From: Natribaculum luteum
GTDB lineage: Archaea; Halobacteriota; Halobacteria; Halobacteriales; Natrialbaceae
Length of the DNA stretch: 64,000 bases
Direction of reading: 5' to 3'
Assembly (NCBI RefSeq): GCF_023008545.1
Contig: NZ_CP095397.1
Location: 372,001 to 436,000 of the forward strand
In this document: positions 1-64,000 of the stretch, piece by piece
Layout: every line of letters starts with the position of its first letter
Numbering within the stretch: the first letter of the stretch is position 1
Program-made: the position numbers and the translations under genes
The notes under the pieces: model-generated
The model's input: the letters and a program-made list of their open reading frames with translations, nothing else
What the model was told of the DNA's origin: nothing
Database searches by the model: none

Positions 1-656
1 GACATCCGCCCTTCCATGTTGAGGTTCTCGATGGCCTCGCCGGCGTACTCGTAGACGTAGCCGACGCCGCCTTCGGTGCCGAGTCGGCGGATGATCTCGA
101 GGATGATGTCTTTGGCTTCGACACCCTCGCCGAGTTCGCCGTCGACCTGGATCTTGCGGACCTTCTGTTTCTCCATGGCGACGGTGCCCGTCGCGAGCAC
201 GTCCCGAATCTGGGAGGTGCCGATCCCGAACGCGAGCGCGCCGAACGCGCCGTGGGTCGAGGTGTGGGAGTCCCCACAGACGATCGTCTTGCCGGGCTGA
301 GTCAGGCCCTGCTCCGGTCCGATGACGTGGACGATTCCCTGATCGCCCGTCGTCGGGTCCGAGAACTCGATGCCGGCCTCGCGGACGTTCTCCTCGAGTT
401 CGGACATCATCTCTTCGGCCGCGTCCTCTTCGTAGGGGCGGGACTGGTCGGCCGTCGGGACGATGTGGTCGACCGTCGCGTGGGTCAGCTTCGGATACGC
501 GACCTCGAGGTCGCGCTCGCGGAGCATCCCGAACGCCTGCGGGCTCGTGACCTCGTGGATGAGGTGCAGGCCGACGAACAGCTGATCCTGTCCGGTCGGC
601 AGCGTCGTCACCTTGTGGCGATCCCAGACCTTGTCGTACAGTGTTCCCTCGCTCAT
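1..656 (-). CDS. leuC: 3-isopropylmalate dehydratase large subunit (partial)
   Basis: This is the N-terminal part of LeuC, which isomerises 2-isopropylmalate to 3-isopropylmalate in leucine synthesis. The visible 218 residues begin [11 protein letters not shown] and contain the family segments [19 protein letters not shown] and [23 protein letters not shown]. In the aconitase family the Cys of the CGDSHT segment is one of the iron-sulfur ligands. The other cluster ligands lie beyond the window start. The start codon overlaps the stop of the upstream small gene by four bases (ATGA), so it is read as the next gene of the ilvBNC operon. leuD and leuB would be expected just outside the window. 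The identification is secure; only completeness is unknown. Confidence 0.96.
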
Positions 657-925
657 TCCTCGGCCTCAGATACGTGTACTCGTCCGCGCTCGAAGACGCG
701 ATTCGCGCCCTCGGAGCCGTCCGGCGGCGTGTGACTGACGTGTCTCATCGTCCGCTCGCTCCGCGCTTCGGTCTCGTCGCCGGCGTCGACCGCGTTGGCG
801 CGGCCCCCGTCCGCGGCGACGATCGGACCGCGGCTGAACACCTGCCCGAGCGTCTCGCCCGTGTAGGGGTTCGCGTGGCTGATCTCGCCCATCGTCCGTC
901 GATCCGCGTCGTTGTCTCCTGTCAT
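653..925 (-). CDS. Small conserved-type protein between ilvC and leuC, function unknown
   Basis: This 90-residue protein begins [23 protein letters not shown] and is rich in Asp, Glu, Arg and Gly. It has no membrane segment or recognisable catalytic motif. It starts two bases after the ilvC stop and overlaps the leuC start by four bases. Such tight packing on both sides makes it a real, translationally coupled operon member and not a shadow frame. I do not recognise a named family. Its place suggests a role linked to branched-chain amino acid synthesis, for example as a small partner of LeuC/LeuD or IlvC, but nothing in the sequence proves this. Confidence 0.8.
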
Positions 926-927
926 TG

Positions 928-1983
928 CTAGTCGTCTGCCGGAACGTCCGCCGGTTCGTTTTCCGTCTGTTCGTCGGCCCAGGCGAAGAGGTCACGGAGG
1001 CGCTCGCCGACCGCCTCGATCTCGTGGTTCTCCTCTGCCTCGTGGAGCTGGGTGAAACTCGGGCGTCCGGCCTGGTTTTCGAGGATCCACTCGCGAGCGA
1101 ACTCGCCGTTCTGGACCTCCTCGAGGGCTTCTTCCATGTTCTCGCGGACGGACTCGTCGACGATCTCGTCGCCGCGGGTCAGCCCGCCGTACTCCGCCGT
1201 GTCGGAGACGGAGTACCACATCTCGCCGAGCCCGCCCTCGTACATCAGGTCGACGATGAGCTTGAGTTCGTTCAGACACTCGAAGTAGGCGATCTCGGGG
1301 CTGTAGCCGGCGTCGACGAGCGTCTCGTAGCCGTGTTTGACCAGCGAGGTGACGCCGCCACACAGCACCGCCTGCTCGCCGAAGAGGTCGGATTCGACTT
1401 CCTCCTGGAAGGTCGTCTCGATGACGCCAGCACGAGTGCAGCCGATGCCTTTCGCGTACGCGAGTGCGCGCTCGGCTGCTTCGCCGGTCGTGTCCTGGTA
1501 GACCGCGAGCAGGCCGGGCGTCCCTTCGTCGTTCTCGAAATTCCGGCGGACGAGGTGACCCGGCGACTTGGGCGCGACCATCGTCACGTCCACGTCCTCC
1601 GGGGGCTGGATCTGGTTGTAGTGGATATTGAAGCCGTGGGCGAACTGGAGTGTGTCACCCGTCTCGAGGTGGGGCTCGATCTCCTCGAAGACAGCCGGCT
1701 GGACGGTGTCGGGAACGAGCACGGAGACGTACTCGGCCTGGGCCGCCGCTTCGGCGGGGGTGGCGACCTCGAGGCCGTCTGCTCGCGCTGCGTCACGCGA
1801 GGAGGAGTTCTCGCGCAGGCCGACGACCACGTCGACCCCGCTGTCGGCGAGGTTCTGGGCGTGGGCGTGGCCCTGGCTGCCGTAGCCGAGGACGGCGACG
1901 GTGGTGTCTTCGAGGTGCGATTCGTCTGCGTCGTCATCGTAGTAGATGTCGGTCGTAAAGTCGTCAGCTACGTTCTCAGTCAT
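928..1983 (-). CDS. ilvC: Ketol-acid reductoisomerase
   Basis: IlvC converts 2-acetolactate (or acetohydroxybutyrate) to the dihydroxy acid with NADPH and Mg2+. The 351-residue protein has the Rossmann segment [17 protein letters not shown] near residue 30. The C-terminal helical domain contains the metal-binding stretch around [12 protein letters not shown]. The start [12 protein letters not shown] was chosen because the open frame further upstream is a shadow of ilvN, and because family members begin a few residues before the [12 protein letters not shown] segment. It overlaps the end of ilvN by eight bases, so ilvB-ilvN-ilvC are cotranscribed. The length is the usual one for the short class I enzyme. 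Confidence 0.97.
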
Positions 1984-2638
1984 CGTCGGATGTCGTCTGT
2001 GTCTGTGTCGGTTGTTGTCTGCTCGTCTGTTCTGCTGCTGGCGCGCCTGCGGCGGTGTCTTCGGTGCCGCGGGCGAGCGCCGTCGGGCCGGTTCGAGAGA
2101 TTTCGCGGATACCAAACTGGCTGAACGATTCGATCGCGGCGTCGATCTTCTGGCGACTGCCCGTGATCTCGACGGTCGCCGTCTCCGGGCTCGCGTCGAC
2201 GCTCTTGGCACCGTACATGTCGGCGACGGCGGCGACCTGGTCGGGCCGAGTCGCGTTCACCTTGATCAACGCGAGTTCGCGGCGCATCGCGTCCGACGGG
2301 AGTTCGCGCACCGAGATCACCGGCACCAGCTTTCGAAGCTGTTTCTCGACCTGCTCGATGCCGGGATCGGGCTCTTCGACCACGATCGTCATCCGTGCGC
2401 GCTCTTCGTCCTCCGTCGGCCCGACGGTCAGACTCTCGATGTTGAACTGCCGTCTCGAGAACAGTCCCGAGACGTCCGAGAGCACCCCGGGCTCGTGTTC
2501 GACGAGCGCCGAGATCACCGTCCGCCGGGGCTCGTGTTCGGCCTCGACTTCGGGATCGACCCGGATTCCCTGGGAGTTACGCTTGCCTTCCGGCGTCGGC
2601 CGCTCCTCGGGCGCCGGTCCCTCGAGTTCGCCCGTCAT
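1976..2638 (-). CDS. ilvN: Acetolactate synthase small (regulatory) subunit
   Basis: IlvN is the ACT-domain regulatory subunit of acetohydroxyacid synthase and usually binds valine. The protein is 220 residues from [12 protein letters not shown]. The ACT core ([23 protein letters not shown], then [15 protein letters not shown]) begins near residue 35, and the second small-subunit domain follows. A low-complexity tail rich in Ala, Gln and Thr closes the protein. The start overlaps the ilvB stop in an ATGA junction, consistent with coupled translation of the two subunits. The acidic Pro-rich leader of about 30 residues before the ACT domain is common in haloarchaeal versions. Confidence 0.95.
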
Positions 2639-4425
2639 AGCTGGTCCTCCGTCAGTGCGAACTGTCCATTGTCGCCGCCGCTTGGCACCATCGGGTAGAC
2701 GTCCTCGCGGGGATCGATGTGGACGTCGATCACCGAGGGACCGTCGTAGGCGAGTGCGGCCTCGATCGTCTCGGCGACGTCGTCGTAGTCGTCGATCCGG
2801 AAGCCACGCGCCCCGAAGGCCTCGGCCAGTTTGTCGAACTCGGGACACCAGCCGTACTCGGAGGCGGCGTGTCGCCCCTCGAAGAAGGCGTCCTGCCACT
2901 GGCGGACCATCCCGATGTACTCGTTGTTGAGCACCGCGACGGTGATGTCCATGTTCTCGCGCACCGCGACCGCGAGTTCCTGGATCGTCATCAGGAACGA
3001 ACCGTCGCCGTCGAAACAGATCACTTCCTGGTCGTCGTCGGCGGCGAGTCGGGCACCGATCGCGGCGGGCAAACCGTAGCCCATCGCGCCGAGGCCGTGA
3101 CTCGAGACCCAGGTGCGCGGTTCGGTGAACGTCCAGTACTGGCAGGCCCACATCTGGTGTTGGCCGACGCCGGTGGTGACGATCGCCCGGTCGCTCGTGG
3201 CCTCGTCGATCGCCTCGACGACGAACTGCGGTTTGACCGGTTCGTCCTCGGGAGCCTCGTAGGCCATCGAGTAGTCGGACTTCCACTGCTGGCACTGGGC
3301 GCGCCACTTCGTCGCCTGCGGCGAGGAGTCGACCTCCTCGGCCAGCTGCGAGACGACGGTCGCGGCGTCCCCGACCAGGGGGTACTCCGCGTGGATGTTC
3401 TTGCTGATCTCGGCCGGATCGATGTCGACGTGGATGACCTCGGCCTCGGGCGCGAACGTCTCGATGCCGCCGGTCAGCCGGTCGTCGAAGCGGGTGCCGA
3501 CGCCGATCAGCGTGTCACAGTGGGTGATCGCCATGTTCGCGTAGCCGGTGCCGTGCATTCCCGCCATCTCCATCGAGAGTTCGTGGTCCTCGGGGAACGC
3601 ACCGAGTCCCGGCATCGTCGTCACGACGGGGATCTCGTGTTCGATCGCGAACTCGCGGACCTCCTCGGTCGCGTCGCCTTTGATGACGCCGCCGCCGACG
3701 AGCATGACGGGCTTTTTGGCCTCCTCGATGCGCCGTGCTGCCGCCCGGACGATTTCGGGGTCGGCCGCCTCCTGGACCTCGTACGTGTCGGGCGTCCGTG
3801 GCTCACTCGGCTCCCGGTCGGTCTCGCCGTTCGTGACGTCTTTCGGCAGGTCGACCAGGGTCGGACCGGGTCGGCCCGTACCCGCGAGTGCGAACGCCTC
3901 GCCGACGTCGTCGCCGACCGCGTCGGCGTCGGTCGAGAAGGTGTTGTCCTTCGTGACCGGCTTCGTGACGCCAGTGGTGTCGGTCTCCTGGAACGCGTCG
4001 TTGCCGACGAACTCCGTCGGGACCTGTCCCGTCAACGCGAGCATCGGGTCCGAGTCCATGTCGGCGTCCGCGATGCCGGTGACGAGGTTCGTCGCACCCG
4101 GTCCCGAGGTGGCCAGGCAGACGCCCGGCTCGCCCGCGACGATGCCGTAGGCGTCGGCTGCGTGGGCCGCACCCTGTTCGTGGGCCATCGTCACGTGCGT
4201 GATCTCGGAGCCGTACAGCACGTGGTAGACGGGCATGATCGCCCCGCCCTGGACGCCGAACGCGTACTCGACGCCCGCGTTCTCGAGTGCGCGGACGACC
4301 GATTCGGCACCCGTCGTGACGGGCGTCGCGTCGGTCTCGAGTTCCGCGTCGGGACTCGAGTCGGCGTCGGTCGATTCGCTATCCTGTGCCTCGTGGTGTG
4401 TGACTGGTGCAGCGCGTTCGCTCAT
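2635..4425 (-). CDS. ilvB: Acetolactate synthase large (catalytic) subunit
   Basis: This is a thiamin-diphosphate enzyme that joins pyruvate to pyruvate or 2-oxobutyrate, the first common step to valine, leucine and isoleucine. The 596-residue protein has the N-terminal Pyr domain with the catalytic Glu in MAHEQGAAHAADAYG and the C-terminal PP domain with the TPP/Mg motif GDGSF...NNEYIGM. About 40 acidic residues precede the conserved core. A clear ribosome binding sequence (GGGAGGTGA on the minus strand, 4429-4437) sits just before the ATG. This is unusual in a genome where most starts look leaderless, and it fits the roughly 200-base leader. Confidence 0.97.
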   Translation of the reverse strand: MSERAAPVTHHEAQDSESTDADSSPDAELETDATPVTTGAESVVRALENAGVEYAFGVQGGAIMPVYHVLYGSEITHVTMAHEQGAAHAADAYGIVAGEPGVCLATSGPGATNLVTGIADADMDSDPMLALTGQVPTEFVGNDAFQETDTTGVTKPVTKDNTFSTDADAVGDDVGEAFALAGTGRPGPTLVDLPKDVTNGETDREPSEPRTPDTYEVQEAADPEIVRAAARRIEEAKKPVMLVGGGVIKGDATEEVREFAIEHEIPVVTTMPGLGAFPEDHELSMEMAGMHGTGYANMAITHCDTLIGVGTRFDDRLTGGIETFAPEAEVIHVDIDPAEISKNIHAEYPLVGDAATVVSQLAEEVDSSPQATKWRAQCQQWKSDYSMAYEAPEDEPVKPQFVVEAIDEATSDRAIVTTGVGQHQMWACQYWTFTEPRTWVSSHGLGAMGYGLPAAIGARLAADDDQEVICFDGDGSFLMTIQELAVAVRENMDITVAVLNNEYIGMVRQWQDAFFEGRHAASEYGWCPEFDKLAEAFGARGFRIDDYDDVAETIEAALAYDGPSVIDVHIDPREDVYPMVPSGGDNGQFALTEDQL

Positions 4426-4542
4426 TCGTCACCTCCCGCTGGGTGTCGCCAGCGTGTCGCTGTCGATCGATAGTGTCGTGTCATCTGCTGGGTTGCTGGT
4501 CGCTCGAAAATCGATGCGAAGCCGGAACGGAGATGAAGTGGA

Positions 4543-4663
4543 GTAGGGGCTAGTGAGCCCCTACGATAACGAGCGTCGCGACCGCGCTGCTGTCGGCCCT
4601 GCGAGCCGAAGCCGAAACGCGTCGCGTCATTACTACAACGGTAGTGGTCTCGACCACTATAAC
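4543..4663 (-). promoter_or_regulatory. ilvB promoter, operator-like palindrome and leader hairpin
   Basis: The 313-base gap between leuA and ilvB holds three elements. A TATA-like box (TTATAG on the minus strand) lies at about 4658-4663. A palindrome of two perfect 8-base arms (TAGTGGTC at 4642-4649, GACCACTA at 4652-4659) overlaps it, so a bound protein would be expected to compete with the basal factors. Further down the transcript, a perfect 9-base stem with a 4-base loop (GTAGGGGCT 4543-4551, AGCCCCTAC 4556-4564) would fold in the mRNA leader. I infer feedback control of the ilv operon, perhaps by an Lrp-type protein; the regulator is not identified. Confidence 0.6.
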
Positions 4664-4738
4664 CGTTCCGCGAGTGGCAATCGTTGCTCGAACCCGCCAG
4701 CAGGTGCTCGGCAGCGGGTACAAACGGGGAGGACACGG

Positions 4739-5966
4739 TCAGGCGCGCACCTCCTCTCGAGTCCGCGCGACGTCTTCTTCCTCGGCGAACCGCTCGAGGT
4801 CCGAGACCGTCACGCGGCGCTTCTCGGCACCGTAGTCTTTGACGCGGCGGGTGACCGCACGGACTTCTGCCTCGGTCGGGTCGTAGCCCTGCTCGACGAG
4901 GCGTTCGCGAACGGAGTGGGTGCCCGTGTGTTTTCCCAGGACGAGTCGGCGCTCGGCGCCGATCATCTCGGGGGTCATTACGCCCGGCTCGAACGTGTCG
5001 GAGTTCTCGATGACGCCCGCGGCGTGGATGCCACTCTCGTGGGAGAAGGCGTTCTCTCCCACGACGGGCTTGTTCCCCGGCACGTCCATCCCACTTTTCT
5101 GCTCGACGACCTGCGAGAGTTCGCTGATCCGGGTCGTGTCGATACCAGTGTCGGCCTGGTAGAGCGACTCGACGGCCATCACGAACTCCTCGTAGGCGGC
5201 GTTGCCCGCACGTTCGCCGATCGAGTTGACCGAGACCTGTGCCTGGTCGGCACCGGCCTCGATCCCGGCGAGTGCGTTTGCAGTCGCAAGCCCGAAGTCG
5301 TCGTGGGTGTGGACGTCGATCCGCGCGTCGGTGTGGGCGGTGATCTTCTCGATTAGATCGTAGTATCGCCCCGGCGTGGCGACGCCCGTCGTGTCCGGGA
5401 CGTTGATCCAGTCCGTTCCTGCCTCGGTGACTGCATCGATCACGTCGATCAGGAACGACTCGTCGGTTCGCGTCGCGTCCATCGGCGAGAACATGCAGGT
5501 GACGCCCGCCTCTTTGACGCGTTCGACCGACTCGACTGCGCGCTGTACTACCTGGTCTCGTGTGGCGTGCATCGAGTCTTCGATCTGGACGTCGCTGGTG
5601 CTCACGAAGACGTGAACCATCTCGACGCCAGAATCGAGTGCAGCTTCGACGTCCTTGTCGACGACGCGAGCAAGTCCACAGGTGGTCGTGGACGTACTCT
5701 CCGCGATATCGCGAACCGCCTCGAACTCCGCGTCGGAGTTTACGGGGAACCCGGATTCGATGACGTGGGTACCCATCTCGTCTAAGACCGCGGCGATCTC
5801 GCGTTTGTCGTCGTAGGAGAACGAAGTGCCTGGGGACTGTTCGCCGTCCCGCAGTGTCGTATCGAAGACCCGTGCCGTCTCGATTTCTTCAGTGGAATCT
5901 AACGTGCCCTTGAAGAACTCGACCGCCCTGACTGGTGTCAGAGCCGACCTCGTCTGGAGTAGACAT
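4739..5966 (-). CDS. leuA: 2-isopropylmalate synthase, short form, with apparent frameshift near the 5' end
   Basis: LeuA condenses acetyl-CoA with 2-oxoisovalerate. The HMGL-like barrel is clear: TTLRDGEQSPGTSFSY at the N terminus, THVIESGFPVNSD, STSDVQIEDSMHAT, DVHTHDDFGLATANA with the metal-binding HxH, and NSIGERAGNAAYEE. The protein ends at 4739 without the C-terminal LeuA dimer/regulatory domain. The only ATG placed correctly behind the promoter (5964-5966) reads MSTPDEVGS and then, in another frame, runs to a stop at 5889. The conserved frame (LTPVRAVEFFKGTLDST onward) has no ATG, GTG or TTG until 5776, which would remove the catalytic DGEQS segment. Loss of one CT near 5940 would explain this. 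Confidence 0.85.
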
Positions 5967-5993
5967 TGTATCGAGTTCCGAGGCGCGGGGACG

Positions 5994-6002
5994 TATATAA
6001 AA
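5994..6002 (-). promoter_or_regulatory. leuA TATA box
   Basis: A TTTTATATA box on the minus strand lies about 30 bases before the ATG at 5966. This is the spacing of a leaderless haloarchaeal promoter, and it marks that ATG as the natural start of leuA even though its frame is now broken. Confidence 0.65.
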
Positions 6003-6309
6003 CTGGCGCTGTGACAGATATCGACCGGAACCCGGACGGCCGCGACTGAGCGCGATCGTTCGAAAATCGCATGACGTAAACGCCTTGTACTTCACAGTAT
6101 CTCCTTATACAATATCAAGATATATCGATCGATGGCGCCGTTCGATGGACGGAACGCCACAATTTTCACGTCGGAAGTTGTGGATGTAAATCCTCGAGCG
6201 CTGGCGCGCGCTCTCGAGTGGACGTTCGTCAGGATACTGAACGCAACGCGCGAACAGGGATCAGGACACGTGTGACTATTATACACCCCGCCGTGGTACG
6301 GCCTCCCGC
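6003..6309. promoter_or_regulatory. Intergenic region between leuA and the ferritin-like gene
   Basis: This divergent spacer carries no credible gene. An A+T-rich stretch at 6095-6130 is unexplained. A TATA-like box (ACTATTATAC, 6275-6284) lies about 30 bases before the ATG at 6310, consistent with a leaderless transcript of the ferritin-like gene. Confidence 0.5.
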
Positions 6310-6768
6310 ATGACCTCGGAGGAAATCACCGACCTGCTCACGAAGGCGTACATCGACGAGTTCGAGACGATGATGAACTACCTCGCGAACGCGATCGTCC
6401 TCGACGGTGTCCACGCGGAGGAAGTAAAGGAGAGCCTCGAGGAAGACGTCCAGGAAGAACTCGGGCACGCCCAGATGCTCGGCGAACGGCTGAAACAACT
6501 CGACGAGTCGCCACCCGGCTCCGAGGAGTTCGAGGCCCGACAGACGAACCTCCAGCCGCCCGCGGACACGACCGACGTCCAGTCGGTCATCGAGGGCGTC
6601 CTCGAGGCCGAAGAAGACGCGATCGAGACGTATCGCTCGCTCGTCGAGGCCGCGAGCGATGCGAACGACCCGGTCACCGAAGACGTCGCGGTCACGATTC
6701 TCGCAGACGAGGAGGCCCACCACACCGAGTTCCGCGGCTTCGAGAAGGCGTTCCCGGCGGAGCAGTAG
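6310..6768 (+). CDS. Ferritin-like diiron protein (rubrerythrin/bacterioferritin type)
   Basis: This 152-residue all-helical protein has the paired metal-binding motifs of the ferritin-like superfamily. A first helix holds EFETMMNYLAN, and the second ends in EELGHAQ (E-x-x-H). A third carries EAEEDAIETY and the fourth EEAHHTEF (E-x-x-H). The length and motif order fit a four-helix bundle storing or oxidising iron in the cytoplasm, or protecting against peroxide. Exact subfamily (Dps-like, bacterioferritin-like or rubrerythrin without the rubredoxin domain) cannot be settled by eye. The gene has its own promoter and is followed by an unrelated small gene. Confidence 0.85.
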   Translation: MTSEEITDLLTKAYIDEFETMMNYLANAIVLDGVHAEEVKESLEEDVQEELGHAQMLGERLKQLDESPPGSEEFEARQTNLQPPADTTDVQSVIEGVLEAEEDAIETYRSLVEAASDANDPVTEDVAVTILADEEAHHTEFRGFEKAFPAEQ

Positions 6769-6817
6769 CGTTCTCGCGAGGAGAACGTTTTTCTCGTCGC
6801 GCTCCGAGCCACGGCAC

Positions 6818-7108
6818 ATGAGCGACTTCGACCTCGATCTCAGGGCGGTCGAGGAACACATCGACGACGAACTCGATCTCGAGGGCAGCATCGTACTCGG
6901 GGTCCTCGACGGGACCACGACACCCGAGGAGTGGCTCGAGATCGTCGGTAACGGAAACGTCCTCGTCCTCAACGTCGAGGGCGACGTCAACGAACTCGCC
7001 GCGAGCTTCGCCCGCGACGTCAGGGAGGCGGGCGGCAGTCTGGTCCACTTCCGGGGATTCCTGCTCGTCGCACCGCCGGGCGTCGACGTCGACACCGGTC
7101 GCCTCTAG
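6818..7108 (+). CDS. Small haloarchaeal protein (DUF5779-like)
   Basis: This 96-residue protein starts MSDFDLDLRAVEEHIDDELD. I believe it belongs to a haloarchaea-restricted family of unknown function, DUF5779. It is acidic and has a predicted alternating beta/alpha pattern with the segments GSIVLGVLDGTT, VLVLNVEGDVNELA and GSLVHFRGFLLVAPPG. No catalytic motif is visible. The ATG at 6818 was chosen because earlier in-frame codons lie in a shadow of the ferritin-like gene. It lies 50 bases after that gene on the same strand, so co-expression is possible. The gene call is firmer than the family name. Confidence 0.75.
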   Translation: MSDFDLDLRAVEEHIDDELDLEGSIVLGVLDGTTTPEEWLEIVGNGNVLVLNVEGDVNELAASFARDVREAGGSLVHFRGFLLVAPPGVDVDTGRL

Positions 7109-7117
7109 GTCGGCCGA

Positions 7118-7801
7118 TTACCCGCTGGTGAACGTCAGGTAGTGGCCGTCCGGGTCGCGAACGACGACTCGCTCCCCGTCACGGGACACCGAACACGCAC
7201 GGTCGGCGACTGCCTCGCCCGCCGCGTCCGGCTCCGGCGTCTCGAACCCGAGGTCGACGTGGACGCCGCCGCGAGCGTCGGCGATCCCCAGCTGCGGCTC
7301 CCAGAGCTCGAGCGCCATCGGGCCGTTCATCCGAACGCGGGTGCGCTCGTCGCCGCGGTCGACCGTCTCGAAGCCGAGGTCGGCGTAGAACGCTTCCGCA
7401 CGCTCGAGGGACTCGACCTCGAGGACCACCTCGAAAATTCCGTCGATTCCCGGTCCTGCGACGTCGCGCTGGCCGAGTTCGACGCAGTTCCCGTCGGGGT
7501 CGTACAGGTACAGTGACCGGGCGGAGCCGAACGTGACCTCCTCGAGGTCGTGCGTCTCGGCCAGGTCGTCCCACCAGTCGTCGTACTCCGCGGCGGGAAT
7601 CGAGAACGCAAAGTGCGTGTGGAGTCCCCCACGCGGGAGGCCGCTCGGTCGCCGGAGCACGAGGTCCGTCTCACCGGCCGCGAACCGACACTCCTCGTCC
7701 GTCTGCTCGCGAACCGACAGGCCGAGCGTCTCCTCGTAGAACGCCCTTGCCGGCTCTCTGTACTTGACCTCGAGTGCCAGCCAGTCCAGCCCGGTCAGCA
7801 T
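7118..7801 (-). CDS. VOC/glyoxalase-family dioxygenase-like protein
   Basis: This 227-residue protein contains two vicinal-oxygen-chelate modules: about residues 3-110 (LDWLALEVKYREPARAFYEETLGL to YDPDGNCVEL) and 120-226 (IFEVVLEVESLERAEAFYADLGF to VRDPDGHYLTF). Each module has the DPDG turn typical of glyoxalase and extradiol dioxygenase folds. The protein is therefore a metal-binding enzyme of the catechol 2,3-dioxygenase/glyoxalase class, but the substrate cannot be read from the sequence. The start MLTGLDWLALEVKY fits the first strand of the fold. It is convergent with the preceding small gene and divergent from the next. Confidence 0.85.
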   Translation of the reverse strand: MLTGLDWLALEVKYREPARAFYEETLGLSVREQTDEECRFAAGETDLVLRRPSGLPRGGLHTHFAFSIPAAEYDDWWDDLAETHDLEEVTFGSARSLYLYDPDGNCVELGQRDVAGPGIDGIFEVVLEVESLERAEAFYADLGFETVDRGDERTRVRMNGPMALELWEPQLGIADARGGVHVDLGFETPEPDAAGEAVADRACSVSRDGERVVVRDPDGHYLTFTSG

Positions 7802-7920
7802 GTTCGAGCGTACTCGGAGGAGGGATAAAGAGCCGTCGGCGACCGGGACGTCGCGGCGGTTCGGCGATCGATTCGCCGGTGAACTGGCGTTTATGGGCGT
7901 CGCGTCCGTACACGTACACC

Positions 7921-8604
7921 ATGGCCTTCCGCGTCGACGAACGCGCGACGGACTTCCGTGAGATCGACCGCTACGAGAGCGGCGTCGGCTGGATCGCCCA
8001 CCCGGAGGAGACGATGCAGCGGGCGAGCCACGCCCTCGCGGTCGACGGCGAGGTCTGGGTGGTCGATCCGGTCGACGTTCGCGGACTCGACGACCTGCTC
8101 GCCGAGTTCGGCGACGTCGCAGGCGTGGTCGTCACGCTCGATCGACACAAACGCGACGCTGCAGCCATCGCGAACCGCCACGGTGTTTCCGTCTACCTCC
8201 CCAGTTTCTTCGAGGGCGTCGCCACGGAACTCGACGCCCCGATCGCCCGCTTCGGGGCCGACCTCGCCGACACCGGCATCGAGGCACACGTCCTCAAGAA
8301 CAGCCGGTTCTGGCAGGAGGTCGCGCTCTACGAACCCGACAGCGAGACCCTCGTCGTCCCCGAGTCGGTCGGGACGGCCGACTACTTCCTCGCCGGTTCG
8401 GAACGACTCGGCGTCCACCCCATGCTGCGTGGGTTCCCGCCTCGAGAAAAACTCGGTGGGTTCGACCCCGAACGCGTCCTCGTCGGTCACGGACCGGGCG
8501 TGTCGACCGACGCCGCGAGGGCGCTGCGGGACGCACTCGAGGGATCGCGGCGGCGACTGCCACAGCTCTATGCACAGAACCTGCGCATGCTGCTCCCGCT
8601 TTGA
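7921..8604 (+). CDS. Degenerate metallo-beta-lactamase-fold protein
   Basis: This 227-residue protein looks like a metallo-beta-lactamase-fold hydrolase that has lost its zinc site. VWVVDPVDVRGLDDLL and VAGVVVTLDRHKRDAAAIANRHGVSVYLPSF occupy the place where an active member has T-H-x-H-x-D-H-x-G. Here only the first His of that set survives, as DRHKRDAA. A late HGPGV segment corresponds to the final His region. The protein is probably not a canonical metallohydrolase and may be a binding or structural derivative. ATG 7921 was chosen because the upstream frame is a shadow of the divergent VOC gene. Fold assignment is by motif only. Confidence 0.65.
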   Translation: MAFRVDERATDFREIDRYESGVGWIAHPEETMQRASHALAVDGEVWVVDPVDVRGLDDLLAEFGDVAGVVVTLDRHKRDAAAIANRHGVSVYLPSFFEGVATELDAPIARFGADLADTGIEAHVLKNSRFWQEVALYEPDSETLVVPESVGTADYFLAGSERLGVHPMLRGFPPREKLGGFDPERVLVGHGPGVSTDAARALRDALEGSRRRLPQLYAQNLRMLLPL

Positions 8605-8650
8605 AATATTCAGGAGACACACCTAACTCGCTCGCAACCGTATCCAACTC

Positions 8651-9085
8651 GTGGTCTACGTAACGCGCGGTCTCGTCGACGTCCTGCTCGGGCTCGCCAG
8701 CGACGCCGATCCCGACGACGTGACGACTGGCCTCTCGGTGACGCCCGCCGGCGACCTCGAGGGTGCCGAGTCGCTCCCGCCGGAGACGCCCGTGTTCACG
8801 GACTTTTTCCTCCCCGATCCCGGCAACGCCGTCAACGCCGTCTTCGGCGTCGACCTCTCGACGCCCGCGCGGCAGACCCACGGTCGGTTCGTCTCCCACC
8901 CCGTCGGCGAACTCGAGGTGTCGAGACGGGACGACCTCGCACAGGTGATCTTCGTCGCCGTCCCTCCGTGGGAGCCGGATCGGACCTCGTTCGCCGCGTT
9001 CGACCGAACGGGGGCGCGACAGCCACTCGAGATCCTCGACGCACGGCCGCCCGAGGAGTCACTCTCCGAGGGACTCGGCGACTAG
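8651..9085 (+). CDS. Conserved-type haloarchaeal protein of unknown function
   Basis: This 144-residue acidic protein starts at a GTG (MVYVTRGLVDVLLGLASDADPDD). Segments such as LPPETPVFTDFFLPDPGNAVNAVFGVDLS and THGRFVSHPVGELEVSRRDDL suggest a compact beta-rich fold, possibly distantly like the JAB/MPN peptidases, but the metal-binding signature is not evident. It follows the degenerate metallo-beta-lactamase gene by 46 bases on the same strand and could share its transcript. Its 3' end is separated from the next, convergent gene by two palindromic repeat elements. I assign no function. Confidence 0.65.
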   Translation: MVYVTRGLVDVLLGLASDADPDDVTTGLSVTPAGDLEGAESLPPETPVFTDFFLPDPGNAVNAVFGVDLSTPARQTHGRFVSHPVGELEVSRRDDLAQVIFVAVPPWEPDRTSFAAFDRTGARQPLEILDARPPEESLSEGLGD

Positions 9086-9168
9086 TGGCATCCCAGGCCT
9101 GCACTGCAGGGTCGAATCCGGCGGTTCGGGTCGATTCGACCGTGCAGTCGACGCGTGGGAGGGTACTA

Positions 9169-9260
9169 GGGCTGCTCATACGGACGACTCGTACGTCAGT
9201 TCCGGTGCAACCGCAGGACGGTCGCGGTTGCACCGACAAATCGTCACAGCAGACCGTCTC
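9169..9260. repeat. Dispersed palindromic element, short-arm type, copy 1
   Basis: The core is a perfect inverted repeat, GGTGCAACCGC (9204-9214) and GCGGTTGCACC (9224-9234), with nine bases between. Flanks align with a second copy at 47591-47680, including a leading GGGCT...TACGGAC and a closing CAGCAGACCGT. It lies between convergent genes, directly beside the long-arm element. Confidence 0.7.
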
Positions 9261-9342
9261 ATAACGATAGCTGTGAGCCGTTACCGCCGCAACCGCGAAC
9301 CATCTTGCGGTTGCGTCGGCAACCAGTCACAGCCATCGTTAT
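9261..9342. repeat. Dispersed palindromic element, long-arm type, copy 1
   Basis: This 82-base imperfect palindrome begins ATAACGATAGCTGTGA and ends TCACAGCCATCGTTAT (15 of 16 positions pair). Inner arms contain GCAACCGC and GCGGTTGC. A near-copy in inverted orientation is at 44845-44924. Its last base is the first base of the stop triplet of the minus-strand gene at 9342, so it may serve as a terminator or mRNA 3' end structure. Confidence 0.75.
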
Positions 9343-9551
9343 CACTCGAGGTAGCCGAGCCCCTTCAACTGCTCTGTGATCTCTTCGAACTCCGCTTCCG
9401 TGAGTTCGCCCGACCGCTGGTGCTGGATGACGATGCTACGCAGCAAGAACCGGACGAGGTCGCTCGTACTCGAGAAACTGGTCCCCTCGATCGTCTCTTC
9501 GACGCGCTCTGCCAGGTCCTTCGGAATCGAGACGGTCGTGTACTCGGTCAT
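9342..9551 (-). CDS. Ribbon-helix-helix (CopG-type) regulator
   Basis: This 69-residue protein starts MTEYTTVSIPKDLAERVEETI. That N-terminal strand plus the two helices (SSTSDLVRFLLRSIV) match the ribbon-helix-helix DNA-binding fold, in which the strand of a dimer inserts in the major groove. A C-terminal acidic segment (ELTEAEFEEITEQLKGLGYLE) is added. The ATG at 9551 was preferred to the one at 9608 because the extra residues do not belong to the fold. Haloarchaea carry many such proteins as transcription regulators or antitoxins. No toxin-like partner is adjacent, so a stand-alone regulator is more likely. Confidence 0.8.
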   Translation of the reverse strand: MTEYTTVSIPKDLAERVEETIEGTSFSSTSDLVRFLLRSIVIQHQRSGELTEAEFEEITEQLKGLGYLE

Positions 9552-9654
9552 ACTCGAGACGTTCGCTGGAAACGTGAAAGGACTGTCGACGGCGCGCGTC
9601 GCGACCACGGATTGCTCCGTAGCGACTTTAGCACGCGAGCGTCAATAGCCCCGC

Positions 9655-9984
9655 ATGGGAGTCCGGCCACCCTCGAACGACGACGACGACGATCCACACA
9701 GCATCGACTTCGGTATCGCCGCCGTCGACGCCCGACTCAGACGGAGCGACCTCTCGTTTCCAGCCACGAACGACGACGTCGCGGCCGAACTCGGTCACGA
9801 ACGCATCCCCTACGACGTCCACGGCAACGACGTCGCACTGGGAGAGGTCCTCTCCGAGATCGAGCGAGACACGTTCGAGAACCGCCAGGAACTGCTAAAC
9901 GCGCTCCACCCCGAGTTCGAAGCCCACCGCAAACGACACTCGAGCGGCGTTGTCGGGCAGATGCGGTCGCTCCTTCCGTTCTGA
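9655..9984 (+). CDS. Small haloarchaeal protein (DUF5789-like)
   Basis: This 109-residue protein, MGVRPPSNDDDDDP..., has an acidic leader and a compact domain (IDFGIAAVDARLRRSDLSFPATNDDVAAELG, then VALGEVLSEIERDTFENRQELLNALH). The pattern resembles the DUF5789/DUF2795 type, whose function is unknown. It ends in a basic stretch (FEAHRKRHSSGVVGQMRSLLPF). Family assignment is tentative. It diverges from the ribbon-helix-helix gene across a 103-base gap and converges on aglJ. Confidence 0.6.
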   Translation: MGVRPPSNDDDDDPHSIDFGIAAVDARLRRSDLSFPATNDDVAAELGHERIPYDVHGNDVALGEVLSEIERDTFENRQELLNALHPEFEAHRKRHSSGVVGQMRSLLPF

Positions 9985-10011
9985 CCGCGGCCGCTTCGCG
10001 ATCGATACTCG

Positions 10012-11022
10012 CTACTTCTCTCGCTTGCGTTTCGATTCGCGAGTGATCCGCTCGAGTCGCCGTCGCTGCTCGCGATGGAGCGTGACGATCATGTCCGAGA
10101 GGACGCCGAACATGAGCAACTGGACGCCGAGCAAGATTCCCGCCGCGGCGACGACCGCGAGCACCTCGTGGCTGATGCCGTACTGGAGGTACCGGTAGAG
10201 CACGTAGAGGGCGATCGTCCCGCCGGAGAGGATGCCGGCGACGCCGAAACTGCCGAAGTAAAACAGCGGGTTGTTCGTCTTCGCCAGCGAGTACAGCGTG
10301 AGGATGATCGTGCCGCCGTCCCACAGCGGGTGGAGGTTCGTCTCCGAGTCTTCCGGGCGCGCGCGATAACTGATCGGGACGACCGTCGTGTCCACGCCGT
10401 GTTTCACGCACTCGACGGCCAGTTCCGTCTCGATCGTGAACCCCTCGGATTCGAGCGAGAGCCGACGGAACGAGTCGGTCGTAAACGCCCGGTAGCCCGA
10501 GAGGATGTCGTCGTACTCGGCCCCGTGGATGAACCGGAACGCACCGTTTATCATCCGATTGCCGAAGCCGTTGAGTGCGCGCATCGCGCCGTCGTCCATG
10601 TCCGCAAAGCGGTTGCCGATCACGTGCTCGTACCCGCGAGCGAGCGGCTCGAGCATCGTCTCGGCGTCCGCGGGGTCGTAGGTCCCGTCGCCGTCGACCA
10701 TCAGGACGTAGGGAACGTCGACGTACTCGAGGGCCTCGCGGACGGCCTGTCCCTTCCCGGAGCCGGATTGTGTGAGTACCCGCGCGCCACGATCGCGGGC
10801 GATCTCGCGCGTGTCGTCGCCGGAGTCGCCGTCGACGACGAGGACGTTGGTGTACCCCTGGTCGCGAAAGTCGTCGATCACCTCGCCGATCGTCGCCGCC
10901 TCGTTCAGCGTCGGGATCAGGACGCAGACCTCGTCGGCCGAGATGTCACGCGCCGCTTCGGCCGCGGCGACCGCACCGTCGCCGCGAAGCGTCGAGTTCG
11001 CGCGAACCACGTCGTCGTCCAT
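10012..11022 (-). CDS. aglJ: Dolichyl-phosphate hexosyltransferase AglJ-type
   Basis: In haloarchaea AglJ adds the first sugar to dolichyl phosphate for S-layer N-glycans. The 336-residue protein is a GT2 (GT-A fold) enzyme with LIPTLNEAATIGEVIDDF, VVDGDSGDDT and the nucleotide/metal motif MVDGDGTYD. Two C-terminal membrane segments follow (FGSFGVAGILSGGTIALYVL and VLAVVAAAGILLGVQLLMFG), then a basic tail. The ATG at 11022 was chosen because the region before it is not conserved in type and contains basic shadow sequence. It opens the glycosylation locus that runs to aglB at 29890, and is divergent from the arylsulfotransferase-like gene. Confidence 0.88.
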   Translation of the reverse strand: MDDDVVRANSTLRGDGAVAAAEAARDISADEVCVLIPTLNEAATIGEVIDDFRDQGYTNVLVVDGDSGDDTREIARDRGARVLTQSGSGKGQAVREALEYVDVPYVLMVDGDGTYDPADAETMLEPLARGYEHVIGNRFADMDDGAMRALNGFGNRMINGAFRFIHGAEYDDILSGYRAFTTDSFRRLSLESEGFTIETELAVECVKHGVDTTVVPISYRARPEDSETNLHPLWDGGTIILTLYSLAKTNNPLFYFGSFGVAGILSGGTIALYVLYRYLQYGISHEVLAVVAAAGILLGVQLLMFGVLSDMIVTLHREQRRRLERITRESKRKREK

Positions 11023-11320
11023 TGTCAGCCACTCGATGTCCAGATTGGAAAAGGCTACTGATCGATTTCCACGCCGTGACGAACGATCAAACCGATCGGG
11101 TCGCCCCTCCGTCTTCGTCCGCCTCGAAGGACCATCGTCGACGTGAACCCCCCCGCTGACGAGCACCTCGTGGACCATTCACTCGATAGCGGACGCAGCC
11201 GGTGACGGAGCTACTGGAGGATCGACGGGGCGAGGGACGAGAGCGAGGGATAAGCGATCGTGACCATCATCGCTGACTGGCGAAAGAAAGATCCCACCCG
11301 TCGGTGACCGTGTAGACACG

Positions 11321-12562
11321 GTGCAATCGCTTACTCGCCGGCGTATCGGCTTCGCACTGATCATTCTCGCGACGACCAGCGTCGTTCTCTCGCTCGCCGG
11401 GAGTACTCTCACAGCGCCCTCGGTCACCGAAACCGACCATCGTCGCGACGGACATACGCTGGTCAGCGGCCAGCAGGATGGAACGATAACGATGTTCGAC
11501 GAGACTGGCGACGTCGTCTGGACGGCTACCACCGCCGACCAGTCGTACGACGCGACGCTCCTCGAGGACGGTACCGTCCTTGTCGCGGTCACGTATCGAA
11601 ACAACGAGTCGTGTGGTCAGTTCGAGGCACCCTGCGCTCGGACCGGATTCCAGATCATCGACCCTGCTCCCGAACCGCACGTCGTCCGCGAGTGGACCTA
11701 CCCCGTGCGGACCGTCGGGAACAGTCAGGTACACGACGTCGATCGCCTTCCCTCCGGCGAGATCCTCGTCGCCGACATGGAGTACGAGAGCCTGTTCACG
11801 GTGGCGCCGAACGATACGATCACGTGGCAGTGGAACGCCAGTGAGCGGTACGGAGAGCCCACGGATCCGACGACGACCGACTGGCTCCACCTGAACGACG
11901 TCGATCCGCTGGGCGCAGGGCGCTTCCTCGTCTCCGTCAGAAACGCGAACGAACTCCTGATCGTCGAGCGCGGCGAGGGCGTCGTCGAGGTGATCGAGGG
12001 CGTCAAAGAGGGCCGGGAAGATCGGGTGCTGTTCGTACGCCAGCACAATCCCCAGTATCTCGGTACCGACACGCTGCTCGTTGCCGACAGCGAACACGAC
12101 CGCGCGGTCGAGATTCATCGAGAGAACGGCGAGTGGACGCTCGCCTGGACCGTCGGATCTGCCGGCGGACTCTCGTTCGACTGGCCGCGAGACGCCGACC
12201 GCCTCGACAACGGCAACACGCTGATCGCCGATTCCCGGCGCAATCGCGTCGTCGAGGTCGCAGAGAACGGGTCGACCGTCTGGAGCGTTCAGGTCCCCGG
12301 CCTCGTCTACGAGGCCGACCGCCTCCCCGAAAGCGAGCGAGTCGGCGCCCAGAGATACGGAAACGGTAGCAGCGGCGAAACCGAATCACCCGGCTCGAAC
12401 CGAGACAGGCTCCCTGTCTTCGGTTCCGTCCACGCCGGGCTGACCCACGTCGTCCACGTTCCCTACTGGTTCCGGCCGTGGCACGTTGCGGTGATCGCAG
12501 CCGCGATTCCGACGGCCGTGATTGGACTGGCGCTCGTCTGGACGGGCCGATCGCTCGACTGA
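11321..12562 (+). CDS. Arylsulfotransferase (ASST)-like beta-propeller membrane protein
   Basis: This 413-residue protein starts at GTG. It has an N-terminal membrane or signal segment (about residues 9-31), a repetitive beta-propeller body, and a C-terminal membrane helix (about 388-410). The body shows ASST-family phrases: LVSGQQDGTITMFDETGDVVWTA, WLHLNDVDPLGAGRFLVSVRNANELL and WPRDADRLDNGNTLIADSRRNRVVEV. Bacterial ASST moves sulfate between phenolic compounds in the periplasm; the archaeal substrate is unknown. Topology places the propeller outside the cell, and its place beside aglJ suggests work on the surface glycan. The catalytic His cannot be assigned by eye, so it could also be a non-enzymatic propeller. 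Confidence 0.7.
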   Translation: MQSLTRRRIGFALIILATTSVVLSLAGSTLTAPSVTETDHRRDGHTLVSGQQDGTITMFDETGDVVWTATTADQSYDATLLEDGTVLVAVTYRNNESCGQFEAPCARTGFQIIDPAPEPHVVREWTYPVRTVGNSQVHDVDRLPSGEILVADMEYESLFTVAPNDTITWQWNASERYGEPTDPTTTDWLHLNDVDPLGAGRFLVSVRNANELLIVERGEGVVEVIEGVKEGREDRVLFVRQHNPQYLGTDTLLVADSEHDRAVEIHRENGEWTLAWTVGSAGGLSFDWPRDADRLDNGNTLIADSRRNRVVEVAENGSTVWSVQVPGLVYEADRLPESERVGAQRYGNGSSGETESPGSNRDRLPVFGSVHAGLTHVVHVPYWFRPWHVAVIAAAIPTAVIGLALVWTGRSLD

Positions 12563-12572
12563 CGGCTCCGAT

Positions 12573-14585
12573 TCACTCGAGTGTCACGAACTCGAGGCAG
12601 AACGTCTTCGCTTCGTCGGGCTGCTCGCCCAGCAGGTCGGCCGCGCGAGACGGGGTTCGGAAGGCGGCGCTCCCAGCGTACGGCATCGCGTAGGCCGCCT
12701 CGACGCTCGCGTCCGTATCGTCTGCCAGTTCGAGTCCGGCTTCTCCGAGGAACCGGGCGCGTTCGAGGCCGTAGCAGAGGGCGATGGCGTCCGTCGACGT
12801 GACGAAGCCGACGTCCGCCAGCGGCCGCGCAGTGCCGTCTCGGTCGAGTATCGACGGGGCAGCGGACGGCTCCGCGAGGCCCGAGCCGTGCACCCAGAGG
12901 TCGAAGCGGGCGGCCGGATCGATGTCTTCGTCCGACTCGAACGCCGCCAGTCGGCCGACCAGATCGGCGTGGTCGGGGTAGCGAAGATGCACGAGCGATC
13001 GGCCTCCCGTATCAGTGATGGGTATTTCGACCTGTCGTGTCTCTCCCGGCTCTAACGCAGTGCGTTCGTCCGTTCGGCCGAGGGTAACCTCCTCAAGCGG
13101 CGCGTTCCCGCGAGCGAAAGCTGCGGCCTCCCGCTCGTGTACGTAGGTGGTCGGGTCACACGGCATCACGAACGCCGCCCGCAGGTCTGAGCCGGCGCTT
13201 TCCTCGGCCGTCTCGATGCGGCAGGCGAGCGAGTTCCCCTCGAGAAACCGAGCGCGGTCCAGCGCACGAAAAACGGTCGCCCCGTCGGTGGCCTTGCTGC
13301 CGTCAGGGTAGTTGCCGTCCGCGTATCCGCCGAAGTCTCCGACGTACTCCCACTCGCCATCGGTGGTTTGCATCGACAGACGATGGTCGTAGAATCCGAG
13401 TCTATCGCCGATCAGCCAGAGATCGAACGCGTCGTCGGCTTCGAATCCGGCCTTCGTTTCGAAGGTCGCCAGCCACGGGTACAGGAAGCGGTCGCGAGCG
13501 ACCGTCGACGTGTAGATCGAATCGCCGTCGAACTCGGCGCCGGCGACGTTCGGTACGAACGGATCAAACCCGCTCTCGGTCTGGACGTACCCGCTGCGAA
13601 CGTACCAGCCGAGACCGGCCGCTCCGGCATCGATCGAGGCCCGCAAGTTCATCCGCATCGCCTGTTTGCTCGGCGTGTGATTGGGGTTGATGGTGTGGCT
13701 CTGTCCGATGTAAAAGACCGGTCGGTTCTCGAGGGCACTCCGCGCGTTCGAGAGCAGGCTACGGACTGCTGCGTTGGCCGACGCCGGTCCAGCGTCCTTC
13801 TCGTACCAGCCCCGGTAGAAGTCGACGAATCCAAAGTCCGGTTCGGCGTTTCGCTTCCGAAGGTCACGCGCGAGCGCGTCGAACACCTCGGGTCGCTTCG
13901 AGTCGACGATGTACGGGAAGTGGACGAACAGCCCGACGTCGAGCGCGTCGTTCGCCGTCTCGACGGCCCGCTTCTGTGCGGCGAAAATCTCTGGGCCGAG
14001 TTCGGACAGATTGTCGACCGCTGCCTGATTCCAGTCGCCGCCCTCGACCCACTGCCCCATAACCGGTGCCTCCTGCCAGAGGATTACCCGCCCGGTATCG
14101 AACAACTCGTCGTGTACGCTCGCTACCTCGCGGAGCCGGTCGAGGTGCGTCTCGCGGGCGTCACCGTCAGTCACGAATTCCTCGGCTGGGAGGTCAGTCA
14201 GTAGACCCACGTTGAGCCAGACGTCCAGATCGAACTCGCTCGCGGTTGCCATCGGTGATCTGAGGACCTCGGCGAGTGGCGTCTCGGTCGATTTCGGCTG
14301 GACGAGCACCACCGCGAGGTCGTGGCGCCGCGCGAACGCGAACAGGTTCTCCCGGATTGCGTCGTCCCGCCACAGGCTGACGCCGAGCCAGAGGAAGTCC
14401 GTCCGTCTCTCCGGCGGATCGCCGAGCGAGGACGAATCGTCGTCCGACCGGCCGTCGAAGAACTGGCGATAGCCCACGTAACTCCCCGCCAGACCGGCAC
14501 CGATACCGCCAGCTGTCAGGAGGTAATCGCGACGCGAGAAGCGAGAGTTGGCGGTATTCGTCTCGTGTGTGAAGTCGTCGACCAT
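12573..14585 (-). CDS. Tat-exported protein of unknown function, glycosidase-like barrel
   Basis: This 670-residue protein starts MVDDFTHETNTANSRFSRRDYLL. The twin arginines followed by a hydrophobic, Gly-rich stretch (TAGGIGAGLAGSYVG) are a Tat signal. The first ~380 residues read like a TIM-barrel hydrolase (FLWLGVSLWRDDAIRENL, DVWLNVGLL, RVILWQEAPVMGQWVEGGDWN, FVDFYRGWYEKDAG, GLGWYVRSGYV). Acidic beta-rich domains follow. No family-defining catalytic pair could be confirmed. The gene converges on the ASST-like gene with only ten bases between stops, and the two may work on the same extracellular polysaccharide or glycan. Confidence 0.65.
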   Translation of the reverse strand: MVDDFTHETNTANSRFSRRDYLLTAGGIGAGLAGSYVGYRQFFDGRSDDDSSSLGDPPERRTDFLWLGVSLWRDDAIRENLFAFARRHDLAVVLVQPKSTETPLAEVLRSPMATASEFDLDVWLNVGLLTDLPAEEFVTDGDARETHLDRLREVASVHDELFDTGRVILWQEAPVMGQWVEGGDWNQAAVDNLSELGPEIFAAQKRAVETANDALDVGLFVHFPYIVDSKRPEVFDALARDLRKRNAEPDFGFVDFYRGWYEKDAGPASANAAVRSLLSNARSALENRPVFYIGQSHTINPNHTPSKQAMRMNLRASIDAGAAGLGWYVRSGYVQTESGFDPFVPNVAGAEFDGDSIYTSTVARDRFLYPWLATFETKAGFEADDAFDLWLIGDRLGFYDHRLSMQTTDGEWEYVGDFGGYADGNYPDGSKATDGATVFRALDRARFLEGNSLACRIETAEESAGSDLRAAFVMPCDPTTYVHEREAAAFARGNAPLEEVTLGRTDERTALEPGETRQVEIPITDTGGRSLVHLRYPDHADLVGRLAAFESDEDIDPAARFDLWVHGSGLAEPSAAPSILDRDGTARPLADVGFVTSTDAIALCYGLERARFLGEAGLELADDTDASVEAAYAMPYAGSAAFRTPSRAADLLGEQPDEAKTFCLEFVTLE

Positions 14586-14900
14586 GATCGTTGGGTGATG
14601 AATCGTCGGAGAGTCACAAGCACCGGCGATGGAAACGGAGTAGTCTCTGTATCGAGCTCCCTGGACTTGAGGGTTGGCCCGGCACCGTCCACAGGTGCGG
14701 ATGATACTGTCCCGCCAATCCGGGTGAGAGGGTTTCGTCAACGGACCGACCTACCGAGATTCGAAGGTCGATCTTCGGTAGTCGTTTTCCCGTGAACCGA
14801 CGTCGAGACGATCTCTCGATCGAGTTGACGATCAAACTATTCACACGAAACGATGCGTTCATCAGCAAGTATTCAAGCGTTCAGACACCAAGCAAGACGT
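14586..14900. promoter_or_regulatory. Divergent intergenic region before the GlmU-like gene
   Basis: This 315-base spacer holds no gene. A+T-rich boxes at 14836-14845 (AAACTATTCAC type) and 14870-14880 (AGTATTCAA) are candidate TATA elements for the rightward gene. The second is about 27 bases before its ATG. The leftward promoter is not obvious. Confidence 0.4.
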
Positions 14901-16067
14901 ATGGACGACAATAACGTGTCAGCTGTCGTACTCGCAGCTGGCGAAGGGCGCCGACTCGAGCCCCTGACCAATCGGCGTCCGAAGCCGATGGTTCCGGTGG
15001 CGAACCGGCCGATTCTCGAGTACGTCGTGTCGGCGATCGCGGACGCGGGGATCGACCGAATCGTGCTGGTCGTCGGCTACCAGCAAGAGCGGATCAGGAA
15101 TCACTTCGGCGACGGCAACGACTGGGGGATCGACATCGAGTACGCCGTCCAGGAGAAACAGCTTGGAACTGCCCACGCTGTGTTGCAGGCCGAGGCGCTC
15201 GTGACGAATCCGTTCCTCGTGCTGAACGGGGATCGGCTCGTCGACGCCTCCCTCGTCGATCGAGTGCGACGCGAAATCGAGCGGAGCGACGGACCGGTGA
15301 TGGCGGTCACGCGGACGGACCACGCAAGCGACTACGGCGTCGTTTCGATAGACGGCGATCGAGTCACTGCCATCGCCGAGAAGCCACGGGAACCCGTCAC
15401 GTCCGAGATCATCAACGCTGGCGTGTACGGGTTCGGCGACTCGATTTTCGAGGCGATTCGGGCGACGCCAACCGAGCGTGGCGAACTGGCGATTACGACG
15501 ACGCTCGAGCGAATTACGGACGATCACCCCATCCGGGCCGTCCGGTATCGTGGCCTCTGGCTCGACGTCTCGCACCTGTGGGATCTCCTCGACGTCAACG
15601 CGGCGGCGGTCGACGACTTCGACGAGCAGGGATCGACACCGCTCGAGGGGGCCGTCGCCAGTGATACCGTGATCGGAACCGACGTGACCCTCGGTCCGAA
15701 CGCGACCGTCGGTGGCGGGACTGCGATCGGTGACAACGTGACGATCGAATCGAACGCCGTTCTCTCGAACGCGGTCGTCTTCTCGGACGCGGTTATCGAA
15801 GCCGGCGCCGTTGTTCGCGACTCGGTGGTCGGCGAAAACGCCAGGATCGGTGCAAACGCGACGATCACAGGCGATTCCGCGAGGATGATCGTCGAGGGCG
15901 AAGTCCACGACGACGTCGATCTCGGCGGCGTCGTCGGCGACAACGCGACTGTCGGGAGCGGCGTCACCGTCGAACCCGGGACCGTGGTGGGCGACGGCGC
16001 GACCGTCGCCCACGGCGTGAGCGTCAGCGGACGAATCGAACCGGACGCGATCGTCAGGAGGGGATAA
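14901..16067 (+). CDS. GlmU/AglF-like sugar-1-phosphate nucleotidylyltransferase with acyltransferase domain
   Basis: This 388-residue protein makes an NDP-sugar donor. The N-terminal nucleotidyltransferase (about residues 1-230) has AVVLAAGEGRRLEPLT..RPKPMVPVANRP, the G-x-G-x-R and Lys-Pro signature. From about residue 245 the repeated hexapeptides (TLGPNATVGGGTAIGDNVTIESNAVL and following) form a left-handed beta-helix, as in GlmU-type acetyltransferases. The start at 14901 follows a TATA-like box. It is one base from glmS, so the pair probably supplies UDP-GlcNAc or a related sugar. Glucose-1-phosphate uridylyltransferase (AglF) is an alternative activity. Confidence 0.85.
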   Translation: MDDNNVSAVVLAAGEGRRLEPLTNRRPKPMVPVANRPILEYVVSAIADAGIDRIVLVVGYQQERIRNHFGDGNDWGIDIEYAVQEKQLGTAHAVLQAEALVTNPFLVLNGDRLVDASLVDRVRREIERSDGPVMAVTRTDHASDYGVVSIDGDRVTAIAEKPREPVTSEIINAGVYGFGDSIFEAIRATPTERGELAITTTLERITDDHPIRAVRYRGLWLDVSHLWDLLDVNAAAVDDFDEQGSTPLEGAVASDTVIGTDVTLGPNATVGGGTAIGDNVTIESNAVLSNAVVFSDAVIEAGAVVRDSVVGENARIGANATITGDSARMIVEGEVHDDVDLGGVVGDNATVGSGVTVEPGTVVGDGATVAHGVSVSGRIEPDAIVRRG

Positions 16068-16068
16068 C

Positions 16069-17874
16069 ATGTGCGGAATCGTCGGCTACGTCGGCAGCGA
16101 ACCCGCCGGTCCGATCGTCTACGGCGGCCTCGAGAACCTCGATTATCGCGGCTACGACTCCGCCGGGGTCGCACTCGTGGAGGAGCCTCTCACCATCGCA
16201 AAGCGCACGGGTGAAGTGAGCGAACTAGAGGTTCCCGGTGCGCCGGGTGCCACCTGCGGGATCGGACATACTCGCTGGTCGACGCACGGCCCGCCGACCG
16301 ATCCGAACGCCCACCCACACACGGGGCAGACCGACGAGGTTGCGGTGGTCCACAACGGCATTATCGAGAACTACGAATCGATCAAAGAGGAGTTGCAAGA
16401 AGCGGGACACGACTTCTCGAGCGACACGGACACGGAGGTCATCCCTCACCTCCTCGAGCGAGAACTGGAGAACGGTCACGACCTGCTCTCCGGGCTCGAA
16501 ACGGTCGTCGACATGATCGAGGGGAGCTATGCGATCGCTGCGGTGCGGGCGGGACACGATCGGATCGTCGCCACGCGCCACGAGAGCCCGCTGGTCGTCG
16601 GTCACGGTGACGACGCGTCGTTCCTCGCGAGCGACGTCACGGCGTTCCTCGATCGGACGCGCGACGTCACCTATCTCGAGGACGGCGATATCGCACGGCT
16701 CGAGGCGGGTTCCGTGACGGTGTATCGTGACGGTGACGTCATCGACCGCGACGTCGAGACTGTCGAGTGGGACGCCGACGCAGCGGAAAAAGGCGGGTAC
16801 GAGCACTACATGCGAAAAGAGATTCACGAACAGCCCACCGCGCTTCGGCAGACGCTTTCGGGGCGTGTCGACGTCGAACGCGGCGGCGTCGACCTCGACG
16901 TCGCGTTCCCGCAGGGGTACCTCGAATCGCTCGAAGAGATCCAGCTCGTCGCCTGTGGGACGTCCTACTACGCGAGTCAGTATGCGGCACAGTTGCTCGA
17001 GGAGTTCGCCGACGTGCGTGCGACCGTCGACATCGCGAGCGAGTACACCTTCGACGGTGGTCGGGACCCCTGGCGGACGCTCGTCATCGCCGTGACACAG
17101 AGCGGCGAGACGGCAGATACGCTCGGCGCGATCCGTCGAGCCGGTGGAGCGGGGGCCCGAACTCTCGCCGTGACGAACACGCTCGGGAGTTCGGTAACGC
17201 GCGAGACGGACGACGCACTGTTCATCCGCGCTGGCCCCGAAATCGGCGTCGCGGCGACCAAGACGTTCGCATCTCAGGTGACGACGCTCGCGCTGCTCGC
17301 GGCCGACATCGGGCGGCAGCGAGGGACGCTCGCAGCCACCGACGCCCGAGAGGTCCTCGAACACCTCCGGAGTCTGCCGGGGGCGATCCAGCAGGTGCTC
17401 GACGAAGAAGCGCGCGTCGTCGCGGGCGCCGAACAGTTCGTCGACGCCGACGCCTTCTTCTTCATTGGCCGACAGTTCGGCTATCCGGTCGCGCTCGAAG
17501 GGGCACTGAAATTGAAGGAGATCGCCTACGACCACGCCGAGGGGTTCGCGGCGGGCGAGCTAAAGCACGGGCCGCTCGCGCTCATCACCGACGAGACGCC
17601 GGTCCTGTCGGTGCTGACCGAGGGCGCACGGCCGGCGGAGACGCTAAACAACGTCACGGAGGCGCAGGCACGCGAAGCGCCGGCGGTCGGGGTGACAGAC
17701 GGCACCGTCGAGACGGATTCGCTGGACCTCACACTCGAGGTGCCCGAGATCGGCGCTCTGACGCCACTCGTCGCGAACGTCTACTTCCAACTGTTCGCCT
17801 ACCACGTCGCCGATCTTCAGGAGCGATCGATCGACAAGCCGCGGAACTTGGCAAAGAGCGTGACCGTCGAATGA
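16069..17874 (+). CDS. glmS: Glutamine--fructose-6-phosphate aminotransferase
   Basis: GlmS makes glucosamine-6-phosphate from fructose-6-phosphate and glutamine. The 601-residue protein begins MCGIVGYVGS, with Cys2 as the N-terminal nucleophile of the glutaminase domain. RWSTHGPPTDPNAHPH and HNGIIENY follow. Two SIS domains (VACGTSYYASQYAAQLL, VTQSGETADTLGAIR, then GRQFGYPVALEGALKLKEIAYDHAEGF) bind the sugar phosphate. The C terminus is the usual KPRNLAKSVTVE. Length and all motifs are normal. Packing against the GlmU-like gene makes a two-gene amino-sugar operon inside the glycosylation locus. Confidence 0.96.
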   Translation: MCGIVGYVGSEPAGPIVYGGLENLDYRGYDSAGVALVEEPLTIAKRTGEVSELEVPGAPGATCGIGHTRWSTHGPPTDPNAHPHTGQTDEVAVVHNGIIENYESIKEELQEAGHDFSSDTDTEVIPHLLERELENGHDLLSGLETVVDMIEGSYAIAAVRAGHDRIVATRHESPLVVGHGDDASFLASDVTAFLDRTRDVTYLEDGDIARLEAGSVTVYRDGDVIDRDVETVEWDADAAEKGGYEHYMRKEIHEQPTALRQTLSGRVDVERGGVDLDVAFPQGYLESLEEIQLVACGTSYYASQYAAQLLEEFADVRATVDIASEYTFDGGRDPWRTLVIAVTQSGETADTLGAIRRAGGAGARTLAVTNTLGSSVTRETDDALFIRAGPEIGVAATKTFASQVTTLALLAADIGRQRGTLAATDAREVLEHLRSLPGAIQQVLDEEARVVAGAEQFVDADAFFFIGRQFGYPVALEGALKLKEIAYDHAEGFAAGELKHGPLALITDETPVLSVLTEGARPAETLNNVTEAQAREAPAVGVTDGTVETDSLDLTLEVPEIGALTPLVANVYFQLFAYHVADLQERSIDKPRNLAKSVTVE

Positions 17875-18247
17875 TTCTCTCCGATTACTCGTCCGAGCGC
17901 TGATCAGTCAGATATTTTACTCCCGGTACAGCCACAGCCGTCGCTGACAGCCAGCCCGAACTTGATCAGCTGATTACGCTCTTTGGCTCTAGTTCGGCGT
18001 CATCGTCGTAGACGCACCCGGTAGACGTAGACCGAACCGTCTTTCGTTTGATCAGATCGCCTCTTCCCGATCGTTTACCTGTCGCTCGAGGGCCCGTCCG
18101 TCTTCAGGTGTTTTCGTCCCGGAAATAACTCAGGTCTGAATGGAGTCTATAGGTCTCAGTCAGTGTCGCCCGAATCATATAGCATTCATTATTTTAATAA
18201 TGGTAATAAAAACTAATTAGCGGCCAATAATAAAACTTTTACCCCTA
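17875..18247. promoter_or_regulatory. Intergenic region before the SQD1-like operon
   Basis: This spacer after glmS contains no credible gene. Its last 80 bases are strongly A+T-rich (about 18176-18240), with several TATA-like strings (AATAATAAAA near 18226-18235, CTTTTA near 18236-18242). It is the promoter region of the operon that starts at 18270. Confidence 0.55.
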
Positions 18248-18248
18248 C

Positions 18249-18267
18249 TTACTCACTATCTGAGTAA
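18249..18267 (+). promoter_or_regulatory. TrmB-type operator abutting the SQD1-like start codon
   Basis: A perfect inverted repeat with 7-base arms, TTACTCA (18249-18255) and TGAGTAA (18261-18267), is spaced by five bases and ends two bases before the ATG. It contains TACT-N8-GAGTA, the form reported for Halobacterium TrmB (TACT-N7-8-GAGTA). Lying between the TATA region and the start, it should repress when occupied. A TrmB-family gene lies at 21514 in the same direction. Confidence 0.65.
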
Positions 18268-18269
18268 CC

Positions 18270-19496
18270 ATGAGCATACTCGTAACGGGAGCGGACGGTT
18301 ACATCGGCTGGCCGACGGCACTACGCATTGCAACGCAAACGACCGATCGTGTCGTACTCGTCGACAATTTCGCCAGACGAGAGTGGGTCGAGTCCGTCGG
18401 CTCGACCAGCGCCGTTCCCGTAGCCGAGATGGACGATCGACTCGCCGCTGCCGAGGAAATTCACGGCTGTACCAACCTCTCGTTCGTTCGGGAAGATCTG
18501 ACCGACAAGGCAACGGTCGACCGCTTGCTGTCGATCCACGAGCCGACCGCGATCGTCCACACCGCCGCCCAGCCATCGGCACCCTACTCCCAGATCAACG
18601 GCGAGCGGGCAAACTATACCCAGCACAACAACCTTCAGGCGACGCGCAACCTGCTCTGGGGGCTCCACGAGCAGGGTCTCGAGGACACCCACTTCATCGA
18701 GACGACGACGACCGGCGTCTACGGAGCGCCCGAGTTCCCGATCCCCGAAGGCGGGGCGACCATGGAACATCGAGGCGAGAGCGACGACGTCCCGTTCCCC
18801 GCGATGGCCGGGAGCTGGTACCACCTCACCAAAAGCCACGACGCGGCCAACATGCGGCTCGCGCACACGCAGTTCGACGTTCCGATCTCCGACGTCCGGA
18901 CGGCGATTACGTACGGGACTGAAACCGCAGAAACCGCCGCGGATCCGCGCCTGGCAACTCGTTTCGACTTCGATTACTACTTTGGGGTCGTCGTCCACCG
19001 ATTCTGCGCCCAGGCCGTCGCCGGCTACCCGATGACCGTCTACGGGAAGGGTGAACAGCGCAAACCCTTCATCGCGCTCGAGGACGCGGTCGAAGGGCTC
19101 GCGCGACTCGCACTCGCCGATCCCGACTCGCGACCCGACGATCACGTCGTCTACAACCAGGTGACGCGAGCGATCAGCATCGTCGAGATCGCGGAGACGA
19201 TCGCCGACGTGGCCGGCGAGTTCGACCTCGACGTTGCCGTCGAGCACTTCGAGAATCCGCGCGAGGAGGACGAAACCCACAAGATGGAGATCGAGAACGA
19301 TCGGTACGCCGACCTGATCGACGGGCAGTCGACCACGTTCGAAGAGGGAGTCCGTGATATCCTCGGGACGCTGATCGACTATCAGGACACGGTCGAGGCG
19401 CACGAGGATCGGTTCCTCCCGGGCGTGTTGGCAGACGACGAAACGGCCGAGACGGACGACGACGCGGAGTCGCCGATCGCATCAGAGGGTGAGTAG
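18270..19496 (+). CDS. SQD1/Agl3-like UDP-sulfoquinovose synthase
   Basis: SQD1 and archaeal Agl3 make UDP-sulfoquinovose from UDP-glucose and sulfite, for sulfolipid or N-glycans. This 408-residue extended SDR enzyme matches SQD1 in order: GADGYIGWPTAL (NAD site, with W in place of the usual S), QPSAPYS, YTQHNNLQATRNLL, TTTTGVYG (residues 145-152), SWYHLTK with Tyr184 and Lys188, YGKGEQRKPFIALEDAVEGL, and the late PREEDETHKMEIENDRYADL. The QHNN, APYS and W-for-S features separate it from ordinary UDP-sugar epimerases. About 30 acidic residues are added at the C terminus. First gene of a three-SDR operon. Confidence 0.78.
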   Translation: MSILVTGADGYIGWPTALRIATQTTDRVVLVDNFARREWVESVGSTSAVPVAEMDDRLAAAEEIHGCTNLSFVREDLTDKATVDRLLSIHEPTAIVHTAAQPSAPYSQINGERANYTQHNNLQATRNLLWGLHEQGLEDTHFIETTTTGVYGAPEFPIPEGGATMEHRGESDDVPFPAMAGSWYHLTKSHDAANMRLAHTQFDVPISDVRTAITYGTETAETAADPRLATRFDFDYYFGVVVHRFCAQAVAGYPMTVYGKGEQRKPFIALEDAVEGLARLALADPDSRPDDHVVYNQVTRAISIVEIAETIADVAGEFDLDVAVEHFENPREEDETHKMEIENDRYADLIDGQSTTFEEGVRDILGTLIDYQDTVEAHEDRFLPGVLADDETAETDDDAESPIASEGE

Positions 19497-19497
19497 A

Positions 19498-20451
19498 ATG
19501 CGAATCCTGGTCACGGGCGGCTGCGGGTACATCGGAAGCGCGCTCGTCCCGCTGTTGCTCGACGACGAACGGGTCGACGACGTCGTCGTCCTCGATTCAC
19601 TCACGGCGGGGTCACCTGCGAACCTCCGTGGATGTATCGACGAAACACTCCACTTTCGGCGCGGGGACGTGCGCGAATACGGCGACGTCGAAAGCGCGAT
19701 GCGCGGCGTCGACCGCGTCATCCATCTGGCGGCGATCACGGGCGCGGCCTCGACGCACGACCGTCGCGACGAGACGTTCGCAATCAATCGAGACGGGACG
19801 GAGAACGTACTCACCGCTGCCGGGAAACTCGACGTCGATTCGGTCGTGTTCGCATCGTCGTGTAACAACTACGGGCGAGCGGCAAGTACGAATATCGACG
19901 AGGAAACCGAACAGGATCCGCTCAATCCGTACGCGGAATCGAAAGTCGAGTCCGAACGGTTGCTCGCCGAAGCGATCGAGGACTACGGCATCGACGGCAC
20001 CGCGTTGCGGATGAGTACGAACTACGGCTGGGCGCCAGGAGTCCGGTTTAACCTGGTCGTGAACCACTTCGTCTTCCGTGGCCTGACCGATCGTCCGCTG
20101 ACGGTGTACGGCGACGGCAACAACTGGCGGCCGTTCATCCACGTCGAGGACGCCGCGCGAGCGTACGCACACGCAGCCCTCGAGCCCGAGTCGTGGCCAC
20201 AGGTGGTATACAACGTCGGGTCGAACGACGAGAACTACCGGATCGCAGACATCGCCGACATCGTCCGCGACGAACTCGACGACGACCTCGAGATCACCTA
20301 CCTCGAGGACAAACATCCCGGACCGTCGTACCACGTGAACTTCGATCGCCTGGCCGAAACGGGCTTCGAACCCGAGTGGACCGTTCGACAGGGCGTTCGC
20401 GAACTCGCAGATCGCTTGCAACGAAATCAACCGAGGATGATCGACGCATGA
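19498..20451 (+). CDS. NAD-dependent nucleotide-sugar epimerase/dehydratase
   Basis: This 317-residue extended SDR enzyme has an N-terminal Rossmann motif (ILVTGGCGYIGSALV), the active-site segments SSCNNYG and YAESKVESERLL (Tyr/Lys), and a C-terminal NDP-sugar binding part (YGDGNNWRPFIHVEDAARAYAHA). It most resembles UDP-glucose 4-epimerase and dTDP-glucose 4,6-dehydratase relatives; the exact reaction cannot be told. The start is one base after the upstream stop, and its stop overlaps the next start (ATGA), so the three SDR genes form one operon. It likely prepares a sugar donor for the N-glycan. Confidence 0.85.
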   Translation: MRILVTGGCGYIGSALVPLLLDDERVDDVVVLDSLTAGSPANLRGCIDETLHFRRGDVREYGDVESAMRGVDRVIHLAAITGAASTHDRRDETFAINRDGTENVLTAAGKLDVDSVVFASSCNNYGRAASTNIDEETEQDPLNPYAESKVESERLLAEAIEDYGIDGTALRMSTNYGWAPGVRFNLVVNHFVFRGLTDRPLTVYGDGNNWRPFIHVEDAARAYAHAALEPESWPQVVYNVGSNDENYRIADIADIVRDELDDDLEITYLEDKHPGPSYHVNFDRLAETGFEPEWTVRQGVRELADRLQRNQPRMIDA

Positions 20452-21437
20452 ACGGTTCGACGACCGCACGAGACGACCCGACGATCGCGATCACCGGTGC
20501 GGCCGGATTCATCGGAAGCCGCGTCGTACAGCAGCTTCGGGCAACCCATCCGAACTGGAACCTGCTCGCACTCGACAATCAGTACCGCGGCCAGGTCGAG
20601 TCGGTCGGCGACACCGACATCGACCACGTCGACGTCCGCGACCGACGGCGACTCGAGGAGTTCCTCGAGGGGGCAGACGTCGTCCTCCACCTGGCGGCGG
20701 TAAGCGGGGTCGACGACTGCGACGAGAACCCTGACCTGACCTACGACGTCAACGTCACGGGGACGAACAACGTCGCCTGGTTCTGCCGGAAGACCGGGGC
20801 GGCGCTCGTGTTCCCGTTCAGCATGGCCGTCCTCGGCGATCCCGAGACGTTTCCGATCACCGCGGACCAGTCTCGCGATCCGCTCAACTGGTACGGGCGG
20901 ACGAAGCTCCTCGGCGAACGGGCGATCGAGACGTTCGCCGACGGCGCATTCCCCGCCCACCTGTTCCTGAAGTCGAACCTCTACGGCGACCACGTCGTCG
21001 ACGGGACCGTGGTCTCGAAACCGACCGTGATCAACTTCTTCGTCGATCGAGCGACGGCGGGCGAGTCGCTGACGGTGTACGAGCCAGGAACGCAGTCGCG
21101 CAACTTCGTCCACGTCAAAGACGTCGCCCGAGCCTACATCCGGAGCGCGGAGCGGCTCCTCGACCAACTGGCCGACGGCGACACGGGCACTGAAACGTAC
21201 GAGATCGCTGGTAACGAGGACCCATCGGTGATGTCGGTCGCGGAGACGGTCCAAGAGATAGCCCGCGACGAACTCGGCGTCTCGGTCGACGTCGAACTCG
21301 TCGAGAATCCCCGGAGCGGCGAGACGTTAGTCGAGGACTTCACGGTCGATACCTCGAAAGCGAACGAGGTGCTCAGGTGGGAGGCACGTCACACGGTCGA
21401 CGAGTCGGTTCGGGAGCTGGTGCGACGGCGAGCGTAG
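20448..21437 (+). CDS. NAD-dependent nucleotide-sugar epimerase/dehydratase (second)
   Basis: This 329-residue extended SDR enzyme starts MNGSTTARDDPTIAITGAAGFIGSRVV. The NAD motif is followed by HLAAVSGVDDCDENPDLTYDVNVTGTNNV, the active-site region FPFSMAVLGDPE, and NWYGRTKLLGERAI (Tyr/Lys). The usual Ser/Thr before the catalytic Tyr appears as FSMAV, an acceptable variant. A C-terminal substrate domain is present (YEPGTQSRNFVHVKDVARAYI). It is translationally coupled to the preceding SDR gene. A third activity in the same operon suggests a multistep conversion, for example epimerisation of the sulfosugar or of a hexuronate. Confidence 0.83.
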   Translation: MNGSTTARDDPTIAITGAAGFIGSRVVQQLRATHPNWNLLALDNQYRGQVESVGDTDIDHVDVRDRRRLEEFLEGADVVLHLAAVSGVDDCDENPDLTYDVNVTGTNNVAWFCRKTGAALVFPFSMAVLGDPETFPITADQSRDPLNWYGRTKLLGERAIETFADGAFPAHLFLKSNLYGDHVVDGTVVSKPTVINFFVDRATAGESLTVYEPGTQSRNFVHVKDVARAYIRSAERLLDQLADGDTGTETYEIAGNEDPSVMSVAETVQEIARDELGVSVDVELVENPRSGETLVEDFTVDTSKANEVLRWEARHTVDESVRELVRRRA

Positions 21438-21513
21438 CCAGCCACAAATTTTTCGACGCTCGCATCGCCGTGACCACGCGGGTTTACGGTCTTCCGCTAC
21501 AAATCGGGCGACA

Positions 21514-22371
21514 ATGGGTACGCGAACCGGTTCGACAGAACTGCTTCAACAGCTGGATCTGAAGGAGTACGAGGCGACGGCGCTCGCCCACCTGCTGAGT
21601 GCCGGCCGGACGACCGCCCCGGACATCTCGGAAGCGACTGGTATCCCCAATGCACGAGTGTATGGCGTTCTCGATTCGTTGGCCGACTACGGATTCATCA
21701 AGGTGATCCCTGGCCGGCCAAAGCAGTACCAGCCAAAGTCGCCGGAAGAGATTCTCGAGCGAGCAAAGGAGAACCGACGACAGCAGTACGAGGATTACTG
21801 CAACGACGTAGACAGGTTGCAAGAGGAGTTCCTCGACGAGTTTCGCCCGCTGTACAACCAGGCGGACGAAGACGTGACGCCGACCGCCGAACTGTTTCAC
21901 GTGGTCGACGTCGGCGATCCGAGCGAGACGGAGACCCGACAACTCTACCAGAACGCGTCGGAAGAAGTCTACGTCATCACCAACAGCTTCGCGTACTTCG
22001 ACGACGTCGAATCGGCCGTGAACGCCGCGCTCGATCGAGGTATCGACGTCTCGGTGCTGTTTCTCGATCCCAGAAAGCTTCCGGAGGAGAAGGCGGCGGT
22101 GCAGGTCGACATCGTCGACGAAATCGCATCCGAGTACCCCGCGATCGACTACCGATTCAGCGAAGCGGTGCTGCCCTGGCGCGGAACGTTCATCGATCCG
22201 AGCATGAACTACGACTCTGGTAAGGCGATCTTCCTCGTCGAGGAAACCGACGTTCCCGACCACAAGCGGCAGGCGGCGATCACGGAGAACGGATCGTTCG
22301 TCGCCGGTATGAAGCGGTACTTCGATCTGATCTGGCGCTACGAGAGCCTCGAGCCTCAGCCGTCGGTCTGA
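21514..22371 (+). CDS. TrmB-family transcriptional regulator
   Basis: This 285-residue protein has an N-terminal winged helix (about residues 8-75: LDLKEYEATALAHLLSAGRTTAPDISEATGIPNARVYGVLDSLADYGFIKVIPGRPKQY). A coiled segment (ILERAKENRRQQYEDYCNDVDRLQEEFLDEF) and a C-terminal phospholipase-D-like/TrmB effector domain (about 130-280) follow. TrmB proteins sense sugars and repress or activate metabolic genes. It lies 76 bases after the three-SDR operon and in the same direction. A TrmB-type operator is found at that operon's start, so local control is likely. The ligand may be a sugar intermediate of the glycan pathway. Confidence 0.85.
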   Translation: MGTRTGSTELLQQLDLKEYEATALAHLLSAGRTTAPDISEATGIPNARVYGVLDSLADYGFIKVIPGRPKQYQPKSPEEILERAKENRRQQYEDYCNDVDRLQEEFLDEFRPLYNQADEDVTPTAELFHVVDVGDPSETETRQLYQNASEEVYVITNSFAYFDDVESAVNAALDRGIDVSVLFLDPRKLPEEKAAVQVDIVDEIASEYPAIDYRFSEAVLPWRGTFIDPSMNYDSGKAIFLVEETDVPDHKRQAAITENGSFVAGMKRYFDLIWRYESLEPQPSV

Positions 22372-22560
22372 TTCGCTCGTTTGACTCGTCCGGCGATCGC
22401 TCCCCGGACAAGCAGCAAACCTCACGTGACAGAGGTGTTGAATTATGAGTTACTCAGTGGTCAAGGCTAGTGATAGAAATTGTAGAACAACAGCACAATA
22501 TCTACACCGTTCGATCACTGGATGGATTTGACAGTTGATTAATCGCTGAAGACGAACTGT
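22372..22560. other. Intergenic spacer between convergent trmB-like and flippase genes
   Basis: This 189-base spacer marks the point where composition drops to A+T-rich. It contains a small palindrome TGAGTTACTCA (22446-22456) that resembles a compressed version of the TrmB-type half-sites but lacks the full spacing. No gene is seen. Confidence 0.35.
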
Positions 22561-24099
22561 TCACTGGTCGATGAAATGGCCTGCGATACGTTTTACGGGA
22601 CCAAGATTTACGCCGAACCTCTCTTCGAAACTCAGTACGAGCATGACCTCTTCCTCCTCGATGCCACCCAAAGCGAGAATCGCAACGCCATAGACGGTGA
22701 TAAAAACCACGGCTATTCCTAACAGGACCGGCCCCGTCACGGTAAGAACTCGAGTAACAATAACATACATTCCGAGCATGGAGAACACTCCAACAGTAGC
22801 AGGTTTGAACAGCGCAGCTGTCGCCGGATGAATTCCTGTAGCCCGGTAGAGTTGTACAGAATAGAGTGTATTTAGGCCTATGTAAGACACCGCAGTAGCC
22901 ACGGCTGCACCCATAAGCCCATATTCGGGAATAAGAACAACATTGAGGACGATATTCGTTCCACCAGCGAGCAGGTTATCCCACATTATCGTTCTCGTTC
23001 GTCCGATGGCAGTGAGGGTGTTCACGTTTGGTCCGGCCACTGCGTGGGTGAAGAACCCGACTGCGAGCACCACAAGTGGCAATGCCGCCTCGGTATACTC
23101 GGGTCCGAATGTCAGACTGATCGTGGCTGCTGGGAACAGTATCATGATGAGTCCTGCCGGAAGTGTTGCCATGAAGATCCACTTGGTGACGATTTTGTAA
23201 GTTCGATCCATCTCGTTGGTTCTCCTCTCAGAGTGGAGTTCCGACAGAATCGGCATGGCGATAAAGCTGAACGCCGACAGCGTCGCCGTCAACAGTTCTG
23301 CGAGAGGATAGACGACATTGTAACTCCCGACTTCACTAGAGGTTCGAAAATAACTTAGAATGAAGATGTCAAAGTACGAAAGGACCATAATCATCGACGC
23401 TGTGAGCATCAGCGGTGCAGAAAAGGTCAGCAGTTCGCGACGTCGCGTTCGTGAAGACACCGACGATCTAATGTTCGTCCGCGTCAGGACGTAGTAGAGG
23501 CCAGCCAAGCCTGCAACAGCGAACGTTGCCGCGTAGGCACCGACGATCCCCAATGCGCCGAGACTGAAGTACAGCGCGAGGACAACTAGCCCAAATCGAA
23601 CGATCGGCTGGCCGATATTCCTGATAAGTACCTTTGGGAGTGACCGCTGGTGACCCTGGATTACGCCGATAGACAGTTTCATCAGGGCGGCAAATGGGAC
23701 GCCGATAGCCGCAACTCGGAGTACACTCGTCGCCTCTGGTGCACCGAGAACGTGTGTTGCGACGAGATCAGCAAAGACAAACAACACAGCAGCGACGCTA
23801 ACAGAGATTGCCAATACGATCTGCATTCCCGACTCGATGACACCCTTGCGATCCGCCGGATCGTCAAACCGCGGAAGATACCGACCGATGCCTGTGTTCA
23901 TCCCAAAAAGAAGGATTGTAGATGCGAACGATAGTGTCGTGATTCCGATAGTCGCGACGCCATACGTTGGAGGGCCTAACAGTCTGGCCATCAGTACCTT
24001 CGCGAGGAAGGAAATTCCGAGCTCGAGTACGAGGCCAACAAACAATAGAACGCCGCTTTTGAACAATCGGCGAATGATCGAGTTCTGATCTTCGGGCAT
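22561..24099 (-). CDS. Lipid-linked oligosaccharide flippase candidate (MATE/Wzx type)
   Basis: This 512-residue integral membrane protein has about 12-14 hydrophobic segments and the polysaccharide-export signature at the N terminus (SGVLLFVGLVLELGISFLAKVLMARLLGPPTYGV). It would move dolichol-linked glycan from the inner to the outer face of the membrane before AglB transfers it. AglR-type proteins fill this role in Haloferax. A+T content is higher than in the SDR operon, as for the genes to its right, which suggests a separately acquired cassette. Family assignment is good; substrate is inferred from context. Confidence 0.85.
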   Translation of the reverse strand: MPEDQNSIIRRLFKSGVLLFVGLVLELGISFLAKVLMARLLGPPTYGVATIGITTLSFASTILLFGMNTGIGRYLPRFDDPADRKGVIESGMQIVLAISVSVAAVLFVFADLVATHVLGAPEATSVLRVAAIGVPFAALMKLSIGVIQGHQRSLPKVLIRNIGQPIVRFGLVVLALYFSLGALGIVGAYAATFAVAGLAGLYYVLTRTNIRSSVSSRTRRRELLTFSAPLMLTASMIMVLSYFDIFILSYFRTSSEVGSYNVVYPLAELLTATLSAFSFIAMPILSELHSERRTNEMDRTYKIVTKWIFMATLPAGLIMILFPAATISLTFGPEYTEAALPLVVLAVGFFTHAVAGPNVNTLTAIGRTRTIMWDNLLAGGTNIVLNVVLIPEYGLMGAAVATAVSYIGLNTLYSVQLYRATGIHPATAALFKPATVGVFSMLGMYVIVTRVLTVTGPVLLGIAVVFITVYGVAILALGGIEEEEVMLVLSFEERFGVNLGPVKRIAGHFIDQ

Positions 24100-24187
24100 G
24101 ATATCGGGAGACAGGGTTTCAAATAGCCAGATTTACCAAATTAAACGGTGACCCCAAGTAAGGGCCTTTTTGTTTAGTCGACTGTAT

Positions 24188-25108
24188 TCAATCGGCATAA
24201 CCGAGGCTGCGGAGTTGTTCCTTGACGTCGGCGGTAACCCGCCGATCACTGTCGACCGTAGACTCGCCGTCAACAACAGCCCATGGGACCTCACGCAGAA
24301 TTGGGTGGTGGATTCCGGGTGGATGACCGTAGAGACCCATCGGCAGAAGCGGCATTTGCTCACCGAGCATATTCCCGTGATCGGAGGTTATCACGGTACG
24401 GCCGGGCTGATCGAGCAGTGGTTCAATCGCATCCATGACCCGACGAAGGTTGTCAGCATACGCATCCCAGACGTCGTCGGGATTCTCGTACCCGAGCCCC
24501 ACCGCCTCCCAGATGTCGGTCGCACCCGGTTTGGCATTCTTAACAGTTACTTCTTCAGTACCATTGAATTCTGCATACCGAAGGTGTGGCGCTTCAATGA
24601 ATGGGTAATGCGGCTGGAGGTAGTGAACGATGAGACGCTTCTCTGGGAACTGCTCACGGGCAGCGAGTGCTGTTTCCGTCACCGGTTCAGGTGGCACCGT
24701 CCCGATTTCAGGATCAAACTCTTCTCGCCACGGTTCGAGGAAATGGTGAAATGCCGTCTCGACTTGCCGAGAGACAACAGGATTACCGGTGACGTACACG
24801 CAGTCCGTCTGCGCTGGTCCGCTAAAGTTCGCTCGTACCCACTCATTCGTGGCGCTTCCGGCGCTATACACACGTTCGTAGCTATCGTACGTCTCCGTCT
24901 CGACAACCTCCTCAAATAGGTCTGCACGACAAGCGTCGAGAACCAGTAACGTATCCCACTCCCGATCAAGTACCCTAATTCCGTCAGAATTGTGGAGCTG
25001 AGCCTGTATCGGAGCAATAATTCGATTTGCAGTCCGATTTTGCCACCAGGTCCGCCGATCATAGTTTGCCGCGATCTCATCAACGGCGTACCGCAACTTC
25101 CCTAACAT
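24188..25108 (-). CDS. Alkaline-phosphatase/sulfatase-fold protein
   Basis: This 306-residue protein has the metal-binding landmarks of the alkaline phosphatase superfamily: WDTLLVLDACRADLFEE near residue 50, and TVITSDHGNMLGE near 240 with a conserved DHG. Between these lies YSAGSATNEWVRANF in place of the nucleophile region; no CxPxR formylglycine motif is seen. A true sulfatase activity is therefore doubtful, and a phospho- or other group transferase acting on glycans is equally possible. There is no signal peptide, so it acts in the cytoplasm. It follows the flippase upstream in the same direction. Confidence 0.7.
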   Translation of the reverse strand: MLGKLRYAVDEIAANYDRRTWWQNRTANRIIAPIQAQLHNSDGIRVLDREWDTLLVLDACRADLFEEVVETETYDSYERVYSAGSATNEWVRANFSGPAQTDCVYVTGNPVVSRQVETAFHHFLEPWREEFDPEIGTVPPEPVTETALAAREQFPEKRLIVHYLQPHYPFIEAPHLRYAEFNGTEEVTVKNAKPGATDIWEAVGLGYENPDDVWDAYADNLRRVMDAIEPLLDQPGRTVITSDHGNMLGEQMPLLPMGLYGHPPGIHHPILREVPWAVVDGESTVDSDRRVTADVKEQLRSLGYAD

Positions 25109-25203
25109 CGGGGGTATAATCGTGATTCCGCGACCGCGAATAAGTCGCTTTCGATGGGTTCAAGTCCCAGATAGGATTCATTCCATCATAAGAGGTCAGT
25201 GAC
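25109..25203. other. Divergent spacer with a tRNA T-arm-like sequence
   Basis: The spacer contains GGGTTCAAGTCCC (25156-25168), which has the shape of a tRNA T-stem and loop. No matching acceptor, D or anticodon arms were found upstream, so it is at most a tRNA remnant. It sits at the edge of the most A+T-rich gene of the locus. Confidence 0.3.
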
Positions 25204-26205
25204 GTGCCACGAGTGCTTTTGCTACACACTAACCGAGAATATGCCGAGACGCTCGCCGATGCTGTCACTGAAAGTGACACCGACTTTGAACCTCTTGTCG
25301 TTAGCCGCCAGCCATTGCTTGATCGCCTAAAAACGCTTTTGACTGCGGATATTGATTTAATTCAGGCAGACGAACTAATGGTTAATGGAATGCTTGCAGC
25401 CGGCGCATCGCTTGTACGGCAGATTCCTTTAGTTGTTAGCATTCGCGGGTGGGCAGATTACACGAATGCCCACAATCAATACGGCTCTCTACGAGAGAGA
25501 TCTATCGAACTTCGATCCAAGGCTACCTTGCAACGTACCAAATCTACACTGTTCATTAGCGAAATAACTGAGCAAGCCTTCAAGAAACGATATAATGTTT
25601 GTGATGCAACAATTGTCGGCCGTCCTATCGACATTGAGGCATACGCTGATGGGACTCAAAGGGGACGAAATACGTTCGATGTTCTAACGGTCACAAATCT
25701 TCGATACAAAGAGAAATACAAAGGAGTTGTAATGACGTTACAGGCAATGGAACCGTTGTTTGAGGAGTACCCCTCACTTCGGTTTCGTATTGCAGGTAGC
25801 GGTCCTTATCTTGAAAAGTTAAAAAAATTCCTCCAAACATATAATTATTCAAACCGCATCAGTTTGCTTGGGTTCGTTGACGCAATTGCTGACGAGTATG
25901 CGAGTGCAGACCTATTTGTTTATGTTAGCTTTCTTGACTCGTATGCAACAGTAATTTTAGAAGCACAGGCTGCTGGTCTCCCAGTTATCGGTAGTGATGC
26001 TGTCGGCATCCCTGAGACAGTAGGTAATGGTGGGATGCTCTGTGACCCCACTGTTGAGGGTATACAAGCAGCACTTGAGCACGTAATCTCCGACGACGAT
26101 CTCCGATATGATCTTGAAAGGCGCGCCCAGCAAAAGATCGCAACCCACAATGCAGAATCTGCTGCCGCCCATATTGACGTCTGGGAGCGCGTCCTCACAA
26201 ACTGA
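25204..26205 (+). CDS. Glycosyltransferase family 4
   Basis: This 333-residue GT-B fold protein starts at GTG (MPRVLLLHTNREYAETLADAV). The C-terminal donor domain is typical: VLTVTNLRYKEKYKGVVMTLQAM, RFRIAGSGPYLEKLKKFL, and the E-x7-E nucleotide-binding motif EAQAAGLPVIGSDAVGIPE. Base composition is clearly lower in G+C and codon use is different from the rest of the window, with many third-position A or T. This points to recent transfer. It is the only rightward gene among leftward ones here. It probably adds one sugar of the N-glycan; the sugar is unknown. Confidence 0.85.
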   Translation: MPRVLLLHTNREYAETLADAVTESDTDFEPLVVSRQPLLDRLKTLLTADIDLIQADELMVNGMLAAGASLVRQIPLVVSIRGWADYTNAHNQYGSLRERSIELRSKATLQRTKSTLFISEITEQAFKKRYNVCDATIVGRPIDIEAYADGTQRGRNTFDVLTVTNLRYKEKYKGVVMTLQAMEPLFEEYPSLRFRIAGSGPYLEKLKKFLQTYNYSNRISLLGFVDAIADEYASADLFVYVSFLDSYATVILEAQAAGLPVIGSDAVGIPETVGNGGMLCDPTVEGIQAALEHVISDDDLRYDLERRAQQKIATHNAESAAAHIDVWERVLTN

Positions 26206-26237
26206 CTGCCGATTACCTAGTCAAGCACTCGGCAGAC

Positions 26238-27578
26238 TCATTCCTGATATCCTAGATCTCTGAGCCGCTGCCGGACCTCTTCGTCCATCTCGGCACTGAT
26301 TGACTCGCTTCCCACGGAGTTGGCGTGGTTTTCAATCTTATCACGGAACGTCGAGAGAGTGCCAGGATACTCTTCAGCGACGTTCGTCGTTTCTTCCGGA
26401 TCAGATGTCAGATCGAACAGTCTCTCCTCACCGCCCTCCATCTGGACATATTTCCATTCATTCGTTCGAAGAGCAAACCGCCGATCACCTTCATCGTAGT
26501 CCGCCCACTCGGCAATAACCTGCTCCCGATCGTGCTCATGTCCAGACACCAAACTCTCGCCGAGGAATGTGTCGGGTTCAGACGCATCGGCATAGTCGAC
26601 AAGTGTTGGTGCGAGATCGAGTAACCCAACCAGATCATCGACTGTTCCTGACGACTCGCCGTCATGCAGAATGAGGGGAACGTGTAAAACTTCGTCATAG
26701 AATGTCGCCGCATGGCTGAACTGCCCGTGGTCAAGGAACTCTTCGCCGTGATCGGCTGTAAACGCGATGACTGGATCTGTCTCCCACGTGTCTTGAAGCC
26801 CCTTCAGCAAGCGATCAACCTCTGCGTCAACGAATGCAATCTCGGCGTCGTACAGATCGAGAAGTGTGTTTAGTTCGTCGTCGGTGATTCGATCCGGATC
26901 CTCGAGCATCTTCCGGCGCAGACGAATGGCCGTCTCGTTGTCAACTGGGTCGTCCCGGAACTGTCGCTGGTAGCGGGCAGGAGGTGTGTACGGGTGGTGA
27001 ACGTCCATGTAGTGTACCCACAGAAAGCGCGGACCGTCGTCTGCTTTCCGCGCCCACTCCAAGGCCATGTCAGTCATTTCATCGGCCGGAACGTATGCAG
27101 AGCCGAGTTCGACGCCAGTGCGGCGCTCAGTTGCGTTAAACGCCTTTTGTAGAACGTTATAGACAACCCCGTTCTGGTCAAGGTGCGTCTTGACCGCTTG
27201 GCGAGCACGAGCGAGAGGGGACGGATCGGATTTCGAATCGTAGAACTGGTCGAACCCGCGGTCGTAGCCGAAATCCGCGGAGAGATAGAGATTCGAGTGA
27301 AAGCCGGCAGTCTGGTATCCAGCATTCCTGATAGCCTCCGCAAGTGTCGTCCGTTTAGATGAGAGCCGTTCGAACCCCCCATACATCAGTGCGTATGAGG
27401 AGGTGAGAATAGAGGGAAATGATGGGCGAGTTGAGCAGGCATGCGCAAACACGTTCGTAAACCGTCGTCCATCGGTCGCTAAGTCATCTATCACCGGAGT
27501 CGTGTCCCGATCGTAGCCGTAACACCCGACGTGGTCGGCCCGAAGTGAATCAACAGTCACGAGGACGATATCTCGCAT
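26238..27578 (-). CDS. Sulfatase-family protein
   Basis: This protein of about 446 residues (from MRDIVLVTVDSLRADHVGCYGY; an ATG four codons earlier is possible) belongs to the sulfatase branch of the alkaline phosphatase superfamily. VTVDSLRADH supplies the first metal ligands. HACSTRPSFPSILTS stands where the CxPxR nucleophile motif is expected, and FTADHGEEFLDHGQF holds the later DHG and His. The Cys is one position closer to the Arg than in classical formylglycine sulfatases and the Pro is missing, so maturation is uncertain. Two such proteins in one glycosylation cluster suggest trimming or transfer of acidic groups. Confidence 0.8.
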   Translation of the reverse strand: MRDIVLVTVDSLRADHVGCYGYDRDTTPVIDDLATDGRRFTNVFAHACSTRPSFPSILTSSYALMYGGFERLSSKRTTLAEAIRNAGYQTAGFHSNLYLSADFGYDRGFDQFYDSKSDPSPLARARQAVKTHLDQNGVVYNVLQKAFNATERRTGVELGSAYVPADEMTDMALEWARKADDGPRFLWVHYMDVHHPYTPPARYQRQFRDDPVDNETAIRLRRKMLEDPDRITDDELNTLLDLYDAEIAFVDAEVDRLLKGLQDTWETDPVIAFTADHGEEFLDHGQFSHAATFYDEVLHVPLILHDGESSGTVDDLVGLLDLAPTLVDYADASEPDTFLGESLVSGHEHDREQVIAEWADYDEGDRRFALRTNEWKYVQMEGGEERLFDLTSDPEETTNVAEEYPGTLSTFRDKIENHANSVGSESISAEMDEEVRQRLRDLGYQE

Positions 27579-27635
27579 GTGATCATCCAACGGGATTACC
27601 TACAAGATGCTTTCGAGATGGACACGTTACACCTG

Positions 27636-28622
27636 CTACAGACTCCGAAGGACATTCGAATATTCACCGGCAATCCGTTCCCAACTGTACTCCGCAGCCA
27701 GTTTCTGGAGGCTATCGATTGTAGTTTCAGAGACATCGTTCGCTCGTTCGATGGCGGCAGCAATCGATGCAGACTCAGCCTCGCAGAACTCGACAGTACC
27801 GTCGAACTTCTTTTCAGCTCGGCCAGACAGTTGTACCGTCGGGAGGCGTGCAGCACCGTATTCCAGGACCTTTAGTGTATGTGGGTCATCGACGAGGCTA
27901 ACCCCAACATCGGCAGCGTGGAGGTACCCCGGCACATGTTCGTGTGGAACAGTCCCCAAATAGATAATCCTATCCGAATTTGCAGCAGCGTCAGTGACGG
28001 TCGGTTCGAGTGAACCCGAACCAAGCACAACCAATGACCAGTCATCAAGATAGTATATACTTTCGACTAGTTCTCGGATATGATAGATCGGCTCGAGACC
28101 ACCAACATAGATGACGACGTTCTTTCGAAGATCGAACTTTTCGAGGCGATCACTGGCAATATCGAGTATCCGAGCGTCAGGATCGGCGAACCGGTTATAC
28201 TCGACACCGAGGTCGGACTTAGTGGCTGTCGTTGCGTGACGCTGAACCCGCGTCTTTTCTTCAGAATACACATACAACGTGTGGGCCGATTTCCGGAATG
28301 CGAGGTTTTCGAGATGGCGAACGGACTGCGCTATTGGCCACACGCTAGTCTCCTCCAACTGGCGGATCGGGTCAACGTGGTCTACAACTAGCGGCAATCC
28401 CGTAACCGTAGACACGACTAGTCCGACAATAGCGCCAGCACGTGTCGTCCCGATGATTGCATCATATTCGTCATCGGAAGCGAAAATCTCTCGAATTATC
28501 CACGGTCTTCCGGCTCGAAGATCGACGTTGAACCCGTTCTCTTCAAGGTGGGATGCGATACGCGCTCTCCCAACGCTGATATTCTCAGGTTTGTTCGGTG
28601 TAAGCCAAAGTACCCGTGTCAT
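27636..28622 (-). CDS. Glycosyltransferase family 4 (second)
   Basis: This 328-residue GT-B glycosyltransferase begins MTRVLWLTPNKPENISVGRARIASHLE. The acceptor domain is followed by VVIYVGGLEPIYHIRELVESI, SLVVLGSGSLEPTVT and LHAADVGVSLVDDPHTLKVLEYGAARLPTV, the last covering the donor-binding E-rich motif. Only nine bases separate it from the downstream end of the neighbouring GT2 gene, so the two and the sulfatase gene (45-60 bases away) form a leftward operon. It likely extends the dolichol-linked glycan at the cytoplasmic face. Sugar specificity is unknown. Confidence 0.85.
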   Translation of the reverse strand: MTRVLWLTPNKPENISVGRARIASHLEENGFNVDLRAGRPWIIREIFASDDEYDAIIGTTRAGAIVGLVVSTVTGLPLVVDHVDPIRQLEETSVWPIAQSVRHLENLAFRKSAHTLYVYSEEKTRVQRHATTATKSDLGVEYNRFADPDARILDIASDRLEKFDLRKNVVIYVGGLEPIYHIRELVESIYYLDDWSLVVLGSGSLEPTVTDAAANSDRIIYLGTVPHEHVPGYLHAADVGVSLVDDPHTLKVLEYGAARLPTVQLSGRAEKKFDGTVEFCEAESASIAAAIERANDVSETTIDSLQKLAAEYSWERIAGEYSNVLRSL

Positions 28623-28631
28623 GGTTGACGA

Positions 28632-29552
28632 TCACCGCCACTTGGTCATCCCATAGAGATATCCAAACCCAACAGTCGTCGTAAAGACGAACAACATCAC
28701 GAACTGCACGGCCTTCTCGAGGGAAGGAGCGGTAAAAAGCTGTTTCACGCGCGACGGGACGAACTCTCGAAAGAGTTGACCGAGGAAGTCGTACTCCTCG
28801 CCGGTCGATTCGGGAACTAGCACTTCCATCCCGCGCTTCGAGTACCCCTGCCAGAAGGCACGGTCGAGCAACCACAGCGGTTCGGTCCGGTAGTCGAACA
28901 CCTTGTGGGCGACCTCCGCCTCGGGTTCGTAGTAGACGCCCTGACCGTACCTGCTGCGGAGGCGGGCACACAGTTCTGTCTCGCCGCCCTGGAGATTTTC
29001 GTCGCCCTGGCGGCCGCCGATGTTGGTATCGAACCCGTCCAGCTCGAGGAAGACGTCCTGCCGGAAGGAGATGTTCGAGCCGAACGTGTTGCGGACCTCG
29101 CCCCGACCGTCGGCGAACCCGCGCTGGGTGACGCCGATCAGGAAGTAAAACTCCTCGGGGAGAAACGTCGGTCTCCCGGCCACCCACTCTGGAACCATCT
29201 TCCCGCCGGCGGCCAGCGCGCCCTCTCGCTCGTACGTCTCGACGAGTGTGGCGACCCACTCAGGATCGGCTACGGCGTCGTCATCGATGAACGCGACTAC
29301 GTCGCCCGTCGCCGCTTTTGCTCCATTGTTTCGACTCTCGAGCAGTCCGACGTTGTCCTCGTTGCAGTGGATCAAAACCTCCTCGCGGTCGCCGTACTCC
29401 TCGTGAAAGCGCTCGCAGACCGCCTCGTTTCCGTCGGCGACGAGCACGAGTTCGACGTCGTCGTACGTCTGCTCGAGGACGCTTTCGGCGGCGTCCTGCA
29501 GGTCATCGTACCGGTCCAGCGTATGCTCACAGACGACGACCGAGACGCGCAT
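28632..29552 (-). CDS. AglG/AglI-like glycosyltransferase family 2
   Basis: This GT2 enzyme of 306 residues starts MRVSVVVCEHTLDRYDDLQDAAESVL, chosen because haloarchaeal AglG/AglI proteins begin in this way; an ATG 11 codons earlier is possible. The GT-A motifs are VLVADGNEAV and VAFIDDDAVADPEWV (the Asp cluster for metal and nucleotide), and GGETELCARLR. A single C-terminal membrane segment (AVQFVMLFVFTTTVGFGYLYG) anchors it. In Haloferax, AglG and AglI add hexuronic acids as second and third sugars. The same position is likely here. It is first in the leftward operon and divergent from aglB. Confidence 0.85.
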   Translation of the reverse strand: MRVSVVVCEHTLDRYDDLQDAAESVLEQTYDDVELVLVADGNEAVCERFHEEYGDREEVLIHCNEDNVGLLESRNNGAKAATGDVVAFIDDDAVADPEWVATLVETYEREGALAAGGKMVPEWVAGRPTFLPEEFYFLIGVTQRGFADGRGEVRNTFGSNISFRQDVFLELDGFDTNIGGRQGDENLQGGETELCARLRSRYGQGVYYEPEAEVAHKVFDYRTEPLWLLDRAFWQGYSKRGMEVLVPESTGEEYDFLGQLFREFVPSRVKQLFTAPSLEKAVQFVMLFVFTTTVGFGYLYGMTKWR

Positions 29553-29889
29553 GCGCAGTGGTCGGAAACCGAGAGAGTTAGTCATTTCGAGATTGGATCG
29601 ACGATCATTGGCCGGAAGAGGCGGACACCACGCCAAAGTACGGCACGCAAGCGCTCGTCGCCGGGTGACGTTCGACCGCCTGCTCCGGTGTCGTGTCGAC
29701 GCCGGCCGATGCGGTGTAGTTTATGCCTGAAGACGTATTCTCTCCCAGCCATGGCGATTCGTGCCCACCACGGACGATTCGGGGGAGGTGGATCAGACCT
29801 CCTGCTCGAGCGGGCAATCTCGAGCGAAATATGAAAGCGCCGCGAATAGATGACAAGGCTTATTCTTCGGTTGGGATTGATGGAACCTA
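29553..29889. promoter_or_regulatory. Divergent intergenic region between the AglG-like gene and aglB
   Basis: The 337-base spacer contains no convincing gene. Near aglB an A+T-rich stretch (about 29855-29868, GGCTTATTCTTCGG) may be its TATA region, 25-30 bases before the ATG. The leftward promoter is not clear. Confidence 0.4.
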
Positions 29890-32820
29890 ATGAGTACCGA
29901 CACTGAACACGTCGAGGAGGACACCGAAACGCCCTTCCTCGAGACGTGGAGAGAGTGGTATCACGTCCCGGTTATCGGGGTCGTGGTACTGTTCATGTTC
30001 CTCGCGCGAATCAGGTCGTACGATCGGTTCGTTACCGAGGACGGCACTCCCGCCCTGGCCGCAGTCGACTCGTGGTATCACTGGCGAACGATACAGTGGA
30101 CGGCCAAAAACTATCCCGGAACGATGCCCTACGACGTGTGGACCGGCTTTCCCACCGGTCACTACGTCGGTCAGTTCGGCACGCTGTTCGACCAGCTAAT
30201 CGTGACGGCCGCGATGATCGTCGGACTCGGCAGTCCCTCCACCGAGACGCTCTACACGGTCGCACTGCTCTCCGTGCCCGCGATGGCAGCGCTGGTCGCG
30301 ATTCCCGTGTTCTACATGGGCCGGCGACTCGGCGGCACGGTCGGCGGACTCGTCTCGATCGTCGTGCTCGCACTCGCGCCCGGCACGTTCTTCTACCGGT
30401 CGATGGTCGGCCAGCTCGATCACCACACCGCCGAAGTGCTGTTCATGGCAATTGCCATGCTGGCGATGATGGTCGCACTCCGCGTCGCAGAACGGGAGAA
30501 GCCGATTTACGAACTGGTCGTCGATGGAGACTGGGACGCCCTCCGCGAGCCAGCGATCTACAGCGTCCTCGCCGGACTCGCGCTCTCGCTGTACATCTGG
30601 GTGTGGCCGTCGGCCATCCTGCTGATCGGCATCTTCGCCGTCTTCTTCGCCGTGCAACTCTGTCTCGACTACGTCCGTGGCGTCTCCCCCGATCACGTCG
30701 CGTTCGTCGGTGCCGTCAGCATGGGGACGACGACCGTCGTCACCACGCTACTCATCGAAGACGGCGGAGCAGGCCTCAACGTCTCGAGTTTCGGCTACCT
30801 CCAGCCGCTCGCAGCCCTGCTGGTCGCGGCCGGCGTCGTCTTCATGGCCTGGCTCGCCCGTCAGTGGAACGACCGCGGTCTCGAGCGGCGCTACTATCCC
30901 GTGGCGATCGGCGGGATCATCGCCGCCGTGTTGGTCGTGATGATGCTCGCGCTTCCCAACCTCTACGATACGTTCGTCGGGAACCTCACCGGGCGGTTGC
31001 TCCCGCTCGACCCGAGTACGGGTGCGCTCACCGTTCGCGAAGCCCATCCACCGGGGAACTTCACCGCACACGTCTTCGACGAGTTCGGAGCCGCGTTCTA
31101 CACGATGCTCGCCGGACTCGGATTCCTCATCGCACGGCCGTTCCTCGGCCGCGAGTATCGCGCGGAGTACACGCTGATCGTCGTCTGGTCGCTGTTTCTG
31201 ATCAGCATGTCGATGACGCAGACTCGCTTCGCATACTATCTCGTGCTCGCGGTCGCGGTCGTCAACGCGGTCTTCGTCGCGGACGTCGTCCGACTGTTCG
31301 ACCTCTCGGGGACGGTCCAGTCGCTCCAGGACGTCGAGACCTACCAGGTCATCGTCTTCGTTCTCGTGATCGTGCTCCTGTTTGCACCGCTTTTGCCGCC
31401 GATGGCTGCCGCCGGCAGCACCGCGTGGGATCGCGGCGAGCAGAGCCAGCCCAGCAGCGACGCGATGATCTGGGAGGACTCGAACCACTGGCTCGCGGAG
31501 AACACGCCCGAACCCGGCAACTACGGCGGTGCGGGTAACGAGTCCGAACTCGAGTACTACGGCACCTACGACTACCCCGAAGACGGTGACTACGACTACC
31601 CCGAGGGCGCCTACGGCGTGATGTCGTGGTGGGACTACGGCCACCTCATCACGGTCCAAGGCGAGCGGATCCCCCACGCGAACCCGTTCCAGCAGAACGC
31701 GCGGTCGGCCTCGGCGTATCTCACCGCGGAGTCCGAAGAGCGCGCCGAGTTGATCCTCGAGGCGATCGCGGCCGGCGAACCGGTGGCCGACCGATCAACC
31801 GAGGAGTTGCGCGACGCCGTCGAGAACGCAGACGAGAGTCACGAACAGCAACGGTACGTGATGATCGACTACGCGACGGCAGGCGGGAAGTTCAGCGCGA
31901 TCACGGCGTGGTCCGGGCCGGGCTACGGCCACTACGTGACGCCCGCGGATTACCAGTCCGGTGAGTCGATTCCGGTCGAGGAGATCGGCGAGCGGTTCGG
32001 GAATCTGCCGTACGACAATACGACCACGTCCCGGCTGTACTTCGACGACGCCGCCGGAATGGAACACTACCGGCTCGTCCACGAGAACGACGCATTCACG
32101 CCGACGTACATCAGTTACGCGATCACCCGGAACGGGCAGGTCGCCACGAACGAGAACGGTCAGCCTGCGGTCGCGATCAACCGTCGAGTCACCCAGCAGG
32201 TCCAGCTCGAACTCCAGCAGCTCCAGAGCAATCCCAACCTCGACGTGCAGGTCTTCGACCAGCGCCAGGCCGCCGCGGTGAAGACGTTCGAACGGGTCGA
32301 GGGCGCGACGCTCACCGGCTCGCTCGACGACCAGAGCGTGATCGACGACGAGAACGCGGCGGTCTACGCGCAGGTCGAACTCGAGACGGGCACCAACCGG
32401 ACGTTCGTCTACACCCAGCAGGCCGAACTGGCCGACGACGGCAGTTTCGAGGTGACGGTGCCGTACGCGACCGACGACGAACTCGGGCCGGACGACGGCT
32501 ACACGGACAGCAGCGTCGAGGCGGTCGGCGACTACGCGGTCTTCGTCGGCACGCCCGACAACGGCACCATCCAGCAACACTACGCCGGCGAGACCGCCGT
32601 TCCCGAAACGGCGGTCGTCGACGGCGATACCGTCGACGTGACCCTCGAGCAGACCGACGAGGTCGTCGACGATCCCGACGCCAACGAGACGACAGACGAC
32701 GGCAACGAGACCAGCGAAGGTGACGGTGACTCCGCGGCGAACGAGACGGAGACGAACGAGACCGACGCCGGGAACGTCTCGAGTTCGCTCGAGCCCGTCG
32801 CGGCTCGAACGGCACGCTGA
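29890..32820 (+). CDS. aglB: Dolichyl-phosphooligosaccharide--protein oligosaccharyltransferase
   Basis: AglB moves the finished glycan from its dolichol carrier to Asn in N-x-S/T sequons outside the cell. The 976-residue protein has a multi-spanning N-terminal half and an extracellular C-terminal half. The first loop carries AAVDSWYHWR with the catalytic Asp, a later loop has LTVREAHPPGNF, and the signature WWDYG is at residues 580-584. An unusual tail of about 50 residues rich in Asp, Glu and Thr holds five sequons (Asn 932, 939, 951, 956, 962). It ends the locus that begins with aglJ. Confidence 0.97.
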   Translation: MSTDTEHVEEDTETPFLETWREWYHVPVIGVVVLFMFLARIRSYDRFVTEDGTPALAAVDSWYHWRTIQWTAKNYPGTMPYDVWTGFPTGHYVGQFGTLFDQLIVTAAMIVGLGSPSTETLYTVALLSVPAMAALVAIPVFYMGRRLGGTVGGLVSIVVLALAPGTFFYRSMVGQLDHHTAEVLFMAIAMLAMMVALRVAEREKPIYELVVDGDWDALREPAIYSVLAGLALSLYIWVWPSAILLIGIFAVFFAVQLCLDYVRGVSPDHVAFVGAVSMGTTTVVTTLLIEDGGAGLNVSSFGYLQPLAALLVAAGVVFMAWLARQWNDRGLERRYYPVAIGGIIAAVLVVMMLALPNLYDTFVGNLTGRLLPLDPSTGALTVREAHPPGNFTAHVFDEFGAAFYTMLAGLGFLIARPFLGREYRAEYTLIVVWSLFLISMSMTQTRFAYYLVLAVAVVNAVFVADVVRLFDLSGTVQSLQDVETYQVIVFVLVIVLLFAPLLPPMAAAGSTAWDRGEQSQPSSDAMIWEDSNHWLAENTPEPGNYGGAGNESELEYYGTYDYPEDGDYDYPEGAYGVMSWWDYGHLITVQGERIPHANPFQQNARSASAYLTAESEERAELILEAIAAGEPVADRSTEELRDAVENADESHEQQRYVMIDYATAGGKFSAITAWSGPGYGHYVTPADYQSGESIPVEEIGERFGNLPYDNTTTSRLYFDDAAGMEHYRLVHENDAFTPTYISYAITRNGQVATNENGQPAVAINRRVTQQVQLELQQLQSNPNLDVQVFDQRQAAAVKTFERVEGATLTGSLDDQSVIDDENAAVYAQVELETGTNRTFVYTQQAELADDGSFEVTVPYATDDELGPDDGYTDSSVEAVGDYAVFVGTPDNGTIQQHYAGETAVPETAVVDGDTVDVTLEQTDEVVDDPDANETTDDGNETSEGDGDSAANETETNETDAGNVSSSLEPVAARTAR

Positions 32821-32982
32821 CGTCGACCGTCACCGCTCTTTTCGGTCGGACGGCGGCGACGTTCGATCGACCCTATCGCATTCGCCCGTTCGTCGCGATC
32901 GAACCGATACGCCTACGCCGCCGCCAAACGGCCGCCGGGAGAGTGAGAACGCTTTTAGGACCACCCGGAATATCCACGGGCG

Positions 32983-33921
32983 ATGCGAGAACTTCTCGTC
33001 GTCTATCTCAAGGGCTTCTCGATGGGTGCTGCGGACGTCGTCCCGGGCGTCTCCGGGGCGACGATCGCGCTCATCGTCGGGATCTACGACCGGCTGATCC
33101 GGGCGATCACCGCGATCGACCCACGGGAGTTACGCTCGGGGGTTCGTATCTACGATTCCGACGAACGACGGGCGTTCCTGGCCACACTCGAGCGAATGGA
33201 CGTCGTCTTCCTCGTGGCGCTCGGATTGGGGATCCTCTCGGCGGTCGTCGCCCTCTCGGGGCTCATGCACGTCGCGGTGACGACGTACCCGGTCCCGACG
33301 TACGCGTTCTTCTTCGGATTGATCGCTGCGTCGGCGGTCGTCCTCTACGACCAGCTGGACGTCTGGACGCTTCGCCGAGTCGCAGTCTCGATCGCCGGGA
33401 TCGTGATCGCAGCAATCGTTACCGGTGCGACGGAGACCGGGGCGAGCCACGGGCCGGTCATGATCTTCCTCGCGGGTGTGGTCGCGATCTGCGCGATGAT
33501 CCTGCCCGGCGTCTCCGGGGCGTTCTTCCTGCTGATACTCGGCCAGTACGAGTACATGACCGGCGTGTTGAGCGAGTTCGTCGACGGGCTGGTCGCGCTC
33601 CTCGACGGCCAGTCGCTCGCGCCGGTGGTCGAGACGGGAACCGTCGTCGCGATCTTCTGCGTCGGCGCGGCTATCGGCCTGTTCACGATGGCCCACGTCG
33701 TCCGACGCGCGCTCCAGGCGTACCGCGGGGCGACGCTCGCGTTCCTCGTGAGTCTGATGGTCGGCGCGCTTCGCCTGCCACTCGAGGAGGTGGTCGCGAA
33801 CCTCGGCGAGACGGCGGTCGGCTCGCCGGTCGTCGCACTCCTCACCGCCATCGTCGGCTGTGCTGCCGTCCTCCTCGTCGATCGGTACACGACCGACCTC
33901 GAGTACGCGAACGACCGCTAA
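32983..33921 (+). CDS. DUF368 membrane protein, candidate polyprenyl-phosphate translocase
   Basis: This 312-residue protein with about eight hydrophobic segments has the duplicated DUF368 motif: GFSMGAADVVPGVSGATIALIVGIY at residue ~11 and MILPGVSGAFFLLILGQYEYM at ~172. Bacterial DUF368 proteins (PopT) have been shown to return undecaprenyl phosphate across the membrane. After AglB releases the glycan, dolichyl phosphate or pyrophosphate remains outside, so a flipping role for this protein in archaea is a natural inference. It has its own TATA-like box (CGCTTTTAGG, about 32949-32958) and lies 162 bases after aglB on the same strand. Confidence 0.85.
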   Translation: MRELLVVYLKGFSMGAADVVPGVSGATIALIVGIYDRLIRAITAIDPRELRSGVRIYDSDERRAFLATLERMDVVFLVALGLGILSAVVALSGLMHVAVTTYPVPTYAFFFGLIAASAVVLYDQLDVWTLRRVAVSIAGIVIAAIVTGATETGASHGPVMIFLAGVVAICAMILPGVSGAFFLLILGQYEYMTGVLSEFVDGLVALLDGQSLAPVVETGTVVAIFCVGAAIGLFTMAHVVRRALQAYRGATLAFLVSLMVGALRLPLEEVVANLGETAVGSPVVALLTAIVGCAAVLLVDRYTTDLEYANDR

Positions 33922-33984
33922 TCGGGCGCAGACGTCCTGTCGCAGCCAAACTTCACGTTCTTGGTTCTAGTATAATTACGAAGC

Positions 33985-34020
33985 AATTTATCTGTAACAT
34001 TTAGATAAATTTATTGTTTT
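33985..34020 (+). promoter_or_regulatory. Operator-like inverted repeat and TATA box before the 44-residue peptide gene
   Basis: AATTTATCT (33985-33993) and AGATAAATT (34003-34011) form a perfect 9-base inverted repeat with nine bases between, so the half-sites are about two helical turns apart (18 bases centre to centre). It runs directly into the TATA-like TTTATTGTTTTT (34010-34021), placed about 28 bases before the ATG at 34043. A dimeric regulator is expected. Confidence 0.6.
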
Positions 34021-34042
34021 TGGTGATAACCAATGGAATGTA

Positions 34043-34177
34043 ATGTTCGTGAAAGACGACGCGAAAGATTACCTCGCATCGCACCCCCGAATGATCGGCG
34101 CACTGTTTACGGTGCTGTTGCTGCTGAGTCAGGCCGGTTCGGTCGTCGCAGGCAGCTCTTCGCAGGTCGGCCCTTAA
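34043..34177 (+). CDS. 44-residue hydrophobic peptide with signal-like segment
   Basis: The translation is MFVKDDAKDYLASHPRM followed by IGALFTVLLLLSQAGSVVAG and ending SSSQVGP. A charged N-terminus, one hydrophobic segment (about residues 17-36) and an A-x-A-like SVVAG site suggest either a membrane microprotein or a precursor from which a short SSSQVGP-type peptide is released. I have the impression that short haloarchaeal peptides of this plan recur, but I cannot name a family. Strong support comes from the well-placed promoter with an inverted repeat and from the clean start and stop. It converges on the CHAT protease gene. Confidence 0.65.
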   Translation: MFVKDDAKDYLASHPRMIGALFTVLLLLSQAGSVVAGSSSQVGP

Positions 34178-34234
34178 AACAAGTAATTATATATCGATCC
34201 TAGTAGGTTATTCCACCAATAAATAGAGACGTCG

Positions 34235-36316
34235 TTAGTCAATTGTAACTGCACCAACGCCATTATTCCAATATATACGATTATCAAGTATTATTGGTAT
34301 TTCCGTCCAAATGAGGTATTCCTGGAGTGATTCCTCCGAGACGCAATAGAAGGGAGTGCGGTTCGGTGTAATGTGTCGATCAGTTATTGTCTCCAAAGTT
34401 GATTCAGTTGCAGTACCAATTTTGAAGCCTTTCGTCGGATAAGATCGAACTGCAAAATCGAATTTGTCGTCTTCGCGTCGCTCAAGTTCGACGAGCAATG
34501 GCGCGCCACCTTCCGACTGTGCAATGTCGGTCGATCCGTCGCCGACGATGAGATACTCCTCGCCGAGTGCCGACTGTTCCCGTGCGATCTCGAGTGCCGC
34601 CCGGAGCGGGAATCCGAGGTTCAACAGTCGGGCCATCGTTTCGCCGATCTCGACGGCCTGCTCGTTGACGACGTCGCGTAGGGTGCTTACGCCGCCAAAC
34701 GCGCCCCGCTTGACGAGTGCGAGTCCCTGTTCGTAAGACTGGCAGGCGTTGAGGAAGAACACGCCGACGTCGACGGACTCGAGCGTGCGAACGTCGAGGT
34801 CGCCGTCGGAACACCGAAGTCCGTCGGGTGTCGCGTGTCCGATGTAGTGTAAGAAGTCGTAGCCGCCGTCTGTCAGCAACTCTGCGAGGCGGTCCGTGGT
34901 GATGCCGAACTCCGAGTGGACGTCGAACGGGAGTGACTCCCGCTTGCCGTAGGCGTCGTCGAGGAGGTCGTGCTCGCCGAGCATGCGGGCGTCGTTGCAG
35001 ACGAGCAGGATTTCGATCGACTCGCTGCGCGAGTCTCGAGACAGCTGGTTCTGGTAGGCTTCGATCGTCGCCTTCGACGCGCTCTGTGGGACGTGGTCGC
35101 CGAACCAGGCGTGTTCGATCGACTCGTCGGCGACGTCGGGGACGACGAACGCTCGCTCGTCGTCGGAGGGGGCAATTGAAGGGCTGCGACGTGCGCTGGC
35201 GGAGCGGACGAAGCTAGCCCCGGGATTCGTGACGTTCGAAACCGCGTCGAGAGACGATCCTCGCGGCTCGCGAACGACGCCGAGTTCGTTGACGACGAAC
35301 GGGAGCAGTTCGACGCTGTCTGGCTCTGCAGGGACGTGAGCAGTCAGCGGCCAGCGTGGAACGTACTCCTCGATAGACTCGAGAGGTACCTCGAGGTACG
35401 ACTCGAGTTGTTCGGGCAGCGACGCGGCGTACGTCTCCGCGAGGTCGAACGGCAGGGCATCCTCGAGGACGGCCCGCTCGTGGAGGTCGTACTGGAACAG
35501 GCCTTCCGTGCGGACGAGGCAGTCGAGGAAGAAAAACCGCTTGAGCAGGCCGGCGACGACGTCCTCGAGTCGGTCGTCGCCTGCGAGCGGGTACTCGAAC
35601 TGTGGCGTCTCGAGCGTCGGTTCGACGCCGGGGCGGACGTCGGCGCCAAGGTAGAACGCGAGCGGGGCGACCTGGAACACCGACTGATACGCCGGCGGAA
35701 CCCGGATCGTGACGTCGGCGTCGGGACGCTCGACGGCGTCCGGAGCCTCGAATTCGTCTCCGAGTTCGATCAGCGGCGGGTGGCCGCGAAGCGTCGGCCA
35801 GGTTCGCTCGGGCGTCGTCGTCTTGAGTGCAGACGAGAGGACGGCGATGGCCTCCATCATCGCCTCGGGGTCGGCGGGCGTCGTGATCGTGCCGACGGGT
35901 CGTTCGTGCAGCGATCGGGCACCGAGTTCGATCGGGACGACGTCGTCGAACGAGAGGCGAATCGAGTTGAGACCAACCTCGATCGTGCCCGTCGCCTCGA
36001 CCCGGCAGTAGAGTCGGATCGGGCCGCTCAGGCCGACGAACTGCGTTCCGTCCTCGAGTCGAGCCGTCTCGCCGACGTCGAGGTTCGCCTCGGTTCGGCC
36101 GGCATCGTTGTGGAGACTAACCGAATACGTCTGGTCGAACACGAGCGCGCCGGTCTCGACGGTACAGGTCGTGTCGACGGGGAAGCAAAATCGCTCCCCG
36201 TCGCCCGTTCGGGGAGCTACCGGCGTCGACGTTCGAACGTGCAGGTGGCGCTGCTCGATCGAGTCGTACACCTCGAGACCAGTCGGATCGGTCGTCCCTT
36301 CGAACTCGATTGCCAT
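34235..36316 (-). CDS. CHAT-domain protease-like protein
   Basis: This 693-residue protein has a C-terminal CHAT (caspase-like) domain from about residue 430. His494 in YDFLHYIGHATPDGL and Cys525 in VGVFFLNACQSYEQGL form the expected catalytic dyad. GAFGGVSTLRDVVNEQAVEIGETMARLL follows, as in active members. The N-terminal ~400 residues are acidic and beta-rich, without a recognisable domain, and probably form a sensor or substrate-binding part. There is no signal peptide. CHAT proteases often act with partner proteins that they cleave. The only small neighbour is the peptide gene at 34043. Confidence 0.85.
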   Translation of the reverse strand: MAIEFEGTTDPTGLEVYDSIEQRHLHVRTSTPVAPRTGDGERFCFPVDTTCTVETGALVFDQTYSVSLHNDAGRTEANLDVGETARLEDGTQFVGLSGPIRLYCRVEATGTIEVGLNSIRLSFDDVVPIELGARSLHERPVGTITTPADPEAMMEAIAVLSSALKTTTPERTWPTLRGHPPLIELGDEFEAPDAVERPDADVTIRVPPAYQSVFQVAPLAFYLGADVRPGVEPTLETPQFEYPLAGDDRLEDVVAGLLKRFFFLDCLVRTEGLFQYDLHERAVLEDALPFDLAETYAASLPEQLESYLEVPLESIEEYVPRWPLTAHVPAEPDSVELLPFVVNELGVVREPRGSSLDAVSNVTNPGASFVRSASARRSPSIAPSDDERAFVVPDVADESIEHAWFGDHVPQSASKATIEAYQNQLSRDSRSESIEILLVCNDARMLGEHDLLDDAYGKRESLPFDVHSEFGITTDRLAELLTDGGYDFLHYIGHATPDGLRCSDGDLDVRTLESVDVGVFFLNACQSYEQGLALVKRGAFGGVSTLRDVVNEQAVEIGETMARLLNLGFPLRAALEIAREQSALGEEYLIVGDGSTDIAQSEGGAPLLVELERREDDKFDFAVRSYPTKGFKIGTATESTLETITDRHITPNRTPFYCVSEESLQEYLIWTEIPIILDNRIYWNNGVGAVTID

Positions 36317-36397
36317 TCCTCGTCCTCGATAATACAGCTATTGGTCGCACCCGTAAAAAACCAATCGACTGGCTCACCGTCGGCGTCGGGCCGGCGA

Positions 36398-37792
36398 TTA
36401 GTGCTCCGTCCGGTCGTCCGTGAGGAGCGTCGCCTCGAGGACCTCGAGTGGGTGTCTGATCTCGTAGCCGGTCCCGTGTTCCATCTGCATTGCGCAGGTG
36501 GGACACTCGGTGAGGCCCGTCTCTGCGTCGGCCTGTTCCATGTGCTCGAACATCTCCTCGCCGATCTTCATCGAGGTCTCGTAGTGTTCGCTCTTCCAGC
36601 CGTAGGTACCCGAGATGCCAGAACAGGAGTCGCCGACGTCGTGGGCTTCGACACCGTCGATCGCGTCGATGACCTCGAGAGCCTGGCCGTCGAGTCCCTG
36701 GTTGCGCGCGTGACAGGGCGCGTGGTAGGCGAGGTCGGGGCCGTCGACGCCGTCGGTCTCGGCGAGTTCGCCCTCGAGGTCCTCGTGGATTCGCAGGTAC
36801 TCGACGGCGTCGTAGGTGTTCGTCGCGACCGTCTCGGTTCCCTCGAAGTCGAACAGTTCGGGGTACTCCTGGCGCAGCGCCATCGAACAGGAGGTACACG
36901 AACAGACGACGTCGTATCCCTCCTCGACGAGTTCGCGGAACGTCTCGACGTTGAACTGTGCGGCCCGGCGGGCGTCGGAGAGCATTCCGTTTGCGAACAT
37001 CGGCGTGCCCGAACAGCGCTGGTCGGGAACGACGACCTCGTACCCGAACTGTTCGAACACCCGGACCAGCGCCTTCCCGACGTCGGGTGTGTTGTAGTTC
37101 GCGTAGTCGCCGTGGAAGTAGGCGACACGTTTCTCGTCGGTCGCGGCGTCCTCGCCCCGTTCCGCTTGCGCGGTTCGCGCGCGCTCTCTCGAGGCAGCGG
37201 CGCCGCCCCGGTCTCGCCACCACTCGCGGAAGGTTTCGGTCGCGAACGCCGGGAACGCTCGCTCGCTCGTGATCCCCAGCACGCGCTCGTTGAACCACGT
37301 CGTCACCGACAGGCCCGCGACGAAGTTCGTCAGCCGGGGAACCGCGCTCGCGAAGCGAGCCAGTCGTCCGTAGTTCGACAGCAGTCGATTGCGGAGATAC
37401 TCCCGCGAGAACGCGCTCATCTGCTCGTCGACGTACTCCCCCCGTGCCGTGTTGTGCATCTGCGAGAGTGGCACCTCCGAGGGGCAGGCGTGGTCACAGC
37501 GCATGCAGTTCGAGCACTTCATCACCGACGGATCGACGTCGTGGTCGTCCCGCCGCTTGAGTCGCCACTGCTCTGGCCCCTGGAACTTCGGTCCGGGAAA
37601 CTCGTCGTCGACCTCGGCGACCGGACAGTTGGTGTCGCAGGTCGAGCACTTGTAGCAGTCGTCCGCCCCCGGTCGCAGGTCCATCTCCTCGGCCTCCGGG
37701 AACACCTGGATCGGCTCGAACGTCTCCTCTGCTGTCGCGTGATCGTCTGTCGTCGACTGAACCTCGTCTGTCTGTCGTTGGGAATCGCTCAT
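36398..37792 (-). CDS. glpC: Anaerobic-type glycerol-3-phosphate dehydrogenase subunit C
   Basis: GlpC passes electrons from the GlpAB dehydrogenase to the quinone pool. The 464-residue protein has two 4Fe-4S clusters near the N terminus (CYKCSTCDTNCP and CSNCMRCDHACP). Two Cys-rich CCG domains follow (GDYANYNTPDVG...RCSGTPMF, CSCTSCSMAL, YHAPCHARNQG, DSCSGISGTYGWKSEHYE, ECPTCAMQMEHGTG). An acidic 40-residue leader precedes the first cluster. The start overlaps the glpB stop (ATGA). In haloarchaea this enzyme works under aerobic conditions with glycerol as an abundant carbon source. Confidence 0.95.
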   Translation of the reverse strand: MSDSQRQTDEVQSTTDDHATAEETFEPIQVFPEAEEMDLRPGADDCYKCSTCDTNCPVAEVDDEFPGPKFQGPEQWRLKRRDDHDVDPSVMKCSNCMRCDHACPSEVPLSQMHNTARGEYVDEQMSAFSREYLRNRLLSNYGRLARFASAVPRLTNFVAGLSVTTWFNERVLGITSERAFPAFATETFREWWRDRGGAAASRERARTAQAERGEDAATDEKRVAYFHGDYANYNTPDVGKALVRVFEQFGYEVVVPDQRCSGTPMFANGMLSDARRAAQFNVETFRELVEEGYDVVCSCTSCSMALRQEYPELFDFEGTETVATNTYDAVEYLRIHEDLEGELAETDGVDGPDLAYHAPCHARNQGLDGQALEVIDAIDGVEAHDVGDSCSGISGTYGWKSEHYETSMKIGEEMFEHMEQADAETGLTECPTCAMQMEHGTGYEIRHPLEVLEATLLTDDRTEH

Positions 37793-39111
37793 GAGTTCAC
37801 CTCGGTCGTCTCGAGTTCGTTCGAATCGGTTGCCGCGTCGCCGGCGAGCCGGCCCGCGACGTATCCCGTCGAGAGCGAGACGCCGCTTCCGGACTTCTCG
37901 GCGGCGAAGTCGTACCCCCCGAGCACCGCGCCGGCCGCCCGCAGGTTCGTAAACTCCGGTTCGTCGTCGACGGCGAGCGGCCGCAGCTTCCGATCGACCG
38001 CGACGCCGAAGCGGGCGAACGGGTGATCGGCGAAGGCGTCGTCTTCGAACCAGTCGTAGCGGTCCGGCGGATGGGCCACCTGACAGCCGAAAATCGGCTC
38101 GGACACCGCTTCGCGCGTGGACTCGATGCCTTTCCCGACCAGGCCGCCCGTCGCGAGCACGTACGACGTCGCGCGGTAGGGAACCTCCCGTCCTTTGCGA
38201 TCGACCAGGACGTGGTCGATCCGGTCGCCGCCCGCATCCGCCTCGTAGTCGACTACTGGTACGCCGGTCGTCACCCGTACGCCGGCGTCCTCGAGCGCGT
38301 CGTAGAGCACCTCCTCGAGTCGCATGCCCGGAAGACTCGGCGGTCCCGATGGCATCTCGAAGACGTCGACGCCGAGTCGTTCTTCGAGGTCCGTTCTGAC
38401 CGCGTCGTGGTGTGCGTCGCCGAGGATCGGCGGGAAGCCGACGCGGGGCTCGTCCTCGAGGTGTGGCCGGACGGCCTCTGCGAGTGCCGCCCGTGCTGGC
38501 GCGTCGCCGACCCCGGTGTCGACGGGTTCGTCCCGATCGAGGAGGTGAGCATAGCGCGTAACCTTCGCGTCGTCGCGGCCGACGCCGGGAAACGACAGCG
38601 TCACGCCGCGAACCTCGAAGGGGACGCCCACCGCGCGGAGGTGGGCCGCCGACAGCGGTGCGTCGACGTCGGGCAGCGTCTCGAAGCCGACGAGCAGCGC
38701 GTCTCGAGGGTCGCTCGCCAGCCCCGCGGCGACGCTCGCCGGGTAGCGCGCCGTGGGCTTGACGGTCCCGCCGCTGGTCGGGACGAGTGCGTTCGCGTCC
38801 GTGTGTCTGCCCTCGTAGGCGTCGCCGACGACGGCATCGAAGTAGAGCAGTGCCTCCCGCACCGCGTCCGGCCCGACGCGCTCGTAGGGGTGGCCGGTCG
38901 GCAGGTCGGAAAGCGCGTCGAACGGATCGACGAGCGGCCCCTCCCCGTCGGGTGTATATCCGAGAACGTCGATCAGCCCGCTCGCGTGGCGGAGCGTGCT
39001 CTGCTTGTACGTGAGCAGGCGAACCCGAACGTCGCGTTCGGCTGCCGAGAGCGCCGCCGTGACGCCAGCGAGCCCGCCACCGATCACGAGGACGTCGTCC
39101 TCGATGGCCAT
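37789..39111 (-). CDS. glpB: Anaerobic-type glycerol-3-phosphate dehydrogenase subunit B
   Basis: This 440-residue flavoprotein subunit begins MAIEDDVLVIGGGLAGVTAALSAAERD, the FAD/NAD Rossmann motif. That justifies the ATG at 39111 over one 11 codons earlier that would overlap glpA. Further landmarks are LRHASGLIDVLGY, VATGGLVGKGIES-type glycine turns (YVLATGGLVGKG) and the C-terminal LRAAGAVLGGYDFAAEKSGSGVSLSTGYVAG, shared with fumarate reductase-type flavoproteins. It lies two bases after glpA and is coupled to glpC. With GlpA and GlpC it oxidises glycerol-3-phosphate to dihydroxyacetone phosphate at the membrane. Confidence 0.94.
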   Translation of the reverse strand: MAIEDDVLVIGGGLAGVTAALSAAERDVRVRLLTYKQSTLRHASGLIDVLGYTPDGEGPLVDPFDALSDLPTGHPYERVGPDAVREALLYFDAVVGDAYEGRHTDANALVPTSGGTVKPTARYPASVAAGLASDPRDALLVGFETLPDVDAPLSAAHLRAVGVPFEVRGVTLSFPGVGRDDAKVTRYAHLLDRDEPVDTGVGDAPARAALAEAVRPHLEDEPRVGFPPILGDAHHDAVRTDLEERLGVDVFEMPSGPPSLPGMRLEEVLYDALEDAGVRVTTGVPVVDYEADAGGDRIDHVLVDRKGREVPYRATSYVLATGGLVGKGIESTREAVSEPIFGCQVAHPPDRYDWFEDDAFADHPFARFGVAVDRKLRPLAVDDEPEFTNLRAAGAVLGGYDFAAEKSGSGVSLSTGYVAGRLAGDAATDSNELETTEVNS

Positions 39112-39112
39112 C

Positions 39113-40837
39113 TCAACGCTTCCCTCCTCGAGTCCCGGCGCCACCAGTACGCGGTTCCGACGCCGATCGGGACCCGCCGTCGAACGCGTCGAACTCGATC
39201 GGGGAGTCGGTCGTCGCCGGGTCGCGGTCGCGGTTCATCGTCGTCGCGTGCAGCACGTACGTGAGCATCGCTTGCGAGAGCTGTTCTCCCCAGAGGGCGT
39301 GGCGTTCGCCTTTCCAGCGCTCCTGAAACAGTTCGTCGAGTGCCGTCCGAACGACCGGTTCGTCGTACGCCGGGTGGAGTTCGTGGGCCATTGCGTGCGC
39401 ACAGAAGCCGCCCTGGCAGTTGCCCATCGACGCCCGCGTGCGGATGCGGACGGCGTTGAGATCCGATCCCGACTGGGTGATCGCGTCCTGGATCTCCGCG
39501 CGCGTCACGCCCTCGCAGGCGCAGACGACCGGGTTCGGCTCGTCCGTCTCGAGCACCTCGCGCGAGCGGCTTCCCAGTCGCTTTTTGCTCCGGCGGGCGA
39601 TCGGCGACCGGAGCCCGAAGTCGCCCATCGCCTCCTCGAGGACAGCGGGGTTCTCGCTGCCCGGCAGCGGTTCGTCGGCGGTCGAACACGACGCCCGGAC
39701 GCCGAGTTCGGCACAGACGTGGTCGGCGATCTCCTCGGCCATCAGTCGGTAGGTCGTGAACTTCCCGCCGACGATCGTTGCCATTCCCGAGACGCCGTCG
39801 CGCTCGTCGTGGTCGAGCAGGAAGAAGTCGCGCGTGATGTCGGTCGGATCGACCGTCCCAGTTCCCGGGGGTTCGTAGAGTGGACGGACGCCCCAGAACG
39901 AGCGGATCGTCCGTGCCTCCCGCAGGATCGGGACGAGTTCCGAGAGCGTGTCGATCATCTGGTCGACCTCCCACTGTTCTTCGGGGTAGTCGTCGGGATC
40001 CGAGACCTCCTCGTCGGTCGTCCCGAGGATGGCCGTCGTCTCGTGTGGAACGACGATGTCGGCGTCGCCTTTCGGCCGACAGCGGTTGATCACGGTATCG
40101 ACCTGTCGGACGTTCATGATCGTCATCACGCCCTTCGAGGGACGGACTTCGACCTCGAGGTTTGCCATCGCGCCGACCTGGCCGGCCCACGCGCCCGTCG
40201 CGTTGACGACGTAGTCGGCGGTGATCTCCTCGGTCGTCCCAGGTCTCCGGTGCGTTCGCGTCCCCGGCCCGGAGTCGTGGCGCACCTCGACGCCGTAGAC
40301 GTCGTCGCCGTCGCGGAGGACGTCGACAACCTCCGCGTGAGTCTCGATGCGCGCGCCGTGGTCCACCGCATCGCGGGCGTTCGCGACGCAGAGCCGAAAC
40401 GGGTCGACAGCTCCGTCGGGGACCTCGATCGCGCGTTCGACGTCCGCGGCGAGATAGGGTTCGACCTCGCGCGCTTCGCGCCCCGAGAGGACGCGAGCGG
40501 GGATGTCACACTCGCGACAGCCACGCAGTTTCTCGCCGAAGTAGTCGTCGGGATCTTCCGGGCGCTTGACGAACAGCCCCCCGGTCTCCTCGACGCAGTG
40601 GCCGGCGATTTCTCGAAGCACGCGGTTCTCGGCGATGCACTCTCTCGCGCTGGCCTGGTCGGAGACGGCGTACCGTCCCCCGCTGTGGAGCAGTCCGTGC
40701 ATCCGGCCGGTGGTTCCGTGGGTGAGGTTGCCCCGTTCTACGAGCGTCACCTCGAGGCCGCGGGTCGCCAGGTCGCGGGCGACGCCACAGCCCGTAGACC
40801 CACCGCCGAGCACGAGGACCTCGGTGTCACGTCCCAT
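39113..40837 (-). CDS. glpA: Anaerobic-type glycerol-3-phosphate dehydrogenase subunit A
   Basis: The 574-residue catalytic subunit has the FAD motif [21 protein letters not shown] at the start, then [25 protein letters not shown] and [21 protein letters not shown], typical of glycerol-3-phosphate dehydrogenases. A C-terminal BFD-like [2Fe-2S] segment carries [15 protein letters not shown] and [10 protein letters not shown] (C-x-C and C-x4-C). The last 30 residues are low complexity. It heads the glpABC operon and is divergent from glpK over 640 bases. Confidence 0.95.
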
Positions 40838-41477
40838 CGTTCCAGTCGGACGAGGACCGCGGCGACCTTCACTGTGTCGTCGACGATCGGCCGATCACGA
40901 CAGTTCGTGTCGAAACACCATTATGTCGAAATGTCTACTGATGGTTAGAGAACCGAACTAGAATTTCGAACGTTGCGCCAGTAGGCATATAATTGTATGG
41001 GTCCTTTGTTCAGATGCGGTTTGAAGCAGTCGTCTATCGACTGGGTTCGTATGTCCACACGGCGCGAGCGGGCGATGGCCTCCATAGCAACCCACCATCA
41101 CCCCCGATGGCTCCATCTGCCGACGTCCGCTCGCGCGTGACTGGATCGTGTCAGCCAACACCCGCCGAACTCATACCGACCGATCCCCTGTCGATGGTCG
41201 ATCGAAAACCGCCCTCACTGCCACCTCATCTTCTCCGTAACTACCGTATCGCCTGATAGCATCTGCTGTACGTCGTTCTGGAGCAGCCGCGGCCGTCCAA
41301 CAGTCTCCAGAACACCGTTCCAGCAGCCACGATGCAACGCAGTGAGTAGTTGATCTCGAGTCGACGGTGACTCGTCGGCGGCCGTAGACGGCGTGGCAGC
41401 AACGCTTATGTCAATCCTGACGCTGGTTCGAAACTAGAACCGAGTCGCGGCGAATACGGCTCTGGAGGCCACGAGCA
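40838..41477. promoter_or_regulatory. Divergent glpA/glpK control region
   Basis: I see no convincing gene in this 640-base region. On the glpA side, GAACTAGAATTTCGAACG (40955-40972) is related, in inverted orientation, to GGTTCGAAACTAGAACC (41425-41441) on the glpK side. Both contain GTTCGAAA followed by CTAG, and the second is an inverted repeat (GGTTC/GAACC). Two direct copies of TGTCGAAA (40908-40915, 40924-40931) lie in the glpA leader. I infer sites for a shared regulator, such as a GlpR-type repressor encoded elsewhere. Confidence 0.55.
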
Positions 41478-43016
41478 GTGACAGACACAAGTTACGTCGG
41501 TGCGATCGACCAGGGAACGACCGGCACTCGCTTCATGATCTTCGACCACGGCGGACAGGTCGTCTCGAGTGCCTACGAGCGACACGAACAGCACTACCCC
41601 GAACCCGGCTGGGTCGAACACGACCCCGTCGAACTCTGGGAGAACACGAAGACCGTCGTCACGACCGCACTCGAGGACGGCGATGTCGATCCCTCCCAGC
41701 TCGAGGCGATCGGCGTTACGAACCAGCGCGAGACGACCGTGTTGTGGGATCGCGACTCCGGCAAGCCAGTCTACGACGCCATCGTCTGGCAGGATCGGCG
41801 CACGGCCGACCGGATCGAGCAACTCGAGGACGACGGCCTCGCGGAGACGATCCGTGAAAAGACGGGTCTCCAGCCCGACGCCTACTTCTCGGCGACGAAA
41901 ATCGAGTGGCTCCTCGAGAACGCGGACCCGATCAAACTCGAGCGCACGCGCCCAGAAGACGTCCGCGACCGCGCCGAGGCGGGCGAGCTGTGTTTCGGAA
42001 CGATCGACAGCTGGCTGATCTACAACCTCACCGGCGAACACGTCACCGAGGTCACGAACGCCTCGCGGACGATGCTGTACGACATCCGCGACTGCGAATG
42101 GGACGACGACCTGCTCGCGGAGTTTTCGGTTCCGCGCGCGATCCTCCCGGAGGTCCGTCCCTCGAGCGACGACGCAACCTACGGCTCGACCGACCCGGAC
42201 GGCTTCCTCGGGGCCGAGGTCCCCGTCGCGGGGGCGCTTGGCGACCAGCAGGCCGCGCTGTTTGGCCAGACCTGCTTCGATCCCGGCGACGCCAAGAACA
42301 CCTACGGGACGGGCTCGTTTTTCCTGATGAACACCGGCGACGAACCCGTCGCAAGCGAGCACGGCCTGCTGACGACGATCGGCTTCCAGCGCTCCGGCGA
42401 CCCCGTCCAGTACGCACTCGAGGGCTCTATCTTCGTCACCGGCGCGGCGATCGAGTGGCTCGAGGACGTTTCGCTGATCGACGACCCCGGCGAGACGGCG
42501 ACGCTGGCCCGGAGCGTCGACTCGACCGACGGTGTCTACGTCGTCCCCGCGTTCACCGGCCTCGGCGCACCCCACTGGGACCAGCGCGCCCGCGGCACGA
42601 TCGTCGGGATGACTCGCGGCACCCGACGGGAACACCTCGTGCGCGCGACCCTCGAGTCGATCGCCTACCAGACCCGCGACGTTGCCGAGGCGATGGAAGC
42701 GGACGCGGGGATCGAGATGCGGTCGCTGAAAGTCGACGGCGGCGCGGTCAAGAACAACTTCCTCTGTCAGCTCCAGGCGGACGTCGTCGGCACGGAGATC
42801 GTTCGACCCGTCGTCGACGAGACGACCGCCCTCGGCTCCGCGTACGCTGCCGGTCTCGCCGTCGGCTACTGGGACGACCTCGAGGAACTGCGCGAGAACT
42901 GGCGGGTCGACCGGCAGTTTTCTCCCGAGATGGATCGGGAGCGAGCGGACGCGAAGTACGACCGGTGGGGGGACGCACTCGAGTGCGCTCGCGGGTGGAC
43001 GACCGACGGCGAGTAG
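41478..43016 (+). CDS. glpK: Glycerol kinase
   Basis: GlpK phosphorylates glycerol with ATP, committing it to the GlpABC route. The 512-residue FGGY-family protein starts at GTG (MTDTSYVGAIDQGTTGTRFMIFDH). It contains the N-terminal phosphate loop DQGTTGTR, GVTNQRETTVLWD, IVWQDRRT, GALGDQQAALFGQTCFDPGDAKNTYGTGSFFLMNTG, FTGLGAPHWDQRARG and LKVDGGAVKNNFLCQLQADV. Length and motifs are standard. The glpK-like operator candidate lies 35-50 bases before the start. Haloarchaea meet glycerol from Dunaliella, and the gene is usually induced by it. Confidence 0.97.
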   Translation: MTDTSYVGAIDQGTTGTRFMIFDHGGQVVSSAYERHEQHYPEPGWVEHDPVELWENTKTVVTTALEDGDVDPSQLEAIGVTNQRETTVLWDRDSGKPVYDAIVWQDRRTADRIEQLEDDGLAETIREKTGLQPDAYFSATKIEWLLENADPIKLERTRPEDVRDRAEAGELCFGTIDSWLIYNLTGEHVTEVTNASRTMLYDIRDCEWDDDLLAEFSVPRAILPEVRPSSDDATYGSTDPDGFLGAEVPVAGALGDQQAALFGQTCFDPGDAKNTYGTGSFFLMNTGDEPVASEHGLLTTIGFQRSGDPVQYALEGSIFVTGAAIEWLEDVSLIDDPGETATLARSVDSTDGVYVVPAFTGLGAPHWDQRARGTIVGMTRGTRREHLVRATLESIAYQTRDVAEAMEADAGIEMRSLKVDGGAVKNNFLCQLQADVVGTEIVRPVVDETTALGSAYAAGLAVGYWDDLEELRENWRVDRQFSPEMDRERADAKYDRWGDALECARGWTTDGE

Positions 43017-43086
43017 CGTCACGCACACCGGTCCGAACAGGGGTCGAACCGACCCACTTAGGGCCGTGAAACCCACACCGAGAGGT

Positions 43087-43770
43087 ATGGCCGACGACCC
43101 GCCACTGGTCCTCGACATCGACGGTACGCTGACTCGTCCCGACAGGTGGGGGATCGACCCCCGCGTCTTCGATCCGATCCGCGAGTGGGACGCCCCGATC
43201 GTCCTCGCGACGGGGAAGGCGTTCCCCTACCCGGTCGCCCTCTGCCATTTCGTCGGGATTCCGGAACTCGTCGTCGCCGAGAACGGCGGCGTGGTTTACA
43301 CCGGCGACGACGTCTTCGTCAACGCCGACCGCGAGGCCGCCCAGGCCGTCGTCGACGCCTACGAGGCGGCGGGCCACTCGCTCGGCTGGGGGCCCGAGGA
43401 CACCGTCAACCGCTGGCGCGAGACCGAGATCGCCGTCGAGATCAGTCAACCCGAGCAGCCGCTTCGCGAGATCGCCGTCGAGTACGGCCTCGAGGTCGTC
43501 GACACCGGCTACGCGTTCCACGTCAAGGACCCGTCGGTGAGCAAAGGCGACGGCGTTCGGACGGTCGCCGACGCGGTCGGCATCGACCTCGAGGAGGCGG
43601 TCGCCGTCGGCGACTCCGAGAACGACGTCTCGACGTTCGCGGTCGTCGGCCGGAGTTTCGCCGTCGCGAACGCCGACGCGGCGGCGAAGGAGGCGGCAGA
43701 CGTGGTTCTCGAGGACGCCCACGCCGACGGCACGCTGTCGGTACTCGAACGAGTTCGCGGCGACGCGTGA
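43087..43770 (+). CDS. Phosphoglycolate phosphatase, archaeal HAD type
   Basis: This 227-residue HAD-superfamily phosphatase has the nucleophile motif LVLDIDGTLTRPD near residue 8, ATGKAFPYPVAL (motif II region), KGDGVRTVADAVGI (motif III Lys) and VAVGDSENDVSTFAVV (motif IV). The C2-type cap between motifs II and III and the length match the archaeal phosphoglycolate phosphatase group. It probably removes 2-phosphoglycolate, a waste product of DNA repair and oxidation. The ATG at 43087 is set seven codons inside the open frame because the residues before it lie in the glpK spacer. Confidence 0.85.
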   Translation: MADDPPLVLDIDGTLTRPDRWGIDPRVFDPIREWDAPIVLATGKAFPYPVALCHFVGIPELVVAENGGVVYTGDDVFVNADREAAQAVVDAYEAAGHSLGWGPEDTVNRWRETEIAVEISQPEQPLREIAVEYGLEVVDTGYAFHVKDPSVSKGDGVRTVADAVGIDLEEAVAVGDSENDVSTFAVVGRSFAVANADAAAKEAADVVLEDAHADGTLSVLERVRGDA

Positions 43771-43844
43771 ATCGTCGCCCGCGTTCGACTGCGACGGGAG
43801 ACACCACACGGCTTTTGTCCGCGCCCCGCCAATCCGGGTCCAAC

Positions 43845-44843
43845 ATGAGCGATTCCGCCGACCCTGGAAGCGACGACGGCGGGCCGATGCAGGTCTCGAG
43901 TCCGGACTACCACAGCGAGAACCACACGGCGGCCCAGACCTGCGGATGGACCGCGAACGCCCTGCGCGGCGAGGGAAAGTGCTACAAGAACATCTGGTAT
44001 GGCATCGAGTCTCACCGTTGTATCCAGATGACGCCGGTCGTCCGGTGTAACGAGCGCTGTGTCTTCTGCTGGCGCGACCACAACGGCCACGCCTACGAAC
44101 TGGATGGTGTCGAGTGGGACGACCCCGAGGCGGTCGTCGACGCCTCGATCGACCTCCAGAAGAAACTGCTGTCGGGCTTTGGCGGCAACGACGAGGTCCC
44201 CCGCGAGGTCTTCGAGGAGGCGATGGAACCCCGCCACGTCGCCATCAGCCTCGACGGCGAGCCGTCGCTGTACCCCTACCTGCCCGAACTGATCGAGGCG
44301 TTCCACGACCGGGACATCACCACGTTCCTCGTCTCGAACGGCACCCGTCCCGACGTACTCCGTGAGTGTGACCCGACCCAGCTGTACGTCAGCGTCGACG
44401 CGCCCGAACGCCACACGTTCGATCGGGTCGTCAAGGCCATGGAGGACGACGCCTGGGAGCACCTCGTCGAGACGATGGACGTCCTCGCCGAGAAAGACGA
44501 GACCCGAACGGTGCTGCGAACCACGCTCGTCGACGGCGAGAACATGCACAGCCCCGACTGGTACGCCGCCTTCTACCAGCGGGCCGACCCCGACTTCGTC
44601 GAACTCAAAGCCTACATGCACGTCGGCCACTCGCGGGGACGACTCGACCGCTCGTCGATGCCAGACCACGAGGACGTCGTCGCGTTCGCCGAGGCCGTCG
44701 GCGAGCACATGCCCGAGCACACCGAACTCAAGGAGGTTCCCGCCTCTCGCGTGGCGCTGCTCTCGAAGACGAGCGACACCTGGGTACCGAAACTGAAGAA
44801 AGACAGCGAGTTCTGGGCTCGAGATCGCGTCACGAGCGACTGA
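43845..44843 (+). CDS. taw1: 4-demethylwyosine synthase (radical SAM, Taw1/TYW1)
   Basis: This enzyme builds the tricyclic base of wyosine derivatives at position 37 of tRNA-Phe, using pyruvate and SAM. The 332-residue archaeal form has no flavodoxin domain. The radical SAM cluster motif is CNERCVFCWRDHNGHA (C-x3-C-x2-C). Family segments follow: AISLDGEPSLYPYLPELIEAFH, TFLVSNGTRPDVL, YVSVDAPE and FVELKAYMHVGHSRGRL. An extra upstream Cys set (CGWTANALRGEGKCYKNIWYG, SHRC) may hold the second cluster. The stop is followed at once by a long palindromic repeat, a possible terminator. Confidence 0.93.
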   Translation: MSDSADPGSDDGGPMQVSSPDYHSENHTAAQTCGWTANALRGEGKCYKNIWYGIESHRCIQMTPVVRCNERCVFCWRDHNGHAYELDGVEWDDPEAVVDASIDLQKKLLSGFGGNDEVPREVFEEAMEPRHVAISLDGEPSLYPYLPELIEAFHDRDITTFLVSNGTRPDVLRECDPTQLYVSVDAPERHTFDRVVKAMEDDAWEHLVETMDVLAEKDETRTVLRTTLVDGENMHSPDWYAAFYQRADPDFVELKAYMHVGHSRGRLDRSSMPDHEDVVAFAEAVGEHMPEHTELKEVPASRVALLSKTSDTWVPKLKKDSEFWARDRVTSD

Positions 44844-44844
44844 G

Positions 44845-44924
44845 AATGATTGCTGTGACTGGTTGCCGGCGCAACCGCAAGACGGGTCGCGGTTGCGGCG
44901 GTAACGACTCACAGCTATCGTTAC
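44845..44924. repeat. Dispersed palindromic element, long-arm type, copy 2
   Basis: This 80-base imperfect palindrome opens with AATGATTGCTGTGACTGG and closes with GACTCACAGCTATCGTTAC. Inner arms GCGCAACCGC and GCGGTTGCGGC frame a short loop. In reverse complement it aligns with the element at 9261-9342 nearly base for base. It begins one base after the taw1 stop codon. Confidence 0.75.
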
Positions 44925-45106
44925 GGGGACGTCCTCGAGCGGTATCGGCTCGATTCGTACCGCGGAAAACGACGCTCCGACCGGTGGTTTTTTGCCCGGC
45001 TGCTTCCTTTCGGGAGACGCGAATAAACGCGCGCCAACTGCATCACAGTTTCGTTATGCGTGCCACATTCGGTATACTTTTACCACGGTAGGCCGAACCG
45101 ACGAGT

Positions 45107-45811
45107 ATGTCAGTGACAGCGACGTCGGCCGTCGGGTACGACGAACTCGCCGTGCTCAAGTTACTCGCACTCGACGGCGGGCTCTCGGGCGACCTCAAAA
45201 TTTCCTGTTCTGCGCTCGCAGATCGTCTCGACGTGTCGAATCAGACCGCCTCGAGACGGCTCCAGCGACTCGAGAGCGCTGATTTGCTCGAGCGCGACAC
45301 GGTCAGCGACGGACAGTGGGTCGCCGTCACGGAAGACGGTGAGCGCGCGCTGCGAGCCGAGTACGAAGACTACCGGCGCATCTTCGAGACCGACGCCGAG
45401 GTCGAACTCGAGGGAACCGTCACCGGCGGGATGGGCGAGGGTCGACACTACATCTCGCTGCCGGGGTACAAACGCCAGTTCGAAGACCGCCTCGGGTACG
45501 AGCCGTTCCCCGGAACGCTCAACGTCGACCTCCTGGGGGAGAGCATCCGTCGTCGCAGCGCCGTCGACTCGCTCGAGCCGATCCCGATCGACGGCTGGGA
45601 AGACGAGGAGCGAACCTACGGCCCCGCCGTCTGTCAGCCGGCGACGATCGAAACCGACGACGGGGAGACCTACGACCGGGCACACACGATCGCCCCGGAG
45701 CGAACGCACCACGACGACGACCAGCTCGAGATCATCGCACCGGACAGACTGCGAGACGAACTCGACCTCACGGACGGCGACCACGTTACCATCTATGTCG
45801 GAGACAACTGA
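45107..45811 (+). CDS. rbkR: Bifunctional regulator/CTP-dependent riboflavin kinase
   Basis: RbkR joins an N-terminal winged helix (about residues 8-85: [14 protein letters not shown], then [23 protein letters not shown]) to an archaeal CTP-dependent riboflavin kinase domain (about 98-234: [63 protein letters not shown]). It makes FMN and represses riboflavin genes in the same protein. ribB follows after one base, which fits autogenous control. A TATA-like box (GGTATACTTTTA, 45071-45082) lies about 30 bases before the ATG, with a small inverted repeat TACC-AC-GGTA (45081-45090) beside it. Confidence 0.93.
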
Positions 45812-45812
45812 T

Positions 45813-46478
45813 ATGAGCGGCCGATCGACCGGCGTCGCGGCGTTCGACCGCGCGCTCGAGGCACTCGCGGCCGGCGAACCGGTTCTCGTCCACGACGCGG
45901 CCGACCGCGAGGGCGAGACGGACCTGATCTACCACGCGGGTGCGGTCACGCCCGACGCCGTCGCCCGCCTGCGAAACGACGCCGGTGGCCTGATCTGCGT
46001 CGCGCTCGGCCACGACGTCGCCGAGGCGTTCGACCTGCCGTTCTACACGGAGGAGGTCGACCACCCCGCGACGGGCGACCACGACCTCGGCTACGACGAA
46101 CGGTCGTCGTTCTCGCTGACCGTCAACCACCGTGAGACGTACACCGGGATCACCGACAACGATCGCTCGCGGACGATCCGCGAACTCGCCGACGCCGCCA
46201 CGACGCCCGCGGAGACGGAGTTCGCCGCGGAGTTTCGCGTCCCCGGGCACGTCCACATCCTGAAGGGCGCACCGGACCTGCTCACCCAGCGCCGTGGCCA
46301 CACCGAACTCGGCCTCGCTCTCGCCGAGGCGGCCGACCTCCCGCCGGCCGTCGTCGTCTGCGAGATGCTCGACGACGAGACCGGCGAGGCGCTCTCTCCC
46401 GGCGCCGCTCACGCCTACGCCGACCGACACGACCTCACTTACCTCGAGGGCGCGGACGTTCTCGACCGCCTGGGCTGA
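45813..46478 (+). CDS. ribB: 3,4-dihydroxy-2-butanone-4-phosphate synthase
   Basis: RibB converts ribulose-5-phosphate to 3,4-dihydroxy-2-butanone-4-phosphate, the four-carbon unit of riboflavin. The 221-residue single-domain protein contains the acidic metal/active-site loop DAADREGETDLIYHA, DHPATGDHDLGYDERSSFSLTVNH, and the late GHVHILKGAPDLLTQRRGHTELGLALAEAA. There is no fused RibA domain. It starts one base after rbkR, so both are in one transcript and under control of the flavin kinase/regulator. Confidence 0.94.
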   Translation: MSGRSTGVAAFDRALEALAAGEPVLVHDAADREGETDLIYHAGAVTPDAVARLRNDAGGLICVALGHDVAEAFDLPFYTEEVDHPATGDHDLGYDERSSFSLTVNHRETYTGITDNDRSRTIRELADAATTPAETEFAAEFRVPGHVHILKGAPDLLTQRRGHTELGLALAEAADLPPAVVVCEMLDDETGEALSPGAAHAYADRHDLTYLEGADVLDRLG

Positions 46479-46593
46479 ACACGTCGGTCGTACCAGAAAC
46501 TGACGTGCAACCGACGGTACCGTACCGTCGGCGGCCCGTCAGGAAGACGCGGAATCGCGAACGTTCATTACGAAGGCATCCGTCACCCCGCTT

Positions 46594-47523
46594 ATGAGCT
46601 TCGACGAGATGGATGTCGATACGATCTGGATGGACGGCGAGTTCGTCGACTGGGACGACGCGCAGGTCCACGTCCTCACGCACGGCCTCCACTACGGAAC
46701 CGGGATTTTCGAGGGAGCACGCTGTTACGACACCGAAGAGGGCCCCGCGCTGTTCCGGTGGGACGAACACCTAGAACGGTTCTACCACTCCGCAAAGCCC
46801 TACGAGATGGACATCGGCCACGACGCCGAGGAACTCACCGAGGCGACGATCGAACTCATCCAGCGACAGGATCTCACGTCCTGTTACATCCGGCCGGTCG
46901 CGTTCTACGGCTACAACAGCCTCGGCGTGAGTCCCAAGGACTGTCCCACTCGCACCGCGATCGCCGTCTGGCCGTGGGGGGCGTATCTCGGCGAAGAGGC
47001 ACTCGAGAACGGCATCGACGTGATGATCTCCTCGTGGCGAAAGCACTCCTCGAGCCAGATCCCGACGAACGCGAAGACGACCGGTCTGTACGTCAACAGC
47101 ATGCTCGCCGGCGAGGAAGCGCGTCGCAACGGCTACGCGGAGGCGATCGTCCTCAACAAGGAAGGCCACGTCGCCGAAGGGCCTGGCGAGAACGTCTTCC
47201 TCGTTCGCGACGGCGAAATCTACACGCCGGCCCTCTCGGAGTCGATCCTCGACGGCATCACCCGCGACACCGTCATCGAACTCGCGCGCGATCTCGGCTA
47301 CACCGTCCACGACAACGTCTCGATCTCGCGGGGCGAGCTCAACACCGCCGACGAACTCTTCTTTACGGGCTCTGCGGCCGAAGTGACACCGATCCGCAAG
47401 GTCGACAACGTGGTCGTCGGCGACGGCTCTCGCGGCCCGATCACCGAGGAGATCCAGTCGCGGTTCTTCGAGATCGTCGAGCGGCGGACCGACGAGTACG
47501 ACGAGTGGTTCACGTACGTCTAG
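46594..47523 (+). CDS. ilvE: Branched-chain amino acid aminotransferase
   Basis: IlvE transfers the amino group from glutamate to the 2-oxo acids of valine, leucine and isoleucine. The 309-residue class IV (D-amino acid/branched-chain) aminotransferase shows DTIWMDGEFVDWDDAQVHVLTHGLHYGTGIFEGARCY, the PLP-lysine region SQIPTNAKTTGLYVNSMLAGEEA and EGPGENVFLVRDGEIYTP. Motifs and length are normal. It completes the pathway whose earlier genes lie at the left end of the window but is physically separate from them. Confidence 0.95.
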   Translation: MSFDEMDVDTIWMDGEFVDWDDAQVHVLTHGLHYGTGIFEGARCYDTEEGPALFRWDEHLERFYHSAKPYEMDIGHDAEELTEATIELIQRQDLTSCYIRPVAFYGYNSLGVSPKDCPTRTAIAVWPWGAYLGEEALENGIDVMISSWRKHSSSQIPTNAKTTGLYVNSMLAGEEARRNGYAEAIVLNKEGHVAEGPGENVFLVRDGEIYTPALSESILDGITRDTVIELARDLGYTVHDNVSISRGELNTADELFFTGSAAEVTPIRKVDNVVVGDGSRGPITEEIQSRFFEIVERRTDEYDEWFTYV

Positions 47524-47590
47524 ACGGCCGGTACGCGCAGTCTTCGAGATTTTTGATCGACGACTCGAGATGGAGACGTCTTCGCCCGTG

Positions 47591-47680
47591 GGGCTCGTAC
47601 GGACTACTGCAAGTCATTTCCGGTGCAACCGCGTCCCGTCGGGCGGTCGCTGCGGAAACGAGGTCCAGCAGACCGTATCA
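47591..47680. repeat. Dispersed palindromic element, short-arm type, copy 2
   Basis: It aligns with 9169-9260: both share a GGGCT...TACGGAC lead, TTCCGGTGCAACCGC, and CAGCAGACCGT near the end. Pairing in the second arm is weaker here (GGTCGCTGCGGAAAC). It lies between convergent genes and its last three bases are the stop triplet of the DUF502 gene. Confidence 0.6.
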
Positions 47681-48358
47681 ATCGTCGTCGTCGCTCTTGC
47701 CGACCGTGCGTTCGTCGACCACGTCGATGGGAATGCCGGCGTCCATGCTTCGCTCGCGTTCCGCGTCGCCGAAGCCGGCGCTGAGGACGCGAGTCAACGC
47801 GTCCTCGACGTCCTCGTCGAGTTCGGTGATCTGGTCGGGTTCGACCTCGACGACGTAGCCCGTCGTGATGTTCGGCGACGTCGGCAAGAAGAGGACTTCG
47901 CGGCCGTCGGGGGTTGTCTTCCCCGTCTTGAACGCGGTCATGCGAAGCCCCTGCCAGGTTTCGATCTTGACGGGTTTCTGTAACGACTCCTGCTCGCCGA
48001 GAGCGGTCTCGGCGGCCATCTTCGAGGCGTTGTAGACGACTCGCAATCCAGGAACGCGATTGGCGATGTCGTCGACGATCCGTTCGAAGAGTCCGCCGAC
48101 CGTCGTCCGCATGAGGTAGCCGACCGACAGCGAGAGAATGACGAAGACCGTCAGCGTGACGATGACGCGGAGTAACTGTGCGACCTGCTCGCGTGTATTT
48201 TCACCTTCGATTAGCGGCTCGAGCGAGTCCGCGTTCAGGATAAGCCCCGGCGTAATCCCGGCGATAATGCCGTAGAGCCAGTAGATGACGTAGAGCGTAA
48301 TGAGGATCGGGCCGATGACGACGAGCCCGCTCGCGAAGTCCCGCTTCCACGAGGTCAT
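47678..48358 (-). CDS. DUF502 membrane protein
   Basis: This 226-residue protein belongs to the DUF502 family. It has two membrane helices, FASGLVVIGPILITLYVIYWLYGIIAG (residues ~8-34) and LRVIVTLTVFVILSLSVGYLM (~60-82). A conserved soluble part follows (GGLFERIVDDIANRVPGLRVVYNASKM, LPTSPNITTGYVVEVEPDQI, ALTRVLSAGFGD). The function is unknown; it is inferred to be an inner membrane protein with a cytoplasmic C-terminal domain. It is convergent with ilvE and follows the proline dehydrogenase gene on the same strand after 39 bases. Confidence 0.85.
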   Translation of the reverse strand: MTSWKRDFASGLVVIGPILITLYVIYWLYGIIAGITPGLILNADSLEPLIEGENTREQVAQLLRVIVTLTVFVILSLSVGYLMRTTVGGLFERIVDDIANRVPGLRVVYNASKMAAETALGEQESLQKPVKIETWQGLRMTAFKTGKTTPDGREVLFLPTSPNITTGYVVEVEPDQITELDEDVEDALTRVLSAGFGDAERERSMDAGIPIDVVDERTVGKSDDDD

Positions 48359-48397
48359 GTCCGTGAACTCTCACCACGGGAATATGAGCCCTTCCCT

Positions 48398-49234
48398 TCA
48401 CCGGCCAGCGATGGCTCGCACCGCGAACCACAGATTTTCCTTTCGCTCCATCACCCGCCGGTAGAAGTAGGACTTCCACCGGGTCCCGTACGGGAGGTAC
48501 TGCCAGACCTCGTACTCCTCGGCCAGGTCGTACTGCGCGTCTTCGCGGACGCCCATCAGCATCTGAATCTCGAAGTCCGTCCCGTACTCGTCGTGCAACG
48601 AGATGGCGTGGTCGATCATCTCGGGATCGTGGCTCCCGACGCCGATTCCGCCGTCGTAGTGCTCGAAGGCGTACTCGAGTAACTCCCGATACGCCCGGTT
48701 TACCTCCTCTTTGCGCGTGTACGCGACGTCGGCCGGCTCGTCGTACGCCCCCTTGACGAATCGCACCTTGCCGGGGACGTCCGCGAGCCGTTCGACGTCC
48801 TCGCGGGTTCGCTTCAGGTTCGCCTGCACGCAGACGCCGACGCCGCCGTCGTGTTTCCGGGCGAGCCGTTCGTACGCGCCGAGGGTCGCGTCGGTCGTCG
48901 TGTGGTCTTCCATGTCGATCCAGACGAAGACGTCCCGTTTTGCGCCGTAGTCGACGATTCGCTCGAGGATCTCGCGGAACGCTTCCTCGCCGACCGAGAG
49001 GCCGATCTGGGAGGGCTTGACCGAAATGCAGGCCTCGAGTTCCGAGTTCGAGAGGTCGTCGATCAGCGACAGGTACTCGTCGGCGTCGGCCTCGGCGTCC
49101 GCGCGGTCGTCGTAGTGCTCGCCGAGGAGGTTGACGATTCCCTCGACGCCCCGGTCGTTCAACCGCCGGACGTGCTCGAGGGCGACCGCCGGGGACTCGC
49201 CTGCGACGAATCGGCTCGCGATGGGCGGGATCAT
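48398..49234 (-). CDS. Proline dehydrogenase
   Basis: This 278-residue FAD-dependent enzyme is of the PutA/ProDH barrel type and oxidises proline to pyrroline-5-carboxylate. Family segments are IPPIASRFVAGESPAVALEHVRRLN, ACISVKPSQIGL, FVWIDMEDHTTTDATLGAY, KVRFVKGAYDEPADVAY, GVGSHDPEMIDHAI, FEIQMLMGVREDAQYDLA, and the C-terminal YLPYGTRWKSYFYRRVMERKEN holding the substrate-binding Arg pair. It is a stand-alone monofunctional form. It may supply carbon and electrons from proline, an osmolyte, which agrees with the neighbouring amino acid catabolism genes. Confidence 0.93.
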   Translation of the reverse strand: MIPPIASRFVAGESPAVALEHVRRLNDRGVEGIVNLLGEHYDDRADAEADADEYLSLIDDLSNSELEACISVKPSQIGLSVGEEAFREILERIVDYGAKRDVFVWIDMEDHTTTDATLGAYERLARKHDGGVGVCVQANLKRTREDVERLADVPGKVRFVKGAYDEPADVAYTRKEEVNRAYRELLEYAFEHYDGGIGVGSHDPEMIDHAISLHDEYGTDFEIQMLMGVREDAQYDLAEEYEVWQYLPYGTRWKSYFYRRVMERKENLWFAVRAIAGR

Positions 49235-49352
49235 ACGTCCTCGTTCGACCGCCAGTGGTAAGGTTGTTAGTGATTCACGCGAGGCGAATCGTCTCCGCCG
49301 GCGCGACGCGACGAGACCGATCCGTCGAACGAGCGTCGCAATAGAACCGATT

Positions 49353-49396
49353 ACTGTATATGTCTGGTATGAATACTGTGGATAAGATATTTATCA
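49353..49396 (+). promoter_or_regulatory. Promoter of the EctB/DoeD-like aminotransferase gene
   Basis: ACTGTATATGTCTGGTATG (49353-49371) matches 14 of 19 positions of a sequence before the BCCT transporter gene (53629-53647). It is followed by the TATA-like ATATTTATC (49388-49396), about 27 bases before the ATG, which suggests a leaderless transcript. The shared string may be the site of a common regulator. Confidence 0.5.
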
Positions 49397-49417
49397 CTGT
49401 TTCACCTGCTGATACGT

Positions 49418-50800
49418 ATGACGGCAGGTCCGCCGATCGAAGAACTCCACTACGAGGACGCACCGAACGTCGACGACGTGCCGGGGCCCAACTCCCGCGA
49501 ACTGCTCGAGAAACAACGCGAGATCGACAGCAACGCCGTCGCCTACCCGGAAGACATTCCCGTCGCCTTCGAGGAGGGGAAGGGAGCGACGGTCCGTGAC
49601 GTCGACGGCAACACGTACATCGACCTGTTCGCCGGCATCGGCGTTCTCAACGTCGGCCACGCGAACCCGTACGTCCTCAAGGCCGTCCACGAGCAGGCCG
49701 ACAGACTCGTCCACACGGTCGACTTCCCGACCGAGGCGCGCCTCGAGTTGATCGAGAAACTCGACGAGATCGCACCCGACGGATTGCAGGGACAAAATCG
49801 GGTCGTCTTCGGCGGCCCCACCGGGAGCGACGCGATCGAGGCCGCGATCAAACTCGCCAAGTACAACACCGGCGGCGACGGCCTGATCGCGTTCCGCGGT
49901 GCCTACCACGGGGCGACCAGCGGCGCGATGAGCCTCACGTCGAACACGAGCTTCAAGGGCCACTACACGCCGTTGCTCTCGGACGTCGTCCACGCGCCCT
50001 ACCCGTACCCGTTCGGCCAGGGAAAAGAGCCGCAGGCGGCCGTCGACCACGCGCTCGAGGAGGTCGAGGCGATCGTCGAGGACCCCTACGGCGGGCTCGC
50101 GAACCCGGCGGGAATCGTCGTCGAGCCGATCCAGGGCGAAGGCGGCGTCGTCACGCCGCCGGCGGGCTTCTTGCAGGGGCTACGCGATATCGCCGACGAC
50201 AACGACGTCGTGCTCGTCTTCGACGAGATCCAGTCGGGGTTCGGCCGTACCGGCGAGTGGTGGGCCTGCGACTGGGCGGGCGTGACGCCCGACGCGATGA
50301 CCTCCGCGAAGGCCCTCGGTGGCGTGGGTTTCCCGCTGTCGGCGACCATCTACCACGAGGACCTCGACACGTGGGGGTCGGGCGACCACGCCGGCACCTA
50401 CCGCGGCCACGTCGTCGCGATGCGGGCGGGAACTCGCGCCATCGAGTACGTCCAGGCACACGACCTACTCGCGCACGCCCGCGAACTCGGCGAGTACGTC
50501 CGGAGTCGACTGCGCGAGGCGGCCGACGGGACCGACCGACTCGCCGAGGTGCGCGGCCGGGGACTGTTCGTCGGGGCCGAGTTCGTCGACGCCGACGGCG
50601 CGCCGGACGGCGACGTCGTCGACGCCATCCAGCAGTACTGCTTCGAGAACGGCGTGCTCGTCTGGACGGCCGGTCGACACGGCAACGTCCTCCGGCTCCT
50701 GCCGCCGCTCGTGCTCACACACGATCTGGCGGAGACGGCGCTGGACGTCGTCGTCGACGCGATCGAACGCGCGACCGCGGACGTCCGACAGACGGCCTGA
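49418..50800 (+). CDS. Class III aminotransferase, diaminobutyrate transaminase-like
   Basis: This 460-residue PLP enzyme has the class III pattern: [87 protein letters not shown] and the PLP lysine at residue 298 in [16 protein letters not shown]. The [11 protein letters not shown] string is characteristic of 2,4-diaminobutyrate transaminases (EctB, DoeD). In an ectoine-degrading module such an enzyme converts diaminobutyrate to aspartate semialdehyde. No ectA or ectC lies nearby, so a catabolic role is more likely than synthesis. RidA follows after eight bases. Confidence 0.75.
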
Positions 50801-50808
50801 TCGCGGCA

Positions 50809-51192
50809 ATGTCCGAAGAGATCGTCACCGACGACGCACCGCGCAACGAGAATCCGTACTCCCAGGGCGTCCGCACCGGTGACACGCTCTACGTCTCCGG
50901 GTACGGACCGGTCGATCCGGAGACCGGCGACGCCGTCGACGGCGACGTCGGGGTCCAGACCGACCGCGTGCTCGACAGCGTGGCCGCGGTCGTCGAGGAC
51001 GCCGGCGGCGACGGCCTCGAGGACGTCGTCACGGTCACCGTCTACCTCACCGACCTCGAGGACTACGAGCGCGTCAACGACGCGTACGGCGCACGGTTCG
51101 ACGACGTGCCGCCGGCCCGAGTCTGCGTCGAGGTCTCGCGACTTCCCGGAGACGTCCGCGTCGAGATGGACGCGATCGCTCACCTGGGCTAG
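50809..51192 (+). CDS. RidA/YjgF-family enamine/imine deaminase
   Basis: This 127-residue protein shows PYSQGVRTGDTLYVSGYGPVDPETGD, DVVTVTVYLTDLEDYERVNDAYGARF, PPARVCVEVSRLPGDVRVEMDAIAH. It carries the conserved Arg in PARVCVEV that binds the carboxylate of the imine. RidA hydrolyses reactive 2-aminoacrylate/enamine products of PLP enzymes. It follows the aminotransferase after eight bases and must be co-transcribed. A threonine-dehydratase-like PLP enzyme lies at 57592, whose product would be a natural substrate. Confidence 0.92.
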   Translation: MSEEIVTDDAPRNENPYSQGVRTGDTLYVSGYGPVDPETGDAVDGDVGVQTDRVLDSVAAVVEDAGGDGLEDVVTVTVYLTDLEDYERVNDAYGARFDDVPPARVCVEVSRLPGDVRVEMDAIAHLG

Positions 51193-51238
51193 GCCGGACC
51201 CGCGTTTCTTAACCCGTATGTGGAGAAGTAGTACACAA

Positions 51239-51259
51239 TTACTGATTATAATTAAGTAA
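51239..51259 (+). promoter_or_regulatory. Promoter with inverted repeat before the first M20 gene
   Basis: TTACT (51239-51243) and AGTAA (51255-51259) flank the TATA-like GATTATAATTA, about 30 bases before the ATG at 51285. A GTACACA string lies directly upstream and recalls the CTGTRTAT motif (in reverse) of neighbouring promoters. Confidence 0.4.
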
Positions 51260-51284
51260 CTTCGGGACCAAGCGTCGGGAAACC

Positions 51285-52565
51285 ATGCCCCACGACGTGC
51301 ACAACCGATTGACAACACTCCGGCGCGAGTTCCACCGCCGTCCCGAACCCGGGTGGTGTGAGTTCCAGACGACGGCTCGAGTCGTCGACGAACTCGAGCG
51401 GATCGGCGTCGACGAACTCGCGGTGGGACGGGAAGCGCTCGCGACCGACGAACGGATGGCCGTCCCGTCGGCGGCGGAACTCGACCGCTGGGAGACGCGA
51501 GCGCGCGGGGCCGGCGTCCGCGACGGCGTCCTCGAGCGGACGGCGGACGGACACACCGGCGTCGTCGCCGTCGTCGAGCAGGGACCAGGGCCGACGGTCG
51601 GTCTCCGGGTCGACCTCGACGCCATCTCGCTCTCGGAGTCGACCGAGGCGGGTCACAGGCCGGCGGACGAGGGCTTTCGGTCCGAACACGACGGCTACAT
51701 GCACGCCTGCGGGCACGACGCCCACGTCGCGATCGCGCTCGGGGTGATCGAGACGATAACGGAGAGCGACTTCTCGGGGACGTTCAAGGCGTTCTTCCAG
51801 CCGGCAGAGGAGATCTCCGGCGGCGGCAAGCCGATGGCCGAAGGCGGGTACGTCGACGACGTCGACTACCTGCTGGCGCTCCACGTCGGCCTCGACTACC
51901 CGACGGGGACGGTCGTCGCCGGCGTCGAGAAGCCACTCGCGATGGCACACCTGACCGCGACGTTCGAGGGGGCGAGCGCACACGCCGGCAAGGCACCGAA
52001 CGAGGGTGCGAACGCGATGCAGGCGATGGCGACGGCGGTACAGAACGCCTACGCCATCCCCAGACACAGCGACGGGATGACCAGGGTGAACTTCGGACGC
52101 GTCGAGGGCGGCATCGCGAGCAACGTCATCGCCGAGGAGGTCACGCTCCACGGAGAGGTCCGCGGCGAGACGACGGCCCTGATGGAGTACACGCGAACGG
52201 AACTCGAGCGCGTGCTGTACGCCGCCGCCGAGATGCACGACTGCGACGTCACGCCGCGGATCACGAGCGAGTCGCCGCGGGTCGACAGCGACCCGGCACT
52301 CAGAGACGTCGTCGGCGAGGTCGCTGGCGGAATCGCGGCGATCGACACGGTCGTTCCCACCGACGAACTGGGCGTGAGCGAGGACGTGACGTACCTCATG
52401 GAGCGCATCCAGGACGACGGCGGCCTCGCCTCGTACGTGATCGTCGGCACCGACCACCCGACGAGCCACCACACGCCGACGTTCGACGTCGACGAACGCA
52501 GCCTCGGAATCGCCGTCGAGTTGCTGACCGAGAGCGCCGTCGAACTCGCTCGACGGCGACCGTGA
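51285..52565 (+). CDS. M20 amidohydrolase, AbgA-like (first copy)
   Basis: This 426-residue M20D metallohydrolase has GLRVDLDAISLSES, the metal/active-site segment YMHACGHDAHVAIALG, FFQPAEEISGGGKPM, LLALHVGLDYPTG and the late GTDHPTSHHTPTFD. Between residues 45 and 95 it has the extra region (GREALATDERMAVPSAAELDRWETRARGAG) that marks the aminobenzoyl-glutamate hydrolase subunit A group. Such enzymes remove an acyl or amino acid group from an amide. In this setting it could deacetylate N-acetyl-2,4-diaminobutyrate, the product of ectoine hydrolase; that is inference. A close relative is at 58830. Confidence 0.85.
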   Translation: MPHDVHNRLTTLRREFHRRPEPGWCEFQTTARVVDELERIGVDELAVGREALATDERMAVPSAAELDRWETRARGAGVRDGVLERTADGHTGVVAVVEQGPGPTVGLRVDLDAISLSESTEAGHRPADEGFRSEHDGYMHACGHDAHVAIALGVIETITESDFSGTFKAFFQPAEEISGGGKPMAEGGYVDDVDYLLALHVGLDYPTGTVVAGVEKPLAMAHLTATFEGASAHAGKAPNEGANAMQAMATAVQNAYAIPRHSDGMTRVNFGRVEGGIASNVIAEEVTLHGEVRGETTALMEYTRTELERVLYAAAEMHDCDVTPRITSESPRVDSDPALRDVVGEVAGGIAAIDTVVPTDELGVSEDVTYLMERIQDDGGLASYVIVGTDHPTSHHTPTFDVDERSLGIAVELLTESAVELARRRP

Positions 52566-52763
52566 CCGACTCGAGTCGCCGAGAGGCCGTCGTCGATACA
52601 AAAACCGTATACGGAATCCCGCTCGCCCGTTCCGCGACGCTCGGCGGTGTGACCGGCTCGAGTGCGCCGTTTCGCTGGGCACGAGATCGAGCGCAGAGGG
52701 CATGGTGGACCTCGGAGACCCCCGATCACAAGGATTAATTCGCTCAGTAACCGTATTTTGTGT

Positions 52764-53411
52764 ATGAGCCAGGACGACGTGCCGGAGCCGCTACGGGACG
52801 CCGCCGATTCCGACCGGCCCCGCGGTATTCTCACGCCCTCCGATCGTGACTTCCTGCTGGGTCGAAAGACGGACTACACCGAACACTCGAAAAAACAGAA
52901 GCGAAACCGCATCCGACGCCGGGTCCGGAACGCGATCCTCGATTTCAGCATCCTCTTCGAGTACCTCGAGGATCGGGACCGAAACACGGTCTTCGATCCG
53001 GACGACGAGGATCGCGAGGCGCTGACCCAGGGGATCACCGACGTGCTCGCGTTTCTCCACCTCGGCACGATGGGTTACTACACCCCGTTCAAGGACATGC
53101 TCTCGGAGGGCGTCGGGAAGGCCGAGCAGCGACTCGCCGGTTCGAACTACCGGATGGTCAACGTCGAGTTCAACGTCGATCCGGTCGGTCAGATCGACGT
53201 CGACGAAGTGATCGAGAAGCTGGAGAACGAGCGATTCGAACAGCTCACCGACGAAGAGCTTCGTGCGTTCGTTCGCCTGCTGACGATGTCCGAGGACTTC
53301 TCACCCGAGGAGACGCGCGAGGACATCAAGAGTCGGGTCGACGAGTACGCGCGTCGGGTAAACGAGAGCGCCGAAACTCGCGACCAGCGCCTCGAGGAAC
53401 TGACGAACTGA
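52764..53411 (+). CDS. Haloarchaeal protein of unknown function
   Basis: This 215-residue protein contains the N-terminal motif PRGILTPSDRDFLLGRKTDYTEHSKKQKRNRIRRRVRNAILDFSILFEYL, a basic helical segment that I have seen in many haloarchaeal proteins of unknown role. Acidic helices with regular Glu/Arg spacing follow (VDEVIEKLENERFEQLTDEELRAFVRLL, DIKSRVDEYARRVNESAETRDQRLEEL). The basic region could bind nucleic acid, but no fold is established. A TATA-like AGGATTAATT (52731-52740) lies about 28 bases before the ATG, supporting the chosen leaderless start. It seems unrelated to the catabolic genes around it. Confidence 0.75.
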   Translation: MSQDDVPEPLRDAADSDRPRGILTPSDRDFLLGRKTDYTEHSKKQKRNRIRRRVRNAILDFSILFEYLEDRDRNTVFDPDDEDREALTQGITDVLAFLHLGTMGYYTPFKDMLSEGVGKAEQRLAGSNYRMVNVEFNVDPVGQIDVDEVIEKLENERFEQLTDEELRAFVRLLTMSEDFSPEETREDIKSRVDEYARRVNESAETRDQRLEELTN

Positions 53412-53628
53412 GAACGCCTGCTGTAAGTCGTACTGCCGGACAACACGGTTCGGCCATCGATCGCACGCGAGACGCTGTCGTTCGACGAATTCTCGTCCGT
53501 CGTCGCCTGCTCGAGTGGCCAGGCTGTTCGCCTCTCGGTCCCGTCGACGGTCGTTTCGAATCAGGTCTCCAGAAGCGACCGTCCAGGGGTCGCGGCGACA
53601 CGACTGGTGGCCTTCCCGATAAACACAA
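53412..53628. other. Intergenic spacer before the BCCT promoter
   Basis: I see no gene, repeat or clear terminator in this stretch. Confidence 0.35.
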
Positions 53629-53663
53629 TCTGTATATGCCAGATACGAAAAGAAAATATTTAT
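53629..53663 (+). promoter_or_regulatory. Promoter of the leader ORF and BCCT transporter
   Basis: TCTGTATATGCCAGATACG (53629-53647) contains a small inverted repeat (TCTG/CAGA) and is shared in large part with 49353-49371. The TATA-like AAATATTTATTG (53653-53664) follows. It would place the transcript start near 53689, which is the ATG of a short leader ORF and not the transporter start. Confidence 0.55.
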
Positions 53664-53688
53664 TGTGTCCACTAGCAATCAGTTCCGT

Positions 53689-53775
53689 ATGCCACTACAC
53701 AGCATGGCAAACGGTAGGTGGAGACAAGGGAGGATCGCCACCACGTCGATCGACTGTCGGGGTGAGAGCCGATGA
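53689..53775 (+). CDS. 28-codon leader ORF coupled to the BCCT gene
   Basis: The translation is MPLHSMANGRWRQGR followed by IATTSIDCRGESR. The ATG lies about 30 bases after a strong TATA-like box, where a leaderless transcript would begin. Its stop codon overlaps the transporter start in an ATGA junction. This arrangement suggests translational coupling of the transporter to a short basic leader peptide. The product has no recognisable family and may be only a translated leader. An alternative is that the transporter mRNA has an untranslated leader and this frame is fortuitous. Confidence 0.4.
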   Translation: MPLHSMANGRWRQGRIATTSIDCRGESR

Positions 53776-55439
53776 GCACGGACGAGGGAGGGCCGGTCGA
53801 CCGGTTCCTCGAGGAGATCGATCCGACGGTCTTCCTGTTCGGTGCGCTGTTGACAGTCGGCGTGATCGCGGCCTTTTTCGTCAGTCCGGGCACCGTCGAG
53901 AGTGGGATTTCGTCGCTGAACGATCAACTGCTCGGTGCGTTCAACTGGGCGTTGCTGCTGATCGTGTTCCTGATCGTCGTCTTCCTGCTGTTCCTGATCG
54001 TCGGTCCCTGGGGATCGATCAGGCTGGGCGATGAGTCACCGGAGTACAGCTTCCTGTCGTTTTTCGCGATGCTGTACTCGGCCGGGTTCGCTGCGGGCGT
54101 CGTGTTCTGGGGGCCGACCGAGGCGCTGTTCTACTACGACAGCCCCTCGCCGCTGTTCGGCGGCGTCGAGGGCGGGTCGGCCGAAGCGATGTCCGTCGCC
54201 ATCCAGCAGACGCTGTTCCACTGGGCGCTGCCCCAGCTCGCGGTGTTTACCATCATGGGGATCGCGATCGGCTACTTCGCGTACAACTACGACAACGTTC
54301 CACTGCGGGTGTCGTCGGCGCTGACGCCGATCATCGGTGCCGAGAACTTAGACGGCCCGGTCGCGAAGGTCGTCGACGTCCTCGCCGTCTTCGCGACGAT
54401 CGGCGGCGTGGCCACGTCGCTCGGCTTCATCGGGAGCCAGTTCGTCACCGGACTTGACTACCAGTGGGGCATCAGCATGGGGAACGTCGGTATCCTCCTC
54501 GTGGTGACGATGATGACCCTGCTGTTTACGACCTCGATGGTGCTGGGGGTCGACAGGGGGATCCGCCGGCTCTCGAACTTCAACATGGTGCTTTTCGTCG
54601 TCCTCATGGTGGCGACGTTCGTCGTCGGCCCGACGCTGTTTTTGATCCTGCTGGGAACGCAGGCCTTCGGCGGGATGGTCGCCGACTTCGTCTCGATGAG
54701 CCTCTTCACCGGGGCCGGAGCCTTCGGTGCGGGGAACGCGGAAGCCACGGAGTGGATGAACAGCTGGACGGTCTTCTACTGGGCGTGGGCGCTCTCGTGG
54801 TCCCCGTTCGCGGGTCTGTTCATCGCCCGCATCTCCAGGGGTCGCACCGTCCGCGAGGTCGCGTTCACGGGGATCGTCGCCACCTCGGCGGCCACCATCC
54901 CGTGGTTCACCTTCGTCGGCGGCACCTCGGTCTGGGCCCACCACAACGGCGTCGCCGACTTCGGTGCGGTGATCGCCGGCGAGCAGGGTGCCGAAGTCTC
55001 CGGCTTCATCCTGTTCGAAGCGTTCCCGATGGGAACGGTCTTCATGCTGGCGTTTATGGTCCTCGTGACGACGTTCTTCGTCACCTCGGCGGACTCCTCG
55101 ACGCTGGCCGTCTCGATGATGACGACCGGCGGCAAGGCCAGGCCGTCGACGATCAACCGGATCTTCTGGGGCGTCGTCCTCGGGATGACCGCGGCGATCC
55201 TGATGATCCTCGGCGGCACCGGCAGCGCGAACACGCTCCAGCAGGCGGCGATCATCACCGGCACGCCCTTCGCGTTCGTCTGTTTCCTCGCGATGCTCGC
55301 GCTGATCAGAGACTTCGGCTCGGAGTACGGCCGCGTGTTGCTGCAAGACGAGACCGTCCTCGTCGGCTCGAGTGCGGGCACGGACGCCGAGTCGCCGCCG
55401 ACCGGTCCCGGAGGCCCCGTCGAGTCGGACGACGACTGA
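53772..55439 (+). CDS. BCCT-family transporter (betaine/ectoine type)
   Basis: This 555-residue protein has about 12 membrane segments and the BCCT signature WTVFYWAWALSWSPFAGLFIARISRGRTVREV around residue 335, with the aromatic residues that bind quaternary or cyclic amines. FFVTSADSSTLAVSMMTTGG lies later. BCCT carriers take up glycine betaine, carnitine, choline or ectoine with Na+ or H+. The usual long charged tail for osmosensing is short here, which suggests a nutritional or constitutive carrier. Beside an ectoine hydrolase gene, ectoine or hydroxyectoine is a reasonable substrate, but the sequence does not decide. Confidence 0.9.
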   Translation: MSTDEGGPVDRFLEEIDPTVFLFGALLTVGVIAAFFVSPGTVESGISSLNDQLLGAFNWALLLIVFLIVVFLLFLIVGPWGSIRLGDESPEYSFLSFFAMLYSAGFAAGVVFWGPTEALFYYDSPSPLFGGVEGGSAEAMSVAIQQTLFHWALPQLAVFTIMGIAIGYFAYNYDNVPLRVSSALTPIIGAENLDGPVAKVVDVLAVFATIGGVATSLGFIGSQFVTGLDYQWGISMGNVGILLVVTMMTLLFTTSMVLGVDRGIRRLSNFNMVLFVVLMVATFVVGPTLFLILLGTQAFGGMVADFVSMSLFTGAGAFGAGNAEATEWMNSWTVFYWAWALSWSPFAGLFIARISRGRTVREVAFTGIVATSAATIPWFTFVGGTSVWAHHNGVADFGAVIAGEQGAEVSGFILFEAFPMGTVFMLAFMVLVTTFFVTSADSSTLAVSMMTTGGKARPSTINRIFWGVVLGMTAAILMILGGTGSANTLQQAAIITGTPFAFVCFLAMLALIRDFGSEYGRVLLQDETVLVGSSAGTDAESPPTGPGGPVESDDD

Positions 55440-55642
55440 GAATGCCGGTCGTACACCCGGTGTGATCGCACGGCGGATCGCGGTCCCACCGGGGCCGACG
55501 TCCGACGACGGTACGACTGCCTCCAGCCCTCCACCTCGCTGGCCGACGCCTCGAGTCGTCGACCGTCGTGCTGTCTCGTCCTCGCGGGCACGCTGGACAC
55601 CGCGTCACGCCGATTTCCGTGTGAACCGACACGACCCATAAC

Positions 55643-55678
55643 AAGTTTTAATGTACGATGTATACATAATCTGTGTAT
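55643..55678 (+). promoter_or_regulatory. Promoter of the second aminotransferase gene
   Basis: A TATA-like AGTTTTAATG (55643-55652) lies about 27 bases before the ATG at 55677, consistent with a leaderless start. A CTGTGTAT string (55671-55678) overlaps the start codon and resembles strings before neighbouring genes. Confidence 0.45.
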
Positions 55679-57038
55679 GGATAGGGACACAGCGGAGCCC
55701 GACGCGGACGCCCTCCCGGGGCCGAACGCCCGGAAGTGGGTCGAGTTCCACCAGGAACACTCCGCACCGAGCGAGTACTCCCACGAGTTCGTCTGGGACG
55801 TGACCCGGGAGGCACACGGCCCCTTCGTCACCGACGTCGACGGCAACGTCCTGCTCGATTTCACCTGCCACATCGGCGCGGCACCGCTTGGATACAACAA
55901 CGAGAAACTCCTCGAGAAACTCGAGGCGTTCGACCTCGTCGAGCCGATGAAGATCGCCGGCCAGGACGTGTACTTCGGCGCTGGCCCGACCCCCGAGGCG
56001 TCGACAGTACCGGGCTCGAGTCACCTCATGGAGAAACTGATCGAGGTCTCGAGTCAGTACGGGATGGACACCGTCTTCCTCTCGAACTCCGGTGCAGAGG
56101 CCATGGAGAACGCGATGAAGATCACGAACGACCACCGCGCGCCCGCGAAGTACGGCGTCGCCTTCGCAGGCAGCTTCCACGGCCGCACCCTCGGCACGCT
56201 GTCGATCACGAAGTCCAGGTCCGTCTACACCCGCAACTATCCCCAGATCGACGGCATCGAGACGGTGCCGTTCTGTGCTGATCGTGGCTGTGATGCCGAC
56301 AGCTGTGACTGTGGCTTCTTCGCAGGCGGCGATTCGCAACTCCGGGGCATGCTCGCACCCGAAGGCGGCCACGTCGACCCCGACGAGATCGCGTTCCTCG
56401 CGCTCGAGCCGATTCAGGGCGTCGGCGGCTACCGCTTCCCGAGCACCGCGTTCGTACAGGAGGTCGCGGACGTCACCGACGAATACGACATCCCACTGGT
56501 TGTCGACGAAATCCAGGCCGGGATCGGCCGTACCGGGGAGATCTGGGCTTCCGATCACTACCCGATCGAGCCGGACGTCATCGCCAGCGCGAAGGCCTTG
56601 CGCGTCGGCGCGACCATCGCCCGTTCCGACGTGTTCCCCGACGAGAAGAACCGCTTGGGGTCGACGTTCGGCGGCGGCGACCTGCTCGGCTCGATGATGG
56701 GGGCCTTTACCCTCGAGGCCATCGACGAGTACGACCTCCTCGACAACGCGACTCGGCGCGGCAAGCAAGCAACGGAACGCATTCGCGACGACGCACCCGA
56801 CTCCGTCGTGGACGTCCGCGGTAAGGGGCTGATGCTCGCCGTCGAGTTCGATACAGCAGACCGTCGGGACGCCGTGGTCGAAGCTGCCCTCGAACGCGGG
56901 CTGTTGACGCTCGGCTGTGGGGAGAAAACGATTCGGCTGCTCCCACCGCTTGACGCGACCGAGCGCGAGATCGAGTTGGGAACGGGGATCTTTCTCGAGG
57001 CGATCGAAGCCGCCAGCCCGAGCGCGACGGTCGCGTAA
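55677..57038 (+). CDS. Class III aminotransferase (second) with Cys-rich insert
   Basis: This 453-residue PLP enzyme shows VDGNVLLDFTCHIGAAPLGYNN, VFLSNSGAEAMENAMKITND, FAGSFHGRTLGTLSITKS, LALEPIQGVGGY, LVVDEIQAGIGRTGEIWA and the PLP lysine at residue 306 in ASAKALRVGATI. It resembles the archaeal 4-aminobutyrate/ornithine-type aminotransferases, some of which act as amino acid racemases. A short insert with four cysteines (residues 200, 205, 210, 212: FCADRGCDADSCDCGFF) could bind a metal. It follows the transporter on the same strand but has its own promoter, and belongs by position to the ectoine module. Confidence 0.82.
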   Translation: MDRDTAEPDADALPGPNARKWVEFHQEHSAPSEYSHEFVWDVTREAHGPFVTDVDGNVLLDFTCHIGAAPLGYNNEKLLEKLEAFDLVEPMKIAGQDVYFGAGPTPEASTVPGSSHLMEKLIEVSSQYGMDTVFLSNSGAEAMENAMKITNDHRAPAKYGVAFAGSFHGRTLGTLSITKSRSVYTRNYPQIDGIETVPFCADRGCDADSCDCGFFAGGDSQLRGMLAPEGGHVDPDEIAFLALEPIQGVGGYRFPSTAFVQEVADVTDEYDIPLVVDEIQAGIGRTGEIWASDHYPIEPDVIASAKALRVGATIARSDVFPDEKNRLGSTFGGGDLLGSMMGAFTLEAIDEYDLLDNATRRGKQATERIRDDAPDSVVDVRGKGLMLAVEFDTADRRDAVVEAALERGLLTLGCGEKTIRLLPPLDATEREIELGTGIFLEAIEAASPSATVA

Positions 57039-57039
57039 G

Positions 57040-57072
57040 GATCTCTTTTACTAATCGATTTTCGTTTCTACA
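57040..57072 (+). terminator. Oligo-T terminator after the second aminotransferase gene
   Basis: Two T-rich runs (CTCTTTTAC and CGATTTTCGTTTC) follow the stop codon within 35 bases. Archaeal termination commonly uses such runs without a strong hairpin. Confidence 0.35.
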
Positions 57073-57212
57073 TTCGGTTCGGTGGCGGTCGGTGACGTTC
57101 GCTCGCTGGTGCGATACACAGATATTGATTCACTGCGCCGCGTTACTTTGTCGCCTCGAGTGACGTGGACGTGACATGCAATAAACGCTCTAGCGGCGAG
57201 AGCAGCAGCCGC

Positions 57213-57503
57213 TTACCCCAGCAGTAGCAGAAGTTGCAGTACTCCCGCAAGGAGGATGAGAATCGCTGCCACCACAGAGAGCCAGACGGACACAGGACCG
57301 AGCTCGACGCGGTCGACGTTCCCAGTCAGGGCGTGGTAGCCGTTTCCGATCAGAATTCCGACACCACCGATGATCATCAGCACCGAACTAATGGACAATC
57401 TGACACCGTCGGGATTTCCCGACAGAAAATTCGAGACAGCGATCATCGCGAGGCCGCCACCGACGACCATCTGCGAGACGTGATAGAGGAGGGATCGATT
57501 CAC
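57213..57503 (-). CDS. Small membrane protein with three hydrophobic segments
   Basis: This 96-residue protein starts at GTG (VNRSLLYHVSQMVVGGGLAMIA). The hydrophobic segments are VVGGGLAMIAVSNFLSG, LSISSVLMIIGGVGILIGNGYHALTG and VWLSVVAAILILLAGVLQLLLLLG. The GTG was chosen because an A+T-rich TATA-like box (57528-57537) lies about 28 bases before it, and because the next ATG would cut into the first helix. Function is unknown. It is divergent from nothing obvious and lies between two genes of the catabolic region. Confidence 0.6.
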   Translation of the reverse strand: MNRSLLYHVSQMVVGGGLAMIAVSNFLSGNPDGVRLSISSVLMIIGGVGILIGNGYHALTGNVDRVELGPVSVWLSVVAAILILLAGVLQLLLLLG

Positions 57504-57591
57504 ACACTGATTTGTTGGATGGCTATCTAAATTATTTTGGTGACATCTCCGCTGCGGTAATCGATCATCGATCGCCGGACACGGCCAGCAA

Positions 57592-58833
57592 TCACTCGAG
57601 CGACCGCTCGACGACCGACACACCTTCGAGTTCCGCCAGCGCCTCGAGCACGCCGTTGAGATGCTCCGGGCCACTTCCCTCGAGCCCGATCGTGACCGGT
57701 GTCTGGTTGGGATGATCGTCACCCGTTCGACGCGCGCGCTCGAGACTATCCAGTTCGGCTCCCTCGGCTTCGACCATCTCGACCACGTCACCGACGGCCG
57801 TCGGCCACCTATCGAGTGCGAGCCGGGCCTCGACGTAGCGCTCGAGTTCGCACAACCCCGTCCGCGTGAGTTCGGCGTGCTCGGTGAGATTCACGTTTCC
57901 GCCCGAGATCACGACGCCGACGTGCGCACCTTCCAGCGCTAACTCGTCCGAGAACGCGGCAGCCAGCGGGGCAGCCCCGGCGCTTTCGGCGACGGTCTTC
58001 GCGCGTTCGGCCAGCAGGGCCACCGCGGCGGCGATCTCTCGATCGCTCACGCTCACCACGTCGTCGACGACATCGCGAGCGATTTCGAAGGTCGTCTCGA
58101 GCATGCGCGTATCCGCGATCCCCTCCGCGACGGTGTCGACGCTCTGGAGTTCGCGGATCTCGCCGGCCTCGAGCGACGGCTTCGCGTGGGCGGCTCCTGC
58201 TGGTTGGACCCCGATCACCCGAGCGTCGTGCTCGGCAGCCTTCAGGACCGTTCCGATGCCCGAGATGAGCCCGCCGCCGCCGATAGCGACCAGCACGGTA
58301 TCGAGGTCGGGGTATTGCTCGAGCAACTCGAGGCCGATTGTCCCCTGGCCGGCAACGATGGCCGCGTCATCGAAGGGGTGGACGAACGTCTCGTCGGTCT
58401 CTGCAGCGCGCTCGAGCGCGAATTCGTAGGAGCGTTCGTAGATGTCACCCTCCACAACCACCGCAGCCCCATAGCTGCGGGTGGCCTCGATCTTCGCTGC
58501 GGGAGTGACCTCGGGGACGACGATCGTCGTCTCGATATCGAGCAAATCGCCGGCCAGCGCCACGCCCTGGGCGTGGTTGCCCGCGCTCGAGGCGACGACG
58601 CCCGCCTCGCGTTCCGCGTCCGAGAGTTGGGCCATCCTGTTGTAGGCCCCGCGGATCTTGAACGAACCCGTCCGCTGGACGTTCTCGAGTTTGAGCCCGA
58701 CCGAGGCCGCGCCGCTCGTGCCGGCGAACGTCCGCGAGGTGTCCAGCGGCGTCCGGTGGACGACATCCGCGATGCGCGCCCGGGCGTCCTCGACGTCCTC
58801 GAGGGTGACGCGGGCTTCGCTACCCTCGGTCAT
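57592..58833 (-). CDS. Threonine/serine dehydratase-like PLP enzyme with ACT domain
   Basis: This 413-residue fold-II PLP enzyme has the PLP lysine at residue 59 in VQRTGSFKIRGAYNRM, SSAGNHAQGVALAG, and the glycine loop VAIGGGGLISGIG. A C-terminal ACT domain (about 330-413, TPVTIGLEGSGPEHLNGVLEALAEL) gives the length of catabolic threonine/serine ammonia-lyases. In bacterial hydroxyectoine clusters a related enzyme is EutB. The start overlaps the stop of the M20 gene (ATGA), so the two are one operon. This coupling favours a role in the same pathway, but a general threonine dehydratase is possible. Confidence 0.85.
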   Translation of the reverse strand: MTEGSEARVTLEDVEDARARIADVVHRTPLDTSRTFAGTSGAASVGLKLENVQRTGSFKIRGAYNRMAQLSDAEREAGVVASSAGNHAQGVALAGDLLDIETTIVVPEVTPAAKIEATRSYGAAVVVEGDIYERSYEFALERAAETDETFVHPFDDAAIVAGQGTIGLELLEQYPDLDTVLVAIGGGGLISGIGTVLKAAEHDARVIGVQPAGAAHAKPSLEAGEIRELQSVDTVAEGIADTRMLETTFEIARDVVDDVVSVSDREIAAAVALLAERAKTVAESAGAAPLAAAFSDELALEGAHVGVVISGGNVNLTEHAELTRTGLCELERYVEARLALDRWPTAVGDVVEMVEAEGAELDSLERARRTGDDHPNQTPVTIGLEGSGPEHLNGVLEALAELEGVSVVERSLE

Positions 58834-60128
58834 TCGCCGTCCTCCCGGGGCACCGGATGCTGCCGCTCGAGTTCCCGGATCGTCCCGACGAGGACGTCGA
58901 CGCCGTGTGCGAGGCTGCGCTCGTCGACGTCGAACGTCGGCGTGTGGTGGCTCGTCGGATGGTCGGTGCCAACGATCACGTACGAGGTGAGGCCACCGTC
59001 GTTCTGGACGCGCTCCATGAGGAACGTCGCGTCCTCGCTCGCGCCGAAGTCGGCTGCCGGCACCACGCGCTCGACGCCAGCGACGTCGGCGGCGACCTCG
59101 CTCACGAGCGACTGCAGTTCCGGGTTGCTGTCCGCGCGGGGCGACTCGCTGACGATCTCCACGTCGGCCCGGCAGCCGTGCATCTCGGCGGCCGACTTCA
59201 CCGTGCGCTCGAGGCGACGTTTCACGTACTCCATCAGTTCGGTGGTCTCGCCGCGGGCCTCGGCCTCCAGGTGGGCGCGCTCGGCGACGACGTTGCTCGC
59301 GGTGCCGGCCTCCGCCCTTCCGACGTTCACGCGGGTCATCCCGTCGCCGTGACGAGGGATGCCGTAGGCGTTCTCGATCGCCGTTCCCATCGCGTGCATG
59401 GCGTTATCTCCCTCCTGTGGGGCTTTGCCTGCGTGTGCGGAAGTGCCCTCGATGGTCGCCTCGACGTGGCACATCGCTAGCGGCTTCTCGATCCCCGCCA
59501 CCACTTCACCGGTCGGACGATCCAGACCGACGTGGACCGCCAGCAGGTAGTCCAGCCCCGTGGCGTACTCGCTTTTCGCCATCGGACGGCCGCCACCGCC
59601 GGTCTCCTCGGCGGGCTGGAAGAACACCACGAACCGCCCCGAAAAGTCGCTCTCGGCGATCGTCTCGAGGGCGGCCAGCCCCCAGGTCACGTGAACGTCG
59701 TGGCCGCAGGCGTGCATCGTCCCGTCGACTTCGGAGCGAAATCCCTCGGCGGCGGGAACGTGGTTCGCGTCGGTCGACTCCTCGACGAACAGGCCGTCGA
59801 CGTCGACCCGCAGGCCGACGGCGGGCCCCGCGCCTCGGTCGAGGGCGGCGACCGCACCGGTGTTGCCGCCCGCCATCCGCTCGAGCAGCTCCTCGTCCGC
59901 GCCTCGCTCGCGGGCGCGCTCGAGCCACGGCTCGAAGCCGTCGTCGGGGACGGCCATCCGATCGGCGGGATCGTAGGCGTCGGGACCGACGGCGAGGTCG
60001 TCGACGCCGATCGCACGGATCTCTTCGACGAGGCGAGACGTGGTGTAGAACTCGCGCCACGCCGGTTCCGGATGGCGGTGGAACTCGCGGCGCAGCGAGA
60101 CGAGACGGTCTCGGATCGACCCTGTCAT
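58830..60128 (-). CDS. M20 amidohydrolase, AbgA-like (second copy)
   Basis: This 432-residue paralogue of the protein at 51285 has the same plan: SLRREFHRHPEPAWREFYTTSRLVEEI, AYDPADRMAVPDDGFEPWLERARERGADEELLERMAGGNTGAVA, GLRVDVDGLFVEE, MHACGHDVHVTWGLA, FFQPAEETGGGGRPM, GTDHPTSHHTPTFDVDERSLA. All visible metal-binding positions are kept in both, so both should be active. The gene is coupled to the dehydratase-like gene and is divergent from the 2-hydroxyacid dehydrogenase gene. TTAATTAT (60156-60163) is a well-placed TATA box about 28 bases upstream. N-acyl diaminobutyrate or a similar amide is the suggested substrate. Confidence 0.85.
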   Translation of the reverse strand: MTGSIRDRLVSLRREFHRHPEPAWREFYTTSRLVEEIRAIGVDDLAVGPDAYDPADRMAVPDDGFEPWLERARERGADEELLERMAGGNTGAVAALDRGAGPAVGLRVDVDGLFVEESTDANHVPAAEGFRSEVDGTMHACGHDVHVTWGLAALETIAESDFSGRFVVFFQPAEETGGGGRPMAKSEYATGLDYLLAVHVGLDRPTGEVVAGIEKPLAMCHVEATIEGTSAHAGKAPQEGDNAMHAMGTAIENAYGIPRHGDGMTRVNVGRAEAGTASNVVAERAHLEAEARGETTELMEYVKRRLERTVKSAAEMHGCRADVEIVSESPRADSNPELQSLVSEVAADVAGVERVVPAADFGASEDATFLMERVQNDGGLTSYVIVGTDHPTSHHTPTFDVDERSLAHGVDVLVGTIRELERQHPVPREDGE

Positions 60129-60160
60129 GCGAGAACCTGACGAACGCCACCGACTTAATT

Positions 60161-60187
60161 ATACACAGTTGTCGTTGACGACGTGTA
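60161..60187. promoter_or_regulatory. Operator candidate in the divergent promoter
   Basis: A nested palindrome lies beside the leftward TATA box: outer arms TACAC (60162-60166) and GTGTA (60183-60187), and an inner pair GTCGT/ACGAC (60171-60175, 60178-60182) off-centre within it. Position next to the TATA box suggests control of both divergent genes. Confidence 0.5.
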
Positions 60188-60254
60188 CGCAAAAAGATAA
60201 GGAGACGGACGCCAATCGGAGGACAAAGCGTCGTCCGACGCGAGAGACACCGAC

Positions 60255-61229
60255 ATGAGCGAGAATCCAGACGTCGTCGTCCTCCGAGAGGGGACCGAGG
60301 GACTGTCGATGGAATCGTACGCCGAGACGCTCCGGGAACGGCTCCCCGAGTACGCCGTTTCGCTTGCGAGGACGCCGAACGCCGAGCGGGAACTGGTCAC
60401 CCGTGCGCGAGTCGTGACGGGGATCACGATCGAGGAGGACCTGCTCGAGCGCGCCGACCGACTCGAGTTGTTCGCGTGTACGTTCGCCGGTACCGACCAC
60501 GTTCCGGTAGACGCGCTGGTCGACCACGGCGTCACGGTGACGAACGCGGGCGGCATCCACGCCCCCGGAATCGCAGAGCAGGCCATCGGGAACATGCTCG
60601 TGTTCGCCCGGCGACTCCACGAGGGCTGGCGGCGCAAACGGAACGGCGAGTGGCGACACTTCCAGTCACACGAGTTCACCGACAGCACCGTGACGATCGT
60701 CGGCCTCGGCTCGATCGGCCAGGCGATCGCGCAGCGCCTCGAGGGGTTCGAGGTCGAGACGATCGGCGTCCGATACACGCCGGAGAAGGGCGGGCCGACC
60801 GACGAGGTCGTCGGGTTCGACGACGAGGCGATCCACGAGGCGTTCGCCCGCAGCGACTACGTCGTGCTCGCCTGTCCGCTCAACGACCTGACCCGCGGAC
60901 TCGTCGGCGAGGACGAACTGGCCACCCTGCCGCCGAACGCCGTGGTCGTCAACGCCGCCCGCGGCGGCATCGTCGACACCGACGCGCTCGTCGCGGCGCT
61001 GCAGTCGAACACGATCCGCGGGGCCGCCCTCGACGTGACCGACCCCGAACCGCTCCCCGGCGATCACCCGCTGTGGGACCTCGAGAACTGCCTCATCACG
61101 CCCCACACGGGCGGGCACACGCCGAAACACTGGGACCGCCTGGCCGACATCGTCGCCCACAACGTGTGGGCGTTAGAGGAAGGCGAGGACGGCGAACTCG
61201 AGAACGTCGTCCGCCGTCCCGACCCCTGA
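60255..61229 (+). CDS. D-2-hydroxyacid dehydrogenase
   Basis: This 324-residue enzyme of the D-isomer-specific 2-hydroxyacid dehydrogenase family has the NAD motif TIVGLGSIGQAIAQRL, the catalytic Arg in VVNAARGGIVDTDALVAAL, the Glu in LDVTDPEPLPGDHPLW and the His in LITPHTGGHTPKHWDRL. It reduces a 2-oxo acid such as glyoxylate, hydroxypyruvate or a longer oxo acid. The actual substrate is unknown. Its gene diverges from the M20/dehydratase operon and converges on the ectoine hydrolase gene with 12 bases between stops, so a part in the same catabolism is likely. Confidence 0.88.
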   Translation: MSENPDVVVLREGTEGLSMESYAETLRERLPEYAVSLARTPNAERELVTRARVVTGITIEEDLLERADRLELFACTFAGTDHVPVDALVDHGVTVTNAGGIHAPGIAEQAIGNMLVFARRLHEGWRRKRNGEWRHFQSHEFTDSTVTIVGLGSIGQAIAQRLEGFEVETIGVRYTPEKGGPTDEVVGFDDEAIHEAFARSDYVVLACPLNDLTRGLVGEDELATLPPNAVVVNAARGGIVDTDALVAALQSNTIRGAALDVTDPEPLPGDHPLWDLENCLITPHTGGHTPKHWDRLADIVAHNVWALEEGEDGELENVVRRPDP

Positions 61230-61241
61230 CGTCGACGGAGC

Positions 61242-62420
61242 CTACGTGGTAAACAGCCGTCGTGGAAAGTCCGCGAGCGTCTCGGCACCGCTGGCGGTGA
61301 CGTGGAACGTCTCGCTGATCTCGACGCCGAAGTCGTCGCCCCAGATGCCGGGAATCGCGTGGAACGTCATGCCCTCCTCGAGGACCGTCTCGTCGCCGGG
61401 CCGGAGGCTCGCGGTGTGTTCGCCCCAGTCTGGCGGGTAGCCGAGTCCCATCGAGTAGCCGATGCGATCCTCCTTCTCGAGGCCGTACTGTGCGATGGTC
61501 TCCCGCCAGGCTTTCTCGACGGACTCGCAGGTTACGCCCGGTTCGACGGCGTCGAGGGCGGCCTCGAGTCCCTCGACGACGACCTCGGCCGTGCGTTCGA
61601 TCTCCGCGGGTGGGTCGCCGACGAAAGTCGTTCGCGCCATCGGGGAGTGGTACCGGTGGCGACAGCCCGAGAGTTCGATGATGACCGGATCGCCCTCCTC
61701 GAACGGCCTGTCCGTCCAGGTCAGGTGCGGCGTCCCGGTGTGGTCGCCGGAGGGCATCAGCGGCACGATCGAGGGGTAGTCGCCGCCGTACGCCTCGGTT
61801 CCGGTGATCAGCGCGTCGTAGATCGCGGCCGCCGCCTCGTACTCGGGGACGCCCTCCTCGATGGCCTCGAGACCGGCGGCCATCGCGTTCTCCGAGATCC
61901 GGGCCGCCTCGCGCATGTACTCGAGTTCCTGCTCGGACTTTCTGACCCGCACCCAGTTGACCAGCAGCGTCGCGTCCTCGAACTCGGCCTCGGGGAGGTT
62001 CTTCTGGAGGCGCACGTACGACTTCGCGGTGAAGTAGTAGGCGTCCATCTCGAGGCCGATCCGGCCGTCGGCGACGTCGAGGTCGGCGAGCACGTCGGCG
62101 AAGACGTCCATCGGGTGGAGGTCGTGGGGCGAGTGGACGTGGTCGTCGCTGTACGAGCGGATGCTCGACTCGGAGAGCCAGGTCGTCGCTCGAGCGCCGT
62201 TGGCGTCCATCTCACGGCCGATCCAGACGGGTTCGTCCCGGTCGGGCGTGACGACGACGGCCTGGTGGACGTAGAACGACCAGCCGTCGTATCCCGTGAG
62301 GTAGTTCATGTTCGCCGGGTCGGAGACGACGACGGCGTCGAGTCCCTCCTCGCGCAGCCGCGCTTTGGTCCGTTCGATCCGTCGTTCGTACTCCGCCTCG
62401 TCGAAGACAGTTCGTGGCAT
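61242..62420 (-). CDS. doeA: Ectoine hydrolase (M24 family, DoeA/EutD-like)
   Basis: Ectoine hydrolase opens the ring of ectoine to N-acetyl-2,4-diaminobutyrate. This 392-residue M24 'pita-bread' protein has SDPANMNYLTGYDGWSFYV near residue 40, WIGREMDANGARATTWLSE, SPHDLHPMDVFADVL, IGLEMDAYYFTAKSY, GGDYPSIVPLMPSG, SMGLGYPPDWGEHTASLRPGD and EEGMTFHAIPGIWGDDFGVEISE. These phrases are specific to DoeA/EutD among M24 proteins, and the length is right. The canonical metallopeptidase Asp ligands are replaced (IIELSGCRHRYHSPMART), as in creatinase and ectoine hydrolases, so it is not a prolidase. It is the key evidence for the catabolic module. Confidence 0.85.
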   Translation of the reverse strand: MPRTVFDEAEYERRIERTKARLREEGLDAVVVSDPANMNYLTGYDGWSFYVHQAVVVTPDRDEPVWIGREMDANGARATTWLSESSIRSYSDDHVHSPHDLHPMDVFADVLADLDVADGRIGLEMDAYYFTAKSYVRLQKNLPEAEFEDATLLVNWVRVRKSEQELEYMREAARISENAMAAGLEAIEEGVPEYEAAAAIYDALITGTEAYGGDYPSIVPLMPSGDHTGTPHLTWTDRPFEEGDPVIIELSGCRHRYHSPMARTTFVGDPPAEIERTAEVVVEGLEAALDAVEPGVTCESVEKAWRETIAQYGLEKEDRIGYSMGLGYPPDWGEHTASLRPGDETVLEEGMTFHAIPGIWGDDFGVEISETFHVTASGAETLADFPRRLFTT

Positions 62421-62576
62421 GGTAACGGGTCCTCTACCGGGTGGGTGTACCAGTAACGCTAAAAGTTTTTCGTGTATGTTAGAAACAGATAGTGTGTATA
62501 TTTCGGAGCGCGGGTGAGAACTATCGACTCGAGGCGAACCACCCGCCTTAAGACGGGGCGGGACGTCCCGCCGGAC

Positions 62577-63122
62577 ATGGCAGTACTCGAGACGATCGTC
62601 GTCGCGTTCTGGGCGATGTTGCCCGCGTACGTGCCGAACAACGCGGCAGTGCTCGCCGGCGGCGGGCGACCGATCGACGGCGGGCGGACGTGGGGCGACA
62701 GTCGGATCCTCGGCGACGGGAAGACCTGGCGCGGCACCGCCGTGGGGACGGCCGCCGGGGCCGTCCTAGCGCTCGTCCTCAATGCAATCTCGGGCGACGT
62801 CGGGTCAGTGACCGGCGTCGGCCTCCCGGTCTTCCCGGCCCCAGCCATCGTCGCGCTCCCGTTCGGAGCGATGCTCGGCGACATCCTCGCCTCGTTTCTC
62901 AAGCGCCGGACGGGACGCGAGCGCGGCGCGGCCTTCCCCGGCGTCGACCAGCTCGACTTCGTCGTCGTCTCGCTCGCGCTCGCGTTCGTCGCCGCCCCCG
63001 ACTGGTTCCTCGAGACGTTCACCCTGCCCGTCCTGGCGGTCGTCGTGATCATCACGCCGCTTTTGCACGTGACGACCAACGTGATCGCGTACAAACTCGG
63101 GCTGAAGAACGAACCCTGGTAA
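62577..63122 (+). CDS. carS: CDP-archaeol synthase
   Basis: CarS joins CTP to unsaturated archaetidic acid to make CDP-archaeol, the activated precursor of archaeal polar lipids. The 181-residue membrane protein has about five hydrophobic segments and the family string LPAYVPNNAAVLAGGGRPIDGG followed by RILGDGKTWRGTAVGTAAG. DQLDFVVVSLALAF lies later, at the CDP-alcohol cytidylyltransferase site. The ATG at 62577 is set just before the first helix. It is divergent from doeA and convergent on the hydrolase gene; no pathway link with either is evident. Confidence 0.92.
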   Translation: MAVLETIVVAFWAMLPAYVPNNAAVLAGGGRPIDGGRTWGDSRILGDGKTWRGTAVGTAAGAVLALVLNAISGDVGSVTGVGLPVFPAPAIVALPFGAMLGDILASFLKRRTGRERGAAFPGVDQLDFVVVSLALAFVAAPDWFLETFTLPVLAVVVIITPLLHVTTNVIAYKLGLKNEPW

Positions 63123-63134
63123 CGGTCGGTCGGA

Positions 63135-64000
63135 CTACTCGAGTGCGTCGGCCAGATCGGCCGCGACGTCGGCGTACGCCTCGTGGGCCCGGGTCAGATC
63201 GACTGGCTCTTCGAGCATCGCCATGAAGCCGTGGATCACGTCCGGGTAGTTCCGGTATGTGACGGGAACGCCGGCCGCCTCGAGTCGATCGGCGTAGGCG
63301 GCCCCGTCCTCGCGCAGTGGATCGAACCCCGCCGTGACGACCGTCGCCGGTGGCAGCCCGGACAGGTCGCGTGCGAGCCGCGGCGCGACCAGGAGGTGTA
63401 ACTCGTCGACGTCGCGCTCGAGGTAGTGGTCGCGAAACCACTCCATCTCGGCCGTCGTGAGGAAGTACCCCTCCGCGTTTTCCTCGTAGGAGTCGGTTTC
63501 GGTCGGGTCGCCGGTCACCGGATAGAGGAGAAGCTGGTACGCGATCGACGGTCCGTCGCGATGGCGGGCGAGCAACGCGGTCGCGGCGGCGAGGTTCCCG
63601 CCGGCGCTGTCGCCGGCGAGGACGATCCGGTCGGGGTCGCCGCCGATCGCCGCCGCGTCGTCCGCGAGCCACTCTAGGGCAGCGTAGCTGTCCTCGAGGG
63701 CGGCCGGGAACGGGTGTTCCGGCGCGAGTCGGTAGTCGACGCTGACGACGACGTACCCCGTCTCGGTGGCGAGTTTCCGACACGAGGGATCGTGTGAGTC
63801 GAGACTCCCGATCACCCAGCCACCGCCGTGGAGATAACAGACGACCGGCCGCGACTCGTCGGGCCGCGGATCGTAGATCCGAACCGGGAGGTCGCCACCG
63901 GGTCCGTCGATCGTCCGCTCCTCGACCGACGCGACCTGGATCGACGGCTCGTCACGGCCGAGCAGTCCGTCGAGGAGGTCACGAGCCTCGAGCGGCGAGA
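63135..64000 (-). CDS. Alpha/beta hydrolase, hormone-sensitive lipase type (partial)
   Basis: The gene runs beyond the window end, so its N terminus is missing; about 288 residues are visible. The oxyanion-hole motif CYLHGGGWVIGS, VDYRLAPEHPFPAALEDSY, the nucleophile elbow VLAGDSAGGNLAA, the Asp region VVTAGFDPLREDGAAYADRL and the His in DVIHGFMAML make a complete catalytic triad. It is a carboxylesterase of family IV acting on short-chain esters. The natural substrate is unknown. It converges on carS with 12 bases between. Confidence 0.92.
   Translation of the reverse strand, partial: SPLEARDLLDGLLGRDEPSIQVASVEERTIDGPGGDLPVRIYDPRPDESRPVVCYLHGGGWVIGSLDSHDPSCRKLATETGYVVVSVDYRLAPEHPFPAALEDSYAALEWLADDAAAIGGDPDRIVLAGDSAGGNLAAATALLARHRDGPSIAYQLLLYPVTGDPTETDSYEENAEGYFLTTAEMEWFRDHYLERDVDELHLLVAPRLARDLSGLPPATVVTAGFDPLREDGAAYADRLEAAGVPVTYRNYPDVIHGFMAMLEEPVDLTRAHEAYADVAADLADALE

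Follow-up and report, generated by a model that had tools for sequence, protein, structure and literature searches.

The closest described enzymes are SQD1 of Arabidopsis, Agl3 of Sulfolobus and the bacterial SqdB proteins. In alanine mutagenesis of Agl3, each of His95, Arg101, Met145, Tyr182 and Lys186 proved essential, and 12-15% of the activity was left in the E147A and Y148A mutants (12% in E147A) (PMC4388408). In the phylogenetic tree of the same study, haloarchaeal proteins formed a distant cluster IV with 36 shared identical residues, and its members were labelled UDP-sulfoquinovose synthases. An operon consisting of sqdB and two galE homologues was published for Haloquadratum walsbyi and was read as serving sulfolipid synthesis (Bolhuis 2006, PMC1544339).

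Sulfonated sugars have been reported from haloarchaea as well. According to PMC9943897, the S-layer N-glycan of Haloarcula (Har.) hispanica is the trisaccharide 6-sulfo-QuiN-(1,6)-[Glc-(1,2)-]Gal (Lu 2015, cited there), and DolP-QuiNS is present in the membranes of this organism. A (methyl-)sulfoquinovose-hexose glycan was reported for Haloferax (Hfx.) volcanii (PMC8241124, PMC4245038). The original prediction for the DNA studied here was an S-layer N-glycan carrying sulfoquinovose or a derivative, said to be not well described in haloarchaea; in view of these two glycans and of the 2006 operon, the latter remark was wrong in part.

The Haloquadratum operon (2006), the divergent haloarchaeal cluster (2015) and haloarchaeal S-layer glycans with sulfonated sugars have all been published before. 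The present analysis adds the divergence of the active site, the synteny and a connection to 6-sulfo-QuiN: in the literature searched, we found no statement that the two essential residues Arg and Met are missing from the haloarchaeal clade or that TrmB and GlmS/GlmU accompany it, and none that names it as a candidate for making 6-sulfo-QuiN.

Three SDR genes in an N-glycosylation locus

The window, i.e. the whole stretch of 64,000 nucleotides of Natribaculum luteum DNA that was analysed, contains three adjacent genes (hereafter the trio) in the following surroundings:

10012..11178, minus strand: AglJ, first glycosyltransferase of N-glycosylation (TIGR04182, 457 bits, cut-off 325)
14853..16067, plus strand: archaeal GlmU-type sugar-1-phosphate nucleotidylyltransferase/acetyltransferase (TIGR03992, 297.3 bits, just above the cut-off of 292.1)
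16069..17874, plus strand: GlmS, glucosamine-6-phosphate synthase (TIGR01135, 730 bits, cut-off 418)
18270..19496, plus strand: first gene of the trio, SQD1-family SDR of the haloarchaeal/methanogen type, 408 aa
19498..20451, plus strand: SDR2, extended SDR, RmlB/GalE-like, with active-site motifs FASSCNNYG and NPYAESK
20448..21437, plus strand: SDR3, extended SDR, GalE-like, with motifs FPFSMAVLGD and NWYGRTK
21514..22371, plus strand: TrmB-family sugar-sensing regulator (Pfam TrmB, 7e-20)
22561..24099, minus strand: polysaccharide/oligosaccharide flippase-like protein (weak MATE/Wzx-like matches)
25204..26205, plus strand: family-4-type glycosyltransferase (Pfam Glycos_transf_1, 6e-27)
27636..28622, minus strand: GT4-like glycosyltransferase (Pfam Glyco_trans_1_4, 7e-10)
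28632..29636, minus strand: AglG, glucuronosyltransferase of N-glycosylation (NF041394, 523 bits, cut-off 440)
29890..32820, plus strand: AglB oligosaccharyltransferase (TIGR04154, 850 bits, cut-off 450)

All three trio proteins are extended SDR enzymes, and their genes are tightly packed on the same strand. The most likely start of SDR2 is ATG 19498, two bases past the stop codon of the first gene, with GTG 19489 upstream as a possible alternative, and SDR3 begins at ATG 20448 in a 4-base overlap (ATGA) with the stop of SDR2. GTG 20193, which had been listed as the start of the third ORF, is not likely, and ATG 20448 is preferred. The trio is a real, translationally coupled operon, and the two coupled SDR genes that had been predicted to follow the first gene were confirmed.

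SDR2 and SDR3 belong to the same broad kind of protein as GalE and RmlB, whose extended SDR fold is common to the trio, although both remained below every curated cut-off and matched the RmlB and GalE models weakly, with scores (135 and 115 bits) a long way short of the thresholds. The catalytic Tyr and Lys are retained in SDR2 (SSCNNYG, Y..AESK) as well as in SDR3 (SMAVLG, Y.RTK); on inspection of the motifs, the dehydratase Glu was absent from both.

The GlmU-type and GlmS genes lie upstream of the trio, and TrmB, the flippase and the glycosyltransferases downstream. The setting is an archaeal N-glycosylation locus, as originally claimed: AglJ, AglG and AglB all scored above their curated cut-offs, and no second AglB was found in the genome. 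The GlmS of the window is one of four genome copies. The true start of AglJ is probably internal to the ORF given above.

Family and active site of the first protein

When compared with the NF041015 profile of UDP-sulfoquinovose synthase, the first protein scored 347.7 bits, as against 47 for GalE. This is below the curated cut-off of 575, which is a narrow one: of the two control genomes with a match (Sulfolobus and Synechococcus), one passes. The best matches in the PDB were the Arabidopsis SQD1 structures only (1qrr/1i24, E ~7e-69; 33% identity to SQD1), and at this level of identity they settle the fold of the protein. In a maximum-likelihood tree the first protein fell within the SQD1 superclade (100/100), and a branch with 100/100 support split it from E. 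coli GalE, RmlB, SDR2 and SDR3. The superclade has two sister sides: an SQD1-type side with Arabidopsis, one Halobacteriota genome (G452), alphaproteobacteria and actinobacteria (94/89), and a haloarchaeal and methanogen-side clade that holds the first protein (98/94). Near-invariant on both sides are 49 positions, including the His, Tyr and Lys and the GxxGxxGW loop. Judged by profile, structural match and tree, the first protein is clearly a member of the SQD1/Agl3 superclade, a cousin within the family.

Two other identities were considered and rejected. The tree (100/100) and the 47 bits for GalE exclude a UDP-glucose or UDP-glucuronate 4-epimerase, so that the grouping with ordinary epimerases, which the original prediction had opposed to SQD1-family membership, was not seen and the membership was upheld. 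The acid/base motif of RmlB is STDEVYG; the corresponding stretch of the first protein, TTTTGVYG, is missing the Asp-Glu pair before YG, which speaks against a dTDP-glucose 4,6-dehydratase.

The first gene had also been credited with SQD1/Agl3 landmarks. The motifs GYIGWP, QPSAPYS, YTQHNN and NPREEDE are indeed present, but QPSAPYS is a diverged form of the true landmark QRSAPYS, whose Arg is the one essential in Agl3. Using Agl3 motifs taken from the mutagenesis primers in PMC4388408, we found that the equivalents of His95, Thr144, Tyr148, Tyr182 and Lys186 are retained, whereas Glu99 is replaced by Ala, Arg101 by Pro, Met145 by Thr and Glu147 by Val. At the Arg101 position, Pro (Pro102) was present in 55/55 haloarchaeal and methanogen-side relatives and Arg in 9/9 proteins of the SQD1 type. 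The Ala at position 99 was shared by all haloarchaeal and methanogen-side relatives examined and the Thr at 145 by nearly all, Met being kept in one protein of that side (L048).

The Val at position 147 is common to the bacterial SqdB proteins of S. meliloti pSymB, Loktanella, Rhodobacteraceae and Rhodococcus, and for this reason it was dropped as proof against sulfoquinovose synthesis. The sqdB gene on S. meliloti pSymB is required for sulfolipid. In the alignment, the first protein lacks two tested defining features of a UDP-sulfoquinovose synthase, Arg101 and Met145, and its altered loop (QPSAPYS, TTTTGVYG) would be in keeping with another sugar or another route. Since these two residues are replaced, even the formation of a 5,6-ene by the first enzyme is putative.

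These residues bear on the reading of the original prediction, namely that the first gene encodes a UDP-sulfoquinovose synthase of the ordinary kind, which uses UDP-glucose and sulfite and whose product enters the N-glycan. The family placement by profile, PDB match and tree, the retained His95, Thr144, Tyr182 and Lys186, the Val147 shared with bacterial SqdB (S. meliloti pSymB, for example) and the published label of cluster IV (PMC4388408) are all in its favour. We nevertheless consider it improbable, because the Pro and Ala at positions 101 and 99 occur throughout the relatives and the Thr at 145 in nearly all of them, R101A and M145A each inactivate Agl3 (PMC4388408), and the score of 347.7 bits is well short of 575.

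Distribution and gene neighbours

Of the 293 genomes of the order that were sampled, 121 carry the first gene, almost all of them in a single copy; roughly twelve further Halobacteriota genomes have it too. The neighbourhood survey covered 58 haloarchaeal loci with 20-kb neighbourhoods. Orthologs of SDR2 and of SDR3 were each present in 55/58 of these loci, and TrmB was near the first gene in 32/58 haloarchaeal loci and in 9/10 methanogen-side loci (other Halobacteriota). One of the latter, L130, has the order TrmB-SQDB-SDR2-SDR3-GlmU-GlmU-GlmS. The operon is thus old and common.

We found glmS near the trio in 23/58 loci, compared with about 0.7 expected by chance. In addition, of the 15 single-glmS carriers with a listed glmS position, 12 had their sole glmS within about 11 kb of the trio. 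The association may be partly due to both genes residing in glycan loci. The GlmS/GlmU partners suggest an amino-sugar nucleotide as the substrate, not UDP-glucose, and an ordinary UDP-sulfoquinovose synthase would leave these partners unexplained. A conserved operon with two SDR genes and GlmS/GlmU, together with the separate, supported clade and the changes at positions 99, 101 and 145, distinguishes the first protein from SQD1, Agl3 and SqdB, with which it shares the superclade and the SDR catalytic residues. It follows that the sulfoquinovose part of the original prediction holds only in a general form: a sulfonated sugar is plausible, while plain sulfoquinovose is opposed by the replacement of Arg101, Met145 and Glu99 and by the amino-sugar partners.

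The sqdB-galE-galE operon of Haloquadratum walsbyi is the same trio from the same clade; the J07HQW1 ortholog of the first protein is 75% identical, and TrmB, GlmU and GlmS adjoin it. The sulfolipid reading of that operon (PMC1544339) was an annotation-based proposal. If it were carried over to the present operon, the trio would supply a sulfoquinovosyl sulfolipid; this seems very improbable to us, as the window copy sits in the AglB N-glycosylation locus and is adjoined by AglJ, AglG, the flippase and glycosyltransferases, 6/58 other loci had aglJ at a distance of 10 kb or less (about 0.3 expected by chance), and no lipid-linked partner gene recurred near the trio in the surveyed loci.

A sulfur-assimilation gene recurring near the trio was likewise not found in the surveyed loci. 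PAPS reductase (PF01507) was not detected in two carriers, genome G000 and Har. hispanica; its absence is uninformative on sulfite supply, since Har. hispanica is a known maker of a sulfonated sugar.

Possible link to 6-sulfo-quinovosamine and proposed pathway

Har. hispanica was identified as genome G131, whose contig C2 is 100% identical to plasmid pHH400 over 9 kb starting at base 1. It has the trio, with proteins 79, 71 and 67% identical to those of the window, and the first gene of its trio (C3:467623-468795) is its sole SQD1-family gene, located 11 kb from its sole glmS. The trio thus co-occurs with the C6-sulfonated hexosamine described on the S-layer of this organism. The m/z of 898 reported for Har. 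hispanica matches the mass that we computed for a trisaccharide with free-amine QuiNS (898.30) and not with sulfoquinovose (899.29). Among the known sugars of trio carriers, the best match is to the amino form, a further point against an ordinary UDP-sulfoquinovose synthase. From protein similarity and gene content, the trio is a candidate source of the Har. hispanica 6-sulfo-QuiN.

The genome taken as Har. marismortui (G201) has an intact trio, although its S-layer glycan was reported as a pentasaccharide like that of Haloferax (PMC3827465); in this species the product of the trio may be destined for another glycan, or the chemistry may differ. In the Hfx. volcanii control genome, despite the sulfoquinovose-hexose glycan reported for this species, no SQD1-family match was found even at 1e-8, and PMC4245038 likewise states that this organism is without an SQD1-family gene.

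We propose that the trio together with GlmS/GlmU makes a donor of the UDP-6-sulfo-quinovosamine type for surface glycans, a reading to which we give about an even chance. GlmS and the GlmU-type enzyme would provide UDP-GlcN(Ac). The first enzyme, by homology, would bind a UDP-hexose(amine) and NAD and oxidise C4; if the chemistry is retained, elimination of water would then give the 5,6-ene, sulfite would be added at C6 and the hydride returned, as in the route of SQD1/Agl3 on UDP-glucose, albeit in an altered active site. The two partners SDR2 and SDR3 may finish or interconvert the product, most likely by C4 epimerisation or redox chemistry, as they keep the catalytic Tyr/Lys and the dehydratase acid is missing. 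The product could be handed via dolichol phosphate to the N-glycan, with the AglB of the window as the putative user, and TrmB may couple expression of the trio to sugar supply. Against the proposal stand the replacement of Arg101 and Met145, the Har. marismortui glycan and the finding that no sulfur-assimilation gene recurs.

Alternatively, the product of the trio could be a sugar nucleotide without a sulfonate (e.g. a 4-epimerised or 6-modified HexNAc), the SQD1-family enzyme having lost sulfite chemistry and acting as an epimerase or oxidoreductase. This reading would agree with the lost Arg101 and Met145, with the GalE-like TTTTGVYG stretch lacking the acid, with the surveyed loci, in which no recurring sulfur gene was found, and with Har. 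marismortui, which has the trio and for which PMC3827465 reports no sulfonate. We regard it as unlikely: the first protein has remained within the SQD1 superclade and shares its 49 near-invariant positions, and in Har. hispanica, where some enzyme must make the sulfonated QuiN, there is no second SQD1-family gene.

A broader form of the 6-sulfo-quinovosamine proposal, which we put forward tentatively, is that the proteins of the haloarchaeal/methanogen clade are a second type of synthase for sugar C6-sulfonates. They would convert UDP-GlcNAc/UDP-GlcN to UDP-6-sulfo-quinovosamine without the arginine of SQD1/Agl3, and their genes would belong to a conserved unit, TrmB-SQDB-SDR2-SDR3-GlmU-GlmS, that is widespread in Halobacteria and methanogen relatives. 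In haloarchaeal genomes and in one published phylogeny, the clade is called UDP-sulfoquinovose synthase purely by similarity, and the residue and context data make this label unsafe. If the proposal is true, the operon would represent the missing genes for the one amino sugar with a sulfonate that is known from the glycans of haloarchaea. Sugar sulfonation, i.e. a carbon-sulfur bond and not a sulfate ester, would then be common in the surface coats of archaea, which would matter for their surface charge in brine, for recognition by viruses and for the turnover of organosulfur.

We also looked for relatives of the first protein in mobile elements: there were none in viral contigs, and in plasmid records the matches were confined to Natrinema, Haladaptatus and bacterial SqdB.

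An STT3/AglB-like protein beside the trio

Immediately 3' of the trio in Har. hispanica (locus L192), we noticed a gene at L192:5319-7652 for a 777-aa STT3/AglB-like protein. It contains the STT3 and AglB_L1 Pfam domains and has an extra N-terminal region, and its score against TIGR04154 was 126.6 bits, under the cut-off of 450. This product could be a second oligosaccharyltransferase-like enzyme. A protein resembling it was also seen near the trio at other loci (neighbour-protein cluster 36).

Sulfur-related and uncharacterized proteins

Between aglJ and the glmU gene, the window encodes:

11321-12562, arylsulfotransferase (ASST)-like membrane protein
12573-14741, 722-aa product, unmatched in both Pfam and NCBIfam

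The latter looks to have a twin-arginine signal at its N-terminus, followed by a glycosidase-like domain. The glycosyltransferases of the window are interspersed with two sulfatase-fold proteins, relatives of which occur repeatedly in other surface-glycan loci:

24188-25108, sulfatase-fold protein (fold judged by eye; no Pfam match)
26238-27590, sulfatase-fold protein (PF00884)

PAPS reductase (PF01507) gave no match in the trio carriers G000 and G131 (Har. hispanica) or in genome G628; Har. hispanica makes a sulfonated sugar, yet is without this match.

Divergent and decaying relatives of the first gene

An SQD1-type protein on a long branch was found in genome G302 (L123 / L039), with the motifs ISSAPYS and GTMGEMG and Ser replacing Arg101; its gene is adjoined by TrmB, an SDR, glmU and glmS. 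This protein occupies an intermediate position between both sides of the SQD1 family. A divergent bacterial SqdB-like pair (L204 and L206, on Agrobacterium and R. rhizogenes plasmids), which carries Ala99, Ser144, Ile145 and Val147 and retains Arg101, is set in a plasmid glycosyltransferase cluster. Genome G164 has the first gene twice: one copy (C55:56064-57253) is broken into two frames, the pieces being 85% and 83% identical, and is apparently a decaying duplicate alongside the other, intact copy.

Follow-up and report, generated by a model that had tools for sequence, protein, structure and literature searches.

Two convergent genes of Natribaculum luteum, located in a 64,000-nucleotide stretch of DNA that was analyzed as a whole (the window), are read here as a dedicated protease-partner module of haloarchaea, the partner being recognized mainly via its free C-terminal Gly-Pro; a probability of about 45% was assigned to this reading. 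The first gene (34043-34177, forward strand) encodes a 44-aa peptide of the DUF7503 family (PF24335), and the second (34235-36316, reverse strand) encodes a 693-aa protein with the predicted fold of a CHAT cysteine protease, belonging to subfamily 1 of two CHAT subfamilies. The stop codons are separated by 57 nt (34178-34234). Both ORFs had been claimed, in convergent order, in a sequence-only reading of this DNA and were found where it had placed them; a genome search showed that each gene is single-copy in N. luteum. The same reading had seen nothing else nearby, which holds only loosely: an aglB-type oligosaccharyltransferase gene (archaeosortase-associated subfamily) followed by a polyprenyl-phosphate-translocase-like gene lies to the left (29890-33921), and glpC (36398-37792, reverse strand like CHAT) stops 81 nt short of the CHAT start codon, which would allow the CHAT gene to be transcribed from the glp operon at this locus. 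Of 99 loci, 16 have an aglB-like ORF in the vicinity of the pair. The G+C content is ca. 0.50-0.58 across about 8 kb of the window (22000-30000) and mostly 0.60-0.70 in the remainder.

The two genes occur together across the haloarchaea. DUF7503 was detected in 337 of 391 haloarchaeal genomes (334 over the cut-off) and the CHAT protein in 365 of the 391 at an E-value of 1e-5; in all 61 best-match loci, both genes were present and convergent. Linkage was quantified in a panel of 80 genomes, one per haloarchaeal genus, with five further genera left out and genus g80 outside the listings. This panel yielded 106 DUF7503 matches, 101 of them within 3 kb of a listed CHAT gene and 100 of these convergent with it (two of the 100 scored below the cut-off). 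Among the remaining six matches, those in G006 and G176 proved convergent at closer look (L172, L173), and three were below the cut-off; in G049, the DUF7503 gene is found 1.4 kb from the CHAT gene on the same strand. Counting only matches over the cut-off, 100 of 101 DUF7503 genes are tail to tail with a CHAT gene, and such genes occur in 69 of the 73 CHAT-containing genomes but in none of the seven that lack CHAT (Fisher p = 1e-7). This co-occurrence and the conserved tail-to-tail linkage strongly support the proposal that the CHAT protein has the peptide as its dedicated partner, and the independent distribution that the sequence-only reading had named as evidence to the contrary was looked for and not found. 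The data suggest an old, near-core protease with its partner.

The identity matrices of the peptides and CHAT proteins had a correlation of 0.47, a value reached by none of 1000 permutations and expected for co-inherited genes. Covariation between the two proteins was analyzed by mutual information with APC (114 pairs, effective depth 39), and the top scores did not rise above a null shuffled within clusters. Outside the class, CHAT relatives were found in four genomes of one other family (L195-L198) among 294 genomes of the phylum; no convergent Gly-Pro-ended (GP-ended) ORF of at least 25 aa was found near them, L195 having only 562 nt beyond the gene and a poor alignment there.

The 693-aa protein had no significant match in Pfam or NCBIfam, including the Pfam CHAT family (PF12770). 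Weak PF12770 matches were obtained for 11 of 58 relatives, and one relative (G196) exceeded the cut-off (24.7 vs. 24 bits); the haloarchaeal CHATs are too divergent for the Pfam model, except for this member just above the threshold. A model predicted from 58 aligned sequences had a mean pLDDT of 84.6 and matched 8tl0 in Foldseek (E = 7e-8). In this predicted model, the caspase-like region (residues 320-600; 34517-35359, reverse strand) was aligned to gingipain, separase and Craspase structures; SAVED-CHAT gave a VIA Z score of 18.1 (169 residues, 2.2 Å), and the Z scores of gingipain R, separase and the Craspase TPR-CHAT were 17.5, 16.7 and 13.6, respectively. As judged from the model, the protein is a divergent CHAT, a putative cysteine protease of the caspase/separase fold. 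The His494/Cys525 pair that had been called intact in the earlier reading was confirmed (codons at 34835-34837 and 34742-34744, reverse strand) and is conserved in the family: 126 of 131 subfamily-1 and 34 of 36 subfamily-2 proteins retain all of His490, His494, Asn523, Cys525 and Ser527. The fold of residues 320-600 and the His-Cys dyad are shared with SAVED-CHAT, TPR-CHAT (Csx29), separase and gingipain R. In contrast to these, the N. luteum CHAT protein has an N-terminal part without a confident relative and a convergent small peptide as partner. When folded alone, the N-terminal part (residues 1-140; 35897-36316, reverse strand) was predicted to be beta-sandwich-like, with a best Z score of 8.4 and no Foldseek match at E ≤ 0.001. 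The protein is probably cytosolic, since its sequence has no evident hydrophobic leader. Its nearest named relative is from another haloarchaeon, Natribaculum breve (89% identical). At one locus (L171:3636-8046), two tandem CHAT genes, both lacking the His-Cys dyad, were observed beside an intact GP-ended DUF7503 peptide.

The N. luteum peptide is a member of DUF7503, a family without an assigned function, and scores well above the gathering cut-off (74.1 vs. 27 bits, E = 6.2e-21). It features a short charged N-terminus, a conserved HPRM...LLLSQAG hydrophobic helix and an uncharged tail ending in SSSQVGP-stop. Across DUF7503, basic residues on the N-terminal side average 2.15 and acidic ones 2.24, and 106 of 123 peptides have a tail without charges; membrane topology is thus not settled by the charges. 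Arginine or lysine follows the proline that precedes the helix in 110 of 116 peptides in a column table whose input was required beforehand to end in Gly-Pro, with the [HN]P motif preferred. The peptide gene is real and coding: codon differences in the helix fall mostly on the third position (0.53, compared to 0.29 and 0.22 for the first and second), and an A+T-rich, TATA-like block spanning positions -38 to -27 relative to the start codon is conserved in 112 upstream regions. In N. luteum, a TATA-like box (tttagataaatttatt; 34000-34015, forward strand) is located at -43 to -28 before the ATG. The gene tables of three RefSeq-derived plasmid records, which are incomplete, list no CDS of the DUF7503 kind beside CHAT.

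What stays constant in the partner is the C-terminal Gly-Pro, encoded in N. luteum at 34169-34177 (forward strand, with the stop codon). This end was found in 121 of 124 distinct DUF7503 peptides, a proportion that leans upward because the DUF7503-type model used includes Gly-Pro columns; GP-less and diverged cases were found by position, not by the model. A convergent ORF of 25-160 aa with a Gly-Pro end within 700 nt was present beside 124 of 147 distinct CHATs and 26 of 1245 control large ORFs (loci L082-L194), the 147 being best-match loci plus hand-picked, apparently unpaired ones rather than a random sample, with duplicates removed by the last 300 residues. Under slightly wider criteria, a GP partner was found for 116 of 131 subfamily-1 CHATs and 19 of 33 haloarchaeal subfamily-2 CHATs, and none was found for the other 14 of the 33. 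Several seemingly unpaired CHATs face diverged, GP-ended small ORFs (L116, ending TTTTPGP; L165, ending DTIGP; L186, L188, L189, L190 and L192), and at Halococcus-type loci (L147, L151 and L162) the GP-ended ORF overlaps the end of the CHAT gene. All four Gly codons, all four Pro codons and all three stop codons are used at the Gly-Pro ends; this variation indicates that selection acts on the amino acids. Peptides without the GP end were found at L079 and L135 (ID), L133 (GT), L167 (GI) and L174 (IS).

The second CHAT subfamily is characterized by the motif LNACGS, and its members often face a soluble peptide with the C-terminal sequence AKR[VI]STYGGP or a near variant (L177, L178, L179, L181, L193, L194, L199, L200 and L201). 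The description of the partner as hydrophobic does not hold throughout, since several subfamily-2 CHATs face soluble GP-ended peptides. Compared to the DUF7503 model, the partners collected here include sequences beyond its reach and soluble ones sharing only the C-terminal Gly-Pro. On a tree of 160 CHATs, parsimony required at least 14 changes of GP state. In a comparison that left out the non-haloarchaeal L195-L198, L214, and the broken CHAT frames L113 and L119, nine of ten CHATs without Glu280 were also without a GP peptide; in subfamily 2, Glu280 and Tyr296 were each changed in 7 of 14 proteins without and 0 of 19 with a GP partner. The mapping of a Gly-Pro docking site to these two residues was not adopted: other positions relax too and the lineages are related, and the pattern is a weak lead only. 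The search for a replacement small gene beside GP-less CHATs gave no candidate; the blastp matches listed resemble reading frames antisense to conserved, larger genes downstream.

In the mechanism proposed for this module, the small convergent gene would encode the cognate partner of the CHAT protease, which would bind it mainly by the free C-terminal Gly-Pro. The remaining part of the peptide would set its location, usually by means of a conserved membrane helix and sometimes with a soluble body. Most likely, the partner would be a tethered substrate or gate that holds the protease; upon a signal, it would be cleaved, possible positions being behind the conserved basic residue that precedes the helix (HPR/HPK) and, in a soluble partner, ahead of the tail (AKR before VSTYGGP). 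We infer direct tail binding, cleavage, the signal and the outcome. Tail recognition is suggested by the predicted CHAT fold taken together with a partner kept class-wide and a constant free Gly-Pro end, and a location-setting body is suggested by the helix in most partners and the soluble body in part of subfamily 2. Since arginine is the residue after which separase and gingipain R cleave (the PDB title of the gingipain R entry reads Arg specific), the basic residue before the helix and the AKR sequence are candidate cut sites. There is a reported precedent for a CHAT protease that finds its sole substrate by docking and not by cut-site sequence (PMC11106740). Several points count against the mechanism, in addition to the covariation result and the changes of GP state on the CHAT tree. 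If the helix were N-in/C-out, the tail would be outside and the protease inside; at L171, a GP peptide is kept beside dyad-less CHATs; and GP ends have been lost in some peptides, along with the 14 of 33 subfamily-2 CHATs lacking a GP partner.

The best-surviving alternative, although an unlikely one, is a cell-death or defence unit in which the peptide is a membrane-active effector released or restrained by the CHAT protein. A small hydrophobic peptide does adjoin a caspase-like protease, and other CHAT proteases act in defence, as described in two reports (PMC9729208; PMC11106740). The breadth of the family (DUF7503 over the cut-off in 334 of the 391 genomes) and the stable chromosomal surroundings of some of the loci speak against this alternative, and soluble subfamily-2 partners could not form pores in the same way. 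PADLOC (2023 library) gave no model match for the peptide, the window CHAT or one subfamily-2 CHAT, and the protease was found neither in 50,697 phage records nor in a viral contig scan; relatives were found on 25 plasmid records. The wide distribution, the stable neighbours and the lack of matches in these virus and PADLOC searches argue against a typical or minimal defence unit, and the "minimal defence or cell-death unit" of the sequence-only reading gained no support. A cell-death or stress role of the pair is possible.

The recurring neighbours of some pairs fit a signalling role: among 99 loci, 19 carry a DUF7504 gene upstream of CHAT and 15 carry a REC-HalX gene upstream of the peptide gene. 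Given these frequencies, neither was accepted as a third obligatory gene. At L070, L074, L146 and others, DUF7504 upstream of CHAT and REC-HalX upstream of the peptide are followed, in our reading, by a TrmB-like gene, an arrangement that suggests a larger module in Haloferax and relatives. A protein of ca. 140 aa recurs about 260-370 nt past the CHAT stop codon on the CHAT strand (L065, L066, L068, L134, L144, L157 and L161; the cluster covers 8 of 99 loci).

Less probable still is a secreted peptide signal, in which the hydrophobic part would be a signal sequence, the GP tail (SSSQVGP, VSTYGGP) a messenger and the CHAT protein the processing enzyme. The layout of the peptide is indeed like that of a signal peptide (charged start, hydrophobic core, small residues, short tail), and basic residues precede the tail in the soluble type. 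However, the helix is conserved residue by residue, which ordinary signal sequences are not, whereas only the final two residues of the tails are constant. Further, the soluble precursors have no evident export signal, and the most frequent neighbours include no recurring transporter.

Control in cis, whereby the convergent transcripts would regulate one another through their overlapping 3' ends without any need for contact between the proteins, was regarded as improbable. The convergent order is kept almost everywhere, and of 135 pairs, the stop codons abut or overlap in 40 and are separated by 1-10 nt in 24, by 11-130 nt in 65 and by more in 6. Some type I toxin-antitoxin pairs have overlapping convergent transcripts that regulate each other, and the convergent order of the present genes fits that kind of system; however, in two cases the peptide is intact although its gene lies at a distance from CHAT. 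At L091, the two genes are 4.5 kb apart with ordinary-looking genes between them, and in G160 a single DUF7503 gene is ca. 32 kb from a subfamily-1 CHAT (L175, L176). Both peptides are intact and GP-ended, which favours a protein partnership that can work in trans; antisense control leaves these distant peptides, as well as a Gly-Pro end with free codons, unexplained. Equally doubtful is a nascent-chain device, in which Gly-Pro-stop slows release, the ribosome waits while the helix inserts and the stalled complex is the signal: inefficient release on C-terminal proline and glycine is reported for bacteria (PMC7246954), and the free codon choice with fixed amino acids fits, but archaeal release differs from the bacterial process and the convergent next gene leaves no close same-strand downstream gene to regulate.

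The protease-partner reading has counterparts among known systems. In Craspase, TPR-CHAT and Csx30 likewise constitute a CHAT protease with one dedicated protein partner, and the substrate is reported to be chosen by docking (PMC11106740); unlike Csx30, the haloarchaeal partner is a very small peptide whose defining feature is its two C-terminal residues. Separase, a protease of the same fold, is held by its dedicated partner securin (PMC9729208), and securin-like inhibition by the haloarchaeal peptide is a possibility. DUF7503 and CHAT are known kinds. A literature search of limited reach retrieved no paper on DUF7503, on the peptide motifs HPRMIG or STYGGP, or on a CHAT domain together with haloarchaea or Halobacteria; as far as this literature extends, the conserved pairing, its Gly-Pro signature and the existence of a second subfamily that faces soluble peptides are new.

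A broader and more tentative view, considered rather unlikely as a whole, is that of a near-core, tail-gated system in which caspase-fold proteases are set by GP-recognized small partners whose bodies are swapped between membrane and soluble forms, and which is a candidate for the unassigned caspase-like activity of Haloferax volcanii. A 2012 paper described a dominant caspase-like activity in that organism and stated that clear homologues are missing from archaeal genomes (PMC3615174). If the view is correct, the CHAT protein would be a gene-level candidate for this activity, which lacks an assigned gene. It would be a candidate only, because the activity was assayed with caspase substrates and the closest fold relatives cut after other residues. 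A C-terminal Gly-Pro would also be a new recognition rule for a caspase-fold protease, and a Pfam family without a known function, present in 337 of 391 haloarchaeal genomes, would gain both a function and a partner.
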